From Zongyangia hominis (GTDB lineage: Bacteria > Bacillota > Clostridia > Oscillospirales > Ruminococcaceae), in NCBI RefSeq assembly GCF_014385095.1, contig NZ_JACRTC010000005.1, forward strand, positions 62,001 to 126,000: a stretch of DNA of 64,000 bases, given 5' to 3'. Both the position numbers and the translations under genes were made by a program. The notes under the pieces were generated by a model. That model was not told the origin of the DNA. It searched no databases and saw only the letters and a program-made list of their open reading frames with translations. The first letter of the stretch is position 1. Every line of letters begins with the position of its first letter. Shown one piece after another: positions 1-64,000 of this stretch.

Positions 1-1
1 C

Positions 2-595
2 AATTTGGAGGCCCATGTGGCCAACATGAAGAGCTACGGCGTGCCGGTGGTGGTGGCCATCAACCGCTTCCTTACCGACTCTGACGAGGAGATCGCCGTC
101 CTCTCCGATTTCTGCGAGAAAAACGGGGTGGAGTTCGCCCTGTCCGAGGTCTTTGCCAAGGGCGGCGAGGGCGGTGTGGCCCTGGCCGAAAAAGTGGTGG
201 CCGCCTGCGAGAAGGAAAATCATTTCCACTTCCTCTATGACACCGCTCTCCCCGTCAAAGAGAAGATCGAAAAGATCGCCAAGAACATCTACGGCGCCGA
301 CGGCGTCGTCTATACACCCCAGAGCGAAAAGAACATCAAGGAAATCGAGGACCTGGGCTTTGGAAACCTTCCCATCTGCGTGGCCAAGACCCAGTATTCC
401 CTCTCCGACGACCCGGCCAAGCTGGGGCGGCCCACCGGCTTTACCATCACCGTCAAGGAAGCCAGAGTTTCGGCGGGCGCCGGGTTTATTGTGGTCCTTA
501 CAGGGGATATTATGACCATGCCGGGCCTTCCCAAAGCACCGGCGGCCTGCAAAATTGATATTTCCGACGACGGGCACATCTCCGGCCTGTTCTAA
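2..595 (+). CDS. fhs: Formate--tetrahydrofolate ligase, C-terminal part (cut by window start)
   Basis: The reading frame is open from base 2 and enters from outside the window, so only about the last 197 of the usual roughly 556 residues are present. The protein ATP-dependently joins formate to tetrahydrofolate, giving 10-formyl-THF for purine synthesis and the Wood-Ljungdahl methyl branch. The visible segment begins [20 protein letters not shown], a block typical of the family, and includes the late block [20 protein letters not shown] before ending in the normal family C-terminus (SGLF). The TTG at 5 is an internal codon, not a start. No terminator separates it from tsaE, 18 bp downstream, so read-through is likely. 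Confidence 0.95.
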
Positions 596-613
596 AAGAA
601 AGGCAGTACACCC

Positions 614-1042
614 ATGAAACACTTTATTTCCCACTCCCCTAAAGAGACCGAGCAGATCGCCGAAGCCATGGCCCGGAAGCTCCGTCCGGGGGATGTGATA
701 GCCTTCGAGGGGGGCCTGGGCGCGGGGAAGACCGCCTTCACCCGGGGCCTCGTCCGGGGCCTTCAAATCCCGGCGGATGTTTCCAGCCCCACCTTCGCCC
801 TGGTCAACGAGTACCGGGGGGAGGAGCGAACTCTCTACCACTTCGATATGTACCGGGTGGAGAGCTTTGAGGATCTCTACTCCACCGGTTTTTTCGATTA
901 CTTGGACGGGGAGAGCATCCTCGCCATCGAGTGGAGCGAGAATATTTTCGGTGCCCTGCCCGACGGGGTCATCACCGTGCAGATTGAGCCCAAGGGGGAG
1001 GACTGCCGGGAAATTACCATCAAAGGAGACGACCGCTTTTGA
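614..1042 (+). CDS. tsaE: tRNA threonylcarbamoyladenosine biosynthesis ATPase TsaE
   Basis: This 142-residue P-loop protein works with TsaB and TsaD to transfer the threonylcarbamoyl group to A37 of ANN-decoding tRNAs. Walker A (GGLGAGKT) is at residues 33-40. The family blocks SSPTFALVNEY and FDMYR follow, and length is normal for TsaE. It lies 18 bp after fhs and its stop overlaps the TTG start of tsaB by 3 bases (TTGA), so the two are translationally coupled. tsaD and rimI, frequent partners, are not next to it here. Confidence 0.95.
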   Translation: MKHFISHSPKETEQIAEAMARKLRPGDVIAFEGGLGAGKTAFTRGLVRGLQIPADVSSPTFALVNEYRGEERTLYHFDMYRVESFEDLYSTGFFDYLDGESILAIEWSENIFGALPDGVITVQIEPKGEDCREITIKGDDRF

Positions 1043-1749
1043 AGATATTAGCCATCGAGTCCTCGGCCTGCTGCGCCTCGGCGGCCATTGTGGAGGAGGG
1101 CAAGGTGTGGGGCGAGTTTTTCGGCAACACTCGACTCACCCACTCCCAGACCCTGCTGCCCATGGTGGAGGCCCTGCTCCAGTGTACGGCCATCCCCCTT
1201 GCCGGCATCGACGCATTCGCCGTGGCGGCGGGCCCCGGCTCCTTTACCGGCCTGCGCATCGGCGTGGCCGCTGTCAAGGGTTTGGCCCGCGCCCAGGATA
1301 AGCCCTGCCTCCCGGTTTCCACACTGGAGGCCATGGCCTGGGGCGAGCCGCTCTGGGACGGGTTGATTTGCGGGGTGATGGACGCCCGGTGCAAGCAGGT
1401 CTACACGGCGCTTTTTTCCGCCGAGGGGCAGAAAATCCAGCGCCTTACCCCCGACGAGGCCATCTCCCTGGACGCGCTGAGGGAGCGGCTCAAAGGGGTC
1501 GAAAAAAGCGTAGTTTTGGTTGGAGACGGGGCAGAGCTGTGCTATAATGAAGTCAAAGAGCTACCCCATGTCGCCCTCGCCGCCCCCCAGAGCCGCTTCC
1601 AGCGGGCCGCCGGGGTGGGAATGTGCGCCTGTGAGCTTTGGAAGCAGGGGGGCGCCGTCTCCGCCCAGGAGCTTTCCGTCAGCTACCTGCGGCTTCCTCA
1701 GGCCGAGCGGGAGCTTAAAAAGAAGCTGAGCAGGGATAGACTTCCCTGA
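1039..1749 (+). CDS. tsaB: tRNA threonylcarbamoyladenosine biosynthesis protein TsaB
   Basis: TsaB is the inactive ASKHA-fold paralogue of TsaD and acts as the scaffold of the TsaBDE complex. The protein starts MKILAIESSACCASAAIVEE, the family N-terminus, and has the loop AAGPGSFTGLRIGVA near residue 70. At 236 residues it is of normal length. The start is TTG at 1039, overlapping the tsaE stop. An AAAGGAG-like ribosome binding site at 1022-1027 lies within tsaE at suitable distance, and no later ATG would keep the N-terminal motif. upp follows after 54 bp. Confidence 0.93.
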   Translation: MKILAIESSACCASAAIVEEGKVWGEFFGNTRLTHSQTLLPMVEALLQCTAIPLAGIDAFAVAAGPGSFTGLRIGVAAVKGLARAQDKPCLPVSTLEAMAWGEPLWDGLICGVMDARCKQVYTALFSAEGQKIQRLTPDEAISLDALRERLKGVEKSVVLVGDGAELCYNEVKELPHVALAAPQSRFQRAAGVGMCACELWKQGGAVSAQELSVSYLRLPQAERELKKKLSRDRLP

Positions 1750-1803
1750 CAGCGGGACAAAAGAGAAAATCGGAAGTGAAAAGAAAATCGGGAGGAACAA
1801 GCT

Positions 1804-2436
1804 ATGAGCGCAACACCGTTTATTATGGACCATCCACTGATTCAGCACAAAATCGCACTGCTCAGAGATAAAAATACCGGCTCCAAGGAGTTTCGGGAGC
1901 TGATCGCCGAAGTAACCATGCTCATGTGCTACGAGGCGACCCGGGACCTGCCTATGAAGGAAGTGGAAATCGAGACCCCCATCACTATTGCCAAGACCAA
2001 GGTCCTGGCCGGCCGGAAACTGGCCTTTGTGCCCATCCTGCGGGCGGGTATCGGCATGGTGGACGGCGCGCTGGAACTGGTTCCGGCGGCCAAGGTGGGG
2101 CATATCGGCCTCTACCGCGACCCGGTGACCCACAAGCCGGTGGAATATTACTGCAAGCTGCCCGCCGACATCGGTGAGCGGGAGGTCATCGTCATTGACC
2201 CGATGCTGGCCACCGGCGGCTCCGCCATCGACGCCATCAAGATGATTAAGCGCCGGGGTGCCAAGAACATCAAGTTCATGTGCATCATCGCCGCCCCCGA
2301 GGGCTTAAACGCCCTGACCGAGGCGCACCCCGACGTGCAGGTGTACTGCGGCGCGCTGGACGACCACCTCAACGAGAACAAATACATCGTCCCGGGTCTC
2401 GGCGACGCGGGCGACCGCATCTTCGGCACCAAATAA
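1804..2436 (+). CDS. upp: Uracil phosphoribosyltransferase
   Basis: This 210-residue enzyme salvages uracil with PRPP to give UMP. The PRPP-binding loop [12 protein letters not shown] is at about residues 129-140. The uracil-binding C-terminal block [12 protein letters not shown] is intact. The start ATG at 1804 has a GGGAGG ribosome binding site at 1790-1795. A strong intrinsic terminator follows directly, so upp ends the fhs-tsaE-tsaB-upp run. Confidence 0.97.
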
Positions 2437-2444
2437 AATGAAGG

Positions 2445-2478
2445 AAAAAGCCGCTGTCTTTGTGACAGCGGCTTTTTT
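2445..2478 (+). terminator. Rho-independent terminator of upp
   Basis: The stem AAGCCGCTGTC pairs with GACAGCGGCTT around a short loop and is followed by a run of T. Its T-run is also the first base block of a 51-bp repeat array downstream. Confidence 0.93.
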
Positions 2479-2735
2479 GTGTCTTTGGCCCGTGGGCCTG
2501 AAATGTCCAGGGACCGAGAATGGCCTTTTGTGCCTCGGGCTCCGTGGGACGGAATTGTCCACGGCCGAAACCGCTTTTTTATGCCCCGCGCCCCGTGGGG
2601 CGGCGATGTGATGTGGTAGAAAATGGTCTTCTGCGCCCGGCGTATTGGGGTTCGGAAATGTCCCGGGGCAGAAATGGCCTTTTGTGCCTCGGGCTCCGTG
2701 GGACAGAATTGTCCTGCGGCCGGACGGCTTTTTTG
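2475..2735. repeat. Degenerate ~51-bp tandem repeat array, five copies plus a partial
   Basis: Units begin near 2475, 2526, 2577, 2627, 2680 and 2730, each opening with a T-rich block plus GTGCC-like sequence and carrying a CGTGGG...AATGTCC core. Copies two and five are the best conserved: 2520-2560 and 2674-2714 match at 40 of 41 positions. The stretch shows no plausible gene (reading frames here only mirror the repeat period). Function is unknown. Confidence 0.8.
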
Positions 2736-3007
2736 CACCTGCGCCTCGTTCCCGCCTCTGAGGCGGCCCACCAGGTCAAACCGTCCGGACCCTCCGCCGC
2801 GGTCCATCCCGCCCCCAAGTCTTCCATGGAAGACGCGCCGCCTTGCAAGCGCCTCGGGGGCAAAGAAAATTTTTCTTTGCCCCCGATTGTAGAACGGCAC
2901 CTTCCGGAGTATGATAATGCTAGATCATTTTGTCTGCCCACCGCGGACGGGTCCGGCGTGACGGCCCCCGGCATCCGCGCGGCATCAAGGAGAGGGAGGC
3001 TCATTCT
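2736..3007. other. Non-coding GC-rich spacer before the YitT gene
   Basis: I see no gene here. A GAAAATTTTTCTTTGCC block lies near 2868, and the ribosome binding site GAGAGGGAGG near 2990-2999 belongs to the next gene. No consensus promoter was recognised. Confidence 0.5.
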
Positions 3008-3874
3008 ATGGCCATGACGAAAGAAAAATGGAAACAAGAAATCTTAAGGTATCTGTTTATGCTCATCGGGTGCTTTTTCTACGCGCTGTGCCTGGACTTA
3101 TTCTTGGTGCCCAACCACATCGTAGGCGGCGGCGTCACCGGACTTGCCACCCTGGGCAACATCCTTTTCCACTGGAACGTGGGTACGGTGGCCATCCTGC
3201 TCAATATCCCCATCCTGCTGCTGGGGCTTAAAACCCAGGGATGGGTCTTCATCGTACGCTGCTTTATCACCAATATGGTGCTGGGCATCTTCACCGACCT
3301 ATTCGCCTTCCTGCCCTCCATCACCCAGAACCCCCTGCTGGCCGCCATGTACGGCGGCTTGGCCCAAGGCGTAGCCATCGGATTGTTTGTTCGGTTTGCC
3401 GTGTCCAGCGGCGGCACCGAGCTGCTCGGCCGGGTCATCCACCACGGACTGCCCCACATCGGCATCCCCACCTGGATTGCCATCCTGGACGGCATCATCG
3501 TTCTCACCGGTGCCGTTGTGATGAAAAACCCGGAAAACGTGCTCTATGCCCTGATCCTCATCTTTATCGCCACCAAGGTCAGCGATACGGTCATCACCGG
3601 CCTCAATCGGGCGAAGCTGTGCTATATCATCACCGAGCGCCCCGATGAGGTGTCCCGGACCCTCTTGGAAAACAGCCCCCGGGGCGTCACCAATCTCAGC
3701 GGGAAGGGGATGTATTCCGGCACCCCCAAGGGCGTGCTGCTCACCTGCGTCAAGAGCCACCAGTTGGTGGAGCTCAGACGCCTGGTGCGCTCGGTGGACG
3801 AGGAGGCCTTCGTCATCGTCAGCGAGACCACCGAGGTAAGGGGCAAGGGCTTTGAAAGCATGGAAGAGGAATAG
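3008..3874 (+). CDS. YitT family membrane protein (DUF2179 C-terminal domain)
   Basis: This 288-residue integral membrane protein has about five to six hydrophobic segments in residues 10-185. The segments start with YLFMLIGCFFYALCLDLFLV, and GGGVTGLATL is the family signature. A soluble C-terminal DUF2179 domain of about 80 residues includes RGVTNLSGKGMYSGTPKGV, typical of the family. The transported substrate of YitT proteins is not established. The start was set at ATG 3008 behind the GAGAGGGAGG site. An upstream in-frame start at 2930 would add an arginine-rich tail without homology character. It ends in a shared bidirectional terminator. Confidence 0.9.
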   Translation: MAMTKEKWKQEILRYLFMLIGCFFYALCLDLFLVPNHIVGGGVTGLATLGNILFHWNVGTVAILLNIPILLLGLKTQGWVFIVRCFITNMVLGIFTDLFAFLPSITQNPLLAAMYGGLAQGVAIGLFVRFAVSSGGTELLGRVIHHGLPHIGIPTWIAILDGIIVLTGAVVMKNPENVLYALILIFIATKVSDTVITGLNRAKLCYIITERPDEVSRTLLENSPRGVTNLSGKGMYSGTPKGVLLTCVKSHQLVELRRLVRSVDEEAFVIVSETTEVRGKGFESMEEE

Positions 3875-3875
3875 A

Positions 3876-3910
3876 AAAAGCGGGGCGGGGAATTTTCCCC
3901 GCCCCGCTTA
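3876..3910. terminator. Bidirectional terminator between YitT gene and XRE gene
   Basis: A near-perfect hairpin, AAGCGGGGCGGGG paired with CCCCGCCCCGCTT around AATTTT, lies between convergent genes. Its right arm overlaps the stop codon of the minus-strand XRE gene. Confidence 0.8.
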
Positions 3911-4111
3911 GGTCTTGTCTTCCTCTTCTTCCAGCAGGTAGTCGATGGAAACGTTGTAGAAAAGGGCTAGTCTTTTTAAAGTGAGGTTTGGAATGTTCAT
4001 TTCGCCGTTTTCATACCGTGAATAAGTTGCTTGACTGATATGAAGATAATCAGCTAGCTGTTGCTGTGTCAAGTCTCGATCTTCTCTGAGGGAACGAATA
4101 TGGGGAAACAT
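3908..4111 (-). CDS. Small XRE-family helix-turn-helix regulator (67 aa)
   Basis: This protein is a single Cro/C1-type HTH domain. DLTQQQLADYLHISQATYSR spans helices 2 and 3, followed by YENGEMNIPN and a helical tail ending in acidic residues. Its target is unknown. It sits 25 bp downstream of a second XRE gene on the same strand, probably co-transcribed. Both genes are visibly lower in GC than the DNA on either side, which suggests separate acquisition. Confidence 0.85.
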   Translation of the reverse strand: MFPHIRSLREDRDLTQQQLADYLHISQATYSRYENGEMNIPNLTLKRLALFYNVSIDYLLEEEEDKT

Positions 4112-4136
4112 AAAATCACCTCTTCATAGGTTAAAG

Positions 4137-4364
4137 CTAATCGCGGAACTCAAAAAACTTATGCACGGGTATGTCCAGCACCTTTGCAATACTAAACATC
4201 GTGTCCAAAGAAGCGCCTGTATAGGCGTTTTCAACTCGATTCATGTGCTCTGGTGTAATGTCAATCGCCTCTGCTAATTGTTCCTGTGTGTAGCCGCGCA
4301 TTTTACGGTAATATGTGATGTTCAGACCTAGTTTCATATATTCATCAAAAAATTTTCTTTTCAT
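4137..4364 (-). CDS. Small XRE-family helix-turn-helix regulator (75 aa)
   Basis: A single HTH_3 domain, with YTQEQLAEAIDITPEHMNRV as the recognition region and a C-terminal LDIPVHKFFEF block. The start was chosen at ATG 4364 (MKRKFFDEY). A longer in-frame reading from 4439 adds 25 residues without domain character. It is AT-rich compared with tmcAL upstream. Likely forms an operon with the next XRE gene. Role unknown; the pair could be a small autonomous regulatory module. Confidence 0.82.
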   Translation of the reverse strand: MKRKFFDEYMKLGLNITYYRKMRGYTQEQLAEAIDITPEHMNRVENAYTGASLDTMFSIAKVLDIPVHKFFEFRD

Positions 4365-4496
4365 AATCAACACTTCATGTTTATGATATAGAAATGGTGT
4401 GTGCGCGGTTATATGCAAAAAATCCATAAGCTGCCTCAATGTCTGGAATTGGGGGAGCGGTGGGGGCCTGCGGCGCGACTTTTAAAGGCCCGGCGG

Positions 4497-5693
4497 TCAG
4501 AGGATGACCGCGTTCTCGGTGAAGTCCGCGCCGCAGGACCGGCGGACGGGCAGGCACAGGTGGTAGAGGTCGTCCGCCGACGCCTCCAGTGCCGCGAAGC
4601 GGGCGGCCTCTGGCGAGTATTCCCGAAGCCGGGCGAGCGAGGTGGAGACGGGCAGGGAGGCCGTCTCCTTAGCCTCCGCCAAGATCTCCCGGCCCCGGCC
4701 GTTCATCCCCAGCACCCGCAGGTAGGGCGGCGGGGTGCGCTGGTCCTGCGCCCGCAGTCCCGCGAGCGCCGCGCAGGCGATGCGCCGGATGCGGGCCAGG
4801 GTGTACCGCTTGGTTTTGACGAGGCTGTAAAATTCCTCCAGGGAGCGGGCCCGGCGGGCGGCTGAAAATATCCGGTGCTCCAATCCCTCGGAGATATCGG
4901 GGAGGGCCGCGATGTCGGGGAGGGCCATACCCCGCAGACGGGCCAGGGTAAGAAGCTCCACTGCGTCCCTATTGACCGGGCCCCGGCTTTCTTCCAGGGC
5001 GTCCCGGTAGAGGCTGAGGGCGCTTGCGGGGACAAAGGGGACGAGGGGCGCCGTCTCCCCGGCTTCCAGGAACCCGCGCAGGTAGGTCCCGCTGGCAAAG
5101 CCCGCCGCGGGGGCGGGGCTGTCGTGGCCGGCCCCCGCCCGGAGAACGGCCACCGGCTCCATGGCGCACTTTTGCAAGAGGAGCTGCTTGCAGTATTCCA
5201 CCCCCAGGGTGTTGTTGGGCTCACAGAGGAGAGCGGCCAGTTCCTCGTTTCCCATATCCGCCACCGCCCGCTGCCGGGCCTGGGCGAAGGTGACGCCCCC
5301 TGCCAGATGGACGGCGAGGGCCTCGCCCAGCCGGGGGGAAAGGAGCACCCGGGCACAGGAAAGAAGAGCGGAGGCGTCGCCGCACTCGCTGCCGAAGGCG
5401 AGGGCATCCACGCATCCGAGGGCGGAAAGGGAAACTACCCCGCCGCGGGCGAAGGTTTCCGCCGTGGCCAGGGCGTAGGGAAGCGGCAGTTCCAGTACCA
5501 AGTCCACCCCGCCGGAGAGGGCCGCACGGGCGCGGGTCCACTTATCCAGGACGGCGCACTCCCCCCGCTGGACGAAGTTGCCGCTCATGACGGCGGCGAT
5601 GTGGGTATAGCCCCGTGCCCGCAGTTCGCCGCAGAGATGGGCATGGCCGCTGTGAAAGGGGTGGTATTCGGCGATGATGCCCGCAATTTTCAT
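4497..5693 (-). CDS. tmcAL: tRNA(Met) cytidine acetate ligase TmcAL (YlbM family)
   Basis: TmcAL activates acetate with ATP and acetylates C34 of elongator tRNA-Met. The N-terminus MKIAGIIAEYHPFHSGHAHL holds the HxGH nucleotidyltransferase signature (HSGH), then the family block MSGNFVQRGECAV at about residues 40-52. At 398 residues the length is normal. ATG 5693 is preferred over the in-frame ATG 5714 because AGGAGG at 5700-5705 sits 6-8 bases upstream of it. The gene is divergent from ackA. That neighbourhood is suggestive, because acetate kinase sets the acetate/acetyl-phosphate pool, but no functional link is shown. Confidence 0.92.
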   Translation of the reverse strand: MKIAGIIAEYHPFHSGHAHLCGELRARGYTHIAAVMSGNFVQRGECAVLDKWTRARAALSGGVDLVLELPLPYALATAETFARGGVVSLSALGCVDALAFGSECGDASALLSCARVLLSPRLGEALAVHLAGGVTFAQARQRAVADMGNEELAALLCEPNNTLGVEYCKQLLLQKCAMEPVAVLRAGAGHDSPAPAAGFASGTYLRGFLEAGETAPLVPFVPASALSLYRDALEESRGPVNRDAVELLTLARLRGMALPDIAALPDISEGLEHRIFSAARRARSLEEFYSLVKTKRYTLARIRRIACAALAGLRAQDQRTPPPYLRVLGMNGRGREILAEAKETASLPVSTSLARLREYSPEAARFAALEASADDLYHLCLPVRRSCGADFTENAVIL

Positions 5694-5783
5694 AGAAGAG
5701 GCCTCCTGGATCATTTTTTTGGAGAAACATGTAAATGAAACGGATAAATCCCGAAAAAATCGGGAAAAAGTGCATATTTATTC

Positions 5784-5812
5784 TTGTATTTTTGTTCCTA
5801 TTGTAATAATAT
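5784..5812 (+). promoter_or_regulatory. Candidate sigma-A promoter of ackA
   Basis: TTGTAT at 5784-5789 and TAATAT at 5807-5812 are separated by 17 bp in the AT-rich divergent region. The match is moderate. Confidence 0.4.
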
Positions 5813-5961
5813 ATAACTGTGTCAGCCTGTGTCAAGGATGGCGGCGATTTTGCCGCCGTTTCTTCATTTGGCGCGAAGTGTCCCGGAACAGCGGACAGAC
5901 GAGAGTTTTGGAAAAAACCGGACGCGCAGCCGGTGCAAAATATGGAGGTTATGTTTAAGTT

Positions 5962-7152
5962 ATGAAGATTCTGGTCATCAATGCAGGCAGCTCCTCGTTA
6001 AAGTATCAGCTTATTGATATGGACGGCGAGCATGTGCTGGCCAAAGGCAATTGCGAAAGAATCGGTGTGGGCGGACTCATTACCCACTCCACCGCGGACG
6101 GCAAGAAGATTAAAATTGAGCGCGAGTTTCCCTCCCACAAAGAGGCATTTTTAGCGGTCATCGAGATGCTGACCACCGGCGAAGGCAAGGTCATCAACGA
6201 TATGAAGGAGATTTCCGCCATCGGACACCGGGTCCTCCACGGCAGTGAAGTTTACAAGGTTTCCACCAAGATCACCGACAAGGTCATCGAGGACATCGCG
6301 GCCTTCAAAGATTTGGGACCGCTTCACAACCCGCCCCAGGCCGTGGCCATGAAAGCCTGCCAGGAAGTCTTCGGCAAGGACACTCCCATGGTCGCCGTCT
6401 TCGACACCTCCTTCCATCAGACCATGCCGGAAAAGGCCTACATCTTTGGTATCCCCTATGAGTACTATGAGAAATACCACATTCGCCGCTATGGTTTCCA
6501 CGGCACCAGCCACCGGTATGTGAGCATGCGTTACGGACAGCTCAAAGGCAAGGTGGAGGGCACCAAGATCGTCACCTGCCACCTGGGCAACGGCTCCTCC
6601 ATCACCGCCATCAAGGACGGTAAGTGCATGGACACCTCCATGGGCTTTACCCCCTTGGACGGCATCATCATGGGCACCCGCTCCGGCGGCGTGGACCCCT
6701 CGGTGCTGACCTTCATCGCGGAGAAGGAGAACATCAGCCCTTCCGAGATGAGCGACCTGCTCAACAAAAAGTCCGGCTTCTTGGGCATTTCCGGCCTCTC
6801 CTCCGACGCGAGAGACTTGGTTAACGCCGCTCATGAGGGGCATCACCGGGCGAAACTCGCCTGCGACATCGTCCGCTATCAGATCAAGAAATACATCGGC
6901 TCCTACGCGGCCGCCATGGGCGGTTTGGACGCGGTCATCTTCACCGGCGGCATCGGGGAAAACTCCGGCGAGCTGAGAGAAGAGGTTTGCGAGGGCCTGG
7001 AATTCATGGGCATCGAGCTCGATAAAGAGCTCAACGATTCCATCCACGGCGAGGAAAAGCTCATTTCCACCGGCAAGACCGAAGTGTGGGTCATCCCCAC
7101 CAACGAGGAGCTGCTCATCGCCCGGGACACCAAGGAGATCATCGAACAGTAA
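5962..7152 (+). CDS. ackA: Acetate kinase
   Basis: Acetate kinase interconverts acetyl phosphate plus ADP and acetate plus ATP, the ATP-yielding end of acetate fermentation. At 396 residues it has normal length. The N-terminal phosphate motif VINAGSSSLKYQL, the central RRYGFHGTSHRYVS block, the HLGNGSS motif and FTGGIGENS near the C-terminus are all intact. The ribosome binding site GGAGG is at 5943-5947. pta is not adjacent, so the partner is encoded elsewhere. A terminator follows. Confidence 0.98.
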   Translation: MKILVINAGSSSLKYQLIDMDGEHVLAKGNCERIGVGGLITHSTADGKKIKIEREFPSHKEAFLAVIEMLTTGEGKVINDMKEISAIGHRVLHGSEVYKVSTKITDKVIEDIAAFKDLGPLHNPPQAVAMKACQEVFGKDTPMVAVFDTSFHQTMPEKAYIFGIPYEYYEKYHIRRYGFHGTSHRYVSMRYGQLKGKVEGTKIVTCHLGNGSSITAIKDGKCMDTSMGFTPLDGIIMGTRSGGVDPSVLTFIAEKENISPSEMSDLLNKKSGFLGISGLSSDARDLVNAAHEGHHRAKLACDIVRYQIKKYIGSYAAAMGGLDAVIFTGGIGENSGELREEVCEGLEFMGIELDKELNDSIHGEEKLISTGKTEVWVIPTNEELLIARDTKEIIEQ

Positions 7153-7158
7153 GCGCGA

Positions 7159-7186
7159 GGGCGGGACGCAGGTCCCGCCCTTTTTG
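7159..7186 (+). terminator. Terminator of ackA
   Basis: GGGCGGGAC pairs with GTCCCGCCC around GCAG and is followed by TTTTT. Confidence 0.9.
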
Positions 7187-7232
7187 TCGCAAAAAGGACA
7201 GGCCCGCCAGTGGGGAAAGCTTTGACAAAGGA

Positions 7233-7261
7233 TTGACAAAGACAGGCGGCGGGCATATAAT
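7233..7261 (+). promoter_or_regulatory. Sigma-A promoter of the ribU transcript
   Basis: TTGACA (7233-7238), 17 bp, TATAAT (7256-7261): a perfect consensus, about 20 bp upstream of the FMN riboswitch. Confidence 0.9.
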
Positions 7262-7278
7262 AAAGATACAAAGGAAAT

Positions 7279-7422
7279 CGTCTGTTTCAGGGCGGGGTGC
7301 AAGTCCCCACCGGCGGTGAACGGGCCCGAAAGGTCCCCAAAGTCCGCGAACTCCCGCAAGGGAGCCGATTTGGTGCAATTCCAAAACCGACGGTTAAAGT
7401 CCGGATGAAAGAAACGGCGGCA
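7279..7422 (+). promoter_or_regulatory. FMN riboswitch (RFN element)
   Basis: The conserved RFN core is present: AGGGCGGGGTGCAAGTCCCC followed by ACCGGCGGT, then later GCCGATTTGGTG and ACCGACGGTTAAAGTCCGGA, closed by a TGTTTC/GAAACG stem. It binds FMN and here must switch the downstream terminator that precedes ribU. Confidence 0.96.
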
Positions 7423-7437
7423 GAAGTGCTGCATTTC

Positions 7438-7477
7438 GCCCGTGGCGCATGGTATTCCATGCCTCATGGGCTTTTTT
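7438..7477 (+). terminator. Expression-platform terminator of the FMN riboswitch
   Basis: A hairpin of GCCCGTGGCGCATGG against CCATGCCTCATGGGC followed by six T lies between the aptamer and ribU. It is placed to stop transcription when FMN is bound. Confidence 0.88.
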
Positions 7478-7541
7478 ATGTCTTCTGCCGAGTCTCTCCC
7501 CAAAAACAGACCTCCCAAAACTGATTTGGAGGAAAGTTTTT

Positions 7542-8132
7542 ATGAAAATCAACACAAGAAAAATGGCCATGATGGCCATGCTCGCCGCCATCTCCGTGGT
7601 GCTGGTGATCATCCACGTCCCCTTCCCCCCCGCGCCCTTTTTGGAATACGACCCGGCGGACATCCCCATCCTCATCGGCGCTTTCGCCTTCGGTCCCACG
7701 GCGGGACTGCTCATCACGGTGGTGGTGTCGGTGGTCCAAGGATTTACCCTCAGTTCGGGCAGCGGTATCATCGGCGTCGTCATGCACATTTTGGCCACCG
7801 GCAGCTTCGTCTTGGTGGCGGGGAGCATCTACAGCAGGAAAAAGACCCGCAAGTCGGCCGTTTTGGGGCTCTCCCTGGGGGCGCTGACCATGACGGTGAT
7901 GATGGTCCTCATGAACCTTGTCTTCACTCCCATCTTCATGAACACGCCTATCGAGGCGGTGGCCAAGATGCTGCTGCCCATCATCATCCCCTTTAACCTG
8001 ATGAAAGCGGGCATCAACGCGGTGGTGACCCTCGTTCTCTATAAGGCGGTCAGCCGTTTCCTCAAGGAAAAAACACCCAAATTGGGCAAGAAGGACGTCG
8101 AACCTATTGACACGGTGGCGAAAAAAAGCTAA
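7542..8132 (+). CDS. ribU: Riboflavin ECF transporter S component RibU
   Basis: This 196-residue protein has five to six membrane helices and is the substrate-binding subunit of an ECF importer for riboflavin. It needs the shared EcfA/A'/T module encoded elsewhere. The signature LEYDPADIPILIGAFAFGP follows the first helix, and MNLVFTPIFM is in the later part. The start ATG 7542 follows GGAGGAAAG. An upstream in-frame ATG at 7449 lies within the riboswitch terminator and is rejected. Regulation by the FMN riboswitch supports the substrate call. Confidence 0.94.
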   Translation: MKINTRKMAMMAMLAAISVVLVIIHVPFPPAPFLEYDPADIPILIGAFAFGPTAGLLITVVVSVVQGFTLSSGSGIIGVVMHILATGSFVLVAGSIYSRKKTRKSAVLGLSLGALTMTVMMVLMNLVFTPIFMNTPIEAVAKMLLPIIIPFNLMKAGINAVVTLVLYKAVSRFLKEKTPKLGKKDVEPIDTVAKKS

Positions 8133-8161
8133 AATAAAGCCACTGAAACCTAACAATTACA

Positions 8162-8265
8162 TAGCCTTATCAAGAGTGGCGGAGGGAACAGGCCCGATGA
8201 TGCCCGGCAACCTGCACATGTGCGTAAGGTGCCAATTCCTGCGGCTTTGACCGGAGATGAGGAAA
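8162..8265 (+). promoter_or_regulatory. SAM-I riboswitch (S box)
   Basis: The P1 arm CTTATC (8166-8171) pairs with GATGAG (8256-8261). The SAM-I core AAGAGTGGCGGAGGGA, GCCCGATGATGCCCGGCAACC and GGTGCCAATTCCTGC are all present. It is a SAM-responsive off switch for metK. Confidence 0.96.
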
Positions 8266-8279
8266 TAATCGTCCACCAT

Positions 8280-8310
8280 GCGCCCGGTCTTCTGGCCGGG
8301 CGCTTCTTTT
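8280..8310 (+). terminator. Expression-platform terminator of the SAM-I riboswitch
   Basis: GCGCCCGG (8280-8287) pairs with CCGGGCGC (8296-8303), followed by TTCTTTT. Confidence 0.85.
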
Positions 8311-8385
8311 GTGCCGCTTTTCGGCGCGGGAAGAGCCTGGCGCATGGCGGCGGATAAGGCCAAGCAGTCAGAAAGGAAGAAATCT

Positions 8386-9567
8386 ATGGCAAACTATCTC
8401 TTTACATCCGAATCCGTCACCGAGGGGCATCCCGATAAAATCTGCGACCAGATTTCCGACGCGGTCCTCGACGCCATTTTGGAGCAGGACCCCGACGGCC
8501 GGGTGGCCTGTGAGACGGCCGTGACCACCGGCATGGTCATGGTGATGGGGGAAATTTCCACCTCTTGCTATGTGGACATCCCCAAGGTGGTCCGGCAGGT
8601 CATTGGGGAGATTGGCTACGACCGGGCCAAATACGGCTTTGACGCGGACACCTGCGCGGTGATCACCTCCATCGACGAGCAGTCGGGGGACATCGCCCTG
8701 GGCGTGGACAAGGCATTGGAAGCGAAGACGGGCAGCGACGCCGACGCCGACGAGACGGGCGCGGGGGATCAGGGCATGATGTTCGGCTACGCCTGCGACG
8801 AGACCCCGGAACTCATGCCGCTGCCCATCTCCTTGGCCCACAAGCTGGCCAAGCGTCTGACCCAGGTGCGCAAGGAGGGCATCGTCCACTATCTGCGCCC
8901 CGACGGAAAGACCCAGGTCACCGTGGAGTACGAGGACGGCGCGCCCAAGCGGGTGGACACCATCGTCATCTCCACCCAGCACAGCCCCAACGTCTCCCTG
9001 GAGACCATCCGCAAAGACATGATCGAGCAGGTGGTGCGCCCGGTGGTGCCGGTGCGGCTCTTGGATGAAAAGACCAAATATCTCATCAACCCCACCGGAC
9101 GCTTTGTGGTGGGCGGGCCTCAGGGCGACTCGGGCCTCACCGGGCGTAAGATTATCGTGGACACCTACGGCGGCGCGGCGCGCCATGGCGGCGGCGCCTT
9201 CTCGGGCAAAGACCCGACCAAGGTGGACCGGAGCGCGGCCTACGCGGCGCGGTATGTGGCCAAGAACGTGGTGGCCGCGGGTCTTGCCAAAAAGTGCGAG
9301 ATTCAGCTGGCTTACGCCATCGGCGTGGCTCAGCCCGTCTCGGTGATGGTGGACACCTTCGGCACCGGCAAAGTCTCCGACGAGCAGCTGGCCCAGGCGG
9401 TCCGGAAGGTCTTCGATCTGCGCCCGGCGGCCATCATCCGCGACTTGGAGCTGAGAAAGCCCATCTATCGGAAGCTGGCGGCCTACGGCCACTTGGGCAG
9501 GGAGGACTTGGGGGTCCGCTTTGAAATGACCGACAAGGTCGAGGCACTCAAAGCCTGTTTTGCTTAA
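8386..9567 (+). CDS. metK: S-adenosylmethionine synthetase
   Basis: MetK makes SAM from methionine and ATP. The 393-residue protein carries [17 protein letters not shown] at the N-terminus, [12 protein letters not shown] in the centre and the Gly-rich [20 protein letters not shown] block. The start ATG 8386 follows AAAGGAAG. An upstream in-frame ATG at 8278 lies in the riboswitch expression platform and is rejected. It is controlled by the SAM-I riboswitch, a product-feedback loop, and closed by a strong terminator. Confidence 0.98.
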
Positions 9568-9586
9568 AAAGAGGCGGTTGTTTATT

Positions 9587-9623
9587 AAAGGCGGGGAAAA
9601 CCGGAAGGTTTTCCCCGCCTTTT
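9587..9623 (+). terminator. Terminator of metK
   Basis: A 16-bp perfect stem of AAAGGCGGGGAAAACC with its complement around GGAA, ending TTTT. Confidence 0.93.
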
Positions 9624-9679
9624 GGCTCATTTTTCACCTTCCCCCGGCCTTTGACATACCATGGGTTGAGGTGATGAAA

Positions 9680-10048
9680 ATGAACGTTGTCTGGATGATC
9701 GTCATCGGGCTGCTGGCGCTGATGGGGCTCATTGAGGTGATTGAAAACATCCGGCGCTGGATGCTCCGGGGAAAGGGAAAGGCGCCCTGCTTTTTGTGTA
9801 TGCCGGTCTCCGGCGGGGAGGAGGCGCTGGAATATAACATCCGTAGTCTGATGCAGCGGGTGGAGGACAGCGCCTTTGCGGCGGGGGAGCCGGTATACCT
9901 AGTGGATATGGGACTCGACCCGGCGGGCTGGGAAATCTGCCAAAGGATGCAGGAGCAGTATCAGCAGCTTTCCCTGTGCGCAAAGGGGGAGCTGCTGGCG
10001 TTGTTGGAGTCAGGGTTCGTTTGCAAAGAGGCGGAAAATAGTTTATAA
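9680..10048 (+). CDS. Hypothetical membrane-anchored protein (122 aa)
   Basis: I do not recognise this family. One N-terminal hydrophobic helix (VVWMIVIGLLALMGLIEVI, residues 3-21) is followed by a basic stretch (RRWMLRGKGK) and a soluble domain of about 85 residues, so the bulk is predicted cytoplasmic. The block VYLVDMGLDPAGWEICQRM looks like a beta-strand then helix, and several cysteines are present. The start at 9680 suits the GAGGTG site at 9668-9673; ATG 9674 is too close. A hairpin separates it from recD2. Homologues may lie beside recD2 in relatives, but this cannot be tested here. Confidence 0.7.
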   Translation: MNVVWMIVIGLLALMGLIEVIENIRRWMLRGKGKAPCFLCMPVSGGEEALEYNIRSLMQRVEDSAFAAGEPVYLVDMGLDPAGWEICQRMQEQYQQLSLCAKGELLALLESGFVCKEAENSL

Positions 10049-10060
10049 TGCCAACAGAAT

Positions 10061-10112
10061 CAAAGGCCGGAGCACGGAGGCACAGGCTTCTGGGACGCCG
10101 GCCTTTGCCTTT
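10061..10112 (+). terminator. Possible terminator hairpin before recD2
   Basis: A perfect 10-bp stem CAAAGGCCGG (10061-10070) with CCGGCCTTTG (10098-10107) surrounds a 27-base loop; only CCTTT follows, so termination would be weak. Confidence 0.4.
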
Positions 10113-10155
10113 ATAAAGGCGGCCTAGAGAGCTAAGAGGAAAGCGGGGGAAGAGG

Positions 10156-12387
10156 ATGCAGCAGCGGGAAATGGTGACCTTGCAGGGCTCGGTGGAGCAC
10201 ATCGTCTTTTCCAGCGAGGAGACGGGCTTCACGGTGCTGGAACTGAATACCGGCGAGGAGCTTGTCACCGTGGTCGGCGAGATGGTGGAGGTCAGCGAGG
10301 GGGAGGAACTGCGGCTGGTGGGGGAGTACGCCTCCCACCCCACCTACGGCCTTCAGTTTAAAGTTTCCCTGTGCGAGCGCAGCCTCCCGGCCACCGCCAA
10401 CGCCATCTATAAATATCTCAGCTCCGGGGCCATCAAGGGCATCGGCCCGGTGATTGCCAAGCGCTTGGTGGACGCCTTCGGCGATGAGACCCTGGACATC
10501 ATGGAGTCCGAGCCCCAGCGGATGGAGGAGATCCGGGGCCTCACCCCCAAAAAGATCGCGGTCATCCGCCAGGAGCTGAGCCGGGTCTTCGGAGTGCGCA
10601 GCGTCATGATGTTCCTCAGCCGCTACGGCATCGCTCCCATGGTGGCGGTGAAAATCTGGAAGAAGTGGGGCGGGGCCGGGGTGGACGTCATCAAGGAAAA
10701 CCCCTATCTGCTGTGCGCCTACGACATCGGCCTCGAATTTGCCGACGCTGACGAGATCGCCCGGAGTTTAGACTTTCACTCCGACGACACCCTCCGCATC
10801 CGGGCGGGGATTCAGTATGTCCTCTCCCACAACCTGCAAAACGGCCACACCTGTTTGCCCAAGGATAAGCTCCTCCCCGCGGCGGCGGCGCTCTTGGACG
10901 TGGGTAGCGAGGAAGTGGACAGCGCTCTGGCGCTCTCCTTGGAGGAAAACGAGCTCATCGAGGAAGTCATCGAGGGCAAAAGCTTTCTCTATCTGCCCGA
11001 GCTCTATGGAGCGGAGCGGTACATCGCCGGGCGGATTGTCATGAATATGCGCTTACTCACAACGCCGGAAAAGAAGATGGACGCCCCCATCGCCAAACTG
11101 GAACTGCAAAAGGGCATCCAATACGCCGCCCGGCAGAAAAAGGCCATCGCCCAGGCCCTGGTGAGCGGCGTCTTCATCCTGACCGGCGGACCGGGCACCG
11201 GCAAGACCACCACCCTCAACGCCATCATCGACCTGTTTGAAGAGCAGGGGGACACGGTGGCTTTGGCCGCGCCCACCGGACGGGCGGCCAAGCGGCTGAC
11301 CGAGCTCACCGGCCGGGAGGCCAAGACCATCCACCGGCTCTTGGAGGTGGATTTTACCGACCCCTCCGCCGCCCGGAGCTCGGTCAAGTTTAAGCGGGGG
11401 GAGCGCAATCCCCTCAAAGCCGACGTGGTCATCATCGACGAGATGTCCATGGTGGACACCCTGCTCTTTGAGTCCCTCTTGCGGGCCATGAAGCTCTCCG
11501 CCCGGCTCATTTTGGTGGGGGACAGCGACCAGCTCCCCTCGGTGGGGGCGGGCAATGTCCTCAAAAGCCTCATCGATAGCGACTGCGTGCCCATGGTGCG
11601 CCTGGACGAAATCTTCCGCCAGGCGGCCGAGAGCCTCATCGTCACCAATGCCCACGCCATCGTGGGCGGGGAACAGCCCGACATCCAGACCAGGGACAAC
11701 GACTTTTTCTTTATGGAAAGCTATAGCTACCCCAAGACCGCCCAGATGGTGGCCGACTTATGCGCCCGGCGGCTCCCGGGCACCTACGGCTTTTCGCCGC
11801 TTTGGGACATCCAGGTGCTCACCCCCTCCCGCAAGGGAGAGCTTGGCACCATGGAGCTCAACCGCCGTTTGCAGGAGGCCCTCAACCCGCCCCACCCGGA
11901 GAAGGCGGAGTTTGTTTTTAACGGCGTCACCTACCGCCAAGGGGACAAGGTGATGCAGATTCGCAATAACTACGACATGACCTGGACCCGGGATAACGGC
12001 GAGCACGGCAGCGGCGTCTATAACGGCGACATCGGCGAAATCCTGTCCATCGACCGCCCGGCCCGGATGATGCAGGTGCGATTTGAGGACAGGCAGTGCG
12101 CCTACTCCTTCGACGGGGCCAACGAATTGGAGCTCGCCTACGCAGTGACGGTCCACAAGAGCCAGGGCAGCGAGTTCGAGGCGGTGATTCTGCCGCTGAT
12201 GCACCCCTCCCGGCGGCTTTACTACCGCAACCTCTTCTATACCGCGGTGACCCGGGCCAAAAAGCTGCTCATCATCGTGGGACCCCGCCGCGCCGTCCAG
12301 TATATGGTGGACAACAACAAAAAAACGCTCCGCTACTCGGGGCTCAAGGAGTTTATCCTTTGGGAGATGGAGCAGCAGGAGGGGTAA
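10156..12387 (+). CDS. recD2: ATP-dependent 5'-3' DNA helicase RecD2
   Basis: This 743-residue superfamily 1B helicase is the RecD2 form that acts without RecBC. It has the N-terminal OB-like domain, helix-hairpin-helix repeats (GAIKGIGPVIAKRLV at about 92-106) and Walker A GGPGTGKTTT near residue 345. Walker B VVIIDEMSMVD is near 424, then LVGDSDQLPSVG, and the last SF1 motif is VTVHKSQGSEF followed by YTAVTRAKK. It helps repair and replication-fork processing in Firmicutes. comF starts 12 bp downstream. Confidence 0.95.
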   Translation: MQQREMVTLQGSVEHIVFSSEETGFTVLELNTGEELVTVVGEMVEVSEGEELRLVGEYASHPTYGLQFKVSLCERSLPATANAIYKYLSSGAIKGIGPVIAKRLVDAFGDETLDIMESEPQRMEEIRGLTPKKIAVIRQELSRVFGVRSVMMFLSRYGIAPMVAVKIWKKWGGAGVDVIKENPYLLCAYDIGLEFADADEIARSLDFHSDDTLRIRAGIQYVLSHNLQNGHTCLPKDKLLPAAAALLDVGSEEVDSALALSLEENELIEEVIEGKSFLYLPELYGAERYIAGRIVMNMRLLTTPEKKMDAPIAKLELQKGIQYAARQKKAIAQALVSGVFILTGGPGTGKTTTLNAIIDLFEEQGDTVALAAPTGRAAKRLTELTGREAKTIHRLLEVDFTDPSAARSSVKFKRGERNPLKADVVIIDEMSMVDTLLFESLLRAMKLSARLILVGDSDQLPSVGAGNVLKSLIDSDCVPMVRLDEIFRQAAESLIVTNAHAIVGGEQPDIQTRDNDFFFMESYSYPKTAQMVADLCARRLPGTYGFSPLWDIQVLTPSRKGELGTMELNRRLQEALNPPHPEKAEFVFNGVTYRQGDKVMQIRNNYDMTWTRDNGEHGSGVYNGDIGEILSIDRPARMMQVRFEDRQCAYSFDGANELELAYAVTVHKSQGSEFEAVILPLMHPSRRLYYRNLFYTAVTRAKKLLIIVGPRRAVQYMVDNNKKTLRYSGLKEFILWEMEQQEG

Positions 12388-12399
12388 GGAGGGTTTGCC

Positions 12400-13098
12400 A
12401 TGCTCGAGCGGCTGCTCACGGTTTTGTTTTGCAAGAGGTGCGCCCTATGTGACAAGGTCATCGCCCAAGAAGAGGAGCTCTGCGAGCTTTGCCGGGTGAA
12501 GCTTCCACGCATCGGATCCAACATCTGCCCCTTTTGCGGACGGGACCGGCAAAACTGCCATTGTGGGCTGGAACATTTTGCTTTTGACGGAGCGGCGGCG
12601 CCCCTTTACTACACCGGACAAGCCCGGCACCTCATTCATCAGTTCAAATACTACGGCCAGCGGCACCTGGCCGCCCCCTTGGCGCAGCTTATGGCCGGAC
12701 GGGTCAGAGAGGCCTTCCCGGGGGAGCGCTTTGACCTTTTGGTTCCCGTGCCCATGCACCGCTTGGAGCGCCGGGAGCGGGAGTATAACCACAGCGCCCT
12801 GCTGGCCCGGGAGCTTTCCCGGCGTCTGGGCGTGCCCTGTCGGGAAAAAGCGCTTTCAAAAGTCAGGGAAACCAGACGCCAGCGGGGACTGACGGGCGCC
12901 GAGCGGCGTCAGAATCTGCGGGACGCTTTCACTCCTGGGAAGGGCGTGACTCTCGCCGGCAAGACGGTGCTCCTCATCGACGACGTCCTCACCACCGGCT
13001 CCACGGCGGAGGAGTGCGCCAAGGCATTAAAAAGCGCGGGGGCCAAAGGCGTCTATTGCGTGACGGCCTGCGCCACCCTCTGGGAACGCGAAAAATAA
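12400..13098 (+). CDS. comF: ComF family phosphoribosyltransferase-like protein
   Basis: This 232-residue protein has the ComF layout. The N-terminal part has zinc-finger-like cysteine pairs (CKRCALC, CELC, CPFC, CHC within residues 11-56). The C-terminal type I PRTase domain has VLLIDDVLTTGST near residue 190. In competent bacteria ComF assists uptake of single-stranded DNA into the cytoplasm. comEC is also in this window, but no ComEA, ComFA or pilus genes are seen, so active transformation is not shown. It lies 12 bp after recD2, probably in one operon. Confidence 0.9.
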   Translation: MLERLLTVLFCKRCALCDKVIAQEEELCELCRVKLPRIGSNICPFCGRDRQNCHCGLEHFAFDGAAAPLYYTGQARHLIHQFKYYGQRHLAAPLAQLMAGRVREAFPGERFDLLVPVPMHRLERREREYNHSALLARELSRRLGVPCREKALSKVRETRRQRGLTGAERRQNLRDAFTPGKGVTLAGKTVLLIDDVLTTGSTAEECAKALKSAGAKGVYCVTACATLWEREK

Positions 13099-13131
13099 AA
13101 GGGCGTTGTTTGCCGGTCAACTGCCATAGAC

Positions 13132-13160
13132 TTGCAATCTTGGGGGAAACTACTTATAAT
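13132..13160 (+). promoter_or_regulatory. Sigma-A promoter upstream of the MreB-like gene
   Basis: TTGCAA (13132-13137), 17 bp, TATAAT (13155-13160). It predicts a leader of about 260 nucleotides before the gene at 13427. Confidence 0.75.
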
Positions 13161-13166
13161 TGTGTT

Positions 13167-13426
13167 TTATGGCATCTCCACTAAACCATGTGGGGAAAAC
13201 CGCCCTGGGCGCTATGGCCAATGCGCGAAAATAGCGTGAGGCTTTCATTGGCGGCCGTGCCAAAAAACGACGGGTACCGGACGCGCTCTAGGCCCTGGGC
13301 GTCATCAACGGCCGAGCGGGACGAAACGCTGAATGCAAAAACTAAAGCGGGGGACTACAGCCCTTGCTATGATAGATATATTTTTGAAATGAGGGCCAGT
13401 TTGGCCATGGAATAGGGGGAGCTACT
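13167..13426 (+). ncRNA. Long structured leader, candidate non-coding or cis-regulatory RNA
   Basis: This non-coding stretch holds consecutive hairpins: GCCAATG (13217-13223) with CATTGGC (13246-13252), an inner CGC/GCG pair, then GGCCGT (13253-13258) with ACGGCC (13308-13313) enclosing GACGC (13280-13284) and GCGTC (13299-13303). GCCCTGGGCG occurs twice (13202-13211 and 13292-13301). It fits no riboswitch class I know. No credible reading frame is present and no T-run terminator was seen. Confidence 0.45.
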
Positions 13427-14443
13427 ATGTCGTCAATGGATATTGGAATTGATCTGGGCACCACCACCGTCATCATCTACTGCAAAGACGAGGGCGCGGT
13501 GCTCAGCGAGCCGTCGGTGGTGGCGGTTAAACGCAAGACGGAGGAAGTCGTGGCGGTGGGCGAGGAAGCCTACAAGATGCTGGGCAAAGCGCCCGACCGG
13601 CTGGAAGTGATCAAGCCCATGAGCGACGGGGTCATCTCCGACTATTCGGCCACCGAGGTGATGATCAAGTTTTTCCTGCAAAAGGTCTTTGGCGGCAGCA
13701 TTTTGAAGCCCCGGGTCTGTCTGTGCGTCCCCTCCCAGATCACCGGCGTGGAGTCTCGGGCGGTGGTGGATTCCGCCGTTTCCGCCGGGGCCAGAAAGGT
13801 CTATCTGATTGAGGAGCCGGTGGCGGCGGCGCTGGGCGCGGGGCTCGACATCACCCATCCCAACGGCACTATGATCGTGGACGTGGGCGGCGGCACCACC
13901 GACATCGCGGTGCTCTCTCTCAACGGCATCGTCACCAAGCACTCCATCAAGGTGGCGGGGAACAAGCTAGACGACATGATCATCAAGCACATGAAGGACT
14001 TCCACAGCCTCCTCATTGGGGAGCAGACCGCCCGGCAGATCAAGACCGAGGTGGGCTGCGCTTATCCCAGGGAGGACGACAAAGAGGTGCTCGTCAGGGG
14101 GCGCAACTTACTCACCGGACTGCCCCAGCAGATCACCGTGGGCTGGAAGGAGATTTACGGCGCGATCAAGGACCCCATCGACGAGATCGTCCACGCCGCC
14201 CAGCAGGTCATCGAGCGCACGCCGCCCGAGCTGGTGGGCGACGTCTTCGAAAACGGCATGGTGCTCACCGGCGGCGGCTCTCTGCTCCACGGGCTGGACA
14301 CCCTGCTCACCGAGAAGACCCGCATCCAGGCGCGGATCGCCGACGACCCCATCCATTGCGTGGCCCGGGGCACCAGTATGGCCTTCGACTATCTGGACAA
14401 GCTCTACGACGGCTTTGTGGACACCGGCATCAAAATGAAATAA
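13427..14443 (+). CDS. MreB/Mbl-family actin-like cell-shape protein, divergent
   Basis: This 338-residue actin-fold ATPase polymerises under the membrane and directs wall synthesis. The phosphate 1 motif GIDLGTTTVIIY, IEEPVAAALGAGLDI, phosphate 2 DVGGGTTDIAVLSL and VLTGGGSLLHGLD are all intact. The N-terminus lacks the usual amphipathic helix and the sequence is clearly divergent from MreB and Mbl. mreC and mreD are not adjacent, so this may be an extra paralogue. The gene stands alone, with its own promoter, a long structured leader and a terminator. The ribosome binding site is GGGGGAG near 13414. Confidence 0.88.
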   Translation: MSSMDIGIDLGTTTVIIYCKDEGAVLSEPSVVAVKRKTEEVVAVGEEAYKMLGKAPDRLEVIKPMSDGVISDYSATEVMIKFFLQKVFGGSILKPRVCLCVPSQITGVESRAVVDSAVSAGARKVYLIEEPVAAALGAGLDITHPNGTMIVDVGGGTTDIAVLSLNGIVTKHSIKVAGNKLDDMIIKHMKDFHSLLIGEQTARQIKTEVGCAYPREDDKEVLVRGRNLLTGLPQQITVGWKEIYGAIKDPIDEIVHAAQQVIERTPPELVGDVFENGMVLTGGGSLLHGLDTLLTEKTRIQARIADDPIHCVARGTSMAFDYLDKLYDGFVDTGIKMK

Positions 14444-14455
14444 ACGCACGCATAT

Positions 14456-14490
14456 AAAAAGCAGCCGCGTCAGACGGCTGCTTTTTCTTT
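14456..14490 (+). terminator. Terminator of the MreB-like gene
   Basis: AAAAAGCAGCCG pairs with CGGCTGCTTTTT around CGTCAGA. Confidence 0.93.
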
Positions 14491-14556
14491 TCGCGGCTAA
14501 CGGGAAAAAATCCGGACACAATAAGAACATCATTTTTACCAGAAGGAGTGGAGTTT

Positions 14557-14745
14557 ATGGCACAGCTCAGCGAAAAGGAACTCAACATGCTGGAGGACCA
14601 GCTCGGCTACGAAGAGGTATTGGCAAAAAAATATAAGGCTTATGCTCAGGCTACCAGCGACCCGCAGATCAAGGCCAAATGCGAACAGATCGCCGCGGCC
14701 CACCTCAACCACTATGAAAAGCTGGCAAAGAATTTGCAGAATTAG
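14557..14745 (+). CDS. Small CotF-like/spore-coat-associated helical protein (62 aa)
   Basis: A short, all-helical protein with two helices (LSEKELNMLEDQLGYEEVLA and PQIKAKCEQIAAAHLNHYEK). It resembles small ferritin-like proteins found next to CotF-type spore coat genes in Clostridia. The start ATG 14557 follows AAGGAGTGG, and an in-frame ATG at 14548 is too close to that site. It is paired with the CotF-like gene 12 bp downstream. Coat function is inferred from the family pattern and the partner. Confidence 0.8.
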   Translation: MAQLSEKELNMLEDQLGYEEVLAKKYKAYAQATSDPQIKAKCEQIAAAHLNHYEKLAKNLQN

Positions 14746-14757
14746 GAGGCGATGGGC

Positions 14758-15027
14758 ATGAACCGATCAGATCAGACGGGCATGAGCGACCGGGACAGGA
14801 TGAGCGACGCGCTCTCCTCCCAGAAATATATCACCACGCTCTACAATGCCGGGGCCAACGAGTGCGAACACATGAACTACAAGTCGGACGTACTGGGCAT
14901 CCTCAACGAGGAACACCAGATTGAACAGGAAATCTTCGACGACATGAAAAAGCGGGGTTGGTATGAGATCACCGAGGCGTCCCCCGAGAAGCTGGACAAG
15001 GCCCGGCAGAAATACTTGAAGAAATAA
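14758..15027 (+). CDS. CotF-like spore coat protein (89 aa)
   Basis: The sequence MSDRDRMSDALSSQKYITTL followed by NAGANECEHMNYKSDVLGIL and EEHQIEQEIFDDMKKRGWY is the CotF/ferritin-like coat pattern, ending in the typical KARQKYLKK-type tail. ATG 14758 has AGGAGG (14743-14748) nine bases upstream; the in-frame ATG at 14752 is only three bases away. Likely expressed late in the mother cell with the preceding gene, though no clear sigma-E or sigma-K promoter could be assigned. Confidence 0.85.
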   Translation: MNRSDQTGMSDRDRMSDALSSQKYITTLYNAGANECEHMNYKSDVLGILNEEHQIEQEIFDDMKKRGWYEITEASPEKLDKARQKYLKK

Positions 15028-15115
15028 AGTTGCCGGCACGGGATGCGGGACCCGGCACATCGCCTTCCATGGCGGAGAGCGGACGACTCGGTTTTCTGGG
15101 CACGGACCATGAAAT

Positions 15116-15148
15116 AAAAAGAGCGGCCTTTTGGGCCGCTCTTTTTTT
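15116..15148 (+). terminator. Terminator of the coat-protein pair
   Basis: AAAAAGAGCGGCC pairs with GGCCGCTCTTTTT around a short loop, followed by further T. Confidence 0.93.
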
Positions 15149-15197
15149 GACGCGCCGGTGCCCATGCCGCAGGCACGCTCGGGCGGAGTCATTCGCC

Positions 15198-15319
15198 GTG
15201 GGACCGGTGGCACACGTGGGCTGTGGTGATGCGTAAACCGGAGTGATGTGTGGGACCGTGTCGCGTGGCACCGGAGCAATGCGCGGCCCGGTGGCGCTGC
15301 GCGGACCGGTAGCGCATCC
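15198..15319. repeat. Short degenerate GC-rich tandem repeat, ~17-bp unit, seven copies
   Basis: Units begin at about 15198, 15216, 15233, 15250, 15265, 15283 and 15301. The consensus resembles GTGGGACCGGTGGCGATGC with unit lengths of 15-19 bp. It lies between the coat-gene terminator and the spoIIR promoter. No gene is seen in 15149-15377. Confidence 0.65.
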
Positions 15320-15377
15320 GCGTAATCCTTGGGACCGCGGTCCATTCCGCGTAGATGGAAAAAAGTTCCTCCCTGCT

Positions 15378-15407
15378 GTATAGGAAAAATCCATTTGGCC
15401 CATATTC
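15378..15407 (+). promoter_or_regulatory. Candidate sigma-F promoter of spoIIR
   Basis: GTATA (15378-15382), 15 bp, then GCCCATATTC (15398-15407). The -35 fits the sigma-F consensus GYATA fully and the -10 partly matches GGNNANAHTR. spoIIR is a sigma-F gene in Bacillus and Clostridia, so the position agrees with the expected control. Confidence 0.5.
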
Positions 15408-15453
15408 TCCTTGCAAACGTTTGACTTTCGAGAAGCGAAGGACGGAAATAGCG

Positions 15454-16062
15454 ATGAAAACAAACAGAGTGGAATTATCCTTGGCCATTGGTCTGATACT
15501 TACGATACTCCTGACCTCTTTTTGCTCCTTTGCCGGGGCTTGCGGACAGATCAGACAGGACGTCATCCGCCTGCATGTGCTGGCAAATTCGGACACCGAC
15601 GCCGACCAGGCCCTCAAGCTCCGGGTCCGGGACCGGGTACTGGAGGAAACCGAGCAGATTTTCCTAAACGCCGGCGACAAGCAGGACGCCGCGAAACGGG
15701 TGCAGGAGAGTCTGCCCGCCATCGAGACCGCCGCCCGCCAGGTCATCGATGAAAACGGCTACGACTACGATGTGAACGTTACCTTTCAAAACGAGTACTT
15801 CACCACCCGGGAGTATGAAAATTTCACCCTCCCGGCGGGTCACTACGACGCGGTGCGGGTGAAAATCGGAGAGGCCGCCGGTAAAAACTGGTGGTGCGTC
15901 ATGTTCCCGCCCCTTTGCATCCCAGCGGCGGAGAGCGAGAAGAAGGTGGAATCGGTCATCGGGGAAGACGGCGCCGAAATCATCTCCAACAAGCCCAAAT
16001 ACGAGTTTAAATTTAAAATTCTCGAGGTGTTCGAGGACATCGGGCAGTGGTTTCGCGGCTAA
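15454..16062 (+). CDS. spoIIR: Stage II sporulation protein R
   Basis: SpoIIR is the forespore-made secreted signal that triggers SpoIIGA to process pro-sigma-E in the mother cell. The 202-residue protein has an N-terminal signal/anchor helix (residues 7-29). The SpoIIR core follows: QDVIRLHVLANSDTDADQAL, then AARQVIDENGYDYDVNV and GKNWWCVMFPPLC. ATG 15454 is preceded by an AAGGACGG-type site; a longer in-frame reading from 15355 would run through the promoter and is rejected. This is direct evidence that the organism sporulates or descends from a sporulator. Confidence 0.95.
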   Translation: MKTNRVELSLAIGLILTILLTSFCSFAGACGQIRQDVIRLHVLANSDTDADQALKLRVRDRVLEETEQIFLNAGDKQDAAKRVQESLPAIETAARQVIDENGYDYDVNVTFQNEYFTTREYENFTLPAGHYDAVRVKIGEAAGKNWWCVMFPPLCIPAAESEKKVESVIGEDGAEIISNKPKYEFKFKILEVFEDIGQWFRG

Positions 16063-16085
16063 AGGGCATTCCCTTCGGTTTTTCG

Positions 16086-16114
16086 TTGACAACAGGGCGC
16101 AAAGACAGTATAAT
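16086..16114 (+). promoter_or_regulatory. Sigma-A promoter of the T-box-alaS transcript
   Basis: TTGACA (16086-16091), 17 bp, TATAAT (16109-16114): perfect consensus. Confidence 0.93.
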
Positions 16115-16120
16115 TGATAA

Positions 16121-16420
16121 GAAATCGCAGGAATACGGCCGAAAGTGTCGAGCGAAAAAGCACCGAAGGGAATCACCTGTCTGATCCCGGCACCAGAGAA
16201 GGAACCAGAGCGGTCCGCCGCTTTGCTGGAAGGTTCCGCCCAAGGGGAGATAGGACGCCGTCCCCGAGCTGCGCGGCAGTCAAAAGCCGCGCCGTCCCCC
16301 GCGTTAAGGGAAGACGAGTGGCGGACATGTTCCGCAATTTGGGTGGTACCACGGAAACCAGAGGCTTTCGTCCCAGAGAAGCAGATGCTTCATGGGAGGA
16401 AGGCTTTTTTATTTTTCCGC
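16121..16420 (+). promoter_or_regulatory. T-box leader of alaS with terminator
   Basis: The conserved T-box antiterminator sequence GGGTGGTACCACGG lies at 16341-16354 and would pair with the acceptor end of uncharged tRNA. It is followed by a terminator hairpin (about 16361-16412; GGCTTTCGTCCCA against TGGGAGGAAGGCT) and TTTTTTATTTTT. The Stem I region (about 16121-16290) includes GCTGGAAGGTTCC. The specifier was not assigned; an alanine codon is expected from the downstream gene. Confidence 0.93.
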
Positions 16421-16506
16421 CATCCTTCTATCCGCAAGGGAAATTTGGCAGGAGGACAGCACGCCTTCTTAGCCCAGTGAAAACATAGAAAGAGGTTGAA
16501 CTGATT

Positions 16507-19149
16507 ATGCAGTGGACAGGACTCAATGAACTCAGAGAGAAATTCCTGACATTTTTCGAGAGCAAGGGCCATACCCGTCTGCCCAGCTTCCCGCTGGTGC
16601 CCATCGACGACAAGAGCTTATTGCTCATCAACTCCGGCATGGCGCCCATGAAGAAGTGGTTTTTGGGCCAGGCCACCCCGCCCAGCAAACGGGTCACTAC
16701 CTGCCAGAAGTGCATCCGCACCCCCGACATCGAGCGGGTGGGCAAGACCAGCCGCCACGGCACCTATTTTGAGATGTTGGGAAACTTCTCCTTCGGCGAC
16801 TACTTTAAGCACGAAGCCACCAAATGGGCCTGGGAGTTTATCACCGAGGTCCTGGAGCTGCCGGTGGACCGGATTTGGGTTTCCATCTACGAAAACGATG
16901 AGGAAACCAAGGATATCTGGGTCAATGAGGTAGGCGTGGACCCCGGGCGCATCGTGCGCCTGGGCAAAGAGGACAACTTCTGGGAGATCGGCTCCGGCCC
17001 CTGCGGCCCCTGCTCCGAAATCTACTTCGATAGAGGCGAGGAGTTCGGCTGCGGCAGCCCCACCTGCGGCGTGGGCTGCGACTGCGACCGGTTCGTGGAG
17101 TTCTGGAACCTGGTCTTCTCCCAGTTTAACGGCGACGGCAACGACCACTACACCCCCCTGGAACACCCCAACATCGACACCGGCATGGGGCTCGAGCGTC
17201 TGGCCTGCATCATGCAGGGGGTGGACAACCTCTTTGAGGTAGACACCGTCCAGAACATCATGAAGCACATCCGCCAGATCGCAGGAGTGGAATACGGCGT
17301 GGACGAGAAGACCGACGTTTCTCTGCGGGTCATCACCGACCACATCCGCTCCACCACCTTCATGATCGGCGACGGCGTCGTTCCTCAAAACGAGGGCCGG
17401 GGCTATGTCCTGCGCCGCCTGCTGCGCCGGGCCGCCCGCCACGGCAAGCTGCTGGGCATCAAGGGGCCCTTCCTCTATCAGGTGGTGGACACCGTCATCC
17501 AGGAAAATGAGACGGCCTATCCGGAACTCAAACAGAACAGCGAATACATCAAAAAGGTGGTCCGGGTGGAGGAAGAGCGCTTCTCCAAGACCATCGACCA
17601 GGGCATGGAGCTGCTTTCCGAAATGATCGACAAGCTCGAAAGCAACATGGAGGGAGCCATCCTCTCCGGCGAGCAGGCGTTTAAGCTCTACGACACCTTC
17701 GGCTTCCCCATCGACCTGACCCGTGAGATCATCGCGGAGAAGGCCATCGGCCTGGACGAAGAGGGATTTGTCAAACTGATGGAGGAGCAAAAGAGAAAGG
17801 CCAGAGAGGCCCATTTCTCCAAGGACACGGTGGGCTGGAAGGACGACAGCCTCAAGGACGTGGACGTGGAGGACGAGTTTGTGGGCTATGTCCAGCCCAA
17901 GGCGCAAGCGAAGATTGTGGCCATCGTCAAGGACGGCGAGACCGCGGACAGCATCACCGAGGGGGACGAGGCGGTCATCGTACTGGATAAGACCCCGTTC
18001 TATGCCGAGAGCGGCGGCCAGGTGGGGGACACCGGCGCCATTGTCGACGGCACGTCGGTCTTTAAAGTCACCGACTGCAAGAAGAGCCCGTCGGGGCAGT
18101 TTATGCACATCGGAAAGATGGAGTCGGGCTGCTTAGCGGTAAACGACAAGGTGAACGCCGCCATCGACGAGAAACGGCGTCAGGCCATCATGAGAAACCA
18201 CAGTTGCTGCCATCTGCTGCAAGCGGCGCTGCGGGACGTGCTGGGCGACCATGTCCACCAGGCGGGCTCCTATGTGGACGACGAGCGCCTGCGCTTCGAC
18301 TTCTCCCACTTCGCGGCCATGACGCCCGAGGAGATCGCCGCGGTGGAAAAGGAAGTCAACGAGAAAATTCTGGCGGGCCTCCCCATCTGCGTCAAGGAGA
18401 TGCCCATCGAAGAAGCCAAGAAGATGGGGGCCATGGCCCTTTTTGGAGAGAAATACGGCGACACGGTCCGGGTGGTCAACATGGACGGCTATTCCATCGA
18501 GTTCTGCGGCGGCACCCATCTGGACAACACCGCCAAGGCGGGACTGTTTAAGATCATCTCCGAGTCCTCCGTGGCCGCAGGCGTGCGTCGCATCGAGGCG
18601 ACCACCGGCCTTGGCGTCCTCCATCTGCTTGATGACGCCAATCAAGTGATCGTCAAGTCCGCCGAGAATCTGAAGCTCGCCAATCCCTCCGATCTGGTGG
18701 GCCGGACCCACGCGGTGGCGGCGGAGCTCAAGGAAAAGGAAAAAGAGCTCGAGGCGCTCAGTCAGAAGATGGCTTACGGCAAGGCGGAGGAATTAATGAA
18801 GAACGCCAAAGAGGTCTGCGGCGTGCGGGTGGTGGGGGCCACCTTCTCCAACATGAAGGCGGAGACGGTGAGAGCCATGTGCGACACCATCAAGGAAAAA
18901 TTCCCCAATATCGTGGCGGTGCTGGCCACCAGTAGCGATGGCAAGGGCAACATCTGCGCCGCCTGCGGCAAGGAAGCGGTGAAGATGGGCGTCCACGCGG
19001 GCAAGCTCATCAAAGAGGTGGCCCAGATCGCCGGCGGCAACGGCGGCGGACGTCCCGACAGCGCCATGGCGGGGGTCAAAGACATCTTCAAGATGGACGA
19101 AGCCATCGCGGCTGTGCCCGCCATTCTGGAAAAAATGCTCGGGAAATAA
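16507..19149 (+). CDS. alaS: Alanyl-tRNA synthetase
   Basis: This 880-residue class II synthetase charges tRNA-Ala. The catalytic core has LLINSGMAPMKKWF and the GMGLERLA motif 3. The editing domain keeps both zinc-binding motifs, HxxxH (HSCCH near residue 562) and CxxxH (CGGTH near residue 666). The C-Ala/DHHA1 domain has the GGNGGGRPDSAMAG block near the C-terminus. Length is normal. The T-box couples expression to uncharged tRNA-Ala. A HIT-family gene follows after 55 bp. Confidence 0.98.
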   Translation: MQWTGLNELREKFLTFFESKGHTRLPSFPLVPIDDKSLLLINSGMAPMKKWFLGQATPPSKRVTTCQKCIRTPDIERVGKTSRHGTYFEMLGNFSFGDYFKHEATKWAWEFITEVLELPVDRIWVSIYENDEETKDIWVNEVGVDPGRIVRLGKEDNFWEIGSGPCGPCSEIYFDRGEEFGCGSPTCGVGCDCDRFVEFWNLVFSQFNGDGNDHYTPLEHPNIDTGMGLERLACIMQGVDNLFEVDTVQNIMKHIRQIAGVEYGVDEKTDVSLRVITDHIRSTTFMIGDGVVPQNEGRGYVLRRLLRRAARHGKLLGIKGPFLYQVVDTVIQENETAYPELKQNSEYIKKVVRVEEERFSKTIDQGMELLSEMIDKLESNMEGAILSGEQAFKLYDTFGFPIDLTREIIAEKAIGLDEEGFVKLMEEQKRKAREAHFSKDTVGWKDDSLKDVDVEDEFVGYVQPKAQAKIVAIVKDGETADSITEGDEAVIVLDKTPFYAESGGQVGDTGAIVDGTSVFKVTDCKKSPSGQFMHIGKMESGCLAVNDKVNAAIDEKRRQAIMRNHSCCHLLQAALRDVLGDHVHQAGSYVDDERLRFDFSHFAAMTPEEIAAVEKEVNEKILAGLPICVKEMPIEEAKKMGAMALFGEKYGDTVRVVNMDGYSIEFCGGTHLDNTAKAGLFKIISESSVAAGVRRIEATTGLGVLHLLDDANQVIVKSAENLKLANPSDLVGRTHAVAAELKEKEKELEALSQKMAYGKAEELMKNAKEVCGVRVVGATFSNMKAETVRAMCDTIKEKFPNIVAVLATSSDGKGNICAACGKEAVKMGVHAGKLIKEVAQIAGGNGGGRPDSAMAGVKDIFKMDEAIAAVPAILEKMLGK

Positions 19150-19178
19150 TCGAAAATTTTTCGGATTTATGCTATACT
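19150..19178 (+). promoter_or_regulatory. Candidate promoter of the HIT gene
   Basis: TCGAAA (19150-19155), 17 bp, TATACT (19173-19178), between alaS and the HIT gene. Confidence 0.4.
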
Positions 19179-19204
19179 GAGAGTACCGAAAGGAGGCTTG
19201 TCCC

Positions 19205-19543
19205 ATGGATTGCCTGTTTTGCAAAATCGCGGCGGGAGAAATCCCCTCCAACAAAATCTATGAAGATGACCGGGTGCTTGCCTTTCACGACATCGACCCC
19301 AAGGCGCCGGTGCATTTTCTGGTGATACCCAAGGAGCACATCGCGTGCGCCGATGAAATCACGCCGGAAAACAGTTCCATTGTGGCCCACGTCTTCGCGG
19401 TGATCGCCAAGATTGCCAAGGAGCTGGACCTGAAGGGGGGCTACCGCATCGTCAATAACTGCGGAGTGGACGGCGGACAGACCGTGGGCCACCTGCACTT
19501 TCACGTTTTGGCGGGCAGACAACTGGCCTGGCCTCCCGGCTGA
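19205..19543 (+). CDS. HIT family (HinT-like) nucleotide hydrolase
   Basis: A 112-residue histidine-triad protein with CLFCKIAAGEIPSNKIYEDD at the N-terminus and the triad HLHFHV near residue 98. HinT-type proteins hydrolyse AMP-lysine-type phosphoramidates. The N-terminal C..C pair (CLFC) is the common zinc site. ATG 19205 has AAAGGAGG at 19190-19197. comEC follows 52 bp downstream. Confidence 0.95.
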   Translation: MDCLFCKIAAGEIPSNKIYEDDRVLAFHDIDPKAPVHFLVIPKEHIACADEITPENSSIVAHVFAVIAKIAKELDLKGGYRIVNNCGVDGGQTVGHLHFHVLAGRQLAWPPG

Positions 19544-19595
19544 TGAGCCGTCCGCCGGACCGACTTTTTACAATTGACCGCTGGAGGATACGAAA

Positions 19596-21773
19596 ATGAA
19601 ACGACCGCTTGCCGTGCTGGGATTTACTTATCTGATCACGCAGGCGGTCGCTTGCTATTTGAGCATGTCGGTCAATTTGATGGTGAGTTTGACCTGCTTC
19701 ATTCTGGGCGCGGCGCTCTGGCTGACGAAACTCTTTGACGCCAAACGGACGGTGCTGCTTGTTCTTTTCACAGCGGCCCTCTCCACCGGCGCCCTCTTTT
19801 TGCAGCAGCGATTGGTCTACGCGCCGGCCGCCGCCCTCGACGGCATGCAGGCTGAGATTACCGCCCGGATTGTGGATACGCCGGCGCGACTTTCCAGCGG
19901 TTCCTACCGCTATTTGATGGAAACCTCCGCCGTGGAGGTGGAGGGCGCGCCCCAAAAGCTGCGGGTGGAGATCGTCAGCCGGAAGATGCTGGATGTGGAC
20001 GCCTATGACCCGCTTGAGTTTCGCACCACCTTTGGGCTGGCGGACCGTCCCTCCTACCGGGCGGAGGGAATCTATCTGCGGGGCTATGTGGAATCGGATG
20101 TAATTTACACGCCGCTGGAGAAAAAGCCGCTGCCCTACTACTTCCTCAAGTTCCGCCAGAAGATGGACGAGAACATCACCCGGGCGCTGCCGGGGGAGGA
20201 GGGGACGCTGGTGAGCGCCATGGTCACCGGCGAGCGAATGGGCGTCAGCGAAAACGGGCTCTATGATCTCTTTCGCCGCAGCGGCGTCACCCATTTCCTC
20301 GCCATCTCCGGGCTGCATATGGCCATTTTGGGCGCGATGGCCCTCTATTTTCTGCGCAAGCTGCGCTTTCTGCCCTACTGGATGCCCTATCTCATGGCCG
20401 GCGTCTTCGTGCTGCTCTACCTGGCGGTGCTGGGCTTTTCCGTCACCGCCACCCGGGCGGGCATCATGCTCCTCGTCTACTATCTGGCCCGGGCCATCGG
20501 CAGAAAGTCGGACGCACTCAACGCCCTGGGTCTGGCCGTCCTCCTAATTTTAGCGCCCAATCCCTTCGGGGCGGCCAGCGTTTCCCTCCAGTTGTCGGCG
20601 TTTGCGACCCTCGCGATTTTGACCGTCTGTCCCAAGGTGCGGGAGTGGATGCTGGGGCTTCACCCGGCGCTGCGCAAATACCGGGTCCTGCGCTGGGCGG
20701 CCGACGGCATCGGACTGTCGGTGGGGGTGAATCTCTTCCTCCTGCCGCTGCTGCTCCTTTACTTCGGCATGGTGGGCCTGATGGCCCCCATCGTCAGCTT
20801 GCTTCTCACCCCGCTCATGCCGGTCATTGTCATCGGCGGCTTTTTGACGGCCCTCATCGGGATGGCCTCTTTGGCCGCGGCGGCGCCCTTTGCCTTTTTC
20901 GCGGGGCTGGCCGCCAAGCTCACCATCGGCATTGTGCGTCTGTCCGCCCACTTTGACTTTTTGTCTATCACGGCGGACGCGCCCTATGTGGTCATCTGGA
21001 TGCTCTTCGCCATGGCGGTGATGGGATTTTGCTATCTGAAACGGGACCGGCTGCGGCTGCGGGTGGGCGTGCTCCTGTGCGCCGGGCTCTTTCTGGTGGG
21101 CGCCATTTCCAACGCGGTCCTCATGCGGGGCGTCACGGGCATCCAAGTCTACGGCGGAGAGAGATCCCCCTGTCTGGTTGCCAGGATGGAGGAGGGCGTC
21201 GTGGTCTGTCCCATCGGGGAGCCCTGGAAGGGACAGATCTCCCTGCCGGTCACCGGAAAAATTGACCTTCTCTTTGTGCAAGGCGACTACCAGTGCTATG
21301 CGGAGGTCTTCCAGGAATATGACATCGGCGCCGTGATGGTGGACGAAGAAACCCCGATGGACAAGCTGGAGCCCATGCTGCCCACCGGTTGTAAGGTCTA
21401 CCGGAAGGGGAGCATGCGGGCGGGCCTTGACGGCGCTTCGATAGAAACGCTCCATTTTTCCACCGGCACCGCCACCACCTTCCAGATTGGCGGCTTCTCC
21501 CTGCTTATGACCGAGGGGGAAGTGGACATGGCGACCCTTCCCATTCAGCGGACGGCGCCCGACGTGTGGCTGTGTGAGGGAAAGAGCGAAAACCCGCAGA
21601 TGATCGCGGCCCGCTATGGCATCGTCATGGAGAGCGCCTTCCAGAGGAGCGCCATGAACGCCATGCTCTCCCAGGGCGCGAAGGTCGTTACCTTCGACGG
21701 TTGCGACCGCGTCGACGTGCTGACCCGGGGCGGTTGGGATCTGATGGTAAACGAGCGGGGCGCCATCTTATAA
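19596..21773 (+). CDS. comEC: ComEC/Rec2 family DNA-uptake channel protein with degenerate C-terminal domain
   Basis: This 725-residue protein has the ComEC order. N-terminal membrane helices and an OB-like domain (QAEITARIVDTPARLSSGSY) precede a competence domain whose hallmark SGVTHFLAISGLHMAILGAM starts near residue 228, then many membrane helices to about residue 505. The C-terminal 220 residues sit where a metallo-beta-lactamase-like nuclease domain is expected, but no HxHxDH-type motif or later metal histidines are present. The channel part is intact. Transformation ability is not shown. holA follows 30 bp downstream. Confidence 0.9.
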   Translation: MKRPLAVLGFTYLITQAVACYLSMSVNLMVSLTCFILGAALWLTKLFDAKRTVLLVLFTAALSTGALFLQQRLVYAPAAALDGMQAEITARIVDTPARLSSGSYRYLMETSAVEVEGAPQKLRVEIVSRKMLDVDAYDPLEFRTTFGLADRPSYRAEGIYLRGYVESDVIYTPLEKKPLPYYFLKFRQKMDENITRALPGEEGTLVSAMVTGERMGVSENGLYDLFRRSGVTHFLAISGLHMAILGAMALYFLRKLRFLPYWMPYLMAGVFVLLYLAVLGFSVTATRAGIMLLVYYLARAIGRKSDALNALGLAVLLILAPNPFGAASVSLQLSAFATLAILTVCPKVREWMLGLHPALRKYRVLRWAADGIGLSVGVNLFLLPLLLLYFGMVGLMAPIVSLLLTPLMPVIVIGGFLTALIGMASLAAAAPFAFFAGLAAKLTIGIVRLSAHFDFLSITADAPYVVIWMLFAMAVMGFCYLKRDRLRLRVGVLLCAGLFLVGAISNAVLMRGVTGIQVYGGERSPCLVARMEEGVVVCPIGEPWKGQISLPVTGKIDLLFVQGDYQCYAEVFQEYDIGAVMVDEETPMDKLEPMLPTGCKVYRKGSMRAGLDGASIETLHFSTGTATTFQIGGFSLLMTEGEVDMATLPIQRTAPDVWLCEGKSENPQMIAARYGIVMESAFQRSAMNAMLSQGAKVVTFDGCDRVDVLTRGGWDLMVNERGAIL

Positions 21774-21803
21774 CAAAGAAACCTGTGGAAAGGGGGGAGA
21801 GGC

Positions 21804-22856
21804 ATGACGCTGACCAGAGAAAACGACATCGCGGCCCACATCAAAAAGGAGCCGCTGTGCGGGATTTACTATATTTACGGGGAGGAAGCCTATCTCAAGG
21901 CCCTGTGCGTGCGGCGGTTAATCAGCCGGGCGGTGACCAAGGGGCAGGAGACCTTTAACTTCCACCGGTTTTCCGGCAAGGGGCTCAGTCTGGACGAATT
22001 GGAACAGGCGGCGTCCACCCTCCCGTTCCTCAGCGAGAAAAACTGTGTGCTCATCGAGGATTTGGAGCTCGAAAAGATGGTGAAAACCGACTTTGACCGC
22101 CTCAAAGCCATCCTCTCCGAGCTGCCGCCCGACACGGTGCTCATCATTTCCATGATGAACGTGGAGGGCTCCCCCAAAAAGTCCGCCAAGCACAAGGCGC
22201 TCATCGAGCTCGCGGGGAAGGTGGGCTGTGTCTGTTCCTTCGAGAAGCGCCGCACCGCGGACCTTGTCCGTTTTGTCAGGGAGAAAGCTACCGCCCGCGG
22301 GTGCGAGCTCTCCTCCCAAAACGCAAGCCTCCTCATCAGCCGGGTGGGGGAAGACATGACCACCCTGTCCACCGAGATGCGAAAGCTCACCGCCTATCAG
22401 AAGTCGGGGGAAATCACCCGGCAGGTCATCGAAAAGCTGACGGCCAAGCAGCTGGAAGCCTCGGTCTTCGATTTGTCCCGGGCTATTGTGGCCGGGGACG
22501 TGGTCAAGGCGGTGGAGGTTTTGAGGGAGCTGCAGGACCAGCGGGAGGAACCGGTGAGCGTGTGCGGGGCGCTTTCCATGGCCTTTGTGGACCTCTACCG
22601 GGCCAAGGTGGCTGCGGTGAGCCGCAAGGAGCAGAAGGACATTTTGGAACACTTTGACTACAAGGGCCGGGATTTCCGGGTGCGAAACGCGGTGCGGGAC
22701 AGCTCCCGCTTTACAAAGACGACCCTCTTTGAGATTCTCGAGGTCCTCAGCCGCACCGACGAAAAGCTCAAAAGCGCCAAGGGGGACCGCAATATCATGC
22801 TGGAACAGGCGGTCATGGAGATCTTTTTGTGCCGGCAGAGGGAGAGAAAAGTTTGA
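21804..22856 (+). CDS. holA: DNA polymerase III delta subunit
   Basis: HolA opens the sliding clamp as part of the clamp loader. The 350-residue protein has the delta N-terminus with GIYYIYGEEAYLKALCVRRL, the TLPFLSEKNCVLIEDL block and a helical C-terminal collar domain. Length fits. A strong GGGGGGAGAGG site precedes ATG 21804. Its stop overlaps the TTG start of rnmV (TTGA), the same coupling as in tsaE-tsaB. Confidence 0.93.
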   Translation: MTLTRENDIAAHIKKEPLCGIYYIYGEEAYLKALCVRRLISRAVTKGQETFNFHRFSGKGLSLDELEQAASTLPFLSEKNCVLIEDLELEKMVKTDFDRLKAILSELPPDTVLIISMMNVEGSPKKSAKHKALIELAGKVGCVCSFEKRRTADLVRFVREKATARGCELSSQNASLLISRVGEDMTTLSTEMRKLTAYQKSGEITRQVIEKLTAKQLEASVFDLSRAIVAGDVVKAVEVLRELQDQREEPVSVCGALSMAFVDLYRAKVAAVSRKEQKDILEHFDYKGRDFRVRNAVRDSSRFTKTTLFEILEVLSRTDEKLKSAKGDRNIMLEQAVMEIFLCRQRERKV

Positions 22857-23443
22857 TCAGTCTCAAGGAAACGGTGGTCGTGGAGGGAAAGTACGATAAA
22901 ATCAAGCTCGCCTCCCTTTTGAATGCCACCATCATCGCCGTGGACGGCTTTCGCATCTTCACCGACAAGGAAACGCTGGCCCTGCTGCGGGCCCTGGCGG
23001 ACAAGACGGGGCTGGTGATCCTCACCGACTCGGACGCGGCGGGCTTTAAAATACGCCACTATATCGCGGGCGCCGTCAATCCCAATAAGGTCCGCCACGC
23101 CTACATTTCCGACATCTTCGGCAAAGAAAGCCGGAAGGAAAAGCCCTCCAAAGAGGGCAAGCTGGGGGTGGAGGGGGTCTCCCAGGCGGAGATTCTCAGA
23201 GCCCTCACTCGGGCCGGGGTCCTCTGCGAAGAGGGAAGCCCCCGGGAAAAGGGACGGCCCATCACCAAGACCGACTTTTTTGCGGACGGTTTAACCGGCG
23301 CTCCCGACGCCGGGGTCAGGAGAAAGCGCCTCATCGAGAGGCTGGGGCTGCCGGAGCATCTGTCGGCCAACGGGCTTTTGCAGGTGCTCAACGCCCTGAT
23401 GGATTACGAGGGCTACCGTACGCTCATCGAAGAGCTTTTTTAA
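22853..23443 (+). CDS. rnmV: TOPRIM/DUF4093 protein, ribonuclease M5 family
   Basis: The 196-residue protein opens ISLKETVVVEGKYDKIKLAS with the TOPRIM glutamate (VVVEGKYD) and has the TOPRIM Asp motif LTDSDAAGFKIR at about residues 60-71. A DUF4093 C-terminal half with RKRLIERLGLPEHLSANGLL follows. RNase M5 matures the 5S rRNA precursor. TTG 22853 is chosen as start because GGGAG lies just upstream and it overlaps the holA stop. A GTG at 22829 would overlap holA by 28 bp. Confidence 0.85.
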   Translation: MISLKETVVVEGKYDKIKLASLLNATIIAVDGFRIFTDKETLALLRALADKTGLVILTDSDAAGFKIRHYIAGAVNPNKVRHAYISDIFGKESRKEKPSKEGKLGVEGVSQAEILRALTRAGVLCEEGSPREKGRPITKTDFFADGLTGAPDAGVRRKRLIERLGLPEHLSANGLLQVLNALMDYEGYRTLIEELF

Positions 23444-23473
23444 AGAAGAAAGAAAATCGGAAGGGGGGAGAGC

Positions 23474-24814
23474 ATGCAGCCGGACAGCCTACTGTTTATC
23501 TATCTCTTTTTGCCCGTCTCGCTCATCGTGTACTATCTGGTGCCGGCAAAGGGCAGAAATACGGTGCTGCTTTTATTGTCCCTGGTGGTGTTTTTGTCGC
23601 TGGACATCCTGTTTACGCCGCTGCTCATCGCCTCCTGTCTGATTGACTATATGGCTGGCCGGGTCATCGAGAAAAACCGGGATAAAAACATCCTTTGCCG
23701 GTTTATCCTCTGCGTGGCGGCGGCCAAGGATCTGACCACGGTGATCGTCATGATCGTCTACCGGGATATGTTTCACTTCATTCTGCCGCTGGGCTCGGTG
23801 GTAGTGAGCCTGTTGTCACTCAGCTATGTCTACGACATCTACCGGGAGCGGGCCAAGGCGCAGAAAAACCCCGTCAACATGCTCGCCTACGCCATGATGT
23901 TTCCCCGCCTCTACTACGGGCCGCTGACCCGGTACGGGCAGATGGAATATGACTTGGGTCACCGCAAGGCTTCGCTGAGCCTGATGTGCGACGGGCTCAT
24001 CCTCTTCATCCAGGGCCTCGCCAAAAAGGTGCTCATCGCCGACGGCATCACCCGGGTCTTGGAGATGATCGCCCAACTGCCCGTCTACAACCAGAGCACC
24101 CTCTCCTGCTGGATTTACTTCCTTTCCAAGATCATGTGGATTTACTTTTTCTACTGCGGCTATCTGGAAATGGGGGCGGGGCTTTGTATGGTGTTCGGCT
24201 TCAATGTCCGGTCGGGGTTTCACCACCCTTACATGGCCAAGACCGTCACCAGCTTTTTAAACCGCTTTAACAACAGCCTCCAGGAGTATGTGGAGCACTA
24301 TGTCTTCGATCCGCTTCAATCGCGCCTTCGCTCCCCCTGGCTGAAAGCGGCGGCCCTTTTTTTGGCGCTGTGCATCATCTGCGCCTTTTATAAGGCAAGC
24401 GTCAACCTGGCGCTGGGAGCCGTGTTGCTCACAGGGCTGCTGTGTTACGAGCGCTGGAATGCAGCCTCGGCCAAGCGGCAGCTAAAGCCTCCGTCGGTGC
24501 TGGCTCACCTGGGCGTCATGGCGGCCATCGGCGTCTTTATGCTGCTCGCCATGACCGGCTCCCCGCTGGAAGCTAGGAAGATGCTGGGGTATCTTGTGGG
24601 GCTTGGCGGCGGCATGGAGCTTTATAACCAACAGATCATCTATATCCTGACCACCAACTACGCGGCGCTGATTGTGGGCGTTATCTTCTGCTCCGATCTC
24701 TTCAGCCGCCTGGCCTCCAAATTTTCCCGCTCCAAAAGCTACCTGGTTAACCTCATCATCATCGTGGTCAACGTGCTGATTCTGGTCGTCACGACGGCCT
24801 ACCTCATCCGATAA
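23474..24814 (+). CDS. MBOAT-family membrane protein lacking the catalytic histidines
   Basis: This 446-residue protein has about eleven membrane helices and the MBOAT (DltB/AlgI) architecture: FPRLYYGPLTRYGQM at about 140, GLAKKVLIADGI at about 178 and GFHHPYMAKTVTSFLNRFNN at about 252. The family's FWRRWHISL block is here FLNRFNNSL, so the first histidine is Asn. The GLWHGxxW block is here CAFYKASVN, so the second histidine is Lys. O-acyl transfer by the usual mechanism is therefore unlikely. It precedes a DHHW-type partner by 34 bp. The family assignment is firm; function is open. Confidence 0.85.
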   Translation: MQPDSLLFIYLFLPVSLIVYYLVPAKGRNTVLLLLSLVVFLSLDILFTPLLIASCLIDYMAGRVIEKNRDKNILCRFILCVAAAKDLTTVIVMIVYRDMFHFILPLGSVVVSLLSLSYVYDIYRERAKAQKNPVNMLAYAMMFPRLYYGPLTRYGQMEYDLGHRKASLSLMCDGLILFIQGLAKKVLIADGITRVLEMIAQLPVYNQSTLSCWIYFLSKIMWIYFFYCGYLEMGAGLCMVFGFNVRSGFHHPYMAKTVTSFLNRFNNSLQEYVEHYVFDPLQSRLRSPWLKAAALFLALCIICAFYKASVNLALGAVLLTGLLCYERWNAASAKRQLKPPSVLAHLGVMAAIGVFMLLAMTGSPLEARKMLGYLVGLGGGMELYNQQIIYILTTNYAALIVGVIFCSDLFSRLASKFSRSKSYLVNLIIIVVNVLILVVTTAYLIR

Positions 24815-24848
24815 TCTATTTTACTTCCAAGAAAGGGCGGTGTGCTTC

Positions 24849-25958
24849 ATGAAACCGAAGAGAATCGCGGCGATTATCCTGCTCATTATGATGTTCGTAC
24901 TGCCCACCTATGTGGTCATGGGCACCAACCGCTTCTGGCGGGATATGCCCCTGCCTACCTGGGAAACCCTCGCCGACCACAGCTACATGACTGAGCTTGG
25001 CAATTACGTCAGCGGGCAGTTTGCCAAAAATGAGCTGCTCTCCCAGACCAAGACCACCCTGAAATACTACACCGGCGTCCGGGAGGAAAACGGCGTCTAT
25101 ATCGGCAAAAACCGGCTCATTAAGGATATGGAGGAACCCAACGAGGAGAAATTAAACGCCAATATCAGCGCCCTCAACCAGTTTGTTTCCGGCAAAAGGG
25201 CGGACGCTTTCCTGGTGCTGCTCCCCACCTCCGCCGCCATCAACCAGGAGGAAATCCCCAAGTACGCCGTCAGCGTCAACCAAAAAAACATCATCGACAA
25301 CGTCTATAACCAGGTGGGGGAGAATATCCGGACCATCGACGCCTACTCGGCCCTCTTTGCCCGGAGGGAGGAGTATCTCTACTACCGCACCGACGACCGG
25401 CTCACCATCGGCGGGGCCTATGTGGTGTATGGGGCCATGATCGAAAAGATGGGCCACTACCGTCGCAATATCGAGTCCTTCGATGTGGAGCATGTGCGCT
25501 CGGACTACTTCGGCCCCCTCTATCCGCTGACAGACTTCCGCAATATCCAGCCCGACCGCATCAGCCTCTATCACTATACCCGGTACGGGCGGGAGTATCA
25601 GATCAAGGTCTACGGCGCCGACGGGGTGGCGCAGAGCGATACGCCCTATCTGACCCAGTGGCTCGATACCGACAACCCGGATATGGTCTATCTGGGCGCG
25701 GGGCAGATCATGACCAAAATTCACATGGAGGAGAGTCCCTATAAAGAAAAGCTCCTCATCCTGGGGGACGACAACGCCTATAAGTTGGGCGAATTTCTCC
25801 AGCTCCACTATCAGGACATCACTATTGTCAACACGGCGCGCATCATGGAATTGCCTGAGGATCTAGCCCTCGATGAATATGACAAAATTGTCCTCATTTT
25901 TGATGTGGACACCTTTACCCACACCTATCAGCCCTTTGATTTGGGGAGCCTAAGTTGA
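24849..25958 (+). CDS. DHHW/AlgX-like extracytoplasmic protein with altered catalytic motif
   Basis: A 369-residue protein with one N-terminal membrane anchor (residues 6-24) and an outside SGNH-like domain, the usual partner of MBOAT acyltransferases. The equivalent of the DHHW motif (normally ..TDHHWT..GA) reads RTDDRLTIGGAY near residue 180. The later serine motif (..KDSYAN..-like) reads LILGDDNAYKL near residue 307, with no serine. Both changes fit loss of hydrolase or transferase chemistry. ATG 24849 follows AAAGGGCGG. The gene follows the MBOAT gene by 34 bp, so the degenerate pair is probably co-transcribed. Confidence 0.82.
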   Translation: MKPKRIAAIILLIMMFVLPTYVVMGTNRFWRDMPLPTWETLADHSYMTELGNYVSGQFAKNELLSQTKTTLKYYTGVREENGVYIGKNRLIKDMEEPNEEKLNANISALNQFVSGKRADAFLVLLPTSAAINQEEIPKYAVSVNQKNIIDNVYNQVGENIRTIDAYSALFARREEYLYYRTDDRLTIGGAYVVYGAMIEKMGHYRRNIESFDVEHVRSDYFGPLYPLTDFRNIQPDRISLYHYTRYGREYQIKVYGADGVAQSDTPYLTQWLDTDNPDMVYLGAGQIMTKIHMEESPYKEKLLILGDDNAYKLGEFLQLHYQDITIVNTARIMELPEDLALDEYDKIVLIFDVDTFTHTYQPFDLGSLS

Positions 25959-26073
25959 CGTGTCTGTGCGTCGATCATGGAAAGACTGCCTCTCAAATGG
26001 AACATCCCAACACCGACTTTCTGATTTTCCGATCACGAAAGGAAATTGATGCAATAAAGAAAGGAAGAAGATC

Positions 26074-26988
26074 ATGGGAAAAATTGTGGTATTTGGCAGT
26101 TATGTCACCGACTTGACCGGATGGGCGGGGCATCTGCCCGTTCCGGGGGAGACGGTCATCGGCTCCTCCTTCAAAATGGGACCGGGCGGCAAGGGCTCCA
26201 ACCAGGCGGTCGCCGCCCATCGGGCCGGCGCGGACATGAAAATCATCACCAAGGTGGGGGACGACGTCTTTGGCCGGGAGGCCATCGACTTCTACATGAA
26301 GGAAGGTATGGACACCGATATGGTGTTCATCGACAAGGAGAAGGAGACGGGTTCAGCGCTCATCATGGTGGACGAGATCACCGGGCAAAACTCTATTTTG
26401 GTGACAAGCGGCGCCTGCGGCAACATCACCGACAGCGACATCGAGAAGGCGCGGCCCTACATAGAGCAGGCGGAAATCCTGCTGCTCCAATTTGAAATCA
26501 ACCTGGACGCCCTTTATAAGATTATCGACATCGCCCACGCGGCCGGTGTGCGGGTGGTGCTTAACCCCGCACCCGCCATGGAAATCGACGAAAGCATTCT
26601 TTGCAAGGTGGATGTGGTCACCCCCAACGAGGTGGAGGCCGCCATCCTGACCGGCATAAAGGAGGTGGTGGATATGGAGTCCGCCACCCGGGCCGCCCGG
26701 GTCTTCTTCCAGAAGGGCGTGGGCGCGGTGGTCATCACCATGGGCAAAGCGGGCGTCTTTGTCATGCAGGGGGAAGAGGCCCGGTTTGTCAAATCCCGCA
26801 GCGTCAAAGCGGTGGACACCACCGGCGCGGGGGACGCCTTCAACGGGGGCTTTGTCACGGCCCTTTCGGAAGAAAAGGACATCTTTGCGGCCGTGGAGTT
26901 CGGCAACGTGGTGGGCGCCCTTTCGGTAACCAAGAAGGGGACCGCGCCGTCCATGCCCCGCCGGGAAGAGATCGACCGGATGTTATAA
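26074..26988 (+). CDS. rbsK: Ribokinase-like PfkB-family sugar kinase
   Basis: This 304-residue PfkB-family kinase has the ribokinase signature GGKGSNQAVAAHRAGADMKI at about residues 34-53, NPAPA at about 164 and the catalytic anion-hole motif DTTGAGDAFNGGF near 248. That pattern is closest to ribokinase (ribose to ribose 5-phosphate), but no ribose transporter or rbs genes lie near, so the sugar is inferred. It has an AAAGGAAG ribosome binding site. The 115 bp upstream hold no recognisable promoter. Confidence 0.85.
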   Translation: MGKIVVFGSYVTDLTGWAGHLPVPGETVIGSSFKMGPGGKGSNQAVAAHRAGADMKIITKVGDDVFGREAIDFYMKEGMDTDMVFIDKEKETGSALIMVDEITGQNSILVTSGACGNITDSDIEKARPYIEQAEILLLQFEINLDALYKIIDIAHAAGVRVVLNPAPAMEIDESILCKVDVVTPNEVEAAILTGIKEVVDMESATRAARVFFQKGVGAVVITMGKAGVFVMQGEEARFVKSRSVKAVDTTGAGDAFNGGFVTALSEEKDIFAAVEFGNVVGALSVTKKGTAPSMPRREEIDRML

Positions 26989-27029
26989 GAATCAGGCCAA
27001 AAGCAGGAGCGTATGGTGCAGACAGCGCG

Positions 27030-27061
27030 CCGGCACAGCTAGAAAAGAAAGGCTGTGCCGG
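27030..27061 (+). terminator. Hairpin after the ribokinase gene
   Basis: CCGGCACAGC (27030-27039) pairs with GCTGTGCCGG (27052-27061). There is no T-run, so termination is uncertain. Confidence 0.4.
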
Positions 27062-27071
27062 GGCGGCGCTG

Positions 27072-27100
27072 TTGACAATTGCACCCGCGGTGGGTATAAT
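27072..27100 (+). promoter_or_regulatory. Sigma-A promoter of tRNA-Leu
   Basis: TTGACA (27072-27077), 17 bp, TATAAT (27095-27100): perfect consensus, 29 bp before the tRNA. Confidence 0.93.
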
Positions 27101-27129
27101 AATGGAGCGGACAGCCCGCAAGAGTTTTT

Positions 27130-27216
27130 GCCGCAGTGGCGGAATCGGCAGACGCAAGGGACTTAAAATCCCTCGCTGGCAACAGCGTGACAGTTCAAGT
27201 CTGTTCTGCGGCACCA
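27130..27216 (+). tRNA. tRNA-Leu (anticodon UAA), CCA encoded
   Basis: The acceptor GCCGCAG (27130-27136) pairs with CTGCGGC (27206-27212), followed by discriminator A and an encoded CCA. The anticodon loop CTTAAAA gives UAA. A long variable arm (class II tRNA) and GTTCAAGTC T loop are present. At 87 nt it fits leucine. Confidence 0.97.
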
Positions 27217-27222
27217 AAAGAG

Positions 27223-27252
27223 AAAGCCAGCCCCTTTGGGGCTGGCTTTTTT
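27223..27252 (+). terminator. Terminator of tRNA-Leu
   Basis: AAAGCCAGCCCC pairs with GGGGCTGGCTTT around TTT, followed by TTT. Confidence 0.93.
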
Positions 27253-27310
27253 GTGTCCTGACGCTCAACAGCCGATGATCTTTCAGGATGATACAAAAAA
27301 ATGCATGTGA

Positions 27311-27463
27311 CAAAGAAAAAGTGCAAAAACCTTCCATTTTCGGCAAAATCAGATCGATGCCGACGATACCCAGGGGCTTTTGGATGGGCAATGGGACGTC
27401 ACGCTCATCACCTGTAATTTTGACCGCAGCAAGCGGATCTTAGTGCGGTGCAGCAAAGGATAA
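27311..27463 (+). pseudogene. Remnant of a sortase gene (C-terminal fragment)
   Basis: An open frame without a start runs from just after a TGA (27308-27310) to TAA 27463. It reads DGQWDVTLITCNFDRSKRIL and ends VRCSKG. TLxTC (TLITC, 27401-27415) is the sortase active-site cysteine motif, and the following R..L stretch matches the sortase C-terminal strand with the catalytic Arg. The rest of the enzyme, including the catalytic His, is missing, and no start codon or ribosome site is present. This looks like a decayed gene end left between tRNA-Leu and the next operon. Confidence 0.65.
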
Positions 27464-27516
27464 CACAACGGGAATGTTGCAGCCGATGGGACAAAAATAG
27501 TCCGAGAAGTTGAGAG

Positions 27517-27554
27517 AAAAAGACAGCCGGCATTTGCCGGCTGTCTTTTCTTTT
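27517..27554. terminator. Bidirectional terminator
   Basis: AAAAAGACAGCCGGC pairs with GCCGGCTGTCTTTT, with A/T runs on both sides. It closes the minus-strand peptidoglycan-binding operon and anything reading from the left. Confidence 0.88.
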
Positions 27555-27599
27555 AGGAGTTGAGCCTATCATAAACAATGCCGCAAAACGGATGGAAGC

Positions 27600-28136
27600 C
27601 TACACCCGCCTGGTGCCGTCGCCGATGGTGATGCGGTAGAGCCGGGCCAGATACCGCCAGGTGGAGCGGTTAATATCCCCCACGGGCTCGATGCCCGCCC
27701 GCACCTGCAGCCAACGGGCGGCGGCGATGGAAGCCTCGTCGTGGACATTGTTGCAGGAAACTCGGGGCAAGGTGGGATAGTGCTCTCCTATGGCCAGCAG
27801 CATCCCGTGGATCATGTAGAGGTGATCGTTGACCTCCAAGGGGCGGATGACCTGGCTTTTTTGAAAGATGGGGTTGACCGGTTCCGCCGGGCCGACTTCC
27901 ACCAGGGCCCGCCGGTGCTCTTCGGCAATGGAGTACCAAGTGTCGTGGTCAGCCTCGCCGGTCACGGGTAAGCCGTGCCGCTTTTGAAAGGAGGACACGG
28001 ATGTCACGGTATCATTGGCATAGATGCCGTCCGGAATGACGGCGCTGACGGCGCTGTCATATTGGGAAATGATTCTCAACATGGTTTGCAGGCTCCGGAT
28101 GGGCTGACCGATGGATTCATTGATGGTGGTAGCCAT
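27600..28136 (-). CDS. Peptidoglycan-binding-domain protein (178 aa)
   Basis: Residues 10-78 hold a PG_binding_1-type repeat (LQTMLRIISQYDSAVSAVIP, then DGIYANDTVTSVSSFQKRHG). A second, divergent copy follows (about 105-175; VNDHLYMIHGMLLAIGE ... INRSTWRYLARLY). No signal peptide or membrane helix is visible. It is the third gene of a minus-strand operon; its ATG overlaps the upstream stop by one base (TAATG). With its SpoIID-like neighbour, a role at spore peptidoglycan is plausible but unproven. Confidence 0.82.
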   Translation of the reverse strand: MATTINESIGQPIRSLQTMLRIISQYDSAVSAVIPDGIYANDTVTSVSSFQKRHGLPVTGEADHDTWYSIAEEHRRALVEVGPAEPVNPIFQKSQVIRPLEVNDHLYMIHGMLLAIGEHYPTLPRVSCNNVHDEASIAAARWLQVRAGIEPVGDINRSTWRYLARLYRITIGDGTRRV

Positions 28137-29545
28137 TATTGCACCTCCTGACTGTTATCCGTCATACCATAGACAAGAGTTTGCCCCGGAAACTGAGCGA
28201 AACGTGAAGTCTGGGCAAAGCGCAAACTCCCCACGTCATCGGCCAACGCCTGTTTGGTGGCGTCGTCGATCTGCCCGTTGGCGGGAAGTCCGCTGAAGCT
28301 TTGGAACTGGGTGAGGGACCGGCGCGTCATAGTTCCACATTGGCCGGAAATCTGTGGGCGGGCCATTCCTGGAGTCGCGTCGGCCACCAGGTTGAGCTGC
28401 TGCTGCAAATCCCGGATGGTAGCCGCCGGGATAGGGCCGTTTTGGAAGGGGAAGAGTTCCCCCCGGCTGAGGGTGGTGGACGCGACCCCGGCATAAGCGT
28501 TATAAATGGCGTCCCAGGTGGTCGCCCCCACGGCGCCCGTCTCCGGCAGCCCGGCCCAGCGCTGGAATGAGATCACGGAGTTTTTCGTAGCCGCGTCAAA
28601 ATCGCCGCTGACTTCAAGGGGCGGAATTTGGGGGTTAAACTGGGAGAGCACCGACAGCATATATTGCAAATGGGAGACCTTTTGCCCGCTGTTCCCCTCC
28701 ACGATGGCATCGGGATAAGCCCAGGAGATGCCGGTAAAGGTTTGCCCCAAGGAGTTGAGCTCCGCCAAGCGTTTGACGCCGACATAGAGCTTGACTAGCT
28801 GATACCAGGTGGCTCTGCCCACAATGCCGTCAACGGCCAGCCCAAATATACTTTGAAACCGGCGGACCGCCGTTTCAGTGGCCGGACCGAAGATGCCGTC
28901 AACGGGGTTGATTTTGGGAATCGCGGGATAATTTTGGGATATGCGGTTGAGGGACGTCTGAATGACGGTCACATTCGGGCCAATGTCGCCTTGGCGCAGA
29001 GGCGTGCCCGGGTAAGAGTTGGTAATGTTCCGGATGGGAGCGTTGATCACAAGCTCGATGTCGTTGCCATAATAATTCCGTAAAATTTGAATGGAATTAT
29101 AGCTTTGCTGTGCCAGGCTTTGGGATCCCCATTGACTGAGCCCTTCACAGGTGACCGTGGTGCCGTTGCAGAAAGAGGCAAAGAGCGGTTCAACAAAGCC
29201 TTGGCGGCGGATGTAGTCGTTAAACAATTCGTCCACCAGGGTGCTGATGTCGTCGAAGATATTCCGCCCGTGGACATACGCCTGGTCATAGGCGGTGGTG
29301 TTGGTAATATCAAAATTGTAGCCTCGGCTGCGGTAAAATTCCGTGTATACGCGGTTTAACGCATAGGAAACCTGTGCCAGGATATTGGCCCGAATGGCGC
29401 TTTCGTTCCAAGTGGGATAAATTTCGCTGGAAGCGACGTTTTTAATATAATCGGAAAATGAGACGGTGACATTGGAGGCATTACTGGCCGGCGTACCCAG
29501 GTGTACGGTGATATTCTCTGGAACATAAGGGATTACGGTTGGCAA
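28136..29545 (-). CDS. SpoIID-like protein with three peptidoglycan-binding repeats
   Basis: This 469-residue protein has an N-terminal SpoIID/LytB-type domain. VASSEIYPTWNESAIRANIL at about residues 38-57 corresponds to the family block with the catalytic Glu (E41), and GLSQWGSQSLAQQSY lies near 146. About three PG_binding_1 repeats follow (roughly 190-255, 275-350 and 370-440), each with a DGIFGPATETAVRRFQ-like core. SpoIID is a lytic transglycosylase acting during engulfment. Unlike classical SpoIID this protein has no N-terminal signal or membrane helix. It lies between the two other operon genes, so a spore-envelope role is inferred. Confidence 0.85.
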   Translation of the reverse strand: MPTVIPYVPENITVHLGTPASNASNVTVSFSDYIKNVASSEIYPTWNESAIRANILAQVSYALNRVYTEFYRSRGYNFDITNTTAYDQAYVHGRNIFDDISTLVDELFNDYIRRQGFVEPLFASFCNGTTVTCEGLSQWGSQSLAQQSYNSIQILRNYYGNDIELVINAPIRNITNSYPGTPLRQGDIGPNVTVIQTSLNRISQNYPAIPKINPVDGIFGPATETAVRRFQSIFGLAVDGIVGRATWYQLVKLYVGVKRLAELNSLGQTFTGISWAYPDAIVEGNSGQKVSHLQYMLSVLSQFNPQIPPLEVSGDFDAATKNSVISFQRWAGLPETGAVGATTWDAIYNAYAGVASTTLSRGELFPFQNGPIPAATIRDLQQQLNLVADATPGMARPQISGQCGTMTRRSLTQFQSFSGLPANGQIDDATKQALADDVGSLRFAQTSRFAQFPGQTLVYGMTDNSQEVQ

Positions 29546-29558
29546 AGATCACACCTCC

Positions 29559-29948
29559 TTACAAGTTTTGCGGCGGGACATCAAAGGATTCGGTCTGGTC
29601 CCAGACCTCGGGGAATTCGTTTAATGGGATGAGTTGTAATTCCTGTTCAGATACCGTATTGGGAAAGACCTGCACATCGCGCACGATAATCCGTTCATAT
29701 AACGGATGTTCCGCCGTTATGTTCACCGACGCAAAGGGCTGTTCTTCCGATGGGGCCTGACTTGCGGCCAGGTCAGGGGTGGGGACCATCAACATATCGG
29801 TTTTGCCGCTTTCGTCGGTCAGCCAGACGGCAAGGAGCTCCACCAGGCCTTCCGGCGATATTTGGGTCACTGTTACAGTGGCATCTTCGACGGGAATCAT
29901 GGCGTCGGAAGTAAAGACGCGGGCAAATAAATATCCTTGTGAAGGCAT
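29559..29948 (-). CDS. Small beta-sandwich protein, first gene of the peptidoglycan-binding operon
   Basis: A 129-residue protein without a signal peptide. Residues 4-95 (YLFARVFTSDAMIPVEDATV, then VTVTQISPEG and LTDESGKTDML) look like a carboxypeptidase-regulatory or prealbumin-like beta-sandwich, a fold often used for binding. ATG 29948 follows AAAGGAG; a GTG at 29966 is too close to the site. It leads the three-gene operon, 13 bp before the SpoIID-like gene. No specific function is recognised. Confidence 0.78.
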   Translation of the reverse strand: MPSQGYLFARVFTSDAMIPVEDATVTVTQISPEGLVELLAVWLTDESGKTDMLMVPTPDLAASQAPSEEQPFASVNITAEHPLYERIIVRDVQVFPNTVSEQELQLIPLNEFPEVWDQTESFDVPPQNL

Positions 29949-30069
29949 TCGCTTCTCTCCTTTCACAGCTATTAGTACCTATCATATTGGGTTGCGGCAT
30001 GGTTTAGAATGACCGGCGGGAGGAGAAAGCGAAATTTGCTTGTCCAAAACGCCGCGCCAAAGAAATCCG

Positions 30070-30099
30070 TCGACATCTCAGAGAGATCTATGCTATACT
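30070..30099 (+). promoter_or_regulatory. Candidate promoter of the diguanylate cyclase gene
   Basis: TCGACA (30070-30075), 18 bp, TATACT (30094-30099). Confidence 0.6.
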
Positions 30100-30149
30100 G
30101 AGGATAAAGCGATTACATCCCACCACTCAATTCGATAGGAGAAAAAAGC

Positions 30150-31340
30150 ATGAGAAAATTCAGAGAACTGATGCAGGACGTGGCTCTTTCTCCGGAAGAT
30201 GAGGAGCGCTACCACGTCATGCAGGTAGGAACCCAGCTGCGCTATACCTGGACAGCCATGCTGGTGACAATCCTTTTCCAGCTTTATAATATTTGCTATA
30301 CGCTGATCTATACCCATGGAACGCTTTCCACTACGTCCAGCAAAGTTTATCTTTGCCTCTATATAATTATGCTGTCGGTCACCGGCGCCTTGGTGCTCTA
30401 TCGCTTCGCGGCGCTACGGCACTCTTACCCGCCCGAGCGGACCCTCCGCCTCCAAACGGCTTATGCCGCCTTTTCCATGCTCTGGGCCCTGGCCATCACC
30501 CTGTACGATCAGCGGGTTTCTGACAACGTGACCACCTATTTAAGCTTGGCCATCTTTCTTTCCCTACTCATCTATTTCAAACCCCTCCAAGCGCTGCTCA
30601 CTTTCGGCGTTCCCCAGCTCATTCTGGTCATCCTTTGGTGGCGCCAGTACCTTTTCGACGGCAGCGTCTACGGCCAGCTGATCAGCACCACCGCCGTGGC
30701 GGCCATGTCCTTTTTTATCGCCTGTTACCGGTATTATGCCGGCCGCTATACCTTCGCTGAGCATCAGACAATTCTCCGCCAGAACCAGCAGATTCAGGAC
30801 AAAAATAAACTCTTGGAACTGTTGGTCCACCGGGACGATCTGACGGGGATTTACAACCGTCGTTTCCTCAAAGCCTACCTGCCTGTCCTATGCGCCCAGG
30901 CGCAGAGCCTACGCCAGCCGCTGACGGTGTTTATGGTGGACATCGACGACTTTAAAACCTATAACGACAGCTTCGGACATCAGCGGGGGGATACCTGTCT
31001 CAGACTGGTGGCACAGGCCATGAATGTGCAGATGTCCCAGGGCTATTTTCTGCGCTACGGCGGGGAGGAGTTTTGTGGCATTGTCATGGGGCTGAGCCCT
31101 TCCGAGGCCTTAGAGGAGGGGCGGAGCCTTTGCGAAGCGGTGGAGGCGCTCAAGTTGGATACCGCCGAGCCCCACCGGTATGTGACGGTCAGCATTGGGG
31201 TCTTTACAGCGGTGCCGGAGCGCCCCGACCAATGGAAAGAGATGATCAACAAGGCCGACAAGGCCCTCTACCAGGCCAAAAAGTTAGGGAAAAACCAGGC
31301 GGTTTTTGACGGCGCACAAAATGAGTGTCCCTGTTTTTAA
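30150..31340 (+). CDS. Membrane-bound GGDEF diguanylate cyclase
   Basis: A 396-residue protein with about six membrane helices (residues 30-195), a short coiled-coil linker (LRQNQQIQDKNKLLELL) and a C-terminal GGDEF domain. The active motif is RYGGEEF near residue 305; DDLTGIYNRRFL and DIDDFKTYNDSFGHQRGD are intact, so cyclic di-GMP synthesis is expected. The RxxD inhibitory site expected three residues before RYGG is replaced by MSQG, so I-site product feedback is probably absent. The N-terminal membrane part resembles no sensor I can name. Stands alone between divergent and downstream units. Confidence 0.9.
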   Translation: MRKFRELMQDVALSPEDEERYHVMQVGTQLRYTWTAMLVTILFQLYNICYTLIYTHGTLSTTSSKVYLCLYIIMLSVTGALVLYRFAALRHSYPPERTLRLQTAYAAFSMLWALAITLYDQRVSDNVTTYLSLAIFLSLLIYFKPLQALLTFGVPQLILVILWWRQYLFDGSVYGQLISTTAVAAMSFFIACYRYYAGRYTFAEHQTILRQNQQIQDKNKLLELLVHRDDLTGIYNRRFLKAYLPVLCAQAQSLRQPLTVFMVDIDDFKTYNDSFGHQRGDTCLRLVAQAMNVQMSQGYFLRYGGEEFCGIVMGLSPSEALEEGRSLCEAVEALKLDTAEPHRYVTVSIGVFTAVPERPDQWKEMINKADKALYQAKKLGKNQAVFDGAQNECPCF

Positions 31341-31395
31341 TACGGAAACAGGGGAGAAGGGACCTCCGGATTATATCCGGAGGTCCCTTGGACGA
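31341..31395 (+). terminator. Hairpins after the diguanylate cyclase gene
   Basis: CCCTGTTT/AAACAGGG (from 31331) is followed by a strong AAGGGACCTCCGGA hairpin with its complement (about 31359-31390). No long T-run follows, so termination strength is uncertain. Confidence 0.55.
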
Positions 31396-31439
31396 AAGAC
31401 AAAAAAAACTGGAAATAGGCGCACAAACGCAACAATGCA

Positions 31440-31468
31440 TTGTCCTGGCCGGGAGAAAATGGTATAAT
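31440..31468 (+). promoter_or_regulatory. Sigma-A promoter of paaK
   Basis: TTGTCC (31440-31445), 17 bp, TATAAT (31463-31468). Confidence 0.75.
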
Positions 31469-31475
31469 ACACTCA

Positions 31476-31592
31476 AAACACCCGGCCGAGAATCCGGGTG
31501 AGGGATGGAAAAGAAAAGTCCGGAGCCAATGGGCAGCGTATCGGTTGCTTGCGTCTGGATGAGGAAGTCACCCAAAGAAAGGAACGTTTACC
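31476..31592 (+). promoter_or_regulatory. Leader of paaK with two mutually exclusive helices
   Basis: ACCCGG (31480-31485) can pair with CCGGGT (31494-31499), or GGGTGA (31496-31501) can pair with TCACCC (31568-31573); the two helices share bases, as in switching leaders. No known riboswitch consensus was recognised and there is no obvious terminator. Confidence 0.4.
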
Positions 31593-32912
31593 ATGCAGAA
31601 TTATTACCAGCCTGAGATCGAGTGTGCCTCTCAGGAACAAATCAGGGCCTGGCAGGATGAACGCCTGGTCAAAACCGTGCGGCGCGTCTATCAGAATGTG
31701 CCCTATTACCGCAACCTGATGGAAAAAAAGGGTGTGACCCCCGACGACATCCAGTCGGTGGACGATCTGCACAAGCTGCCCTTTTTGACCAAAGACGATT
31801 TGCGGGACGCCTATCCCTACGGACTGATGGCGGCCCCCCTCCACGACTGCGTGCGCATCCAGTCTACCAGCGGCACCACCGGGCGCCGGGTGGTGGCCTT
31901 TTACACCCAAAACGATATCGACCTGTGGGATGAGTGCTGCGCCCGTGCCATTGTGGCGGCCGGCGGCACCAAGGACGACGTGGTCCACGTCTGCTACGGC
32001 TACGGATTATTCACCGGCGGACCCGGCCTCAACGGCGGCTCCCATAAGGTGGGCTCCCTGACCCTGCCCATGTCCTCCGGCAACACCGAGCGTCAGATTC
32101 AGTTTATGTGCGATTTGGGTTCCACCATCCTCTGCTGCACCCCCTCCTACGCCGCCTATCTGGGCGAGAGCATCCAGGAGCGGGGGCTCAAGGACCAGAT
32201 CAAGCTGAAAGCCGGTATCTTCGGCGCCGAGGCGTGGAGCGAGGAAATGCGCCGCGACATCGAAGAAAAGCTGGGCATCAAGGCTTATGACATCTACGGC
32301 CTCACCGAGATTTCCGGACCCGGCGTCTCCTTCGAGTGCAGCGAACAGACCGGCATGCACATCAACGAGGACCACTTTATTGCCGAGATCATCGACCCCA
32401 TCACCGGCGAGGTCCTGCCCGAGGGAGAGAAGGGGGAGCTTGTCTTCACCAGCATCACCAAGGAGGCCTTCCCGCTGTTGCGCTACCGCACCCGGGATAT
32501 CTGTGTCCTGACCCGGGAGAAATGCTCCTGCGGCAGAACCTTCGTCAAGATGAGCAAGCCCATGGGCCGCAGCGACGACATGCTCATTGTCAAGGGCGTC
32601 AACGTCTTCCCGTCCCAGATCGAGACGGTGCTCCTCAACAAGGGCTATCCGGCCAACTACCAGATCATCGTCAGCCGCGAGAACAACAGCGACCGTCTGG
32701 AAGTCCAGGTGGAGATGACCCCGGAGATGTTCTCCGACGCGCTGAGCGAAGTGTCCGCCCGGGAGAAAGAGCTCATCGAAGCCCTCAAAGCGATGCTCGG
32801 CATCTATGCCGTCGTCAAGCTGGTGGCGCCCAAGTCCATTGCCCGCAGCGAGGGCAAGGCCGTGCGCATCATCGACAAGCGGAAACTGTATGAATCGAAA
32901 GGGGCGAAATAA
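31593..32912 (+). CDS. paaK: Phenylacetate--CoA ligase family protein
   Basis: A 439-residue ANL-family adenylating enzyme. The AMP-binding motif is QSTSGTTGRRV at about residues 89-99, with YDIYGLTEISGPG at about 232, YRTRDICVLT and the C-terminal GRSDDMLIVKGVNVFPSQIE hinge. In anaerobic Clostridia, paaK paired with an ACT-domain protein usually belongs to aryl-acid or indole/phenylacetate metabolism linked to ior genes, which are not in view. The exact acid substrate is not shown. The next gene starts at the base after the stop. Confidence 0.92.
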   Translation: MQNYYQPEIECASQEQIRAWQDERLVKTVRRVYQNVPYYRNLMEKKGVTPDDIQSVDDLHKLPFLTKDDLRDAYPYGLMAAPLHDCVRIQSTSGTTGRRVVAFYTQNDIDLWDECCARAIVAAGGTKDDVVHVCYGYGLFTGGPGLNGGSHKVGSLTLPMSSGNTERQIQFMCDLGSTILCCTPSYAAYLGESIQERGLKDQIKLKAGIFGAEAWSEEMRRDIEEKLGIKAYDIYGLTEISGPGVSFECSEQTGMHINEDHFIAEIIDPITGEVLPEGEKGELVFTSITKEAFPLLRYRTRDICVLTREKCSCGRTFVKMSKPMGRSDDMLIVKGVNVFPSQIETVLLNKGYPANYQIIVSRENNSDRLEVQVEMTPEMFSDALSEVSAREKELIEALKAMLGIYAVVKLVAPKSIARSEGKAVRIIDKRKLYESKGAK

Positions 32913-33350
32913 ATGACTGTCAAACAGATCTCTGTCTTTTTAGAGAACAAACCCGGTCAGCTCGCGGAGTTTACCAAGCTGCTGGAGAAAAACGACATTG
33001 ATATGCGCGCCATGTCCTTAGCCGACGCGGAGGACTTCGGTATTTTGAGAATTATTGTGGACGATTCCTATAAAACCGCCTGTGTCCTCAAAGAGGCGGG
33101 CTATGTCTGTTCCATCACGCCGGTGCTGGCGGTGGAAATTCCCGACAAACCCGGAAGTCTCGTCAAGGTGCTGGATATCCTGGGGGATAACGACGTCAAT
33201 TTGGAATATACCTATGCCTTTATCACCCGGAGAAAGGATCTGGCCTATATGATTTTACGGGTGGCCGACACCGAGAAGGCTGCCGACGTCCTGAGCAAAA
33301 ACGGGGTGCGGATTTACTGCCAGCATGAGCTGTCCGACCTGTTTGCTTAA
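32913..33350 (+). CDS. Tandem ACT-domain protein
   Basis: A 145-residue protein with two ACT domains: KQISVFLENKPGQLAEFTKL at residues 4-23, then PVLAVEIPDKPGSLVKVLDI at about 69-88. ACT pairs bind amino acids or related ligands and regulate partner enzymes. The reading frame starts immediately after paaK, and this pairing is common in anaerobes, suggesting it senses an aromatic amino acid or derivative and controls the ligase. Confidence 0.93.
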   Translation: MTVKQISVFLENKPGQLAEFTKLLEKNDIDMRAMSLADAEDFGILRIIVDDSYKTACVLKEAGYVCSITPVLAVEIPDKPGSLVKVLDILGDNDVNLEYTYAFITRRKDLAYMILRVADTEKAADVLSKNGVRIYCQHELSDLFA

Positions 33351-33379
33351 AGCAATGAAGAAAGAGAGCGCGATGGCGC

Positions 33380-33413
33380 AAGGCGGCATGGAGTATTCCA
33401 TGCCGCCTTTTTC
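33380..33413 (+). terminator. Terminator of the paaK operon
   Basis: GGCGGCATGGA pairs with TCCATGCCGCC around GTAT, followed by TTTTT. Confidence 0.93.
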
Positions 33414-33441
33414 TCTTGGGGTATCCGCCCTTCATGGGAGA

Positions 33442-33470
33442 AAGCAGCCGCAACAGCGGCTGCTTTTGAT
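33442..33470. terminator. Second hairpin terminator in the same gap
   Basis: AAAGCAGCCGC pairs with GCGGCTGCTTT around AACA; it resembles the terminators at 14456 and 51316. Confidence 0.7.
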
Positions 33471-33517
33471 TGCGCCGGTTAAGTACGAAAACTTTGTTAA
33501 ATTTTTCGCAATATCCA

Positions 33518-33546
33518 TTGACTCCCAGGAGGAAAAGGGGTATAGT
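33518..33546 (+). promoter_or_regulatory. Sigma-A promoter of the SDR gene
   Basis: TTGACT (33518-33523), 17 bp, TATAGT (33541-33546). Confidence 0.8.
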
Positions 33547-33607
33547 ACAGATGGAAAGAATGTTAACAACTTAACAATATCATTTCATCCGACTTGGAGG
33601 TAACGTT

Positions 33608-34369
33608 ATGAAACGCATGGAAGGCAAAACAGTCCTGATTACAGGTGGCGCGCGGGGCATCGGCTACGGCATCGCCAGAGCTTTTGCGGAAGAGGGCGCC
33701 AACATCGTGATCACGGGCCGCACGGCCAGCACCTTGGTGGAGGCACAGGAAAACTTGGAGGCTGATTACGGCATCGAGGCTTTGTTTGTCGTGGCCGACG
33801 GCGGCGACGAGAAGGCGGTCAAGAACGTGGTCGATCAGGCCGTCAACCGCTTTGGCAAAATCCACTGCCTGATCAATAACGCCCAGGTGTCCAAATCCGG
33901 CACCATGCTGGTGGACCACACCAAAGAGGACTTTGACTTAGCAATCTATTCCGGTCTGTATGCGACTTTCTTTTATATGCGGGAGGCCTTCCCCTACCTC
34001 AAAGAGACCAAAGGCAGCGTCATCAACTTTGCGTCGGGCGCCGGGCTCTTCGGCAAGCTGGGACAATCCTCCTATGCGGCAGCCAAGGAGGGCATCCGCG
34101 GCATGTCCCGTGTGGCGGCGGCGGAATGGGGCCCCTTCGGCATCAACGTCAACGTGGTCTGCCCGCTGGCTATGACCCCGGGTCTGGAAAAATGGAAGGA
34201 CGAATATCCCAAGCTCTACCAGCAGACCATCCAGGGCATCCCCCTTGGACGTTTTGCTGATCCGGAAAAGGACATCGGTAAAGTGTGCGTCTTCTTGGCT
34301 TCCGACGACGCCAGTTATGTCACCGGTGAAACCATCACCCTCCAGGGTGGCAGCGGCCTGCGCCCGTAA
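33608..34369 (+). CDS. Short-chain dehydrogenase/reductase
   Basis: A 253-residue classical SDR. The cofactor motif TGGARGIGYGIA is at about residues 12-23, NNAQ replaces the usual NNAG near 91, and the catalytic SSYAAAK (YxxxK) is near 155. Val-Thr-Gly-Glu-Thr and GGSGL close the Rossmann domain. The residues after strand 2 (TGRTAS) suggest a preference for NADPH. The substrate cannot be named, and no pathway neighbour is visible. It is a single gene with its own promoter and terminator. Confidence 0.9.
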   Translation: MKRMEGKTVLITGGARGIGYGIARAFAEEGANIVITGRTASTLVEAQENLEADYGIEALFVVADGGDEKAVKNVVDQAVNRFGKIHCLINNAQVSKSGTMLVDHTKEDFDLAIYSGLYATFFYMREAFPYLKETKGSVINFASGAGLFGKLGQSSYAAAKEGIRGMSRVAAAEWGPFGINVNVVCPLAMTPGLEKWKDEYPKLYQQTIQGIPLGRFADPEKDIGKVCVFLASDDASYVTGETITLQGGSGLRP

Positions 34370-34381
34370 GGGAAAGTAAAT

Positions 34382-34414
34382 AAAAAGCGGTCTCCTGAGG
34401 GAGACCGCTTTTTT
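34382..34414 (+). terminator. Terminator of the SDR gene
   Basis: AAAAAGCGGTCTC pairs with GAGACCGCTTTTTT around a short loop. Confidence 0.93.
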
Positions 34415-34693
34415 GCTGCTGTGGTGCGGGCCGCTATACGGAACTAGCCGGTGCTGTGAACGCACCGAAAAAGCCGCTGCGGAGAAGCAGGCGGGGAGCA
34501 CAGGACATTTTTGCGGGAGGGTTTGATTCACTCCAGGCAAGCTCTGTGGTTTTGGAAGCATCCGATGGGCCGGCCTATGGGGACCCCAGCGCGATGGGAT
34601 AGTCCGAGCCGGCACGCCCAGGGCCTGCGGGCAGGGCACGGCGGGGGAGGCCGCCGTGGGGGCCGCCAGCCGAAGTCCGCAGCCCACCGCAAG
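34415..34693. other. Non-coding GC-rich spacer
   Basis: No gene, promoter or known RNA was recognised. Only a GCCGGTGC/GCACCG hairpin near 34448 is seen. Confidence 0.4.
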
Positions 34694-34727
34694 AAGAAAG
34701 CCGCCTCAATAGGCGGCTTTCTTTCTC
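34694..34727. terminator. Terminator of the Ca2+-ATPase gene
   Basis: AAGAAAGCCGCCT pairs with AGGCGGCTTTCTT around CAAT; it serves the minus-strand gene and could stop plus-strand read-through. Confidence 0.88.
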
Positions 34728-37349
<2,622 letters not shown>

Positions 37350-37595
37350 AGTTACCTCCTAGGTTTTTGCGCAGATTCCGGTGAATCCTGCGCTTTATCT
37401 TTAGTATGACATATTATACCATTTCTATGAACACAGAGATAGCGGAATTTTGAACGACTTGTGAATGGGCGGTAAAGAGAAAGGCGGAGCCAGGGTAGGC
37501 GGCGCGGAATTTTCATGGTATAATATTCCTTATACAGGCCCATCCTTCCAACAGGGTGGGAAACATGGGTTGGGACGACAGGGGAGGCTGAGTGG
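37350..37595. other. Divergent intergenic region
   Basis: TATAAT-like boxes face both ways (37412-37421 on the minus strand for the ATPase; 37519-37524 on the plus strand for the next gene), but neither has a good -35 at the right distance. Confidence 0.35.
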
Positions 37596-37901
37596 ATGGA
37601 AAAGATCGTTAGTGTGTGCGGCTGCATCTGCAGCGACTGTGTGGATTTTGGGAAGGAATGCCCGGGGTGCGAAAAGCTCAAGGGCAGGGTCTCCTGGGCG
37701 CCCTATCTGGGGCTGGAAGTCTGCCCGCTTTATGACTGTTGTGTCAACCGGCGGGGGCTTACAAGCTGCGGGGATTGCCCCAAACTTCCCTGTTCCCTTT
37801 TCTACGACACCCGGGACCCCAGCACCACCAAGGAGCAGCACGAGGCGGACATCCGGGAGCGGGTGGATGTTCTGCGGAATCAGTGCGGCAGCCTCACTTA
37901 G
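37596..37901 (+). CDS. Cysteine-rich DUF3795-like protein (101 aa)
   Basis: Eleven-plus cysteines appear in patterned pairs (CGCICSDC at residues 8-15, CPGC, CPLYDCC, CGDCPKLPC), the DUF3795-like arrangement, probably binding metal. Function of the family is unknown. GTGGATGG and a GGGGAGG site precede ATG 37596. It is upstream of nadE on the same strand with 121 bp between. Confidence 0.8.
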   Translation: MEKIVSVCGCICSDCVDFGKECPGCEKLKGRVSWAPYLGLEVCPLYDCCVNRRGLTSCGDCPKLPCSLFYDTRDPSTTKEQHEADIRERVDVLRNQCGSLT

Positions 37902-38022
37902 GAAAAAAGGCAAAATGCGTGCGCTGTCTCAGAAAAAGGACAGGCGTGGCGACGGCAAAGAATGCGTGAACGCACATCCCCCAAAGTGGGGAAGTAAACC
38001 GATAGAAATCGAGGATGACACA

Positions 38023-39945
38023 ATGAAAGATGGAATAATTAAAGTCGCGGTGGGGACGCCCGAAGTCCGGGTGGCCGACTGCGTATATAATGGGGAGCAG
38101 GCGGCACAGCTCGCGCAAGAAGCCGACGCCTTAGGGGCGCAGCTGCTGGTGCTGCCGGAATTGCAGCTGACCGGCTACACCTGCGGGGATTTGTTTTTGC
38201 AGCCGACGCTGCTAAACGGCGCCCTCGACGCTTTGGCAAAGCTATTGGAGCGCACAAAGGACACCGACATGGTGGTGGTGGCGGGACTGCCGGTGAACCA
38301 TCGCGGCAAGCTCTATAACTGCGCCGCCGTCTGCCAGAAGGGGGAGGTCTTGGGCCTTGTTCCCAAGACCAATCTTCCTAACTACGGCGAATTTTATGAG
38401 CGGCGGCAATTTACCCCCGCCTTTGACGGCATCGCCGAAATTTCCCTTTGGGGACGTACGGTGCCTTTTGGTAAGAAGCTCCTCTTCTCCTGCGAGGAGC
38501 TGCCCGAATTTGTGCTGGGCGTGGAAATCTGCGAGGATTTGTGGGCCATGAGCCCCCCCTCCATCTCCCTGGCGGCGGCGGGAGCCACCGTTATCGCCAA
38601 CCTTTCGGCCAGCAACGAGACGGTGGGCAAGGACGAGTACCGCCGCAGACTCGTCACCGGACAGTCGGCGAGGCTTGTTTGCGGCTACCTCTACGCCGAC
38701 GCTGGGGAGGGGGAGTCCACCACCGACATGGTCTTCGCCGGACACGATCTCATCGCGGAAAACGGCGTGTTGCTCGGCGAGAGCGGGAAGTTCACCACCG
38801 GCCTCACGGTCAGTGAAATCGACACCCACCGTCTGAGCTTTGAACGGCGGCGTCTGACCTCCTTCCCCCATGTGGAGGGAGAGGGCTTTTTGGTCATTCC
38901 CTTCTCCCAGCGGATGCGGGAGACAACCCTCACCCGGCCGGTGAGCAGCAGCCCCTTTATCCCGTCGGATCCTCGCGCCCTCGCGCGCAACTGCGAGGAT
39001 ATTTTGACCATCCAGGCGGCGGGGCTGGCCAAGCGCCTGACCCACTCGCATGCCAAGACGGCGGTGGTGGGCGTATCGGGGGGACTCGACTCGGCCCTGG
39101 CGCTTCTTGCAACCGTGCGGGCCATGGAGCGTGCCGGCAGGCCCCGGACCGATATTGTGGCGGTCATCATGCCCTGTTTTGGCACAACACAGCGTACCAA
39201 GAGCAACGCGGAAATCCTCTGTGAGCGCCTGGGGGTCCAGGTGCGGGTGGTGGACATCGCCCGGGCCGTGGAGGTTCACTTCTCCGATATCGGCAAAGAC
39301 CCGGAGAACCAGGACGTCACCTATGAAAACGCCCAGGCCAGGGAGCGGACCCAGGTGCTTATGGATATCTCCAACCTGACCGGGGGCCTGGTGGTGGGTA
39401 CAGGGGATCTCTCCGAGCTTGCCTTGGGCTGGGCCACCTATAACGGCGACCACATGTCCATGTACGGCGTTAACGCTTCCATCCCCAAAACCCTGGTGCG
39501 GCATCTGGTGGCCCACGAGGCGGGGAAGACCGGGGACGCGCAGCTAAAGAAGGTGCTCCTCGACATCCTGGACACCCCGGTGAGCCCCGAACTTCTCCCG
39601 GCCAAGGAGGGGGAAATCCAACAGAAGACCGAGGACATCGTCGGGCCCTATGAGCTCCACGACTTCTTCCTCTACCACGGCATCCGTTGGGGTTGTCCGC
39701 CGAAAAAGGTGCTGCGTCTGGCACAGTACGCCTTCGGGGAGGAGTACGACCGGGCCACCATCCTCCACTGGCTCAAAAACTTCTACCGCCGCTTCTTTGC
39801 CCAGCAGTTCAAACGCTCCTGTCTCCCCGACGGGCCCAAAGTGGGCTCGGTGTCCCTCTCCCCCCGGGGCGACTGGCGGATGCCCAGCGACGCCTCGGCG
39901 GCGCTCTGGCTTTCCCAGCTCCAATCCCTGGAAGAGGAGGGATGA
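38023..39945 (+). CDS. nadE: Glutamine-dependent NAD+ synthetase
   Basis: This 640-residue enzyme amidates deamido-NAD with glutamine nitrogen. The N-terminal nitrilase domain has the Glu (PELQLTGY), Lys (KTNLPNYGEFYERR) and Cys (GVEICEDLW, C near 169) triad. The synthetase domain has the ATP-PPi loop SGGLDSALAL near residue 352 and ELALGWATYNGDHMSMYGVN later. Length fits the two-domain type. ATG 38023 is chosen; the longer frame from 37465 overlaps the previous gene. Confidence 0.96.
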   Translation: MKDGIIKVAVGTPEVRVADCVYNGEQAAQLAQEADALGAQLLVLPELQLTGYTCGDLFLQPTLLNGALDALAKLLERTKDTDMVVVAGLPVNHRGKLYNCAAVCQKGEVLGLVPKTNLPNYGEFYERRQFTPAFDGIAEISLWGRTVPFGKKLLFSCEELPEFVLGVEICEDLWAMSPPSISLAAAGATVIANLSASNETVGKDEYRRRLVTGQSARLVCGYLYADAGEGESTTDMVFAGHDLIAENGVLLGESGKFTTGLTVSEIDTHRLSFERRRLTSFPHVEGEGFLVIPFSQRMRETTLTRPVSSSPFIPSDPRALARNCEDILTIQAAGLAKRLTHSHAKTAVVGVSGGLDSALALLATVRAMERAGRPRTDIVAVIMPCFGTTQRTKSNAEILCERLGVQVRVVDIARAVEVHFSDIGKDPENQDVTYENAQARERTQVLMDISNLTGGLVVGTGDLSELALGWATYNGDHMSMYGVNASIPKTLVRHLVAHEAGKTGDAQLKKVLLDILDTPVSPELLPAKEGEIQQKTEDIVGPYELHDFFLYHGIRWGCPPKKVLRLAQYAFGEEYDRATILHWLKNFYRRFFAQQFKRSCLPDGPKVGSVSLSPRGDWRMPSDASAALWLSQLQSLEEEG

Positions 39946-39948
39946 GAT

Positions 39949-40455
39949 GTGCTGATCAGAGAGATCGAGGCGCGGGACAATGCCCAGATCGAAAAGATCA
40001 TCCGGGCGTGCCTGTTGGAATATGACGGCGCGCGCCCCGGCACCGCCTGGTACGACCCCAACCTGGGCCGCTTCTCCGAGCTCTACGGGGAGGAAGGGGC
40101 CCGGTACTGGGTGGCCGAAGAGGACGGCAGGGTCGTGGGCGGCTGCGGCGTCGGGCCCCTGCCCGGCAATCCCGGGGTCTGCGAGCTGCAAAAGATGTAC
40201 TGTCTGCCTAAGGCCAGAGGCACCGGCATCGCGGCGGAGCTTCTCAAGCGGTGCCTTCGTTACGCCGAGGGGCGTTATACGTCCTGTTACCTGGAAACCT
40301 TCGGCAATATGATACCGGCCCAGCGGTTTTATGAGAAAAACGGCTTTGAGAAGCTCTCGGCCCCGCTGCCCGGCACCGGACACTTCGGCTGTGACGTGTG
40401 GTATCTCAAAAAGCTAAAGAAAACAGAGGAGGAAAACGCGGATGCTGGAATATAA
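39949..40455 (+). CDS. GNAT-family N-acetyltransferase
   Basis: A 168-residue GNAT-fold protein. The acetyl-CoA loop appears as LPKARGTGIAAELLKRCLRY (about residues 85-104), ending with YLETFGNMIPAQRFYEKNGF (about 112-131). It starts with GTG at 39949, four bases after nadE, behind GGAGGG. It overlaps the start of the next gene by 14 bp. Substrate unknown. Confidence 0.9.
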   Translation: MLIREIEARDNAQIEKIIRACLLEYDGARPGTAWYDPNLGRFSELYGEEGARYWVAEEDGRVVGGCGVGPLPGNPGVCELQKMYCLPKARGTGIAAELLKRCLRYAEGRYTSCYLETFGNMIPAQRFYEKNGFEKLSAPLPGTGHFGCDVWYLKKLKKTEEENADAGI

Positions 40456-40693
40456 ATACGACACGCAGCTCCTCATCGAAGGGAAAAACCTGGACGAGGA
40501 CGCCATCAACGACTATTTTACCGCGCATTTCAAAGGGGACTGTCTGCTGGCCGTGGGGGATGAGGACCTCATCAAAATCCACTTTCACACCAACGAGCCC
40601 TGGGAGGTCCTTCAGTACTGCGCCGGCCTGGGAGAAATCTTTGACATCGTCATCGAGGACATGGACCGGCAGGCCAGAGGCTTGCAGGGCTAA
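40442..40693 (+). CDS. Stand-alone FakA/YloV C-terminal-type domain (83 aa)
   Basis: The segment VGDEDLIKIHFHTNEPWEVL matches the region of FakA/YloV-type fatty-acid kinases containing VGDxDLxKVHVHT; the C-terminal IEDMDRQ mirrors that family's IENMxxQ. The kinase domain and the preceding GYCTEF block are missing, so this is a small derived protein rather than a kinase. ATG 40442 follows GAGGAGGAAA and overlaps the GNAT gene by 14 bp, so it is translated with it. Function unknown. Confidence 0.78.
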   Translation: MLEYKYDTQLLIEGKNLDEDAINDYFTAHFKGDCLLAVGDEDLIKIHFHTNEPWEVLQYCAGLGEIFDIVIEDMDRQARGLQG

Positions 40694-40716
40694 ACTCATT
40701 TATATAAGAAAGATAG

Positions 40717-40757
40717 AAGCGCCCGACGGCTCTCGATGAGCCGCCGGGCGCTTTCTT
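40717..40757 (+). terminator. Terminator of the nadE operon
   Basis: AAGCGCCCG and CGGGCGCTT frame an inner CGGCTC/GAGCCG stem, followed by TCTT. Confidence 0.85.
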
Positions 40758-40944
40758 ATGGAGAATGAGGGCCTGCGGGGCCCCTTCGGTGTTGGGCGTG
40801 AAATCGAGCGCCCCGGTTAAGGCTTCCCGGCATCCGCCGAGCGGGCCTTCGATATACGCCAGCCGCCCACCCGCTATGCGCTCACCGGGGGAATCGGGAG
40901 GCGCCAGCCGCAGAAATTGGAAAGCGCGGGCGGAGAAAAAGAAA
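40758..40944. other. Non-coding GC-rich spacer between convergent units
   Basis: No gene or regulatory signal was recognised. thiE ends at 40945 on the other strand without a clear terminator of its own. Confidence 0.35.
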
Positions 40945-41550
40945 TCAGCCCAGGGACGCGGCGGTTTCTATATCTATATAAGAAGAGAGCCGCTCATAGG
41001 GGTCGGGGCACTCCATGAGTTCCGACATGATGCAAAAGCCCGCCGCTCCCTGGGCGAGGACGTCTGGCACCCGTCCAGCCTGGACGCCGCCGATGGCGTA
41101 GACCGGAACCTTGGCCGCCCGGCAGACTTCCCCTAGGAAGCGAAGCCCCCGGGCGGGGAGGCCGGGCTTGCAGGCGGTGGAGAAGATGTGCCCGGCGATG
41201 AGGTAGGACGCCCCCAGCGCCTGGGCCCGACGGACATCCTCCACGCTGTGGACCGAAGTGCCCGCCCGTAGGCCGCAAAGCGCTGCTGCTTGCGCTTCCA
41301 GAGCGGGGAGGGGAAGATGCACCTGGGAAAGCCCCAGCTCCCGCGCGATCTGCGGATGGCCGTGGAGGATGAGGGGGACTTCCTGTCGGACGCAGATTTC
41401 CTGACACGACCGGGCCAGGGCGGCGTAATCGGATTCGGGCAGGTCCTTTTCTCTCAGGAGGACGGCCCCCGGCTTCGCCCGGCAGAGGGAATCGAGGCGG
41501 GCGAGGAAGTCCCCGGCGCAGAGCTTGCGATTGGTGACGACGATGACCAT
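40945..41550 (-). CDS. thiE: Thiamine phosphate synthase (ThiE/TenI family)
   Basis: The 201-residue TIM-barrel protein starts MVIVVTNRKLCAGDFLARLD and has LLREKDLPESDY (about residues 31-42) and LGASYLIAGHIFSTACKPG (about 113-131). VPVYAIGGVQAGRVPDVLAQ follows near 150. It joins the thiazole and pyrimidine phosphates to thiamine phosphate. GHIFST and AIGGV match the family, though TenI-type paralogues are similar and thiD is not in view. Last gene of the TPP-regulated operon, 9 bp after thiH. Confidence 0.9.
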   Translation of the reverse strand: MVIVVTNRKLCAGDFLARLDSLCRAKPGAVLLREKDLPESDYAALARSCQEICVRQEVPLILHGHPQIARELGLSQVHLPLPALEAQAAALCGLRAGTSVHSVEDVRRAQALGASYLIAGHIFSTACKPGLPARGLRFLGEVCRAAKVPVYAIGGVQAGRVPDVLAQGAAGFCIMSELMECPDPYERLSSYIDIETAASLG

Positions 41551-41559
41551 GGCCGCCTC

Positions 41560-42705
41560 CTACATCCGAATGTAGTCCCGGTAGACCGGTTGGAGGCCTC
41601 TGGCATAGAGCATCCGCTCCACCTCGTGCACCCCCCGCGGGTCGGAGATTTCAAACTGCTCGTCCCCCTTGGCGTCCTCGTCGTGGCCGCCCACCCCCAC
41701 CTTGCTTCCGGCGGAAATCTTGGTGGCGCACATGCCGACGACGTGGTCCCGGAAGCCAGCCCGCTCCCGGGTGGAGATGCTGATGCCAGCAAAGGGCATG
41801 AGAAGACGGTAGCTGAGCATTACCTGGAGAAGCTGGGTTTCGTGGACGTCGTTGGGGTTATTTTCTGCATTGTTGATGTAGGGGCGCAGCCGGGGCACCG
41901 AGAAGGATACCTCCGCGTGGGGATACCGGCGCTGGAGCGCCTGGGCGTGGAGCCCGGCGGCAAAGGCGTCCCGGCGAAAGTCCCCGAGGCCCAAAAGCGC
42001 CCCCACGCCCACCCCCCGCATACCGCCTAGCAGTGCCCGTTCCTGGGCGTTAAAGCGGTAGGCGAAGTCCGCCTTGGGTCCCGAGAGGTGGACCTCCTTG
42101 TAACGCGCCCGGTCATAGGTCTCCTGATAGACGCTGACAAAGTCGGCGCCGTACCGCTGGATCTGGGCGTATTCCTCCGTTTCCATGGGATAGACCTCGA
42201 TGCCGATGGTGGTGAAGTAGTGTTTGGCAATCTCACAGGCCCGGCCGATGTACTCCACATCCGAGTGGTAGCGTGATTCCCCGGTGAGGATGAGGATTTC
42301 CCGCAGGCCGCTCTCGGCGATGCTGTGCAGCTCTCGGTCAATCTCCTCATAGGTGAGCTTGGCACGATGAATTTTATTCGTGCAGTTGAAGCCGCAGTAG
42401 GTACAGTGATTGACGCAGTAGTTGGCGATATAAAGCGGCGTATAGAGGCTGGCCGTGTTGCCGAAGTGGCAGGCCGTCTCCCGGCGGGCCTTTTGCGCCA
42501 TCTCCTCCAGATGCCTTTCGGCGGCGGGGGAGAGAAGGGCCGCATAGTCCTCCGGGGAAAGGGCCTCCTTTTCCAGCGCCCGCAGGACATCGGCGTCGGT
42601 AAAGGACGAAAAGTCGTAGTCGTCATAGTGGGAGAGGACCTCGTCCATCAGCGGCCGGGTATTGTCCACCCGCAGTTTTGTCACATCCATGGTTTGCATG
42701 TTCAT
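41560..42705 (-). CDS. thiH: 2-iminoacetate synthase ThiH (radical SAM)
   Basis: ThiH cleaves tyrosine to dehydroglycine, a precursor of the thiamine thiazole, in anaerobes. The 381-residue protein has the radical SAM CxxxCxxC motif (CVNHCTYCGF near residue 98) and a BATS-like C-terminus. A conserved LTGESRYHSDVEY and SYRLLMPFAGISISTRERAG are present. The start ATG at 42705 follows a GGGGG site; ATG 42690 is also possible. thiG is 6 bp upstream. Confidence 0.95.
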   Translation of the reverse strand: MNMQTMDVTKLRVDNTRPLMDEVLSHYDDYDFSSFTDADVLRALEKEALSPEDYAALLSPAAERHLEEMAQKARRETACHFGNTASLYTPLYIANYCVNHCTYCGFNCTNKIHRAKLTYEEIDRELHSIAESGLREILILTGESRYHSDVEYIGRACEIAKHYFTTIGIEVYPMETEEYAQIQRYGADFVSVYQETYDRARYKEVHLSGPKADFAYRFNAQERALLGGMRGVGVGALLGLGDFRRDAFAAGLHAQALQRRYPHAEVSFSVPRLRPYINNAENNPNDVHETQLLQVMLSYRLLMPFAGISISTRERAGFRDHVVGMCATKISAGSKVGVGGHDEDAKGDEQFEISDPRGVHEVERMLYARGLQPVYRDYIRM

Positions 42706-42711
42706 CGCCCC

Positions 42712-43479
42712 CTAATCCTGCAAAAAGCCAGTGAGGGGGGAAGAGGCCTCCCCGGCAAATTCCAGCACCCGGCCGGGGCCCGCCAGATAGGCCTCCCGCC
42801 CGGACTCCACTGCCAGCTTGAACGCGTGGGCCATGGCGACCACATCCCGGGCGGTGGCCACGGCGGTGTTGGCCAGCACCGCGTCGGCGCCCAACTCCAT
42901 GGCCTCGCAGGCGTGGGAGGGCTTGCCGATGCCCGCGTCCACCACGATGGGCAGGTCAATTTCGTCGATAAGCATCTTGATAAAGTCTCGGGTCAAAAGC
43001 CCCTTGTTGGAGCCGATGGGAGCGGCCAGGGGCATGACGGCGGCGGCCCCGGCGTTCACCAAGTCCCGGGCCGCGATCAGGTCGGGGCTGATGTAGGGCA
43101 GCACCACAAAGCCCTCCTTGGCAAGAGTTTCGGTGGCCTTGGCGGTCTCGTAATTGTCCGGCATTAAGTATTTGCTGTCGTGAATAACTTCGATTTTGAT
43201 AAAGTCACCGCACCCGAGTTCCCGGGCCAGCCGAGCGATGCGCACCGCCTCCTCGGCGGTGCGTGCGCCGGAGGTGTTGGGCAGCAGGGTCACGGTCTTG
43301 GGGATGTAGTCGAGGATATTGCCCTCCCCGCCCAGGTTTGCCCGGCGCAGGGCCAGGGTGACCATTTCAGTACCGCTTTTCTCAATAGCGGCGGCGGTTT
43401 TATCTAACGAGAATTTTCCGGTGCCCAGAAAAAAGCGGGAGGAAAATTCTTTGGGTCCGATTTTTAAAACGTCTTTCAT
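42712..43479 (-). CDS. thiG: Thiazole synthase ThiG
   Basis: The 255-residue TIM-barrel enzyme makes the thiazole ring from 1-deoxyxylulose 5-phosphate, dehydroglycine and ThiS thiocarboxylate. It starts [20 protein letters not shown] and has the block around the Schiff-base lysine ([11 protein letters not shown]), [15 protein letters not shown] and [14 protein letters not shown]. The start ATG 43479 is placed by AAGGAGG (43485-43491). The longer frame is rejected because it crosses the gap. Confidence 0.95.
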
Positions 43480-43790
43480 GAGATCCTCCTTATGATGGAA
43501 AGCGACCAAAAGGGGCGCTTTGTGTGGTAAGTAACGGGCGAATGCTTTGTGGGGCCTTGTCGCGCTGGTATAGCGGAGAGGAGCCCGGGGCGTCCCGCCG
43601 ACTTCATCGCGGGCGCTGTCGGGCCGGTTGATAGTCTGCGGTGGTTTCATTTGCTCCCGGCGGTGAGACGCAGACGCCGCAAGGAATGCCATCGGGTCTG
43701 GTGGGTTTTACCTACGCAGGGCCCCAGGCGGGGAGAATACGCGGGGCATTTTAAGGATGGGTGAGGCGTCGGACAGAAGATAGGCGGCCA
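43480..43790. other. Unusual 311-bp non-coding gap inside the thi operon
   Basis: Apart from the thiG ribosome binding site no gene, terminator or promoter is recognised. Other thi junctions are 6-14 bp. Confidence 0.4.
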
Positions 43791-44597
43791 TCAGGGCTCG
43801 TCGAGGCCCAACAGCAGGCGCAATACCATGTTGGCCTGGTGCCCGGCACAGACTGAGACCCGGGGCGCCATCAAGCCCTGGCCCTCCTTGGCTTCGCTGG
43901 CGCCGTCGCCGCATAAGTAGAGCCTCGAAAACTGTCGCCGGGTGATGATCCCGTTAGCGCTTTCGTACCCCGCCATGCCGGAGGCCGCCACCACTTGGAC
44001 GCCGGGTAAGTCCTGTAAGAGGACACTCACCAGTTCCGCCTTGCTCTGGGGCTGGTCGAAGGCCTCGCAGACCACCTTGCACCCGGCGAAGAGAGACGCG
44101 GCGTTTTCGACGGTGACCCGGACGTTGTGGGTTTCCACCTCGATAAAGGGGTTGATTTCATGTAGTTGGGAGGCGAGGGCGTCGGTTTTGGGCATCCCCA
44201 GATGGCTGATAAAATAGTGCTGGCGGTTGAGATTGCTGGGCTCCACCACGTCAAAGTCGGCGAGTATGAGGTGTCCGACGCCGGTGCGGGCCAGCATGAC
44301 GGCGATGTGGGAACCGAGGCCCCCCAGCCCCGCCACCCCCACCCGGGCCTTTTTGACCCGCTCGTGGACAAAGGGGGTGTGGCGGGCGGCCATCATGCTT
44401 TCCAGCTCCTGCCGGGAGGGCATCTCCCCTTTGCGGATGAAAACCACCTGATCGCCCTCCCGAAGCGGCCGGTCCGCGCTTGTCTGAAAGCCGCCGGCGA
44501 TGATCACGTCGGCGGCGGGCCGGCAGCGCTCCCGCAGAGAAAAGAGGGTGAGGCCCTCCGGTACGGTGAGGGGAGCGCCGTTGAGAGAAATATTCAT
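43791..44597 (-). CDS. thiF: ThiF-family sulfur-carrier adenylyltransferase with N-terminal ThiS-like domain
   Basis: A 268-residue protein. Residues 1-60 form a ThiS-like ubiquitin fold (MNISLNGAPLTVPEGLTLFS ... LREGDQVVFIRKG) without a C-terminal Gly-Gly. From about residue 85 comes the E1-type domain with GVAGLGGLGSHIAVMLARTG and DFDVVEPSNLNRQHYF. It adenylates the ThiS C-terminus. The CxxC zinc pairs of E. coli ThiF are absent (single Cys near CGDG and CAGH only), as in the small clostridial form. The separate thiS is upstream. Confidence 0.92.
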   Translation of the reverse strand: MNISLNGAPLTVPEGLTLFSLRERCRPAADVIIAGGFQTSADRPLREGDQVVFIRKGEMPSRQELESMMAARHTPFVHERVKKARVGVAGLGGLGSHIAVMLARTGVGHLILADFDVVEPSNLNRQHYFISHLGMPKTDALASQLHEINPFIEVETHNVRVTVENAASLFAGCKVVCEAFDQPQSKAELVSVLLQDLPGVQVVAASGMAGYESANGIITRRQFSRLYLCGDGASEAKEGQGLMAPRVSVCAGHQANMVLRLLLGLDEP

Positions 44598-44611
44598 TGC
44601 TTGCTCCCCTC

Positions 44612-44806
44612 TCAGCCGCCGCCCACAAAGCTGACGATTTCCACTTCGTCCTCATCCATCAGGGTGGTGGCGGCAAACTGGGCCTTGGGGACAATTTGGC
44701 CGTTTCGCTCCACGGCGACAAGTTCCGGGCGATAGCCCCGCTCCCGCAGAAAATCGAGCAGGGGGGTGGGGGTTGAGAGGGTAACGGCATTTCCATTGAT
44801 TTTCAT
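44612..44806 (-). CDS. thiS: Sulfur carrier protein ThiS
   Basis: A 64-residue ubiquitin-like protein ending [10 protein letters not shown], the Gly-Gly tail that is adenylated and thiocarboxylated. [20 protein letters not shown] and [10 protein letters not shown] are family blocks. It is the first gene behind the TPP riboswitch, 14 bp before thiF. Confidence 0.95.
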
Positions 44807-44883
44807 TTGACTTTCATCTCCTTTTCCTCAAAAACAGGCGTCTTGGAGTACAGCCACAGAGGAGGAGTCGGGAGAAGCGAAAA

Positions 44884-44932
44884 ATAAAAAAGACCAAACA
44901 CACCGGATGGGTGCGTTTGGTCTTTGCTTTTT
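44884..44932 (-). terminator. Expression-platform terminator of the TPP riboswitch
   Basis: On the minus strand AAAGACCAAAC pairs with GTTTGGTCTTT around an inner CACC/GGTG stem, followed by TTTTATTTTT. It lies between the aptamer and thiS. Confidence 0.9.
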
Positions 44933-44947
44933 CTCAATATATCAAAT

Positions 44948-45054
44948 ACGCGAAACTCCCTACGCCGGTCTTAACCGTACAGGTTCAATGAGTAAGAGGA
45001 CAACACCTCACTCTCAGCCAATTTCATTGGCTCCCCAGTTCTTCTGCAGCTATT
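44948..45054 (-). promoter_or_regulatory. TPP riboswitch (THI element)
   Basis: Read on the minus strand: ACTGGGGAGCC, GGCTGAGAGTGAGG, TTGAACCTGTACGGTTAAGA and CCGGCGTAGGGAG, the conserved THI box. It controls thiSFGHE. Confidence 0.96.
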
Positions 45055-45080
45055 CAGTTTTCCAAGGGCCACTGTCTTTT

Positions 45081-45108
45081 AGTATAGCGCGCATTTTTTT
45101 GCTGTCAA
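45081..45108 (-). promoter_or_regulatory. Sigma-A promoter of the thi operon
   Basis: On the minus strand TTGACA (45108-45103), 16 bp, TATACT (45086-45081), just upstream of the TPP riboswitch. Confidence 0.85.
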
Positions 45109-45132
45109 CATTTTTTTGCGGAAATGGACGCC

Positions 45133-45744
45133 CTATCCCAACCGGCAGCCCAGGCATCCGGCGATCACAATGGCCTGGGGCACGTCGATGCGGGTGTTCT
45201 TCATCAGAACCTGGCGCATATCCACCCCGTCGATGCACGCCCCCTGGATATCTGCGTTTTTGAGGTTGGCCCCGGAGAGGATGGCGCGGGTCAGGTCGCA
45301 ATTTTGGAGGCTGGATTTTTCTAAGTTGCAGTTTTGCAGATTGGCGCCGCTGAAATTGATGCCGTCGAGGACCATGGATTTAAGATTCTGTCCCGATAGG
45401 AAACAGCCCGCAAAGTTGCCGCCCCGGAGGGTGAGCCCCGTCAGGGAGGCCCCGGAGAAGGAGGAGCCGATGCATTTGCACTGCTCCAGCTCCGCGCCGA
45501 AGAGGCTGCACTCGGAGAAGGTACACCCGGCAAAGGTGGTGTGGACGTGCCGGGACTCCCCCATCTGGGCAAAGGAGAAGTCGCAGGCGGTGAAGGTGCA
45601 CCCTTGGGTAAGAAGCCCCACCATGTTGGCCCCTTTGAAATTGCAGCGGGTAAAGGTCAGGCGGTGGAGTTCTTCATCGGAGAAATCGATGTCCCGCAGG
45701 TCCTCCTGTTCAAAAACGGTCTGTTCATCCCATAACGTTTTCAT
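45133..45744 (-). CDS. Pentapeptide-repeat protein (203 aa)
   Basis: Repeats of the A(D/N)LXX type run through most of the protein, for example FTRCNFKGANMVGLL, FAGCTFSECSLFGAEL, INFSGANLQNCNLEKSSLQN and LSGANLKNADIQG, predicting a right-handed quadrilateral beta-helix. Start ATG 45744 with AAAGGAG at 45752-45758 overlaps the CDF stop (ATGA). No signal peptide. Some such proteins mimic DNA and protect gyrase, but nothing here proves that. Possibly linked to the CDF gene in function. Confidence 0.88.
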   Translation of the reverse strand: MKTLWDEQTVFEQEDLRDIDFSDEELHRLTFTRCNFKGANMVGLLTQGCTFTACDFSFAQMGESRHVHTTFAGCTFSECSLFGAELEQCKCIGSSFSGASLTGLTLRGGNFAGCFLSGQNLKSMVLDGINFSGANLQNCNLEKSSLQNCDLTRAILSGANLKNADIQGACIDGVDMRQVLMKNTRIDVPQAIVIAGCLGCRLG

Positions 45745-46934
45745 GCGTTTTGCTCCTTTGTGGTGGTGGACATGTAATCCCGGTCCACGGTAATCACCGT
45801 GAAATAGTGGGGGTCGATGCGCTTGATGTCCTGGGAGATGAGGTGGCACAGCTCCTTATCGGGTAGGGGGAAATCCACCGGCACCGATACGTCGAAAATG
45901 AGATTGGTGTGGGTTGTTCCCACCACCACCCGGAAATCGTGCATGGAAATGCCGTCGGAGATATTTGCCACGATGGTCTGGACTTGGTCCCGGAGGTGGT
46001 TAATCTGCTCGTCGTCGGTGACCACCGGGTCCAGATGGATGACCAGGTGAATATGGAAATTGTGGTTAAAGTCGTGCTCGATATTGTCGATGACGTCGTG
46101 GCTGATGAGGATGTCCTGGCTGGCGGGGACTTCCACGTGAACGGAGGCGAAACAGCGGTCGGGGCCGTAGTTGTGGATGACTAGGTCATGCATACCGATG
46201 ACGCCGTCATAGGCGAGAATGGTGTGATGGATGGTTTCCACCAGTGCGTCGTCGGGAGCGAGCCCCAAGAGGGGGTTGGCGGTGTCGATGACCAGCCGGA
46301 TGCCGGAGACGATGATAAAGGCGGCCACGAGAACACCAAGATAGCCGTCCAACTGCCAGCCGGTGAAGTGGGCGATGAGGGCGCCGACGAGGACGGCGGC
46401 GGTGGCATAGACGTCGTTTAAGCTGTCGGCGGCGGTGGCCTGGAGGGCTTCGGACTTGATACGCCATCCCACCCGCCGGTTAAAGAGCCCCTGCCAGAGC
46501 TTGACGGCAATGGAGACAAGGAGGACCGCCACGGTCAGGAGGCTGAAGGTCTCCGCCTCGGGGTGCAGGACTTTCGTAAAGGAGGTGGAGAGGAGCTGCA
46601 GCCCTAAAAAGATAATGACGAAGGAGACGATCATGCCGGTGATGTACTCCATCCGGGCGTGGCCGTAGGGGTGCTTTTTGTCCGCGGGTTTGCCCGAGAG
46701 CTTAAAGCCCACCAGGGTGATCACCGAGCTGCCGGCGTCGGAGAGGTTATTGACGGCGTCGGCCACTACGGCGATGCTGGAAAAAAGGAGCCCCACCACG
46801 ATCTTCATGGCAAAGAGCAGCAGGTTCGAGACAATGCCCACCGCTCCGGCCAGTTTGCCATAGCTCTCCCGCACCGTGGGATTGGCGGTATCAGCGCTAT
46901 TTTTTATAAATTTTTCGATGATAAAATCCGTCAT
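45741..46934 (-). CDS. Cation diffusion facilitator (CDF) metal efflux transporter
   Basis: A 397-residue transporter with six membrane helices. HPYGHARMEYITG marks the region after helix 2. Metal-site positions read DAVNNLSDAGSS in helix 2 and ADSLNDVYAT in helix 5, a DxxxD in helix 5 where zinc carriers usually have HxxxD. That favours Mn2+ (or Fe2+) over Zn2+. A C-terminal cytoplasmic dimerisation domain carries histidines, and the tail beyond residue 290 is longer than usual. It overlaps the pentapeptide gene by four bases. Confidence 0.92.
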   Translation of the reverse strand: MTDFIIEKFIKNSADTANPTVRESYGKLAGAVGIVSNLLLFAMKIVVGLLFSSIAVVADAVNNLSDAGSSVITLVGFKLSGKPADKKHPYGHARMEYITGMIVSFVIIFLGLQLLSTSFTKVLHPEAETFSLLTVAVLLVSIAVKLWQGLFNRRVGWRIKSEALQATAADSLNDVYATAAVLVGALIAHFTGWQLDGYLGVLVAAFIIVSGIRLVIDTANPLLGLAPDDALVETIHHTILAYDGVIGMHDLVIHNYGPDRCFASVHVEVPASQDILISHDVIDNIEHDFNHNFHIHLVIHLDPVVTDDEQINHLRDQVQTIVANISDGISMHDFRVVVGTTHTNLIFDVSVPVDFPLPDKELCHLISQDIKRIDPHYFTVITVDRDYMSTTTKEQNA

Positions 46935-47047
46935 GACTGATTCTCCTCTATTATAAAGAAGGCACTTCCTATATAAAGACCGCTACTTGATAGAATACCC
47001 CGTCCGCCCCTTGGATAGCGGGGGAGGGGTGTAAAGGAATAGTCCTT

Positions 47048-47076
47048 ATTTTACCATGTTCCCACATCAGCAACAA
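47048..47076 (-). promoter_or_regulatory. Candidate promoter of the CDF operon
   Basis: On the minus strand TTGTTG (47076-47071), 17 bp, TAAAAT (47053-47048), giving a leader of about 100 nt. No riboswitch was recognised in it. Confidence 0.55.
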
Positions 47077-47297
47077 GCATACGCGGCAAGAAATTAACTT
47101 GACAGAGAAAAATTCGGCGTTTTTATAACAAATCCCCCTTTTCTACTGGGAAAAGCAGCACGACTTGCCATAGCATGGAAATAAAATGGAACTGAAGTCC
47201 AAAAAAATTCCTAAATTTCTCTTTTTATCTACATCATTTCGGAAATACTGCCAGATCTTAAAAGTTTCTTTGTGTTATCCGCCAAAAAATGAGGATA

Positions 47298-47325
47298 TTC
47301 GCATAAAAGTAACAAATAAATGACA
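47298..47325 (+). promoter_or_regulatory. Candidate OmpR-family (WalR/PhoP-like) direct hexamer repeats, gene A
   Basis: TTCGCA, GTAACA and ATGACA occur 11 bp apart; GTAACA (47309-47314) is 57 bp upstream of the -10. Only the central hexamer is a full match; the two outer ones match 4 of 6. Confidence 0.4.
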
Positions 47326-47342
47326 AACAGAAGAACGAAATA

Positions 47343-47371
47343 TTGCAAGATAATAGCCGGTCATTTATAAT
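47343..47371 (+). promoter_or_regulatory. Sigma-A promoter of surface-protein gene A
   Basis: TTGCAA (47343-47348), 17 bp, TATAAT (47366-47371). The -35 and -10 hexamers are identical to those of gene B. The rest of the AT-rich 46935-47424 gap holds no gene. Confidence 0.85.
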
Positions 47372-47424
47372 AACGTCATCGGGCAAAACGATGGCTCGAA
47401 AATAAAAATTCAGGAGGAAAAAGA

Positions 47425-48570
47425 ATGAAAAGAGCTTTATCTCTTGTGCTGGCCGTTGTGCTGTGCTTCAGCCTGGCAGCAACTTCTTTTGCCATCGACA
47501 TCAAAGAGGGAATCGACTTTAAATACCTGACCAACGAGAACGGCGACAACTACGCTACCGAGAAAGACACCCCTCCCGACCCTGTCTTCGTCAATGGCGA
47601 CGATTTCTATGTGGTTCCTAAATCTGCCGGGGATGTCAACGTTTTCTCTTTCCCCGCAAAAGCTGAGGACAAGACCGGCGCTTGGACCGAGACCAAAATC
47701 ACCAACGTCGACATTGTCAGCGGTTCCACCACCATCAAAGCTGCTTTCTACTATGATAACAGCGGCACCAACCCCAAAAACAACTGGCTCATCCAGATTC
47801 GCCCTGAGGACCTGGCCGCTGTCAAAGGCTATGTTGTCAAGGTAAAAGTTTCTGCTGAGAGCACTTCCTTCACTCCCGCTGCCGATGAGAACAGCGAGGA
47901 TGTGACCAAGACCACCAAGTATGAGGATACCTTCTCCTTTACCGTCCAGGATAAGGACATGATCGAGAAGACCGACATTGATTATGCCAGACTCAACAAC
48001 AACAATGTTGTTGACACTGACAACAGATATGTCGTCTCCTACAAAGCCTTCCAGGCCATCAAGTCCGGTGAGAAGTTCACCTTCCCGTATGACGGCTACA
48101 AAGTCACTGTCGGCTCCGGCATCAAAGAGACCCTGAACTTCCGTGCCCAGCAGCAGTCCATCGACAAAGTTGCCGAGAAATACGGCGCGGACAGCATCCT
48201 GTCCCTGCTGGCTTTCGCTGACTCCAACAAACAGCCCGCCACCCTGAAGATCGATGTCGAGGCCACCGAGTTCAGCTCCACCCACAAAACCAACAAAGCC
48301 TATGTCTACAGAATCGAAGGCGACAAGCTGGTCCTCGTGACTGAGAATGCCACCTACGACTCTGCGAGAGAGTATATCTCCTTCGAGACTGACCGCCTGG
48401 GCGCATTCGTTATCTCTGCCAAAGAGATCAAAGGCGCTTCCAACGGTTCCGGCTCTGGTTCCACCACCGACAAAACGAACCCCAGCACTGGCGCTAACGA
48501 CGTTGTCGGCCTGGCCATCGCAGGTGCGGTCGTCGCAGCAGCCGCTGGCTTCGTTGCTCTGAAAAAATAA
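47425..48570 (+). CDS. Secreted NPxTG-anchored surface protein A (381 aa)
   Basis: Signal peptide residues 1-23 (MKRALSLVLAVVLCFSLAAT, cut after SFA). Then a low-complexity-free extracellular region, a shared paralogue domain from about 176 to 340 (IEKTDIDYARL ... TEFSSTHKTNKAYVYRIEGD ... LGAFVIS), a Ser/Gly linker (NGSGSGSTTDK), the sorting motif NPSTG near residue 352, a hydrophobic segment (VVGLAIAGAVVAAAAGFVAL) and a KK tail. This is the complete plan of a sortase substrate. Paralogous to B and C; more divergent. Codons differ from the flanking genes (many GCT, AAA, GAG). Confidence 0.88.
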   Translation: MKRALSLVLAVVLCFSLAATSFAIDIKEGIDFKYLTNENGDNYATEKDTPPDPVFVNGDDFYVVPKSAGDVNVFSFPAKAEDKTGAWTETKITNVDIVSGSTTIKAAFYYDNSGTNPKNNWLIQIRPEDLAAVKGYVVKVKVSAESTSFTPAADENSEDVTKTTKYEDTFSFTVQDKDMIEKTDIDYARLNNNNVVDTDNRYVVSYKAFQAIKSGEKFTFPYDGYKVTVGSGIKETLNFRAQQQSIDKVAEKYGADSILSLLAFADSNKQPATLKIDVEATEFSSTHKTNKAYVYRIEGDKLVLVTENATYDSAREYISFETDRLGAFVISAKEIKGASNGSGSGSTTDKTNPSTGANDVVGLAIAGAVVAAAAGFVALKK

Positions 48571-48598
48571 TCTGACGAAAGAACTTCGTTAAGATCAC

Positions 48599-48633
48599 AA
48601 AAAAGAGAGATGCGTAAGCATCTCTCTTTTTTT
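48599..48633 (+). terminator. Terminator of surface-protein gene A
   Basis: AAAAAGAGAGATGC pairs with GCATCTCTCTTTTTTT. Almost identical to the terminator after gene B. Confidence 0.93.
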
Positions 48634-48680
48634 GCGGTTTTTTGTACATCTTGCTGAAATAAGGAGGAGAAATGTTAGTT

Positions 48681-48697
48681 ATTACAGAAAAGTTACA
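48681..48697 (+). promoter_or_regulatory. Candidate OmpR-family direct repeat, gene B
   Basis: ATTACA (48681-48686), 5 bp, GTTACA (48692-48697); reverse complement is TGTAAC-N5-TGTAAT, a full match to the WalR consensus TGTWAH-N5-TGTWAH. Same distance from the -10 as in gene A. Confidence 0.55.
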
Positions 48698-48725
48698 AAA
48701 GAATAGAGAAATATCAAAAAAACTA

Positions 48726-48754
48726 TTGCAAATTTAGGAGGAGATGGCTATAAT
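48726..48754 (+). promoter_or_regulatory. Sigma-A promoter of surface-protein gene B
   Basis: TTGCAA (48726-48731), 17 bp, TATAAT (48749-48754). Confidence 0.85.
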
Positions 48755-48809
48755 AGGTTACAGACAAGGAAATCCTTGTTAGAAGAAAAATTTTTAGGAG
48801 GAAACACCA

Positions 48810-49850
48810 ATGAAAAAAGTACTTGCACTGGTACTGGCAGTTGTCATGTGCATTGGCATGGCTTCTGTAGCATTCGGTATCACCACTACCGAGAAAGTTA
48901 ACCACTTTACCGTTATGGACGCAAACGGTGAGATCAGCGCTGTAGACGCAGAGGGTACTGTCCAGTATGTCGCTGGCGACACTTTCTATGTCATTCCTTA
49001 TGCCACTGCAGACGGCGATTCCAACTTTGAAATCACCAAAGCAGAAGTTAAACAGGGTTCCACCACTGTTTACACCCCGGCTTTCTTCTTTGATGATGAA
49101 GGCAATCAGGCAAACAATGTCTGGATGGTTCAGATGAAGACCAAAGACATCGCTGCTGTCAAAGAGTATGACACTGTTCTGCATGTTGAAGGCAAACTGG
49201 AAGATGGCACTGTCATCAAAGGCGACCTGACTCTGGTTGTCAAAGACACTGATATGATCACCGAGAACGACATCAACAGAGCTCGCATCGACGACGCTGA
49301 TGTTGCTACCAACGGTAGATATGTTGTCTCCGCTGACGCTTTCAAAGCGATCAAATCCGGCGAGACCTTCAAATTCCCGTATGCTGGTTACACCCTGACC
49401 GTCGGCGCTGGCATCAAAAATGCTCTGAACTTCCGCGCTTCCGTTGAGAAGATCGACGCGATCGTTGAGAAATACGGCGAAGACAAAGTCCTGGGCGTCA
49501 TCGATTTCAAAGACAAGAACGATCTGCCTGTCGAAATCGGCGTTGACATGGAGTGCACCGAGTATTCCAACACCCATAAGACCAACGTTGCTTATGTTTA
49601 CAGAGTCGAAGGCGACAAACTGGTTCTGGTCACCGACAAAGCGACCTATGATGCAGCCAGAGAGACCGTTTCCTTCAAGACCAACAAACTTGGCACCCTG
49701 GTTATCTCCGCTGAGCCTCTGACCGATGCGAAAGCTGAGACTACTTCCAACAAAGCAAACCCGGGCACCGGCGCTAACGATGTTGTCGGCCTGGCAGTAG
49801 CAGGCGCAGTCGTTGCAATGGCAGCTGGCTTCGTTGCTCTGAAAAAATAA
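48810..49850 (+). CDS. Secreted NPxTG-anchored surface protein B (346 aa)
   Basis: Signal peptide MKKVLALVLAVVMCIGMASV, cut about residue 23. The mature part has an N-terminal domain (YVAGDTFYVIPYATADGDSN, about 50-69) and the shared C-terminal domain (MITENDINRARIDDADVATN to LGTLVIS). NPGTG follows near residue 317, then a hydrophobic helix and KK. B and C are close paralogues, nearly identical in signal peptide and C-terminal domain, so a tandem duplication. Ribosome site AGGAGG. Codon use (GTT, GCT, AAA, CTG) is that of a highly expressed gene and unlike GC3-rich neighbours. Confidence 0.9.
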   Translation: MKKVLALVLAVVMCIGMASVAFGITTTEKVNHFTVMDANGEISAVDAEGTVQYVAGDTFYVIPYATADGDSNFEITKAEVKQGSTTVYTPAFFFDDEGNQANNVWMVQMKTKDIAAVKEYDTVLHVEGKLEDGTVIKGDLTLVVKDTDMITENDINRARIDDADVATNGRYVVSADAFKAIKSGETFKFPYAGYTLTVGAGIKNALNFRASVEKIDAIVEKYGEDKVLGVIDFKDKNDLPVEIGVDMECTEYSNTHKTNVAYVYRVEGDKLVLVTDKATYDAARETVSFKTNKLGTLVISAEPLTDAKAETTSNKANPGTGANDVVGLAVAGAVVAMAAGFVALKK

Positions 49851-49879
49851 TCTGTCGAAATAACATTTCGATGTGATAA

Positions 49880-49914
49880 GAAAAAGAGAGATGCAAACGC
49901 ATCTCTCTTTTTTG
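49880..49914 (+). terminator. Terminator of surface-protein gene B
   Basis: AAAAAGAGAGATGC pairs with GCATCTCTCTTTTTT around AAAC. Confidence 0.93.
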
Positions 49915-50111
49915 TTGTTTTATAAGCGATTACCAATGATGTATTCAAAAGCCCTTCAACCAAAGTAGCTGCGTCGCTTTCCTTGGTTTCATACTGGTAA
50001 TATGCTCCCAAAGTACGAATAATATTTGATCAATCAGAATTAGAGAATTTGTGATGTTTCTTTCTTTTTAGACATTGTGAACAAATTATGACCACTCTTT
50101 TTAAATCATTG
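49915..50111. other. AT-rich intergenic DNA before surface-protein gene C
   Basis: No gene seen. The region drops sharply in GC toward the C promoter. Confidence 0.35.
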
Positions 50112-50128
50112 TTTACAAAAAGGTAACA
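50112..50128 (+). promoter_or_regulatory. Candidate OmpR-family direct repeat, gene C
   Basis: TTTACA (50112-50117), 5 bp, GTAACA (50123-50128); reverse complement TGTTAC-N5-TGTAAA fits the WalR consensus fully. It lies 47 bp from the -10, exactly 10 bp (one helical turn) closer than in A and B. Confidence 0.55.
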
Positions 50129-50145
50129 AACTGTATCAAGTCTAG

Positions 50146-50175
50146 TTAAACCTTTGGAAAATGAATGGTTATAAT
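50146..50175 (+). promoter_or_regulatory. Promoter of surface-protein gene C
   Basis: TATAAT at 50170-50175 is perfect; the -35 is poor (TTAAAC at 50146-50151, 18 bp spacing). A weak -35 plus a closer upstream box suggests an activator-dependent promoter. Confidence 0.6.
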
Positions 50176-50233
50176 AAGAGATGGAAAGGGAAACCCCTTC
50201 CAAAAATATTGAGAAAATCAGGAGGAAATACCA

Positions 50234-51298
50234 ATGAAAAAAGTATTAGCTCTGGTACTGGCGGTCGTCATGTGCATTGGCATGGCTTCTGTCGCATTCG
50301 GTATCAATGTTACCTCTCCCATTCATCACTTTACCATTCTGGGATCAGATGGTCAGCCAATCGATGTAGCTGCAGATGGTAATTACGCTTATGTAGCGGG
50401 TGACGCATTCTATGTTATCCCTTATGCTAGTGATGCGGCGGACTCTAATTTTGAAATTACAAAAGCAGAAGTCAAACAGGGGTCTACTACCGTTTATTCT
50501 CCAGCCTTTTTCTTCGATGATGAAGGCAATCAGCCAACCAATGTCTGGATGATTCAAATGAAGACCAAAGATATTGCCGCCGTTAAAGACTACGATATGA
50601 TACTTCACATTGAAGGCAAAGATGCTGATGGTAATGTCTATAAGGGCGATTTAAAGCTGGTTGTCAAAGATACCGGCATGATCGATGAAAACGACATCAA
50701 CAAAGCCCGTATCGACGATGCAGATGTAGCTACCAACGGCAGATACGTTGTCTCCGCCGACGCTTTTAAAGCCATCAAATCCGGCGAAAGCTTCAAATTC
50801 CCGTATGACGGCTACACCCTGACCGTCGGTTCTGGCATCAAAAATTCCCTCAATTTCCGCGCTTCTCTCGAGAAGATCGACAAACTGGTTGAGAAATACG
50901 GTGCCGACAAGATCCTCGGCTTCCTGGATTTCAAAGACAAAAACGATCTGCCTGTCGAGATCGGTGTTGAGATGGAATGCACCGAGTTTTCCAACACCCA
51001 TAAGACCAACAAAGCTTATGTATACAGACTTGAGGGCGACAAACTGGTCCTGGTCACCGATAAAGCGACCTATGACGCAGCCAGAGAGATGGTTTCCTTC
51101 AAAACCAACAAACTGGGCAGCCTGGTTATCTCTGCCGAGCCTCTGAGCAACGCTACCAATGCTTCCACCACTTCGACTGTGAAAAAACCCACCACTACCA
51201 AAAATAACCCGGGCACCGGCGCTAACGACGTTGTCGGCCTGGCAGTTGCTGGCGCTATCGTTGCAGCAGCAGCTGGCGCAGTAGCCCTGAAAAAATAA
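50234..51298 (+). CDS. Secreted NPxTG-anchored surface protein C (354 aa)
   Basis: Close paralogue of B: signal peptide MKKVLALVLAVVMCIGMASV, N-terminal domain with YVAGDAFYVIPYASDAADSN, shared domain (MIDENDINKARIDDADVATN to LGSLVIS). A Thr/Ser-rich linker (NASTTSTVKKPTTTK) follows, then NPGTG near residue 326, a hydrophobic segment and KK. The longer Thr-rich linker is the main difference from B and would help span the wall. Own promoter, ribosome site AGGAGG and terminator. The first part of the gene is more AT-rich than the last. Confidence 0.9.
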   Translation: MKKVLALVLAVVMCIGMASVAFGINVTSPIHHFTILGSDGQPIDVAADGNYAYVAGDAFYVIPYASDAADSNFEITKAEVKQGSTTVYSPAFFFDDEGNQPTNVWMIQMKTKDIAAVKDYDMILHIEGKDADGNVYKGDLKLVVKDTGMIDENDINKARIDDADVATNGRYVVSADAFKAIKSGESFKFPYDGYTLTVGSGIKNSLNFRASLEKIDKLVEKYGADKILGFLDFKDKNDLPVEIGVEMECTEFSNTHKTNKAYVYRLEGDKLVLVTDKATYDAAREMVSFKTNKLGSLVISAEPLSNATNASTTSTVKKPTTTKNNPGTGANDVVGLAVAGAIVAAAAGAVALKK

Positions 51299-51315
51299 GA
51301 AATCGCAATGAACCA

Positions 51316-51351
51316 TAAAAAAGGCAGCCGCATTTAGCGGCTGCCTTTTTT
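51316..51351 (+). terminator. Terminator of surface-protein gene C
   Basis: AAAAAAGGCAGCCGC pairs with GCGGCTGCCTTTTTT around ATTTA. Confidence 0.93.
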
Positions 51352-51432
51352 AGATTTATGGTGGACAAGGAAGAATGCTGCAGGATGCTCCATTTTTACC
51401 GAGCTTCTTTTAAAAAATTCAGAATTACGTCA

Positions 51433-51460
51433 TTGTATTGGGCACACGCGATGTTATAAT
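51433..51460 (+). promoter_or_regulatory. Promoter of secreted paralogue D
   Basis: TTGTAT (51433-51438), 16 bp, TATAAT (51455-51460). No hexamer repeat like those of A-C is seen upstream. Confidence 0.65.
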
Positions 51461-51495
51461 GGGAATGGAAAGATCAGGAGAAAGGATGGTGCATC

Positions 51496-52590
51496 ATGGT
51501 AAAAAAGACGGTGGCACTCCTTATGGCGGCGATACTGCTCATGCTTTGTGTCCTGCCAGCCAGTGCAATTTCGGTGGAGCAGGACATGTATCTGCTCTAT
51601 AAAAGTGATGAAAAGATGGACGAAAACGGCAATCGTTTTGTGGATTTGATCTTTTGCTATGTGGATGAAACAGGCAACAGCGTAAAGCTGACCACCTTTA
51701 ACCGCAAAGAGCCCGCCAACAGCAGTAAACCCGGGGACATTGTCAGTGCCGACGTCATCTTTGGCCGCAGCGCCTGTGAGGCCAAAGCCTTCTTTGACGG
51801 CGACCGAGGTTACTGGGTGGTCCGGCTGACGACCACCAATCCCACTGCCCTTGAAAGCATTCCCAAATTTGAAATTCAAGTCAGCGCCTCCCGGATTGTA
51901 GAGACGGAGAAGGGGGTCAAGAGGCTCAAATATAAGTTTGACGATATCAAGATGACGGAGCTCAACAAAGCAAGCGGCATCACCAATGGACAGGTTTTGT
52001 ACGCGCTTCAAAATAACGAAGGCGTATTGGAGGACCCGGAGTGCTCCAACGTGACAAAAGAGGGAATGAAGGCCGCCCTGGGTAAGGACATCACGTTTGA
52101 TTTTGAGGGTTACGAAGTGGGGTTCCAAAATAGCCAGATACAGGACGCTATCAACCTTTTCGCTGTCAAAAAGATGATCACACCGGTGAGCAAGCACTAT
52201 AACACCGACGGGATTCTCGCCACCATCATGTTCTGGGATACCCAGGAGCTCGCTTCGCCTGCCACCATCACGGTGGAGATGGATGAGTTTTCCGACCACC
52301 GGGAGGCTTACGCCTATGTCTACCGGTATGAAAACGGCAGGATGGCGCTCTACACCGACAAGGCGGCGTATTCCGACGACATGGACGAAGTGAGCTTTAC
52401 GACGGACAAACTGGGCTCCTTTATTGTGTCCTCCAAGCCGTTGGAGGAGCTGCCCGTCATCGATACCGGGGACCAGGAGGGCGACGATGAATACGCGACG
52501 CCTGAGGAAAAGCTGGTTTCCCGCGCACTGGAGGCCATGGATCGCGCGTTTTATATCTATAACGCCTATGAGCCCACAGCGGCTGTGTAA
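51496..52590 (+). CDS. Secreted paralogue D without a wall anchor (364 aa)
   Basis: A signal peptide (VALLMAAILLMLCVLPASA, cut near 24) precedes a mature protein whose C-terminal domain is homologous to A-C. FEGYEVGFQNSQIQDAINLF, then EMDEFSDHREAYAYVYRYEN and LGSFIVSSKPL line up with their blocks. After that, where A-C have NPxTG, a hydrophobic helix and KK, D has an acidic stretch and an amphipathic helix (EEKLVSRALEAMDRAFYIYN). It should therefore be released or held by other contacts. Codon use is that of the general genome, unlike A-C. Confidence 0.82.
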   Translation: MVKKTVALLMAAILLMLCVLPASAISVEQDMYLLYKSDEKMDENGNRFVDLIFCYVDETGNSVKLTTFNRKEPANSSKPGDIVSADVIFGRSACEAKAFFDGDRGYWVVRLTTTNPTALESIPKFEIQVSASRIVETEKGVKRLKYKFDDIKMTELNKASGITNGQVLYALQNNEGVLEDPECSNVTKEGMKAALGKDITFDFEGYEVGFQNSQIQDAINLFAVKKMITPVSKHYNTDGILATIMFWDTQELASPATITVEMDEFSDHREAYAYVYRYENGRMALYTDKAAYSDDMDEVSFTTDKLGSFIVSSKPLEELPVIDTGDQEGDDEYATPEEKLVSRALEAMDRAFYIYNAYEPTAAV

Positions 52591-52597
52591 GATGCAA

Positions 52598-52632
52598 ATG
52601 AAAAGCCCGCTCTTTCGAGCGGGCTTTTTTGC
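52598..52632 (+). terminator. Terminator of paralogue D
   Basis: AAAAGCCCGCTC pairs with GAGCGGGCTTTTTT around TTTC. Confidence 0.93.
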
Positions 52633-52682
52633 GTGGCGGCGCGGGCTTTGGATATCTGATTTTACCACACTCGAAAGGTAGA

Positions 52683-52714
52683 AACAGCCAGTCCCCTAAA
52701 AGGAGACTGGCTGT
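52683..52714 (-). terminator. Possible terminator of the pyk-sortase operon
   Basis: On the minus strand AACAGCCAGTC pairs with GACTGGCTGTT; only a short T-run follows. Confidence 0.55.
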
Positions 52715-52754
52715 TGTAATCGCATACGGCAGTGTGGCCGGGATGCGAGCAATC

Positions 52755-53615
52755 CTAGAACTGGGGCGCCTTGGGATTGGGATTTTTTTCGATGGAGACG
52801 GTGGCAGGGGCGTCCTCGTCGTTTCGCAGCAGGCGGGCCTGCACCACGAAGCGCTGGTCCTCCCGCATGCCGTATTTATAGGTACAGGTGGAGAGGGTGA
52901 TGATCTTGTCGGTGGCATTGACGTCTACGTCATAGTTATATTCGCTGCGTTCCCGGGCTTCGTTGAGAATGTCCATAAAGGTCAGATCCTCAGGATCGGT
53001 GCTGATGTAGGAAAAGTGGATGTCGGAATAGTAGACGGCAAAAATTTTGAAGGTCAGCTGGTCGTCTTCGGTGGTTAGATAGATATAGGGATGGTTTTCC
53101 GCAAAATCCTCGTTAAGGTATTTGAGCAGCTGGCCGAATTTTTTGCCGTGGACCTTGTTGTCATCCATGTTGTGTCCATAGATCACCGTATTGCGGGAAA
53201 AGAGGTTCCGCTCGCCAAAGGTGTTCTCATAGTCGGCGTAGTAGCAGCCGAAGAAATTGTACTGCTTGGTTTCATCCTTGCGCAGATAATAGTCGTTATC
53301 CGCCGCCTGGAGCACCGCGTCGTCAATGGTGGTGTCGGGGATGGACAGCCACGCCACGGTGTCGCTGTTGGAAGCCTTCATGTTCTCGAGCTTTTCCAGC
53401 GTGCCGGCGTCAGGGGGTACCACGTCCAGCTTGCCGTCGTCCTCGCTGGACACGGGCGTCTCGGTGGTGGTGGGCGGCGTCTGGGTGACAGGGGGAGTGG
53501 AGGAGGATTCCTCCTCCTTTTTTTGGCAGGATACGAAGGTGAAAAGGATGCAAAAGGCCAGCAACAGGGCCATGACCTTTCCGGCAAGTGGGAATTGGGA
53601 GCGGGTGCACCTCAT
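52755..53615 (-). CDS. Class B-type sortase, apparently a lipoprotein
   Basis: A 286-residue sortase: VIYGHNMDD holds the catalytic His near residue 147, TLSTCTY the Cys near 240 and DQRFVVQARLL the Arg near 256. The TLSTC motif and the long insertion before it fit class B. Instead of a simple membrane anchor, the N-terminus has a hydrophobic segment ending FVSC at about residue 31, a lipobox-like cysteine, followed by a Ser/Thr/Pro-rich linker. Class B enzymes typically cut NPxT-type motifs, matching NPxTG of the neighbouring surface proteins. ATG 53615 (AAAGGAG) is 19 bp downstream of pyk. Confidence 0.88.
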   Translation of the reverse strand: MRCTRSQFPLAGKVMALLLAFCILFTFVSCQKKEEESSSTPPVTQTPPTTTETPVSSEDDGKLDVVPPDAGTLEKLENMKASNSDTVAWLSIPDTTIDDAVLQAADNDYYLRKDETKQYNFFGCYYADYENTFGERNLFSRNTVIYGHNMDDNKVHGKKFGQLLKYLNEDFAENHPYIYLTTEDDQLTFKIFAVYYSDIHFSYISTDPEDLTFMDILNEARERSEYNYDVDVNATDKIITLSTCTYKYGMREDQRFVVQARLLRNDEDAPATVSIEKNPNPKAPQF

Positions 53616-53634
53616 GATTTTATCTCCTTTGGTT

Positions 53635-55392
53635 TTAGAGTACCTGCGCGCTGGCGGAATTGCAGACAATACCGCGGCGCGCATCCACCGTGACGGAGGT
53701 TCCGTTGGTGAGGATGGAAACGGCGTTTTTGGCGCCCACGATGACGGGGATGTCCAGCGCCAGCCCCACAATGGCGGCGTGAGAGTTGCTGCCGTCAATC
53801 TCGGTGACAATGCCAGCGGCCTTCTTCATCAGGCTCAAAATATTGTTGGAGGTGCTGGGGATGACTAAGATGTCGCCGTCCCGGAATTTTTTGAGCGCCT
53901 CCTCCTCATTCTCCACCACGCACAGGTTGGCGCAGACCGAAGCCGAGCCGATGCCCACACCGGTGACCAGGATGTCCCCCACCACATGCACTTTGAGCAT
54001 GTTGGTGGTGCCGGAGATGCCCAGCGGCACGCCGGCGGTGATGACCACCAGATCGCCGTCCTTGACATAACCCACCTTTTTAGCCTGTTCCACCGAGTGG
54101 TCGAAGAGAACGTCGGTGTTCTTCTTCTCCTCGATGAGCAGGGGCAGGACGCCCCAGGACAGGGCCAGCTGCCGGTAGACATGGGGTTCCATGGTGCCGC
54201 CGATGATGGGAACCGACGGGCGGAATTTGGAGATCATCCGGGCGGTGGTGCCGGTCTTGGTTACAGTGATGATGGCGGAAGCGCCCAGGTCGTAGGCGGT
54301 GGTGCAGGTGGCGTGGGAGATGGCGTTGGTCACATCGGAAATGGGGTCCAAATCCCGGGTGTAGAACCGCTTTTTATAGTCGATATCCCGCTCGGCCCGC
54401 TCGGCAATCCGCGCCATGGTCCGCACCGCTTCCACCGGGTAGAGCCCGGCGGCGGTTTCGCCGGAGAGCATGATGGCGCTGGTGCCGTCGTAGATGGCGT
54501 TGGCCACGTCGGTGGCCTCGGCGCGAGTGGGACGGGGGTTCTTCATCATGCTGTCGAGCATCTGGGTGGCGGTGATGACCTGCCGCCCGGCGCTGTATCC
54601 CTTTTTGATCAGTTCCTTTTGGATGATGGGCACTTCCTCCAGGGGGATTTCCACGCCCATGTCGCCTCGGGCGATCATAATGCCGTCGGATACCCGGAGA
54701 ATTTCGTCGATGTTGGCCACGCCCTCGCCGTTTTCAATCTTGGCGATGATGCGGATGGAGCTGCAATGACGCTCGTCCAAAATCCTGCGGATCTCAAGGA
54801 TGTCGGCGGCGCTGCGGGTGAAGGATGCGGCGATAAAATCAAAGCCGTTGTCGATGCCGAAAAGAATGTCCTCCCGGTCCTTGGGACTGATGTAATCCAT
54901 GGAGATGCTCACCCCGGGGACGTTGACGCCTTTGCGGTCGGAGATGGTGCCGCCGTTGATGACCTTGCAGATGATGTCGGTGGCGGTGATCTCCCGGACT
55001 TTCAGCTCGATGAGGCCGTCGTCAAGCAGGATGCGGCTGCCCACTTCCACGTCGCTGACAAGCCCCGCGAAGGTGATGGAGACGATGGAAGCGTCGCCTT
55101 CCACCTGGCGGGAAGTCAGGGTGAATTGGTCGCCTGGTTTGAGGGTGACACGGCCTTCCTTGAAGGTGCCGATGCGGATCTCCGGCCCTTTGGTGTCGAG
55201 GAGCGCGGCGATGGGGAGCTGGAGCTCTTCCCGCAGCTCTTCCAATATATCCAGGCGCTTGCGGTGCTCGTCGTAAGTGCCGTGGGAAAAATTAAAGCGG
55301 GCGACGTTCATCCCGGAAAGGATGAGCTGCCTCACCGTTTCTTTGTCGTCGGTTGCCGGGCCGAGTGTGCAGATAATTTTTGTTTTGCGCAT
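53635..55392 (-). CDS. pyk: Pyruvate kinase with C-terminal PEP-utilizer domain
   Basis: Pyruvate kinase converts PEP and ADP to pyruvate and ATP. The 585-residue protein starts MRKTKIICTLGPATDDKETV and has the K+/Mg-site block FNFSHGTYDEH, LLDTKGPEIR and the active-site block MIARGDMGVEIPLEEVPIIQ near 240. A Bacillus-type extra C-terminal domain (about 475-585) carries SNSHAAIVGLALDIPVIVG. The longer frame upstream from 55464 is rejected, since GGGAGG precedes 55392. The sortase gene is 19 bp downstream on the same strand, an unusual partner. Confidence 0.96.
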   Translation of the reverse strand: MRKTKIICTLGPATDDKETVRQLILSGMNVARFNFSHGTYDEHRKRLDILEELREELQLPIAALLDTKGPEIRIGTFKEGRVTLKPGDQFTLTSRQVEGDASIVSITFAGLVSDVEVGSRILLDDGLIELKVREITATDIICKVINGGTISDRKGVNVPGVSISMDYISPKDREDILFGIDNGFDFIAASFTRSAADILEIRRILDERHCSSIRIIAKIENGEGVANIDEILRVSDGIMIARGDMGVEIPLEEVPIIQKELIKKGYSAGRQVITATQMLDSMMKNPRPTRAEATDVANAIYDGTSAIMLSGETAAGLYPVEAVRTMARIAERAERDIDYKKRFYTRDLDPISDVTNAISHATCTTAYDLGASAIITVTKTGTTARMISKFRPSVPIIGGTMEPHVYRQLALSWGVLPLLIEEKKNTDVLFDHSVEQAKKVGYVKDGDLVVITAGVPLGISGTTNMLKVHVVGDILVTGVGIGSASVCANLCVVENEEEALKKFRDGDILVIPSTSNNILSLMKKAAGIVTEIDGSNSHAAIVGLALDIPVIVGAKNAVSILTNGTSVTVDARRGIVCNSASAQVL

Positions 55393-55603
55393 ACAAAGAC
55401 CTCCCTTTTGGCGAGAGCCGCGAGGATGGGGTGAACATTCCATCAGAACCCCCGAGCCACACAACTCTCAGTTCTCACTATTTTAGCAGATTTACGGCGA
55501 TTTTTCTATCCTTTTGCCGTGTATGTAATCACTTTGAAAGAACTTTTCTTCCCCCTCTGGAAAGGGAACGCCCCGGCCGGCAAAAATTTTTTTCTGCCAA
55601 GCA
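55393..55603. other. Divergent intergenic region between pyk and the GntR gene
   Basis: No gene. A clear minus-strand promoter for pyk could not be assigned; only a TAAAAT-type -10 was noted. Confidence 0.35.
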
Positions 55604-55632
55604 TTGACAGGAATATCCGGGACTGTTATACT
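55604..55632 (+). promoter_or_regulatory. Sigma-A promoter of the GntR-ABC operon
   Basis: TTGACA (55604-55609), 17 bp, TATACT (55627-55632). Confidence 0.9.
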
Positions 55633-55635
55633 CAA

Positions 55636-55660
55636 ACTGTATTAAGAGACATAGTACAGT
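55636..55660 (+). promoter_or_regulatory. Candidate GntR operator
   Basis: The inverted repeat ACTGTA (55636-55641), 13 bp, TACAGT (55655-55660) lies across the expected transcription start. It is well placed for autorepression by the GntR protein. Confidence 0.7.
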
Positions 55661-55678
55661 TAGAACAGTGAGGTGAAC

Positions 55679-56053
55679 ATGGTGATCACACTGGATATGC
55701 ACAGCCGGGTGCCGATTTATGAGCAGCTCTGCCAGAGGGTGACGGAGCTGGTGGCGGCGGGCGCTCTGGAGCCGGGGGACCAGCTGCCGTCGGTGCGGCT
55801 GCTGGCCCGGGACCTGGGAGTCAACCCCAACACCGTCAATAAGGCTTACCAGGAATTGGAGCGCAAGGGCGTCATCTGTTCGGTGGCGGGGAAGGGGAGC
55901 TTCGTCTCCACGGCCCAGGAGGTTTCTATCGTTTTGCAAAAGAAGCTGCTAGAAGAATACGGCGGTATCTGCCAGGCGTGCAAAAAAGTGGGGATTCAGT
56001 CCAGTGCCTTGGCGGCTATCTTGGAACAAACTTTTGCACAGGAGGGAGAATGA
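55679..56053 (+). CDS. GntR-family (YtrA-type) transcriptional regulator
   Basis: A 124-residue protein with the N-terminal winged helix of the YtrA subfamily: VPIYEQLCQRVTELVAAGAL, then LPSVRLLARDLGVNPNTVNK and GVICSVAGKGSFV. The effector domain is reduced to a short helical tail. YtrA proteins repress their own ABC operon and often respond to wall-active antibiotics. ATG 55679 with GAGGTG is preferred. Its stop overlaps the next start (ATGA), and the operator lies at its own promoter. Confidence 0.92.
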   Translation: MVITLDMHSRVPIYEQLCQRVTELVAAGALEPGDQLPSVRLLARDLGVNPNTVNKAYQELERKGVICSVAGKGSFVSTAQEVSIVLQKKLLEEYGGICQACKKVGIQSSALAAILEQTFAQEGE

Positions 56054-56955
56054 GTATGATTGCGCTGGATCATTTGACAAAGACCTTTGGCAGGGAACGG
56101 GCGGTGGACGATTTGACCCTCACCGTCAAGGAAGGTTCCATCTTTGGGCTCATCGGCTCCAACGGCTCGGGTAAATCCACGGCGCTCCGGATGATCGCCG
56201 GCATCTACGCGCCGGACAGGGGACAGGTGACACTTTCAGACGCCCCTGTTTTTGATCATGAGCGGGCCAAGGAACAAATATTCATCATCTGCGACCAGCC
56301 CTTTATCCAGGCGGGAGAAAATTTGGAGGACCTGGCCCATTTTTATAGCCATATCTACCCGGGCTTCTCCTGGGATGACTATGAGGAGCTCTGCCAGGTC
56401 TTCGACATGGAGCGGAAGAAGCCCATCAATACCTTTTCCAAGGGCATTCGAAAGCTGGCCATGATCATCATCGCCCTGTCCTGTAATCCTCAGGTGCTGC
56501 TCATGGACGAATCCTTCGACGGGCTGGACATGGTGGTGCGGGCGGCGGTGAAAAAGCTGCTCATCGACCGGGTGGCCCGGCAGGAGATGACGGTGGTCGC
56601 CACCTCCCACAACCTCTATGAAATTGAGGAGCTGTGCGACCACGTGGCCATCATTCACAAAGGGAGGTTGATTTTGGAGCGGGACCTCGACGCCCTCAAG
56701 GAGGAATTTGTCCGGGTGCAGACCGCTTTTCGGGAGCCTCTGCCCGACGACGCCCTCGCCGGTATAGAGGTTATCAGTCGGGAAAGCCGGGGCAGCCTCC
56801 TCACCCTCATTGTCAAAGCGGGATTTTCCGAACTCAAAGAGCGGCTCGAACCGTATGGCCCCCTCTTTTTGGAGAACCTGCCGCTGACGCTGGAAGAAAT
56901 CTTTATAAAGGAAATGGAGGCGGTCGGCTATGACTACAAAAATATCACTTTCTAA
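56050..56955 (+). CDS. ABC transporter ATP-binding protein (YtrB-like)
   Basis: A 301-residue ATPase. Walker A GSNGSGKST is near residue 37, the Q-loop region CDQPFIQAGENL near 80, a weak signature NTFSKGIRKLAM near 132 and Walker B VLLMDESFDGLDM near 151. The order matches the GntR-associated ABC-2 type transporters. The signature (FSKGI) is the divergent form seen in that group. Translation is coupled to the GntR gene and its C-terminus overlaps the permease gene by 26 bp. Confidence 0.93.
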   Translation: MSMIALDHLTKTFGRERAVDDLTLTVKEGSIFGLIGSNGSGKSTALRMIAGIYAPDRGQVTLSDAPVFDHERAKEQIFIICDQPFIQAGENLEDLAHFYSHIYPGFSWDDYEELCQVFDMERKKPINTFSKGIRKLAMIIIALSCNPQVLLMDESFDGLDMVVRAAVKKLLIDRVARQEMTVVATSHNLYEIEELCDHVAIIHKGRLILERDLDALKEEFVRVQTAFREPLPDDALAGIEVISRESRGSLLTLIVKAGFSELKERLEPYGPLFLENLPLTLEEIFIKEMEAVGYDYKNITF

Positions 56956-59137
56956 CCAGCAGCGAACCGGTTTTTTGTTCCGCCATGCCGTCAAGCGGCT
57001 CAAAGGGGTGGGGTTCATTTCCTGTATTGTGTATCTGGCGGTCTTCACCATCCCCTTTATCATCCGCTCCGTCCAGGCCCAAGAGGAGTATTTTGCCAGC
57101 GAAGTGGGCAAAATCTACGGCTTCACCGGCGCACTACTGTTCATCCTGCCGGTAGTGATGCCCCTCTTTACCGGGGTCATGAGCTTCCAGTTCATGCACC
57201 AGGCCGACCGGGCCGACCTCTATTACAGCCTGCCGGTGCGGCGTCCCACCCTGTTTTTTACCCACTTCCTGGCGGGACTGACGGTGTCCATCCTGCCGCT
57301 GCTCGTCATCTATCTCCCCAGCGCCGTGATGGTGCTCATTAAAAATCCCTTTGGCATCACCCTCGTTTCCTTACTCACTGAGTTCTTGACATTGTGTCTG
57401 ACCCTATTCATCAGCTACACCCTGGTTTGCTTTATCGGTGTGTTTACCCCCACCGTCCTAGACCATGTGCTCTATACCGGCGGCATCGGCGCGGCCATTT
57501 CCCTGGGCATCGGCTACACCGTGCAGGCGCTCTCTCAGATGCTGGTGGGGTTTTCGGGCGGAGCGCTGCTGTTGAGGAACTTCGGGTCCCTCTGGTGCAA
57601 CCCCTTCCTGCTTAGCTACCGGATTTTCATCGACAACGACCGGTACCGCTGGCCGCTGCTCCTTTCCTTCCTTGCCCTGGCAGTTGTATGCCTCCTGCTC
57701 TCCGTCTTCGGCTTCTGCCGCCACGGCTGTGAGCGGGCGGGCCGTGTGGGAGGACGGACCCTGGTCAAAGAAATCTGTAAGTATGTGGGCGCCTACGTCG
57801 GCGGCCTACTGCTGAGCCTGGCGCTGGGGGGGATGACGGATCTCTCCCCGGGCGTTATGATCGTGGGACTGCTCTTGGGCTCCTTCATCGCCTACACCAT
57901 CATCGAGGCCGTCTCCATGCGCAGCTTTCGCACCTTCGGACGGAGCATGAAGGGGTACGCCGTGACGGCCGTCTGCCTGCTGGCCCTCTTTTCGGTGGCG
58001 CGCTTTGACCTCATGGGGTACCAAAATCGGGTGCCGTCCACCCAGCAGATCGCCAGCGTCTCCATCGACTATTTCGGCGTATCCGACACCCATGTGAGCC
58101 ATGGGGAAGGCAATCCCCGCCTCACCCTGGAAACCCCTGAGGCCATCGAAGCGGTGCGCAATCTCCACACCGGCCTCGTCGAGAGCCTGGTGCCCATGGG
58201 CGGCAGAGAGGCGGATTATTATTTTGGCGGCACCGAAATCGCCAAGACGGTGACGGTGTCCTACCATCTTAAGAATGGATTGACCCTACAACGGCGGTAT
58301 GAGAAGGTGATGAGGGCGGACTTCCCCTATTTTGAGGCGCTCTGTGTGGTGCCGGAATTCCGGCAGAAGACCGATCTTTCCGCTATGGTGGAGCCCAACC
58401 GCTTTAATTCCTTCCAGCTCTATAACGCTGTGGGGCAGAAGGCCGCGCTGATGAACCTGGACTTAGAAAAGCAGGCTGAACTCCTCGACGCCATCGCCAA
58501 GGACCGGGCTTCGGAAACGCCCCAGCAGTTTGCCCGGCCGCAAAGCCCCTCCCTCGGCAGTATTGTCATCACCGCTACCCCCTCCGCCTTGGGGGAAAAC
58601 CTGGCGCTTTTACAGAAAAACGGGCTCAATTCCTATCACGGGGTGGTGGTCATCGGCACACATTATGAAAACACCCTGGCCCTCTTAAAAAAGTGGGGCT
58701 TCGATCAGAATTTGGATCTGCCGTCCGGCCAAGTCAAAGTGGCCTATGTGGATTACAGCGGCACAATGTTCGGGCAGGAAACGCCTCTCTTTTTAAGCGA
58801 GCCCAATGGGGACAATGGATACCGCACCTCCATCGGCATGCTGGAAGAGGGCGCTTGGGGCAAGGAGCCGTCGTCTATTTTAAACCCCGAGGAAATCCAG
58901 GCGCTCTTGTCGTGCTCCTATCAGCAGTACACGAACGAGCAGGGCTATGTGGTGGCCTATGTCGTGGAGGGCGCCACCGAGGCGCAGATGCTCTTGATCC
59001 CCTATGAAAAGGCGCCCGAATTTCTCAAGAAAGCGCTCGACAACTATGAGGTGGATGTGACCAGTTCCTATTATGAGGGGACCCCGGCCGACACGGTGAA
59101 AACGCCTCCCATCACCGCACAAACCATCCGGGAATGA
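56930..59137 (+). CDS. ABC transporter permease with large extracellular domain
   Basis: A 735-residue membrane protein with about eight to nine hydrophobic segments in residues 25-370 and a roughly 350-residue soluble C-terminal part after the last helix. The early helices include GALLFILPVVMPLFTGVMSF. The sequence around residues 80-100 (HQADRADLYYSLPVRRPTLF) is typical of ABC-2 permeases next to GntR regulators. Substrate unknown; a role in cell-envelope stress is inferred from the ytr-like operon layout. Confidence 0.88.
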   Translation: MTTKISLSNQQRTGFLFRHAVKRLKGVGFISCIVYLAVFTIPFIIRSVQAQEEYFASEVGKIYGFTGALLFILPVVMPLFTGVMSFQFMHQADRADLYYSLPVRRPTLFFTHFLAGLTVSILPLLVIYLPSAVMVLIKNPFGITLVSLLTEFLTLCLTLFISYTLVCFIGVFTPTVLDHVLYTGGIGAAISLGIGYTVQALSQMLVGFSGGALLLRNFGSLWCNPFLLSYRIFIDNDRYRWPLLLSFLALAVVCLLLSVFGFCRHGCERAGRVGGRTLVKEICKYVGAYVGGLLLSLALGGMTDLSPGVMIVGLLLGSFIAYTIIEAVSMRSFRTFGRSMKGYAVTAVCLLALFSVARFDLMGYQNRVPSTQQIASVSIDYFGVSDTHVSHGEGNPRLTLETPEAIEAVRNLHTGLVESLVPMGGREADYYFGGTEIAKTVTVSYHLKNGLTLQRRYEKVMRADFPYFEALCVVPEFRQKTDLSAMVEPNRFNSFQLYNAVGQKAALMNLDLEKQAELLDAIAKDRASETPQQFARPQSPSLGSIVITATPSALGENLALLQKNGLNSYHGVVVIGTHYENTLALLKKWGFDQNLDLPSGQVKVAYVDYSGTMFGQETPLFLSEPNGDNGYRTSIGMLEEGAWGKEPSSILNPEEIQALLSCSYQQYTNEQGYVVAYVVEGATEAQMLLIPYEKAPEFLKKALDNYEVDVTSSYYEGTPADTVKTPPITAQTIRE

Positions 59138-59173
59138 CAAAGGCACGGGACGCTTCCCGCCCTGAGCCTCAAA

Positions 59174-59212
59174 AAAGCAAGCCTCCGCGATACTGCGGAG
59201 GCTTGCTTTTTA
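59174..59212 (+). terminator. Terminator of the GntR-ABC operon
   Basis: AAGCAAGCCTCCGC pairs with GCGGAGGCTTGCTT around GATACT, followed by TTT. Confidence 0.93.
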
Positions 59213-59219
59213 CGCGCGG

Positions 59220-59248
59220 TTGTTGGCTTGTCCTGGGTGTGCTATAAT
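59220..59248 (+). promoter_or_regulatory. Sigma-A promoter of the CAT-like gene
   Basis: TTGTTG (59220-59225), 17 bp, TATAAT (59243-59248). Confidence 0.7.
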
Positions 59249-59283
59249 TGAGACATCAATCGACGTAAAAGGAGGGAAAGACC

Positions 59284-59928
59284 ATGACAAACTTCCGCTA
59301 CCTGGATATGGATGCCTATCCGAGAAAACAGCACTTTGCGTATTTTCATAGCCTCGCTTACCCTTACGTGGGGGTGACCGCCAATGTGAAGATCACCGCC
59401 TTAAAAGCGGGTGCCAAGGAGAAGGGATGGCCCTTCTTCCTCACCTTCTGCTATTGTGCGGCCAATGCGGCCAACGAGGTCCCGGAATTTCGCCAGAGAA
59501 TTGAGGGCGACCGCATCATCGAATACGACCGGTGTAAGACCTCCCATACCGTGGCCCTGGACGACGGCACTTACTGCTACTGCACCCTGGACAGCAGCCT
59601 GCCCTTTCACGAATACCTGACCTATGCCGTGCGGGCCCAGGAGGACGCTAAGCGCGCAAAGCGGGTGGAGGATGATGAGGATGTCAGGAGCCTCTTTTTT
59701 ATCTCCTCTCTGCCATGGCTCACCTACACGTCGTTAGTGCAGCCGGTCCCCCTGCCCGCCGACACGAACCCCAGAATCACTTGGGGTAAGTTTTTTAAAG
59801 AGAGGGGGGAGATCATGATGCCGGTCTCCGTTTTGTGCCACCACGCCCTCGTAGACGGGCTGCACGCCCGTTTCTATGAGGCGCTGGACCGGCAGATACA
59901 GGCCCTGTGCGAAGAAGCCTCGGTATAA
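59284..59928 (+). CDS. Chloramphenicol acetyltransferase-like protein
   Basis: The 214-residue protein has the CAT fold and length of type A enzymes. The catalytic His motif reads CHHALVDGLHARFYEALD near residue 187 (HxxxDG), and RKQHFAYFHSLAYPYVGVTA is the N-terminal family block. Real CAT would inactivate chloramphenicol, but chromosomal copies in anaerobes without mobile neighbours are common and often not linked to resistance. It stands alone with promoter and GGAGGG ribosome site. Confidence 0.87.
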   Translation: MTNFRYLDMDAYPRKQHFAYFHSLAYPYVGVTANVKITALKAGAKEKGWPFFLTFCYCAANAANEVPEFRQRIEGDRIIEYDRCKTSHTVALDDGTYCYCTLDSSLPFHEYLTYAVRAQEDAKRAKRVEDDEDVRSLFFISSLPWLTYTSLVQPVPLPADTNPRITWGKFFKERGEIMMPVSVLCHHALVDGLHARFYEALDRQIQALCEEASV

Positions 59929-60029
59929 GAAAATCGACCGCCAGATGGCGGCTGATTTCCCAGTCTGGTGATCAAGGCCACGAAGGCCCGTTGGTTCCAA
60001 GGGACAGTTATCGGAGTATAAGAAAATAA

Positions 60030-60062
60030 ATAAGCGCCGCCCATTGGGCGGCGCTTTTATTG
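60030..60062. terminator. Bidirectional terminator
   Basis: AAGCGCCGCCC pairs with GGGCGGCGCTT around ATT, with T-rich and A-rich flanks. It serves the CAT-like gene (via 60 bp of gap) and the convergent nhaC. Confidence 0.88.
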
Positions 60063-60073
60063 AGCGAAAAATT

Positions 60074-61603
60074 TTATGCGTTTACGGCCTCTTTTTTCTT
60101 CTGGATGAGCTTGAGCACCACGAGGACGGCCAGCATCATGACGATGGAAGCGGCCAAGGTGATGTAGACGTTGTTGGTGAAACCAGCGATCAGGAAGCCC
60201 ACGAAGCAGACGGCGGAAACCGTAGTTGCGTAAGGAATCTGGGTGGTGACATGGTCGATGTGGTTGCAGCGGGCACCGGTGGAGGAGAGGATGGTGGTGT
60301 CCGAGATGGGAGAGATGTGGTCGCCATAGACAGCGCCTGCCAGAGTGGCCGCCAGGGCGGGAATCAGCAGGTTGGAGCCGGTGGCGCCGATGATGGGAAC
60401 CACGATGGGGATAAGGATACCGAAGGTGCCCCAGGAAGTTCCGGTGGCAAAGGCCAAGAGGCTCGCAACGACGAAGACGACGGCGGGGAGAATCTGCAGC
60501 GGCATGTTGCTGGTCTCCACCAGATGGCCCACAAAGCCGCCGGTGTTGAGGTAGTCCGCGCTGCAGACGCCGCTGATGGTCCAGGCCAGGGTTAGAATGA
60601 TAAACGCCGGCACCATGGACTTGACGCCTTCGGTGATGCCGTCCATGAAGTCTCTAAAGCCGAGAATTTTGCGGGGCAGGAAGAGGATGAACGCCACGAC
60701 CAAGGCGCCCAATCCGCCCATGCACAGGGATTTGGAGGCGTCGGTATTGCCGAAGGCCTCGCCGATGGAGGACGCTTCCCCGGTGAACAGGCCGCCCACA
60801 TAGAGCATGGCCAAAATGGAAAAGACGATCAGCGCCACGATGGGGATGATCAGATCGTACACCTTGCCCTTTTTGGCAGACTGGGTACCGGATTCCTCAA
60901 TGTCCTCGGGATGGTCCGGGTTGGAATGCAGATCGTTTTTAAAGACCGCGTTGTGCTCGAATTTGGCCATGGGGCCGTAGTCCAGGTTGGTCCAGCAGAT
61001 GAAGACCACCATGATAATGGTCAGGAAGGCGTACAGGTTAAAGGGGATGGTCTGGATAAAGGTGGCCATGCCGTCGGCCACGCCGGAGGACTCCATGGTG
61101 GAGCCGACCGCCACCGCCCAGCTGGAAATGGGGGCGATGATGCACACCGGGGCCGCGGTGGCGTCGATGATGTAAGCGAGTTTTGCACGGGATACGTGGT
61201 GCTTGTCGGTGACGGGGCGCATGACAGTGCCCACGGTCAGGCAATTAAAATAATCGTCGATGAAGATCAGAGCGCCCAGCACTCCGGTGGCAAACTGCGC
61301 GCCGGCACGGGTCTTGAGTTTTTTGACTGCCCAGTCGCCGTAAGCGGCGGAGCCGCCCGCCTTGGTGATGACGCATACCAGCGCACCCAGCAGGGCAAGG
61401 AACAGAATGATACTGGCGTTGCCGCCCAGTTTGTCCGACATGATGCCAAAGGTGACATCAATGGTTTTTACCACATCAAAATGGGTATAAATCAAGGTGC
61501 CGGAGAGAATACCGATGAGCAGCGACGAGATGACCTCTTTGGTAAGAAGTGCCAGAACAATTGCGATAATGGGTGGCAAGATTGTCAACCATCCAAATTC
61601 CAT
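60074..61603 (-). CDS. nhaC: NhaC-family Na+/H+ antiporter
   Basis: A 509-residue membrane protein with about twelve helices, and family blocks FIDDYFNCLTVGTVMRPVTD at about residues 113-132 and TGTSWGTFGILIPIVVPI near 392. GDHISPISDTTILSSTGARC occurs near 433. It exchanges sodium (or another ion) for protons; NhaC relatives also exchange organic acids. ATG 61603 was chosen from the GGAGG site; a longer start at 61627 lies upstream of it. Single gene with the terminator at its 3' end. Confidence 0.9.
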   Translation of the reverse strand: MEFGWLTILPPIIAIVLALLTKEVISSLLIGILSGTLIYTHFDVVKTIDVTFGIMSDKLGGNASIILFLALLGALVCVITKAGGSAAYGDWAVKKLKTRAGAQFATGVLGALIFIDDYFNCLTVGTVMRPVTDKHHVSRAKLAYIIDATAAPVCIIAPISSWAVAVGSTMESSGVADGMATFIQTIPFNLYAFLTIIMVVFICWTNLDYGPMAKFEHNAVFKNDLHSNPDHPEDIEESGTQSAKKGKVYDLIIPIVALIVFSILAMLYVGGLFTGEASSIGEAFGNTDASKSLCMGGLGALVVAFILFLPRKILGFRDFMDGITEGVKSMVPAFIILTLAWTISGVCSADYLNTGGFVGHLVETSNMPLQILPAVVFVVASLLAFATGTSWGTFGILIPIVVPIIGATGSNLLIPALAATLAGAVYGDHISPISDTTILSSTGARCNHIDHVTTQIPYATTVSAVCFVGFLIAGFTNNVYITLAASIVMMLAVLVVLKLIQKKKEAVNA

Positions 61604-61798
61604 CTCATTTTCCTCCAAACTTTCCATGGAAAAAATCCATTTTTTACTTAAGTCTTATGATACCATATCAAAGTGCTTCCCGCAATTGATCTGTGAACAA
61701 TTGATGTACTTTTGTCGGATTTACTATGAATGAAAGCCGAGATTTATGCAGAAATCTAAAAGATATGGAGAAATGAACAAGATTCTTTGTAAAATGAG

Positions 61799-61832
61799 AA
61801 CAGGACCGGCTTTGAGCAGCAGGTCCTGTTTT
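61799..61832. terminator. Terminator overlapping the end of cardiolipin synthase
   Basis: AACAGGACC pairs with GGTCCTGTT; the stem overlaps the stop of the minus-strand cls gene. Confidence 0.75.
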
Positions 61833-63357
61833 ACATCAAGGGGGCGAACATTTTGAGGAGGGCTTGCAAGAGGGTTTTGAAAGGGTTTTGCTTTTTGCAC
61901 TCCTCGAGAGTGATGGGCTGGCACAGGCGGAGGGTCTCCAGAAAGTCCCTTTTGACATCCTGCACAGCGGAATTGCGGAAGAAAGCGCAGCCGCATTCAA
62001 AGTGGAGATAGAAGCTGCGGAAATCCATGTTGGCGGTGCCCACGATGGCCACCTCGTCGTCGGCCACAAAGTTTTTGGCGTGAACAAAGCCCGGGGTATA
62101 CTCATAAATTTTGATGCCGTTTTTGATGAGCCTCGGATAGTTGGCCTGGGTCACCAGATGGACATACCACTTGTCCGCGATGTGAGGCGTGATAATCCGC
62201 ACATCCACCCCGCTCTGCGCCGCCATGATGAGGGCGGTGGACATTTCATTGTCGATGATGAGATAGGGGGTCATGATGTAGACATAGCGGTAGGAACCGT
62301 TGATGATCTGCATGTAGGCGTATTCGGAAATGTTGTTGCGGTCCAGCGGGACGTCGCCGAAGGGCTGGATGAAGCCGTCGTCCTCCTTGACTTTGACGGG
62401 ACGGTATTGCTCGTAGTCGTCGGATTCCCCGGTGGTGAAGTTCCAGATCTGCAAGAACATCATGGTCAGGTTCCAGACCGCCTGCCCCTCGATCATCACC
62501 CCGGAGTCCTTCCAATGCCCATGTTTGACGATGGCGTTGATGTACTCGTCGGCCAGATTGATGCCGCCGGTGAAGCCCACGTTGCCGTCCACCACGCAGA
62601 TTTTCCGGTGGTCGCGGTAGTTGATGGCGGGGCTCAGGACCGGGGTGAAGGGGTTGAAGACGCAGGCCTTGATCCCATAGCCCTTCAATTGCCGGTAGTA
62701 ATGGGAGGGCAGGGTGCTGATGCTCCCCAGGTCGTCGTAGATAAAGCGGACCTCCACACCCTCGGATGCCTTCCGGCGCAGGATAGCCAGGATGCTGTCA
62801 AACATGACGCCGCTTTCCACGATGAAATATTCCATAAAGATGAATTTTTCCGCCCTTTCCAGCTGGGTTTTCAGGGCCTCGAACATCTCCTCCCCGATGG
62901 AAAAATAGGTGGAAGTGGTGCCCTGCCAGACTGGGTAAGCGGCGATGGAGCCGATGTACTCGGCCTGCCGGGAGAGATGCTTGCTGGTGGATTTGAGCTT
63001 TGAAAAAACCGCTTCGTTTTTCTCCACCTGCTGGTAACCCGCCCGTTCGAAGAATTCCAGGCGGTCGGAGAGCTTTTTGCCCACCCGGTGGTTGCCCAGG
63101 AAAAGGTAGAACAGCCCCCCGAACAAGGGGAACAGGAGGATGGGGATGGCCCAGGCCAGCTTATAGGAGGGGTTGTCCGCCTTCCCCACAATCCAGATGA
63201 CGGCGATGACGCTACATAGCTCCAGGGCGGTGTAAAGAAAGACCTGGCCCCGGCTGAGATAGAAGACGGAAAAGACGAGAAAGAGAAACTGCACGACGAT
63301 GAGAAGGGCGAAGAGAAAGAGCCGGCTGGACAAAAATTTGGATACTTTTCTGAGCAT
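61831..63357 (-). CDS. cls: Cardiolipin synthase (phospholipase D family)
   Basis: A 508-residue enzyme joining two phosphatidylglycerols to cardiolipin. Two N-terminal membrane helices (about 10-60) are followed by two phospholipase D motifs. These are HRKICVVDGNVGFTGG near residue 245 (HxKxxxxD with a cysteine near it) and VHAKNFVADDEVAIVGTAN near 425. Both are intact. ATG 63357 is fixed by GGAGGAAAG; a 143-residue extension is rejected because it has no ribosome site or homology character. Confidence 0.95.
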   Translation of the reverse strand: MLRKVSKFLSSRLFLFALLIVVQFLFLVFSVFYLSRGQVFLYTALELCSVIAVIWIVGKADNPSYKLAWAIPILLFPLFGGLFYLFLGNHRVGKKLSDRLEFFERAGYQQVEKNEAVFSKLKSTSKHLSRQAEYIGSIAAYPVWQGTTSTYFSIGEEMFEALKTQLERAEKFIFMEYFIVESGVMFDSILAILRRKASEGVEVRFIYDDLGSISTLPSHYYRQLKGYGIKACVFNPFTPVLSPAINYRDHRKICVVDGNVGFTGGINLADEYINAIVKHGHWKDSGVMIEGQAVWNLTMMFLQIWNFTTGESDDYEQYRPVKVKEDDGFIQPFGDVPLDRNNISEYAYMQIINGSYRYVYIMTPYLIIDNEMSTALIMAAQSGVDVRIITPHIADKWYVHLVTQANYPRLIKNGIKIYEYTPGFVHAKNFVADDEVAIVGTANMDFRSFYLHFECGCAFFRNSAVQDVKRDFLETLRLCQPITLEECKKQNPFKTLLQALLKMFAPLM

Positions 63358-63474
63358 ATGGTGCTTTCCTCCTTCTCTTTTGCTACGCCCATCATAGCAC
63401 GGGACCGCTCTATTGTAAACTGGACAAGCACCTAGAAGGGAAAAACGGGAGCCCCCTGAACTTTGGCAAATGAA

Positions 63475-63504
63475 AAAGGACATGGCAAAATTGCCATGTC
63501 CTTT
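63475..63504 (-). terminator. Terminator of the alpha/beta hydrolase gene
   Basis: AAAGGACATGGCAA pairs with TTGCCATGTCCTTT, and on the minus strand a T-run follows. Confidence 0.85.
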
Positions 63505-63515
63505 GCCTGTTTCTT

Positions 63516-63998
63516 TTAAAAAGAGGCGGGAATATCCGCCGGCGCGGCAGGGGAGGGAAGATGGTTCGTCAGCCAGTCGAGGACGTCCAGATAGACGTCC
63601 TGGCGGTTTGTTTCGTTGAGCATTTCGTGGCGCCCGCCCTCGTAAAGCTTCAGGGTTATATCGGCGACGCCAGCTCTTTTCAGCTGGTGGTAGACCTTGG
63701 TGACGCCCTTGCCGTAGCCGCCCACCGGGTCCTGGTTCCCCGAAAAGAGAAAGACGGGGAGATGGGACGGAACGGTTTTGGCCCACATGCTGTGGTTAAC
63801 CTTTTTGAGCAACAGCGCCTCGTCCCGATAGCCGGTGGTGGTGAACAGGTAGCCGCACCAAGGATCCTGGATGTATTTCTCCACTACACTTTCATCCCTG
63901 GAAAGCCAGTCGAACTTGGTGCGGGGGGAGCGTATTTTCTTGTTGTAGCCCCCGAAGAAGAGATGGTCCAGCTTGGGGCTCTTAGCCTTGGGACCCTT
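63516..63998 (-). CDS. Alpha/beta hydrolase (lysophospholipase-like), C-terminal part, cut by window end
   Basis: The frame is open to the window edge, so the N-terminus and probable nucleophile lie outside. About 160 residues are visible: a family block YIQDPWCGYLFTTTGYRDEA, the strand LPVFLFSGNQDPVGGYGKGV carrying the catalytic Asp, and LKLYEGGRHEMLNETNRQDV carrying the catalytic His. The pattern matches monoacylglycerol lipase/lysophospholipase-type hydrolases. Apparent start codons within the window (GTG 63884) are internal. Confidence 0.88.
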   Translation of the reverse strand, partial: KGPKAKSPKLDHLFFGGYNKKIRSPRTKFDWLSRDESVVEKYIQDPWCGYLFTTTGYRDEALLLKKVNHSMWAKTVPSHLPVFLFSGNQDPVGGYGKGVTKVYHQLKRAGVADITLKLYEGGRHEMLNETNRQDVYLDVLDWLTNHLPSPAAPADIPASF

Positions 63999-64000
63999 GG

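Follow-up and report, generated by a model that had tools for sequence, protein, structure and literature searches.

The window, a stretch of 64,000 nucleotides from a Zongyangia hominis contig, carries four genes for secreted surface proteins (A to D) on one strand and, convergent with them, a gene for a class B sortase, followed by genes for a pyruvate kinase, a GntR-type regulator, an ABC ATPase and a large membrane protein (Table 1). A, B and C each combine a signal peptide with an NPxTG motif, a hydrophobic segment and a basic tail, and all three were recovered by a six-frame scan of the window under a C-terminal sorting-signal rule; the remaining rows of that scan are short or antisense frames and were judged unconvincing. 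A ends in NPSTGANDVVGLAIAGAVVAAAAGFVALKK, and B and C in NPGTGANDVVGLAVAG...ALKK. Identity to A amounts to 49% for B, 51% for C and 26% for D. These observations uphold the sequence-only reading in seeing three NPxTG-tailed paralogues at this locus and, in D, a fourth without an anchor, D having no NPxTG/hydrophobic/KK tail of the type found in A to C. Two further Z. hominis paralogues with the same tail, P0011 (345 aa) and P0015 (364 aa), lie outside the window and appear to be on the same contig, the one assigned to them having the length (222,074) of the contig that carries the window's own proteins.

Table 1 Features of the surface-protein and sortase locus (positions within the window).
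Feature	Position	Strand	Evidence
WalR/PhoP-type box preceding A (one mismatch)	47309..47325	+	consensus match
Surface protein A (381 aa), secreted; NPSTG followed by hydrophobic segment and KK	47425..48570	+	ORF, paralogue identity, sorting-signal scan, tail models
WalR/PhoP-type box preceding B (exact)	48681..48697	+	consensus match
Surface protein B (346 aa), secreted; NPGTG followed by hydrophobic segment and KK	48810..49850	+	ORF, paralogue identity, sorting-signal scan
WalR/PhoP-type box preceding C (exact)	50112..50128	+	consensus match
Surface protein C (354 aa), secreted; NPGTG followed by hydrophobic segment and KK	50234..51298	+	ORF, paralogue identity, sorting-signal scan, structure model
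Paralogue D (364 aa), secreted; lacks a sorting motif	51496..52590	+	ORF, paralogue identity
Sortase of class B (286 aa), lipoprotein by prediction (FVSC lipobox with Cys30); catalytic residues His148, Cys244, Arg255	52755..53615	-	TIGR03064, lipobox, invariant residues
Pyruvate kinase	53635..55464	-	Pfam PK; 19 nt from sortase start
GntR-type regulator, ABC ATPase, large membrane protein	55673..59137	+	neighbour set recurring in relatives

Outside the tail, the mature substrate body matches no Pfam or NCBIfam family over cut-off, in agreement with the earlier remark that the substrate domain was not recognised as a described adhesin or S-layer family. Structure comparison of the surface-protein body (the model of C has a pLDDT of 76.7) returned an Ankyrin ZU5 domain fold (9% identity), barely exceeding the 7 to 8 that the comparison tool regards as usual where a model has no clear counterpart; it implies no function. 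D, in which a C-terminal helix is modelled at residues 336-351 with low confidence, shares the body without the motif and is probably released or loosely held.

The sortase scores 159.3 bits with the class B model TIGR03064, above the cut-off of 153.75, as well as 50.1 bits with Pfam Sortase (cut-off 26.6), and its His148 (YGH), Cys244 (TLSTC) and Arg255 are invariant across the 36 rows of alignment A5, itself included, so that the class assigned from the letters alone stands. Among proteins of solved structure it best matches Lmo2181 and Sortase B / BA4783, which we take from their names to come from Listeria and B. anthracis. The excerpt of PMC11987632 gives variants of NPXTG or NPQTN as the targets of class B sortases and NPKTG as the motif taken by SrtB of B. 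anthracis, which fits the motifs of A to C. The Isd-type haem family is absent among the 13 scanned proteins of the sortase locus. The usual class B sortase is held by an N-terminal transmembrane helix, a customary rather than strictly defining feature, whereas the window sortase has a lipobox, no class-typical N-terminal transmembrane anchor and a pyruvate kinase gene as its neighbour. The lipobox was called with a rule like PROSITE PS51257, and the enzyme, a lipoprotein by prediction, appears to be held at the membrane by lipid rather than by a protein anchor. With its lipobox-bearing homologues it falls within a subclade apart from the canonical class B sortases, which are membrane-anchored in genomes of the same family: among 30 top canonical loci, 29 were readable and one was flagged for a lipobox, and that one reads as a transmembrane helix. 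Among the literature matches listed, mainly open-access papers, titles and abstract openings describe neither a lipoprotein sortase nor a tail-less substrate. The enzyme would represent a lineage of class B sortases, lipoproteins by prediction, that gut-type Oscillospiraceae carry together with a so far undescribed family of surface proteins.

On balance, we favour a chromosomal cell-wall display locus of Z. hominis-type Oscillospiraceae in which A, B and C are linked to the wall, the neighbouring lipid-anchored class B sortase being the likeliest enzyme. After export through the general secretory pathway, A to C, together with at least two paralogues encoded elsewhere, would be retained for a short time at the membrane through their hydrophobic segment and KK, then cut between the T and the G of NPxTG and linked to peptidoglycan. 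The sortase would be attached to the outer membrane surface of the cell by lipid on Cys30 and a long tether of Ser-, Glu- and Pro-rich sequence, in place of a transmembrane helix.

Gene order in relatives bears on this pairing. Arrays of three to five ORFs of the surface family point towards the lipobox sortase in G005, G078, G086 and G114, with two genes between array and sortase in G005 and a single one in both G086 and G114; in G078, other genes are interspersed among the array members. D runs towards the sortase in a fifth relative, G001, the closest genome searched, and adjoins it on contig C84, P0242 (D) and P0122 (sortase) each being on a 5263-base contig. The nearest surface-family match to the sortase in 14 tabulated relatives lies within 7 kb in five and at 15 kb to 1.25 Mb in seven, with none on that contig in two. 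Across 197 genomes of the taxonomic family, the surface family and a close lipo-type sortase occur together in 38, the enzyme only in 14, the family only in 7 and neither in 138, counts that are not corrected for descent and that rest on thresholds chosen after the scores had been seen and on two query alignments both built from relatives of the window proteins. The arrays, and the presence of the lipo-type enzyme in 38/45 genomes with the surface family, argue against a reading that we consider rather unlikely, namely that another, membrane-anchored housekeeping class B sortase fixes A to C to the wall while the lipobox enzyme serves other substrates or another reaction. That reading draws on the class B model being matched in 191/197 genomes, so that another such enzyme could serve A to C; on the four sortases of G001, of which three are hits of that model (E <= 0.001); on G163, where one surface-family gene adjoins two other class-B-like sortases; and on the general NPxTG tail model, which is found in genomes with and without lipobox sortases and shows no enrichment (23/36 genomes with, 90/161 without). 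NPxTG tails are present in 113/197 genomes of the family and yield nine matches in G001. The further paralogues, the number of sortases in G001 and the spread of these tails make the earlier picture of a self-contained system with one enzyme and three substrates too simple, as does the G163 arrangement; P0011 and P0015 already take the set of tailed paralogues beyond three.

That the tails of A to C are sorting signals at all finds a mixed echo in the curated models. The excerpts of PMC8286594 and PMC9210967 list NPxTG among anchor motifs, and A to C resemble the NPXTG-anchored proteins of NF033846 (Rumino_NPXTG) in their motif, hydrophobic segment and basic end, but that 30-position model does not cover their bodies, and A scores 17.5 bits against its cut-off of 23.5, with no listed match for B or C. 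Only A passes any curated tail model (PF00746, 20.4 bits, cut-off 20; TIGR01167, 18.5 bits, cut-off 15.9), B (9.1 and 12.3 bits, respectively) and C (14.4 with PF00746) falling below every one. These shortfalls, and the replacement of NPxTG by NPxMG in five relatives' proteins, would suit tail-anchored membrane proteins whose motif is never cut. We nevertheless regard this as improbable, the N, P, T and G being invariant in a 20-member alignment of close relatives and the motif being kept in 14/69 surface-family proteins of relatives that end directly after it (NPxTGR) without a hydrophobic tail, a retention that a plain membrane tail does not explain.

By reading, four more relatives' proteins end two to three residues past the motif. 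In the textbook picture, a sortase on a membrane helix meets a substrate with a membrane tail; proteins ending at the motif are possible tail-less substrates, judging by their sequences. Tentatively, wall display through a lipid-tethered class B sortase may make the membrane tail of the substrate optional, proteins ending in NPxTGR or in NPxTG plus two to three residues being caught during export by the long-tethered enzyme and fixed to the wall. If such proteins are still caught, one family would yield surface proteins of three kinds, with a tail, without a tail and, like D, without the motif, of which the window holds the first and the last only. A predicted lipo-sortase lineage with motif-keeping, tail-less relatives makes the need for a substrate membrane tail directly testable.

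The lipobox is present in 25/30 best-scoring sortase relatives (one per genome, 197 genomes) and is not universal within the subclade (38 with, 18 without, 6 ambiguous). Plain transmembrane N-termini do occur in some subclade members, but that the N-terminus of the window sortase is likewise a transmembrane anchor, left uncleaved and containing its cysteine by coincidence, is improbable, given that a lipobox is found in 104/117 full-length nearest homologues against 2.5% of shuffles, its cysteine ending the hydrophobic stretch in those 104, that 101/104 have no second cysteine within the next 45 residues and that Ser, Glu and Pro abound in the 40 residues after it.

Regulation may be shared among the tailed proteins. 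The boxes upstream of A, B and C follow the consensus DTWACA-N5-DTWACA, the reverse complement of TGTWAH-N5-TGTWAH, and presumably resemble a PhoP site; upstream of D, the best box has four mismatches. The window contains two exact boxes against 0.03 expected, and six (the two exact among them) against 1.44 expected when one mismatch is allowed. A box with at most one mismatch precedes 38/61 surface-family genes, A to C included, against 7/538 other ORFs, and an exact box 20/61 against 0/538. By their upstream boxes, A to C would belong to a WalR/PhoP-type regulon, probably transcribed singly under a response regulator of that type, which would tie the coat to the state of the envelope and suggests that a gut commensal places its surface coat under response-regulator control. 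The C. difficile sortase substrate cd630_27680 differs in being a predicted NlpC/P60 hydrolase and, we presume, in its sorting motif. It is, as predicted for A to C, a clostridial sortase substrate with putative WalR upstream sites, placed ~100 nt upstream in the excerpt of PMC9210968.

The pyruvate kinase neighbour, like the lipobox, the promoter box and the tail-less family members, lies beyond what the sequence-only reading had noted. The gap of 19 nt suggests that sortase and pyruvate kinase are probably co-transcribed as a single operon, and a pyk homologue is found at the sortase locus in 13/20 relatives.

The locus formed by the A-C surface-protein family and its neighbouring sortase is real and conserved, and the pairing of this enzyme with A-C as its substrates is predicted as likely. 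ORFs lie at all five positions proposed by the sequence-only reading, and the sequences of A-C bear out its signal peptide, NPSTG or NPGTG motif, hydrophobic segment and KK; D is without this tail type. Among A-C, only A reached the curated tail models PF00746 and TIGR01167, and none reached the NPxTG tail model NF033846. By eye, a hairpin with a T-run follows each of A-D and each has its own upstream region, so we read them as single-gene units. The sequence-only reading also had the system look self-contained, which is not supported given further anchored paralogues, several sortases in Candidatus Pararuminococcus gallinarum (G001) and the NPxTG tails widespread in its family. Specifically, two further anchored paralogues (P0011 and P0015) of Zongyangia hominis, which is placed in family Oscillospiraceae and whose type strain is described in PMC8140505 as a rod isolated from human faeces, sit outside the window on a 222,074-base contig, apparently that of the window's proteins. 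Genome-wide statements come from relatives, 197 genomes drawn from G001's family. In G001 there are four sortases, and the NPxTG tail model matches nine times; the class B model was matched in 191 of the 197 genomes (E <= 0.001; 116 above cut-off) and the NPxTG tail model in 113 (E <= 0.01; 72 above cut-off).

In four relatives (G005, G078, G086 and G114), arrays of three to five A-C-family ORFs, some of them gene pieces in G086, point towards a lipo-type sortase (one with a predicted lipid anchor) that is followed, like in the window, by the pyruvate kinase gene pyk and then, in opposite orientation, by GntR and ABC genes. Two other genes separate array and sortase in G005, one in G086 and one in G114, and other genes interrupt the G078 array. 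The order in G001 is D, sortase, pyk, GntR, ABC. These five genomes are among 20 fetched regions around lipo-type sortases, of which the remaining 15 showed no family gene near the sortase; a pyk homologue is present in 13 of the 20. The window's sortase gene lies 19 nt after pyk on the same strand, a pair that recurs in relatives. In G185, two family genes adjoin a similar GntR/ABC set, with the sortase 1.25 Mb distant. D had three matches only in the protein search, itself counted; the database proteins P0122 (sortase) and P0242 (D) each lie on a 5263-base contig, probably one and the same.

The surface-protein family (A2 profile, E <= 0.001) was found in 45 of the 197 genomes, and a close lipo-type sortase, defined by a best E of up to 1.1e-60 with A5 (an alignment of close sortase homologues), in 52. 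With thresholds set after the scores were seen and kinship ignored, both occur in 38 genomes, the enzyme only in 14, the family only in 7 and neither in 138. For sortases with a lipobox read, the corresponding counts are 30, 6, 15 and 146, with genomes whose matches were weaker than those inspected scored as without; this excludes G101, a weaker match with a lipobox (L153) that would be enzyme only. The general NPxTG tail model had no comparable link to the lipobox sortase (23 of 36 genomes versus 90 of 161).

The window's sortase, read as class B from sequence alone, reached the class B model narrowly (159.3 versus 153.75 bits). It is a predicted lipoprotein whose mature form would begin at Cys30, after ...FCILFTFVSC, with a Ser-, Thr-, Pro- and Glu-rich tether downstream. 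We surveyed 120 of 311 sortase homologues, the window's included, using a PS51257-like lipobox rule; 104 of the 117 with at least 260 residues agreed with it, against 2.5% of shuffled N-termini. The lipobox Cys is invariant across A5, whose 36 rows were hand-picked among these homologues, so that this is partly selection. Among 63 A5 matches inspected from family genomes, one or two per genome, 37 have a lipobox (25 of the top 30 and 12 of the other 33). Of the top-scoring 30 canonical class B loci, a set labelled membrane-anchored en bloc, 29 were readable and one, which looks transmembrane on inspection, was flagged. In a quick tree of 92 catalytic domains past length and match filters (N-termini excluded, SH-aLRT support only), all 38 lipobox rows fall in one 62-row set (support 97) holding no canonical class B member, along with 18 rows without lipobox and 6 ambiguous ones; the label changes 9 times versus 28.4 for shuffled labels. 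Predicted lipid anchoring is thus characteristic of one subclade, within which it was either lost or gained more than once.

That subclade, the conserved locus and a promoter box are the strongest claims of our analysis. The box was first spotted by eye, as TTACA-type pairs preceding genes of the window and of region L103, and tested afterwards. The window holds two exact copies of DTWACA-N5-DTWACA, one ahead of B and one ahead of C, where 0.03 would be expected; the box of A has one mismatch, and D is without one upstream. Six window sites have at most one mismatch (1.44 expected; six reached in 1 of 100 shuffles). The window and fetched loci hold 107 family ORFs, of which 61, after duplicate removal, have a readable start and upstream stretch; in this set, which contains the discovery genes, 20 carry the exact box, 78-159 nt from the gene start, and 38 carry it with at most one mismatch. 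Corresponding counts were 0 and 7 among 538 other mechanical ORFs and 1 and 4 of 61 on the opposite strand, and single-base shuffles of the upstream stretches of family genes gave 0.08% exact and 3.5% with one mismatch. Read in reverse complement, the box upstream of A-C family genes is the WalR consensus of PMC9210968. It also resembles the B. subtilis PhoP box, so the regulator could be of WalR or of PhoP type.

Some family members lack a tail. Across the 197 genomes, a DNA pattern of NPxTGR followed by a stop matched 18 times, in nine of them, and its reversed control once. Fourteen belong to the family, 13 by profile and the last, L165, with a frame shortened by the start rule in that search; they occur in G005, G063, G065, G086 and G155. 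The remaining four lie in frames of 3-62 residues, and all six matches to a lysine version in frames of 3-14. The 69 distinct stop-closed family ORFs comprise 37 with NPxTG and a hydrophobic tail, 5 with NPxMG and a tail, 14 ending in NPxTGR and 13 with none of these. Of these 13, we read two from G185 and a single one from each of G104 and G054 as NPxTG with 2-3 residues behind it, and L033 as a degenerate anchor; D and its counterpart in G001 make up two more, and the others are a mixture or fragments. A lipobox sortase is present in each of the eight genomes with tail-less ends, under sampling that favoured such genomes. B. anthracis SrtB, in the assays reported in PMC11987632, had weak activity on short soluble NPKTG peptides, best with acidic residues flanking the motif; catalysis by that enzyme thus does not strictly require a membrane tail, a point that does not extend to wall anchoring in cells. 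Tail-less family proteins are candidate sortase substrates.

Features of the window and of fetched regions (L numbers)
Feature	Region	Position	Strand	Remark
A	window	47425-48570	+	
B	window	48810-49850	+	
C	window	50234-51298	+	
D	window	51496-52590	+	
Sortase	window	52755-53615	-	286 aa
Sortase-pyk pair	window	52755-55464	-	
NPxTGR end	L102	6427		tail-like stretch in frame beyond stop
NPxTGR end	L102	7699		
NPxTGR end	L103	741, 2002, 3301		
NPxTGR end	L162-L165, L171, L174, L176, L178			
NPxTG plus two or three residues	L012, L025, L026 (G185, G054, G104)			second tail-less form
NPxMG replacing NPxTG	L105 (G078)	1053-14027		family proteins, hydrophobic tail behind
Two long frames (1103, 670 aa)	L186 (G163:C37)	5136-10659		class-B-like sortase domains; adjoin family gene without NPxTG
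FMN riboswitch	window	7279-7420		
SAM riboswitch	window	8164-8263		
TPP riboswitch	window	44940-45047		
Chloramphenicol acetyltransferase Pfam family protein	window	59284-59928		95.2 bits
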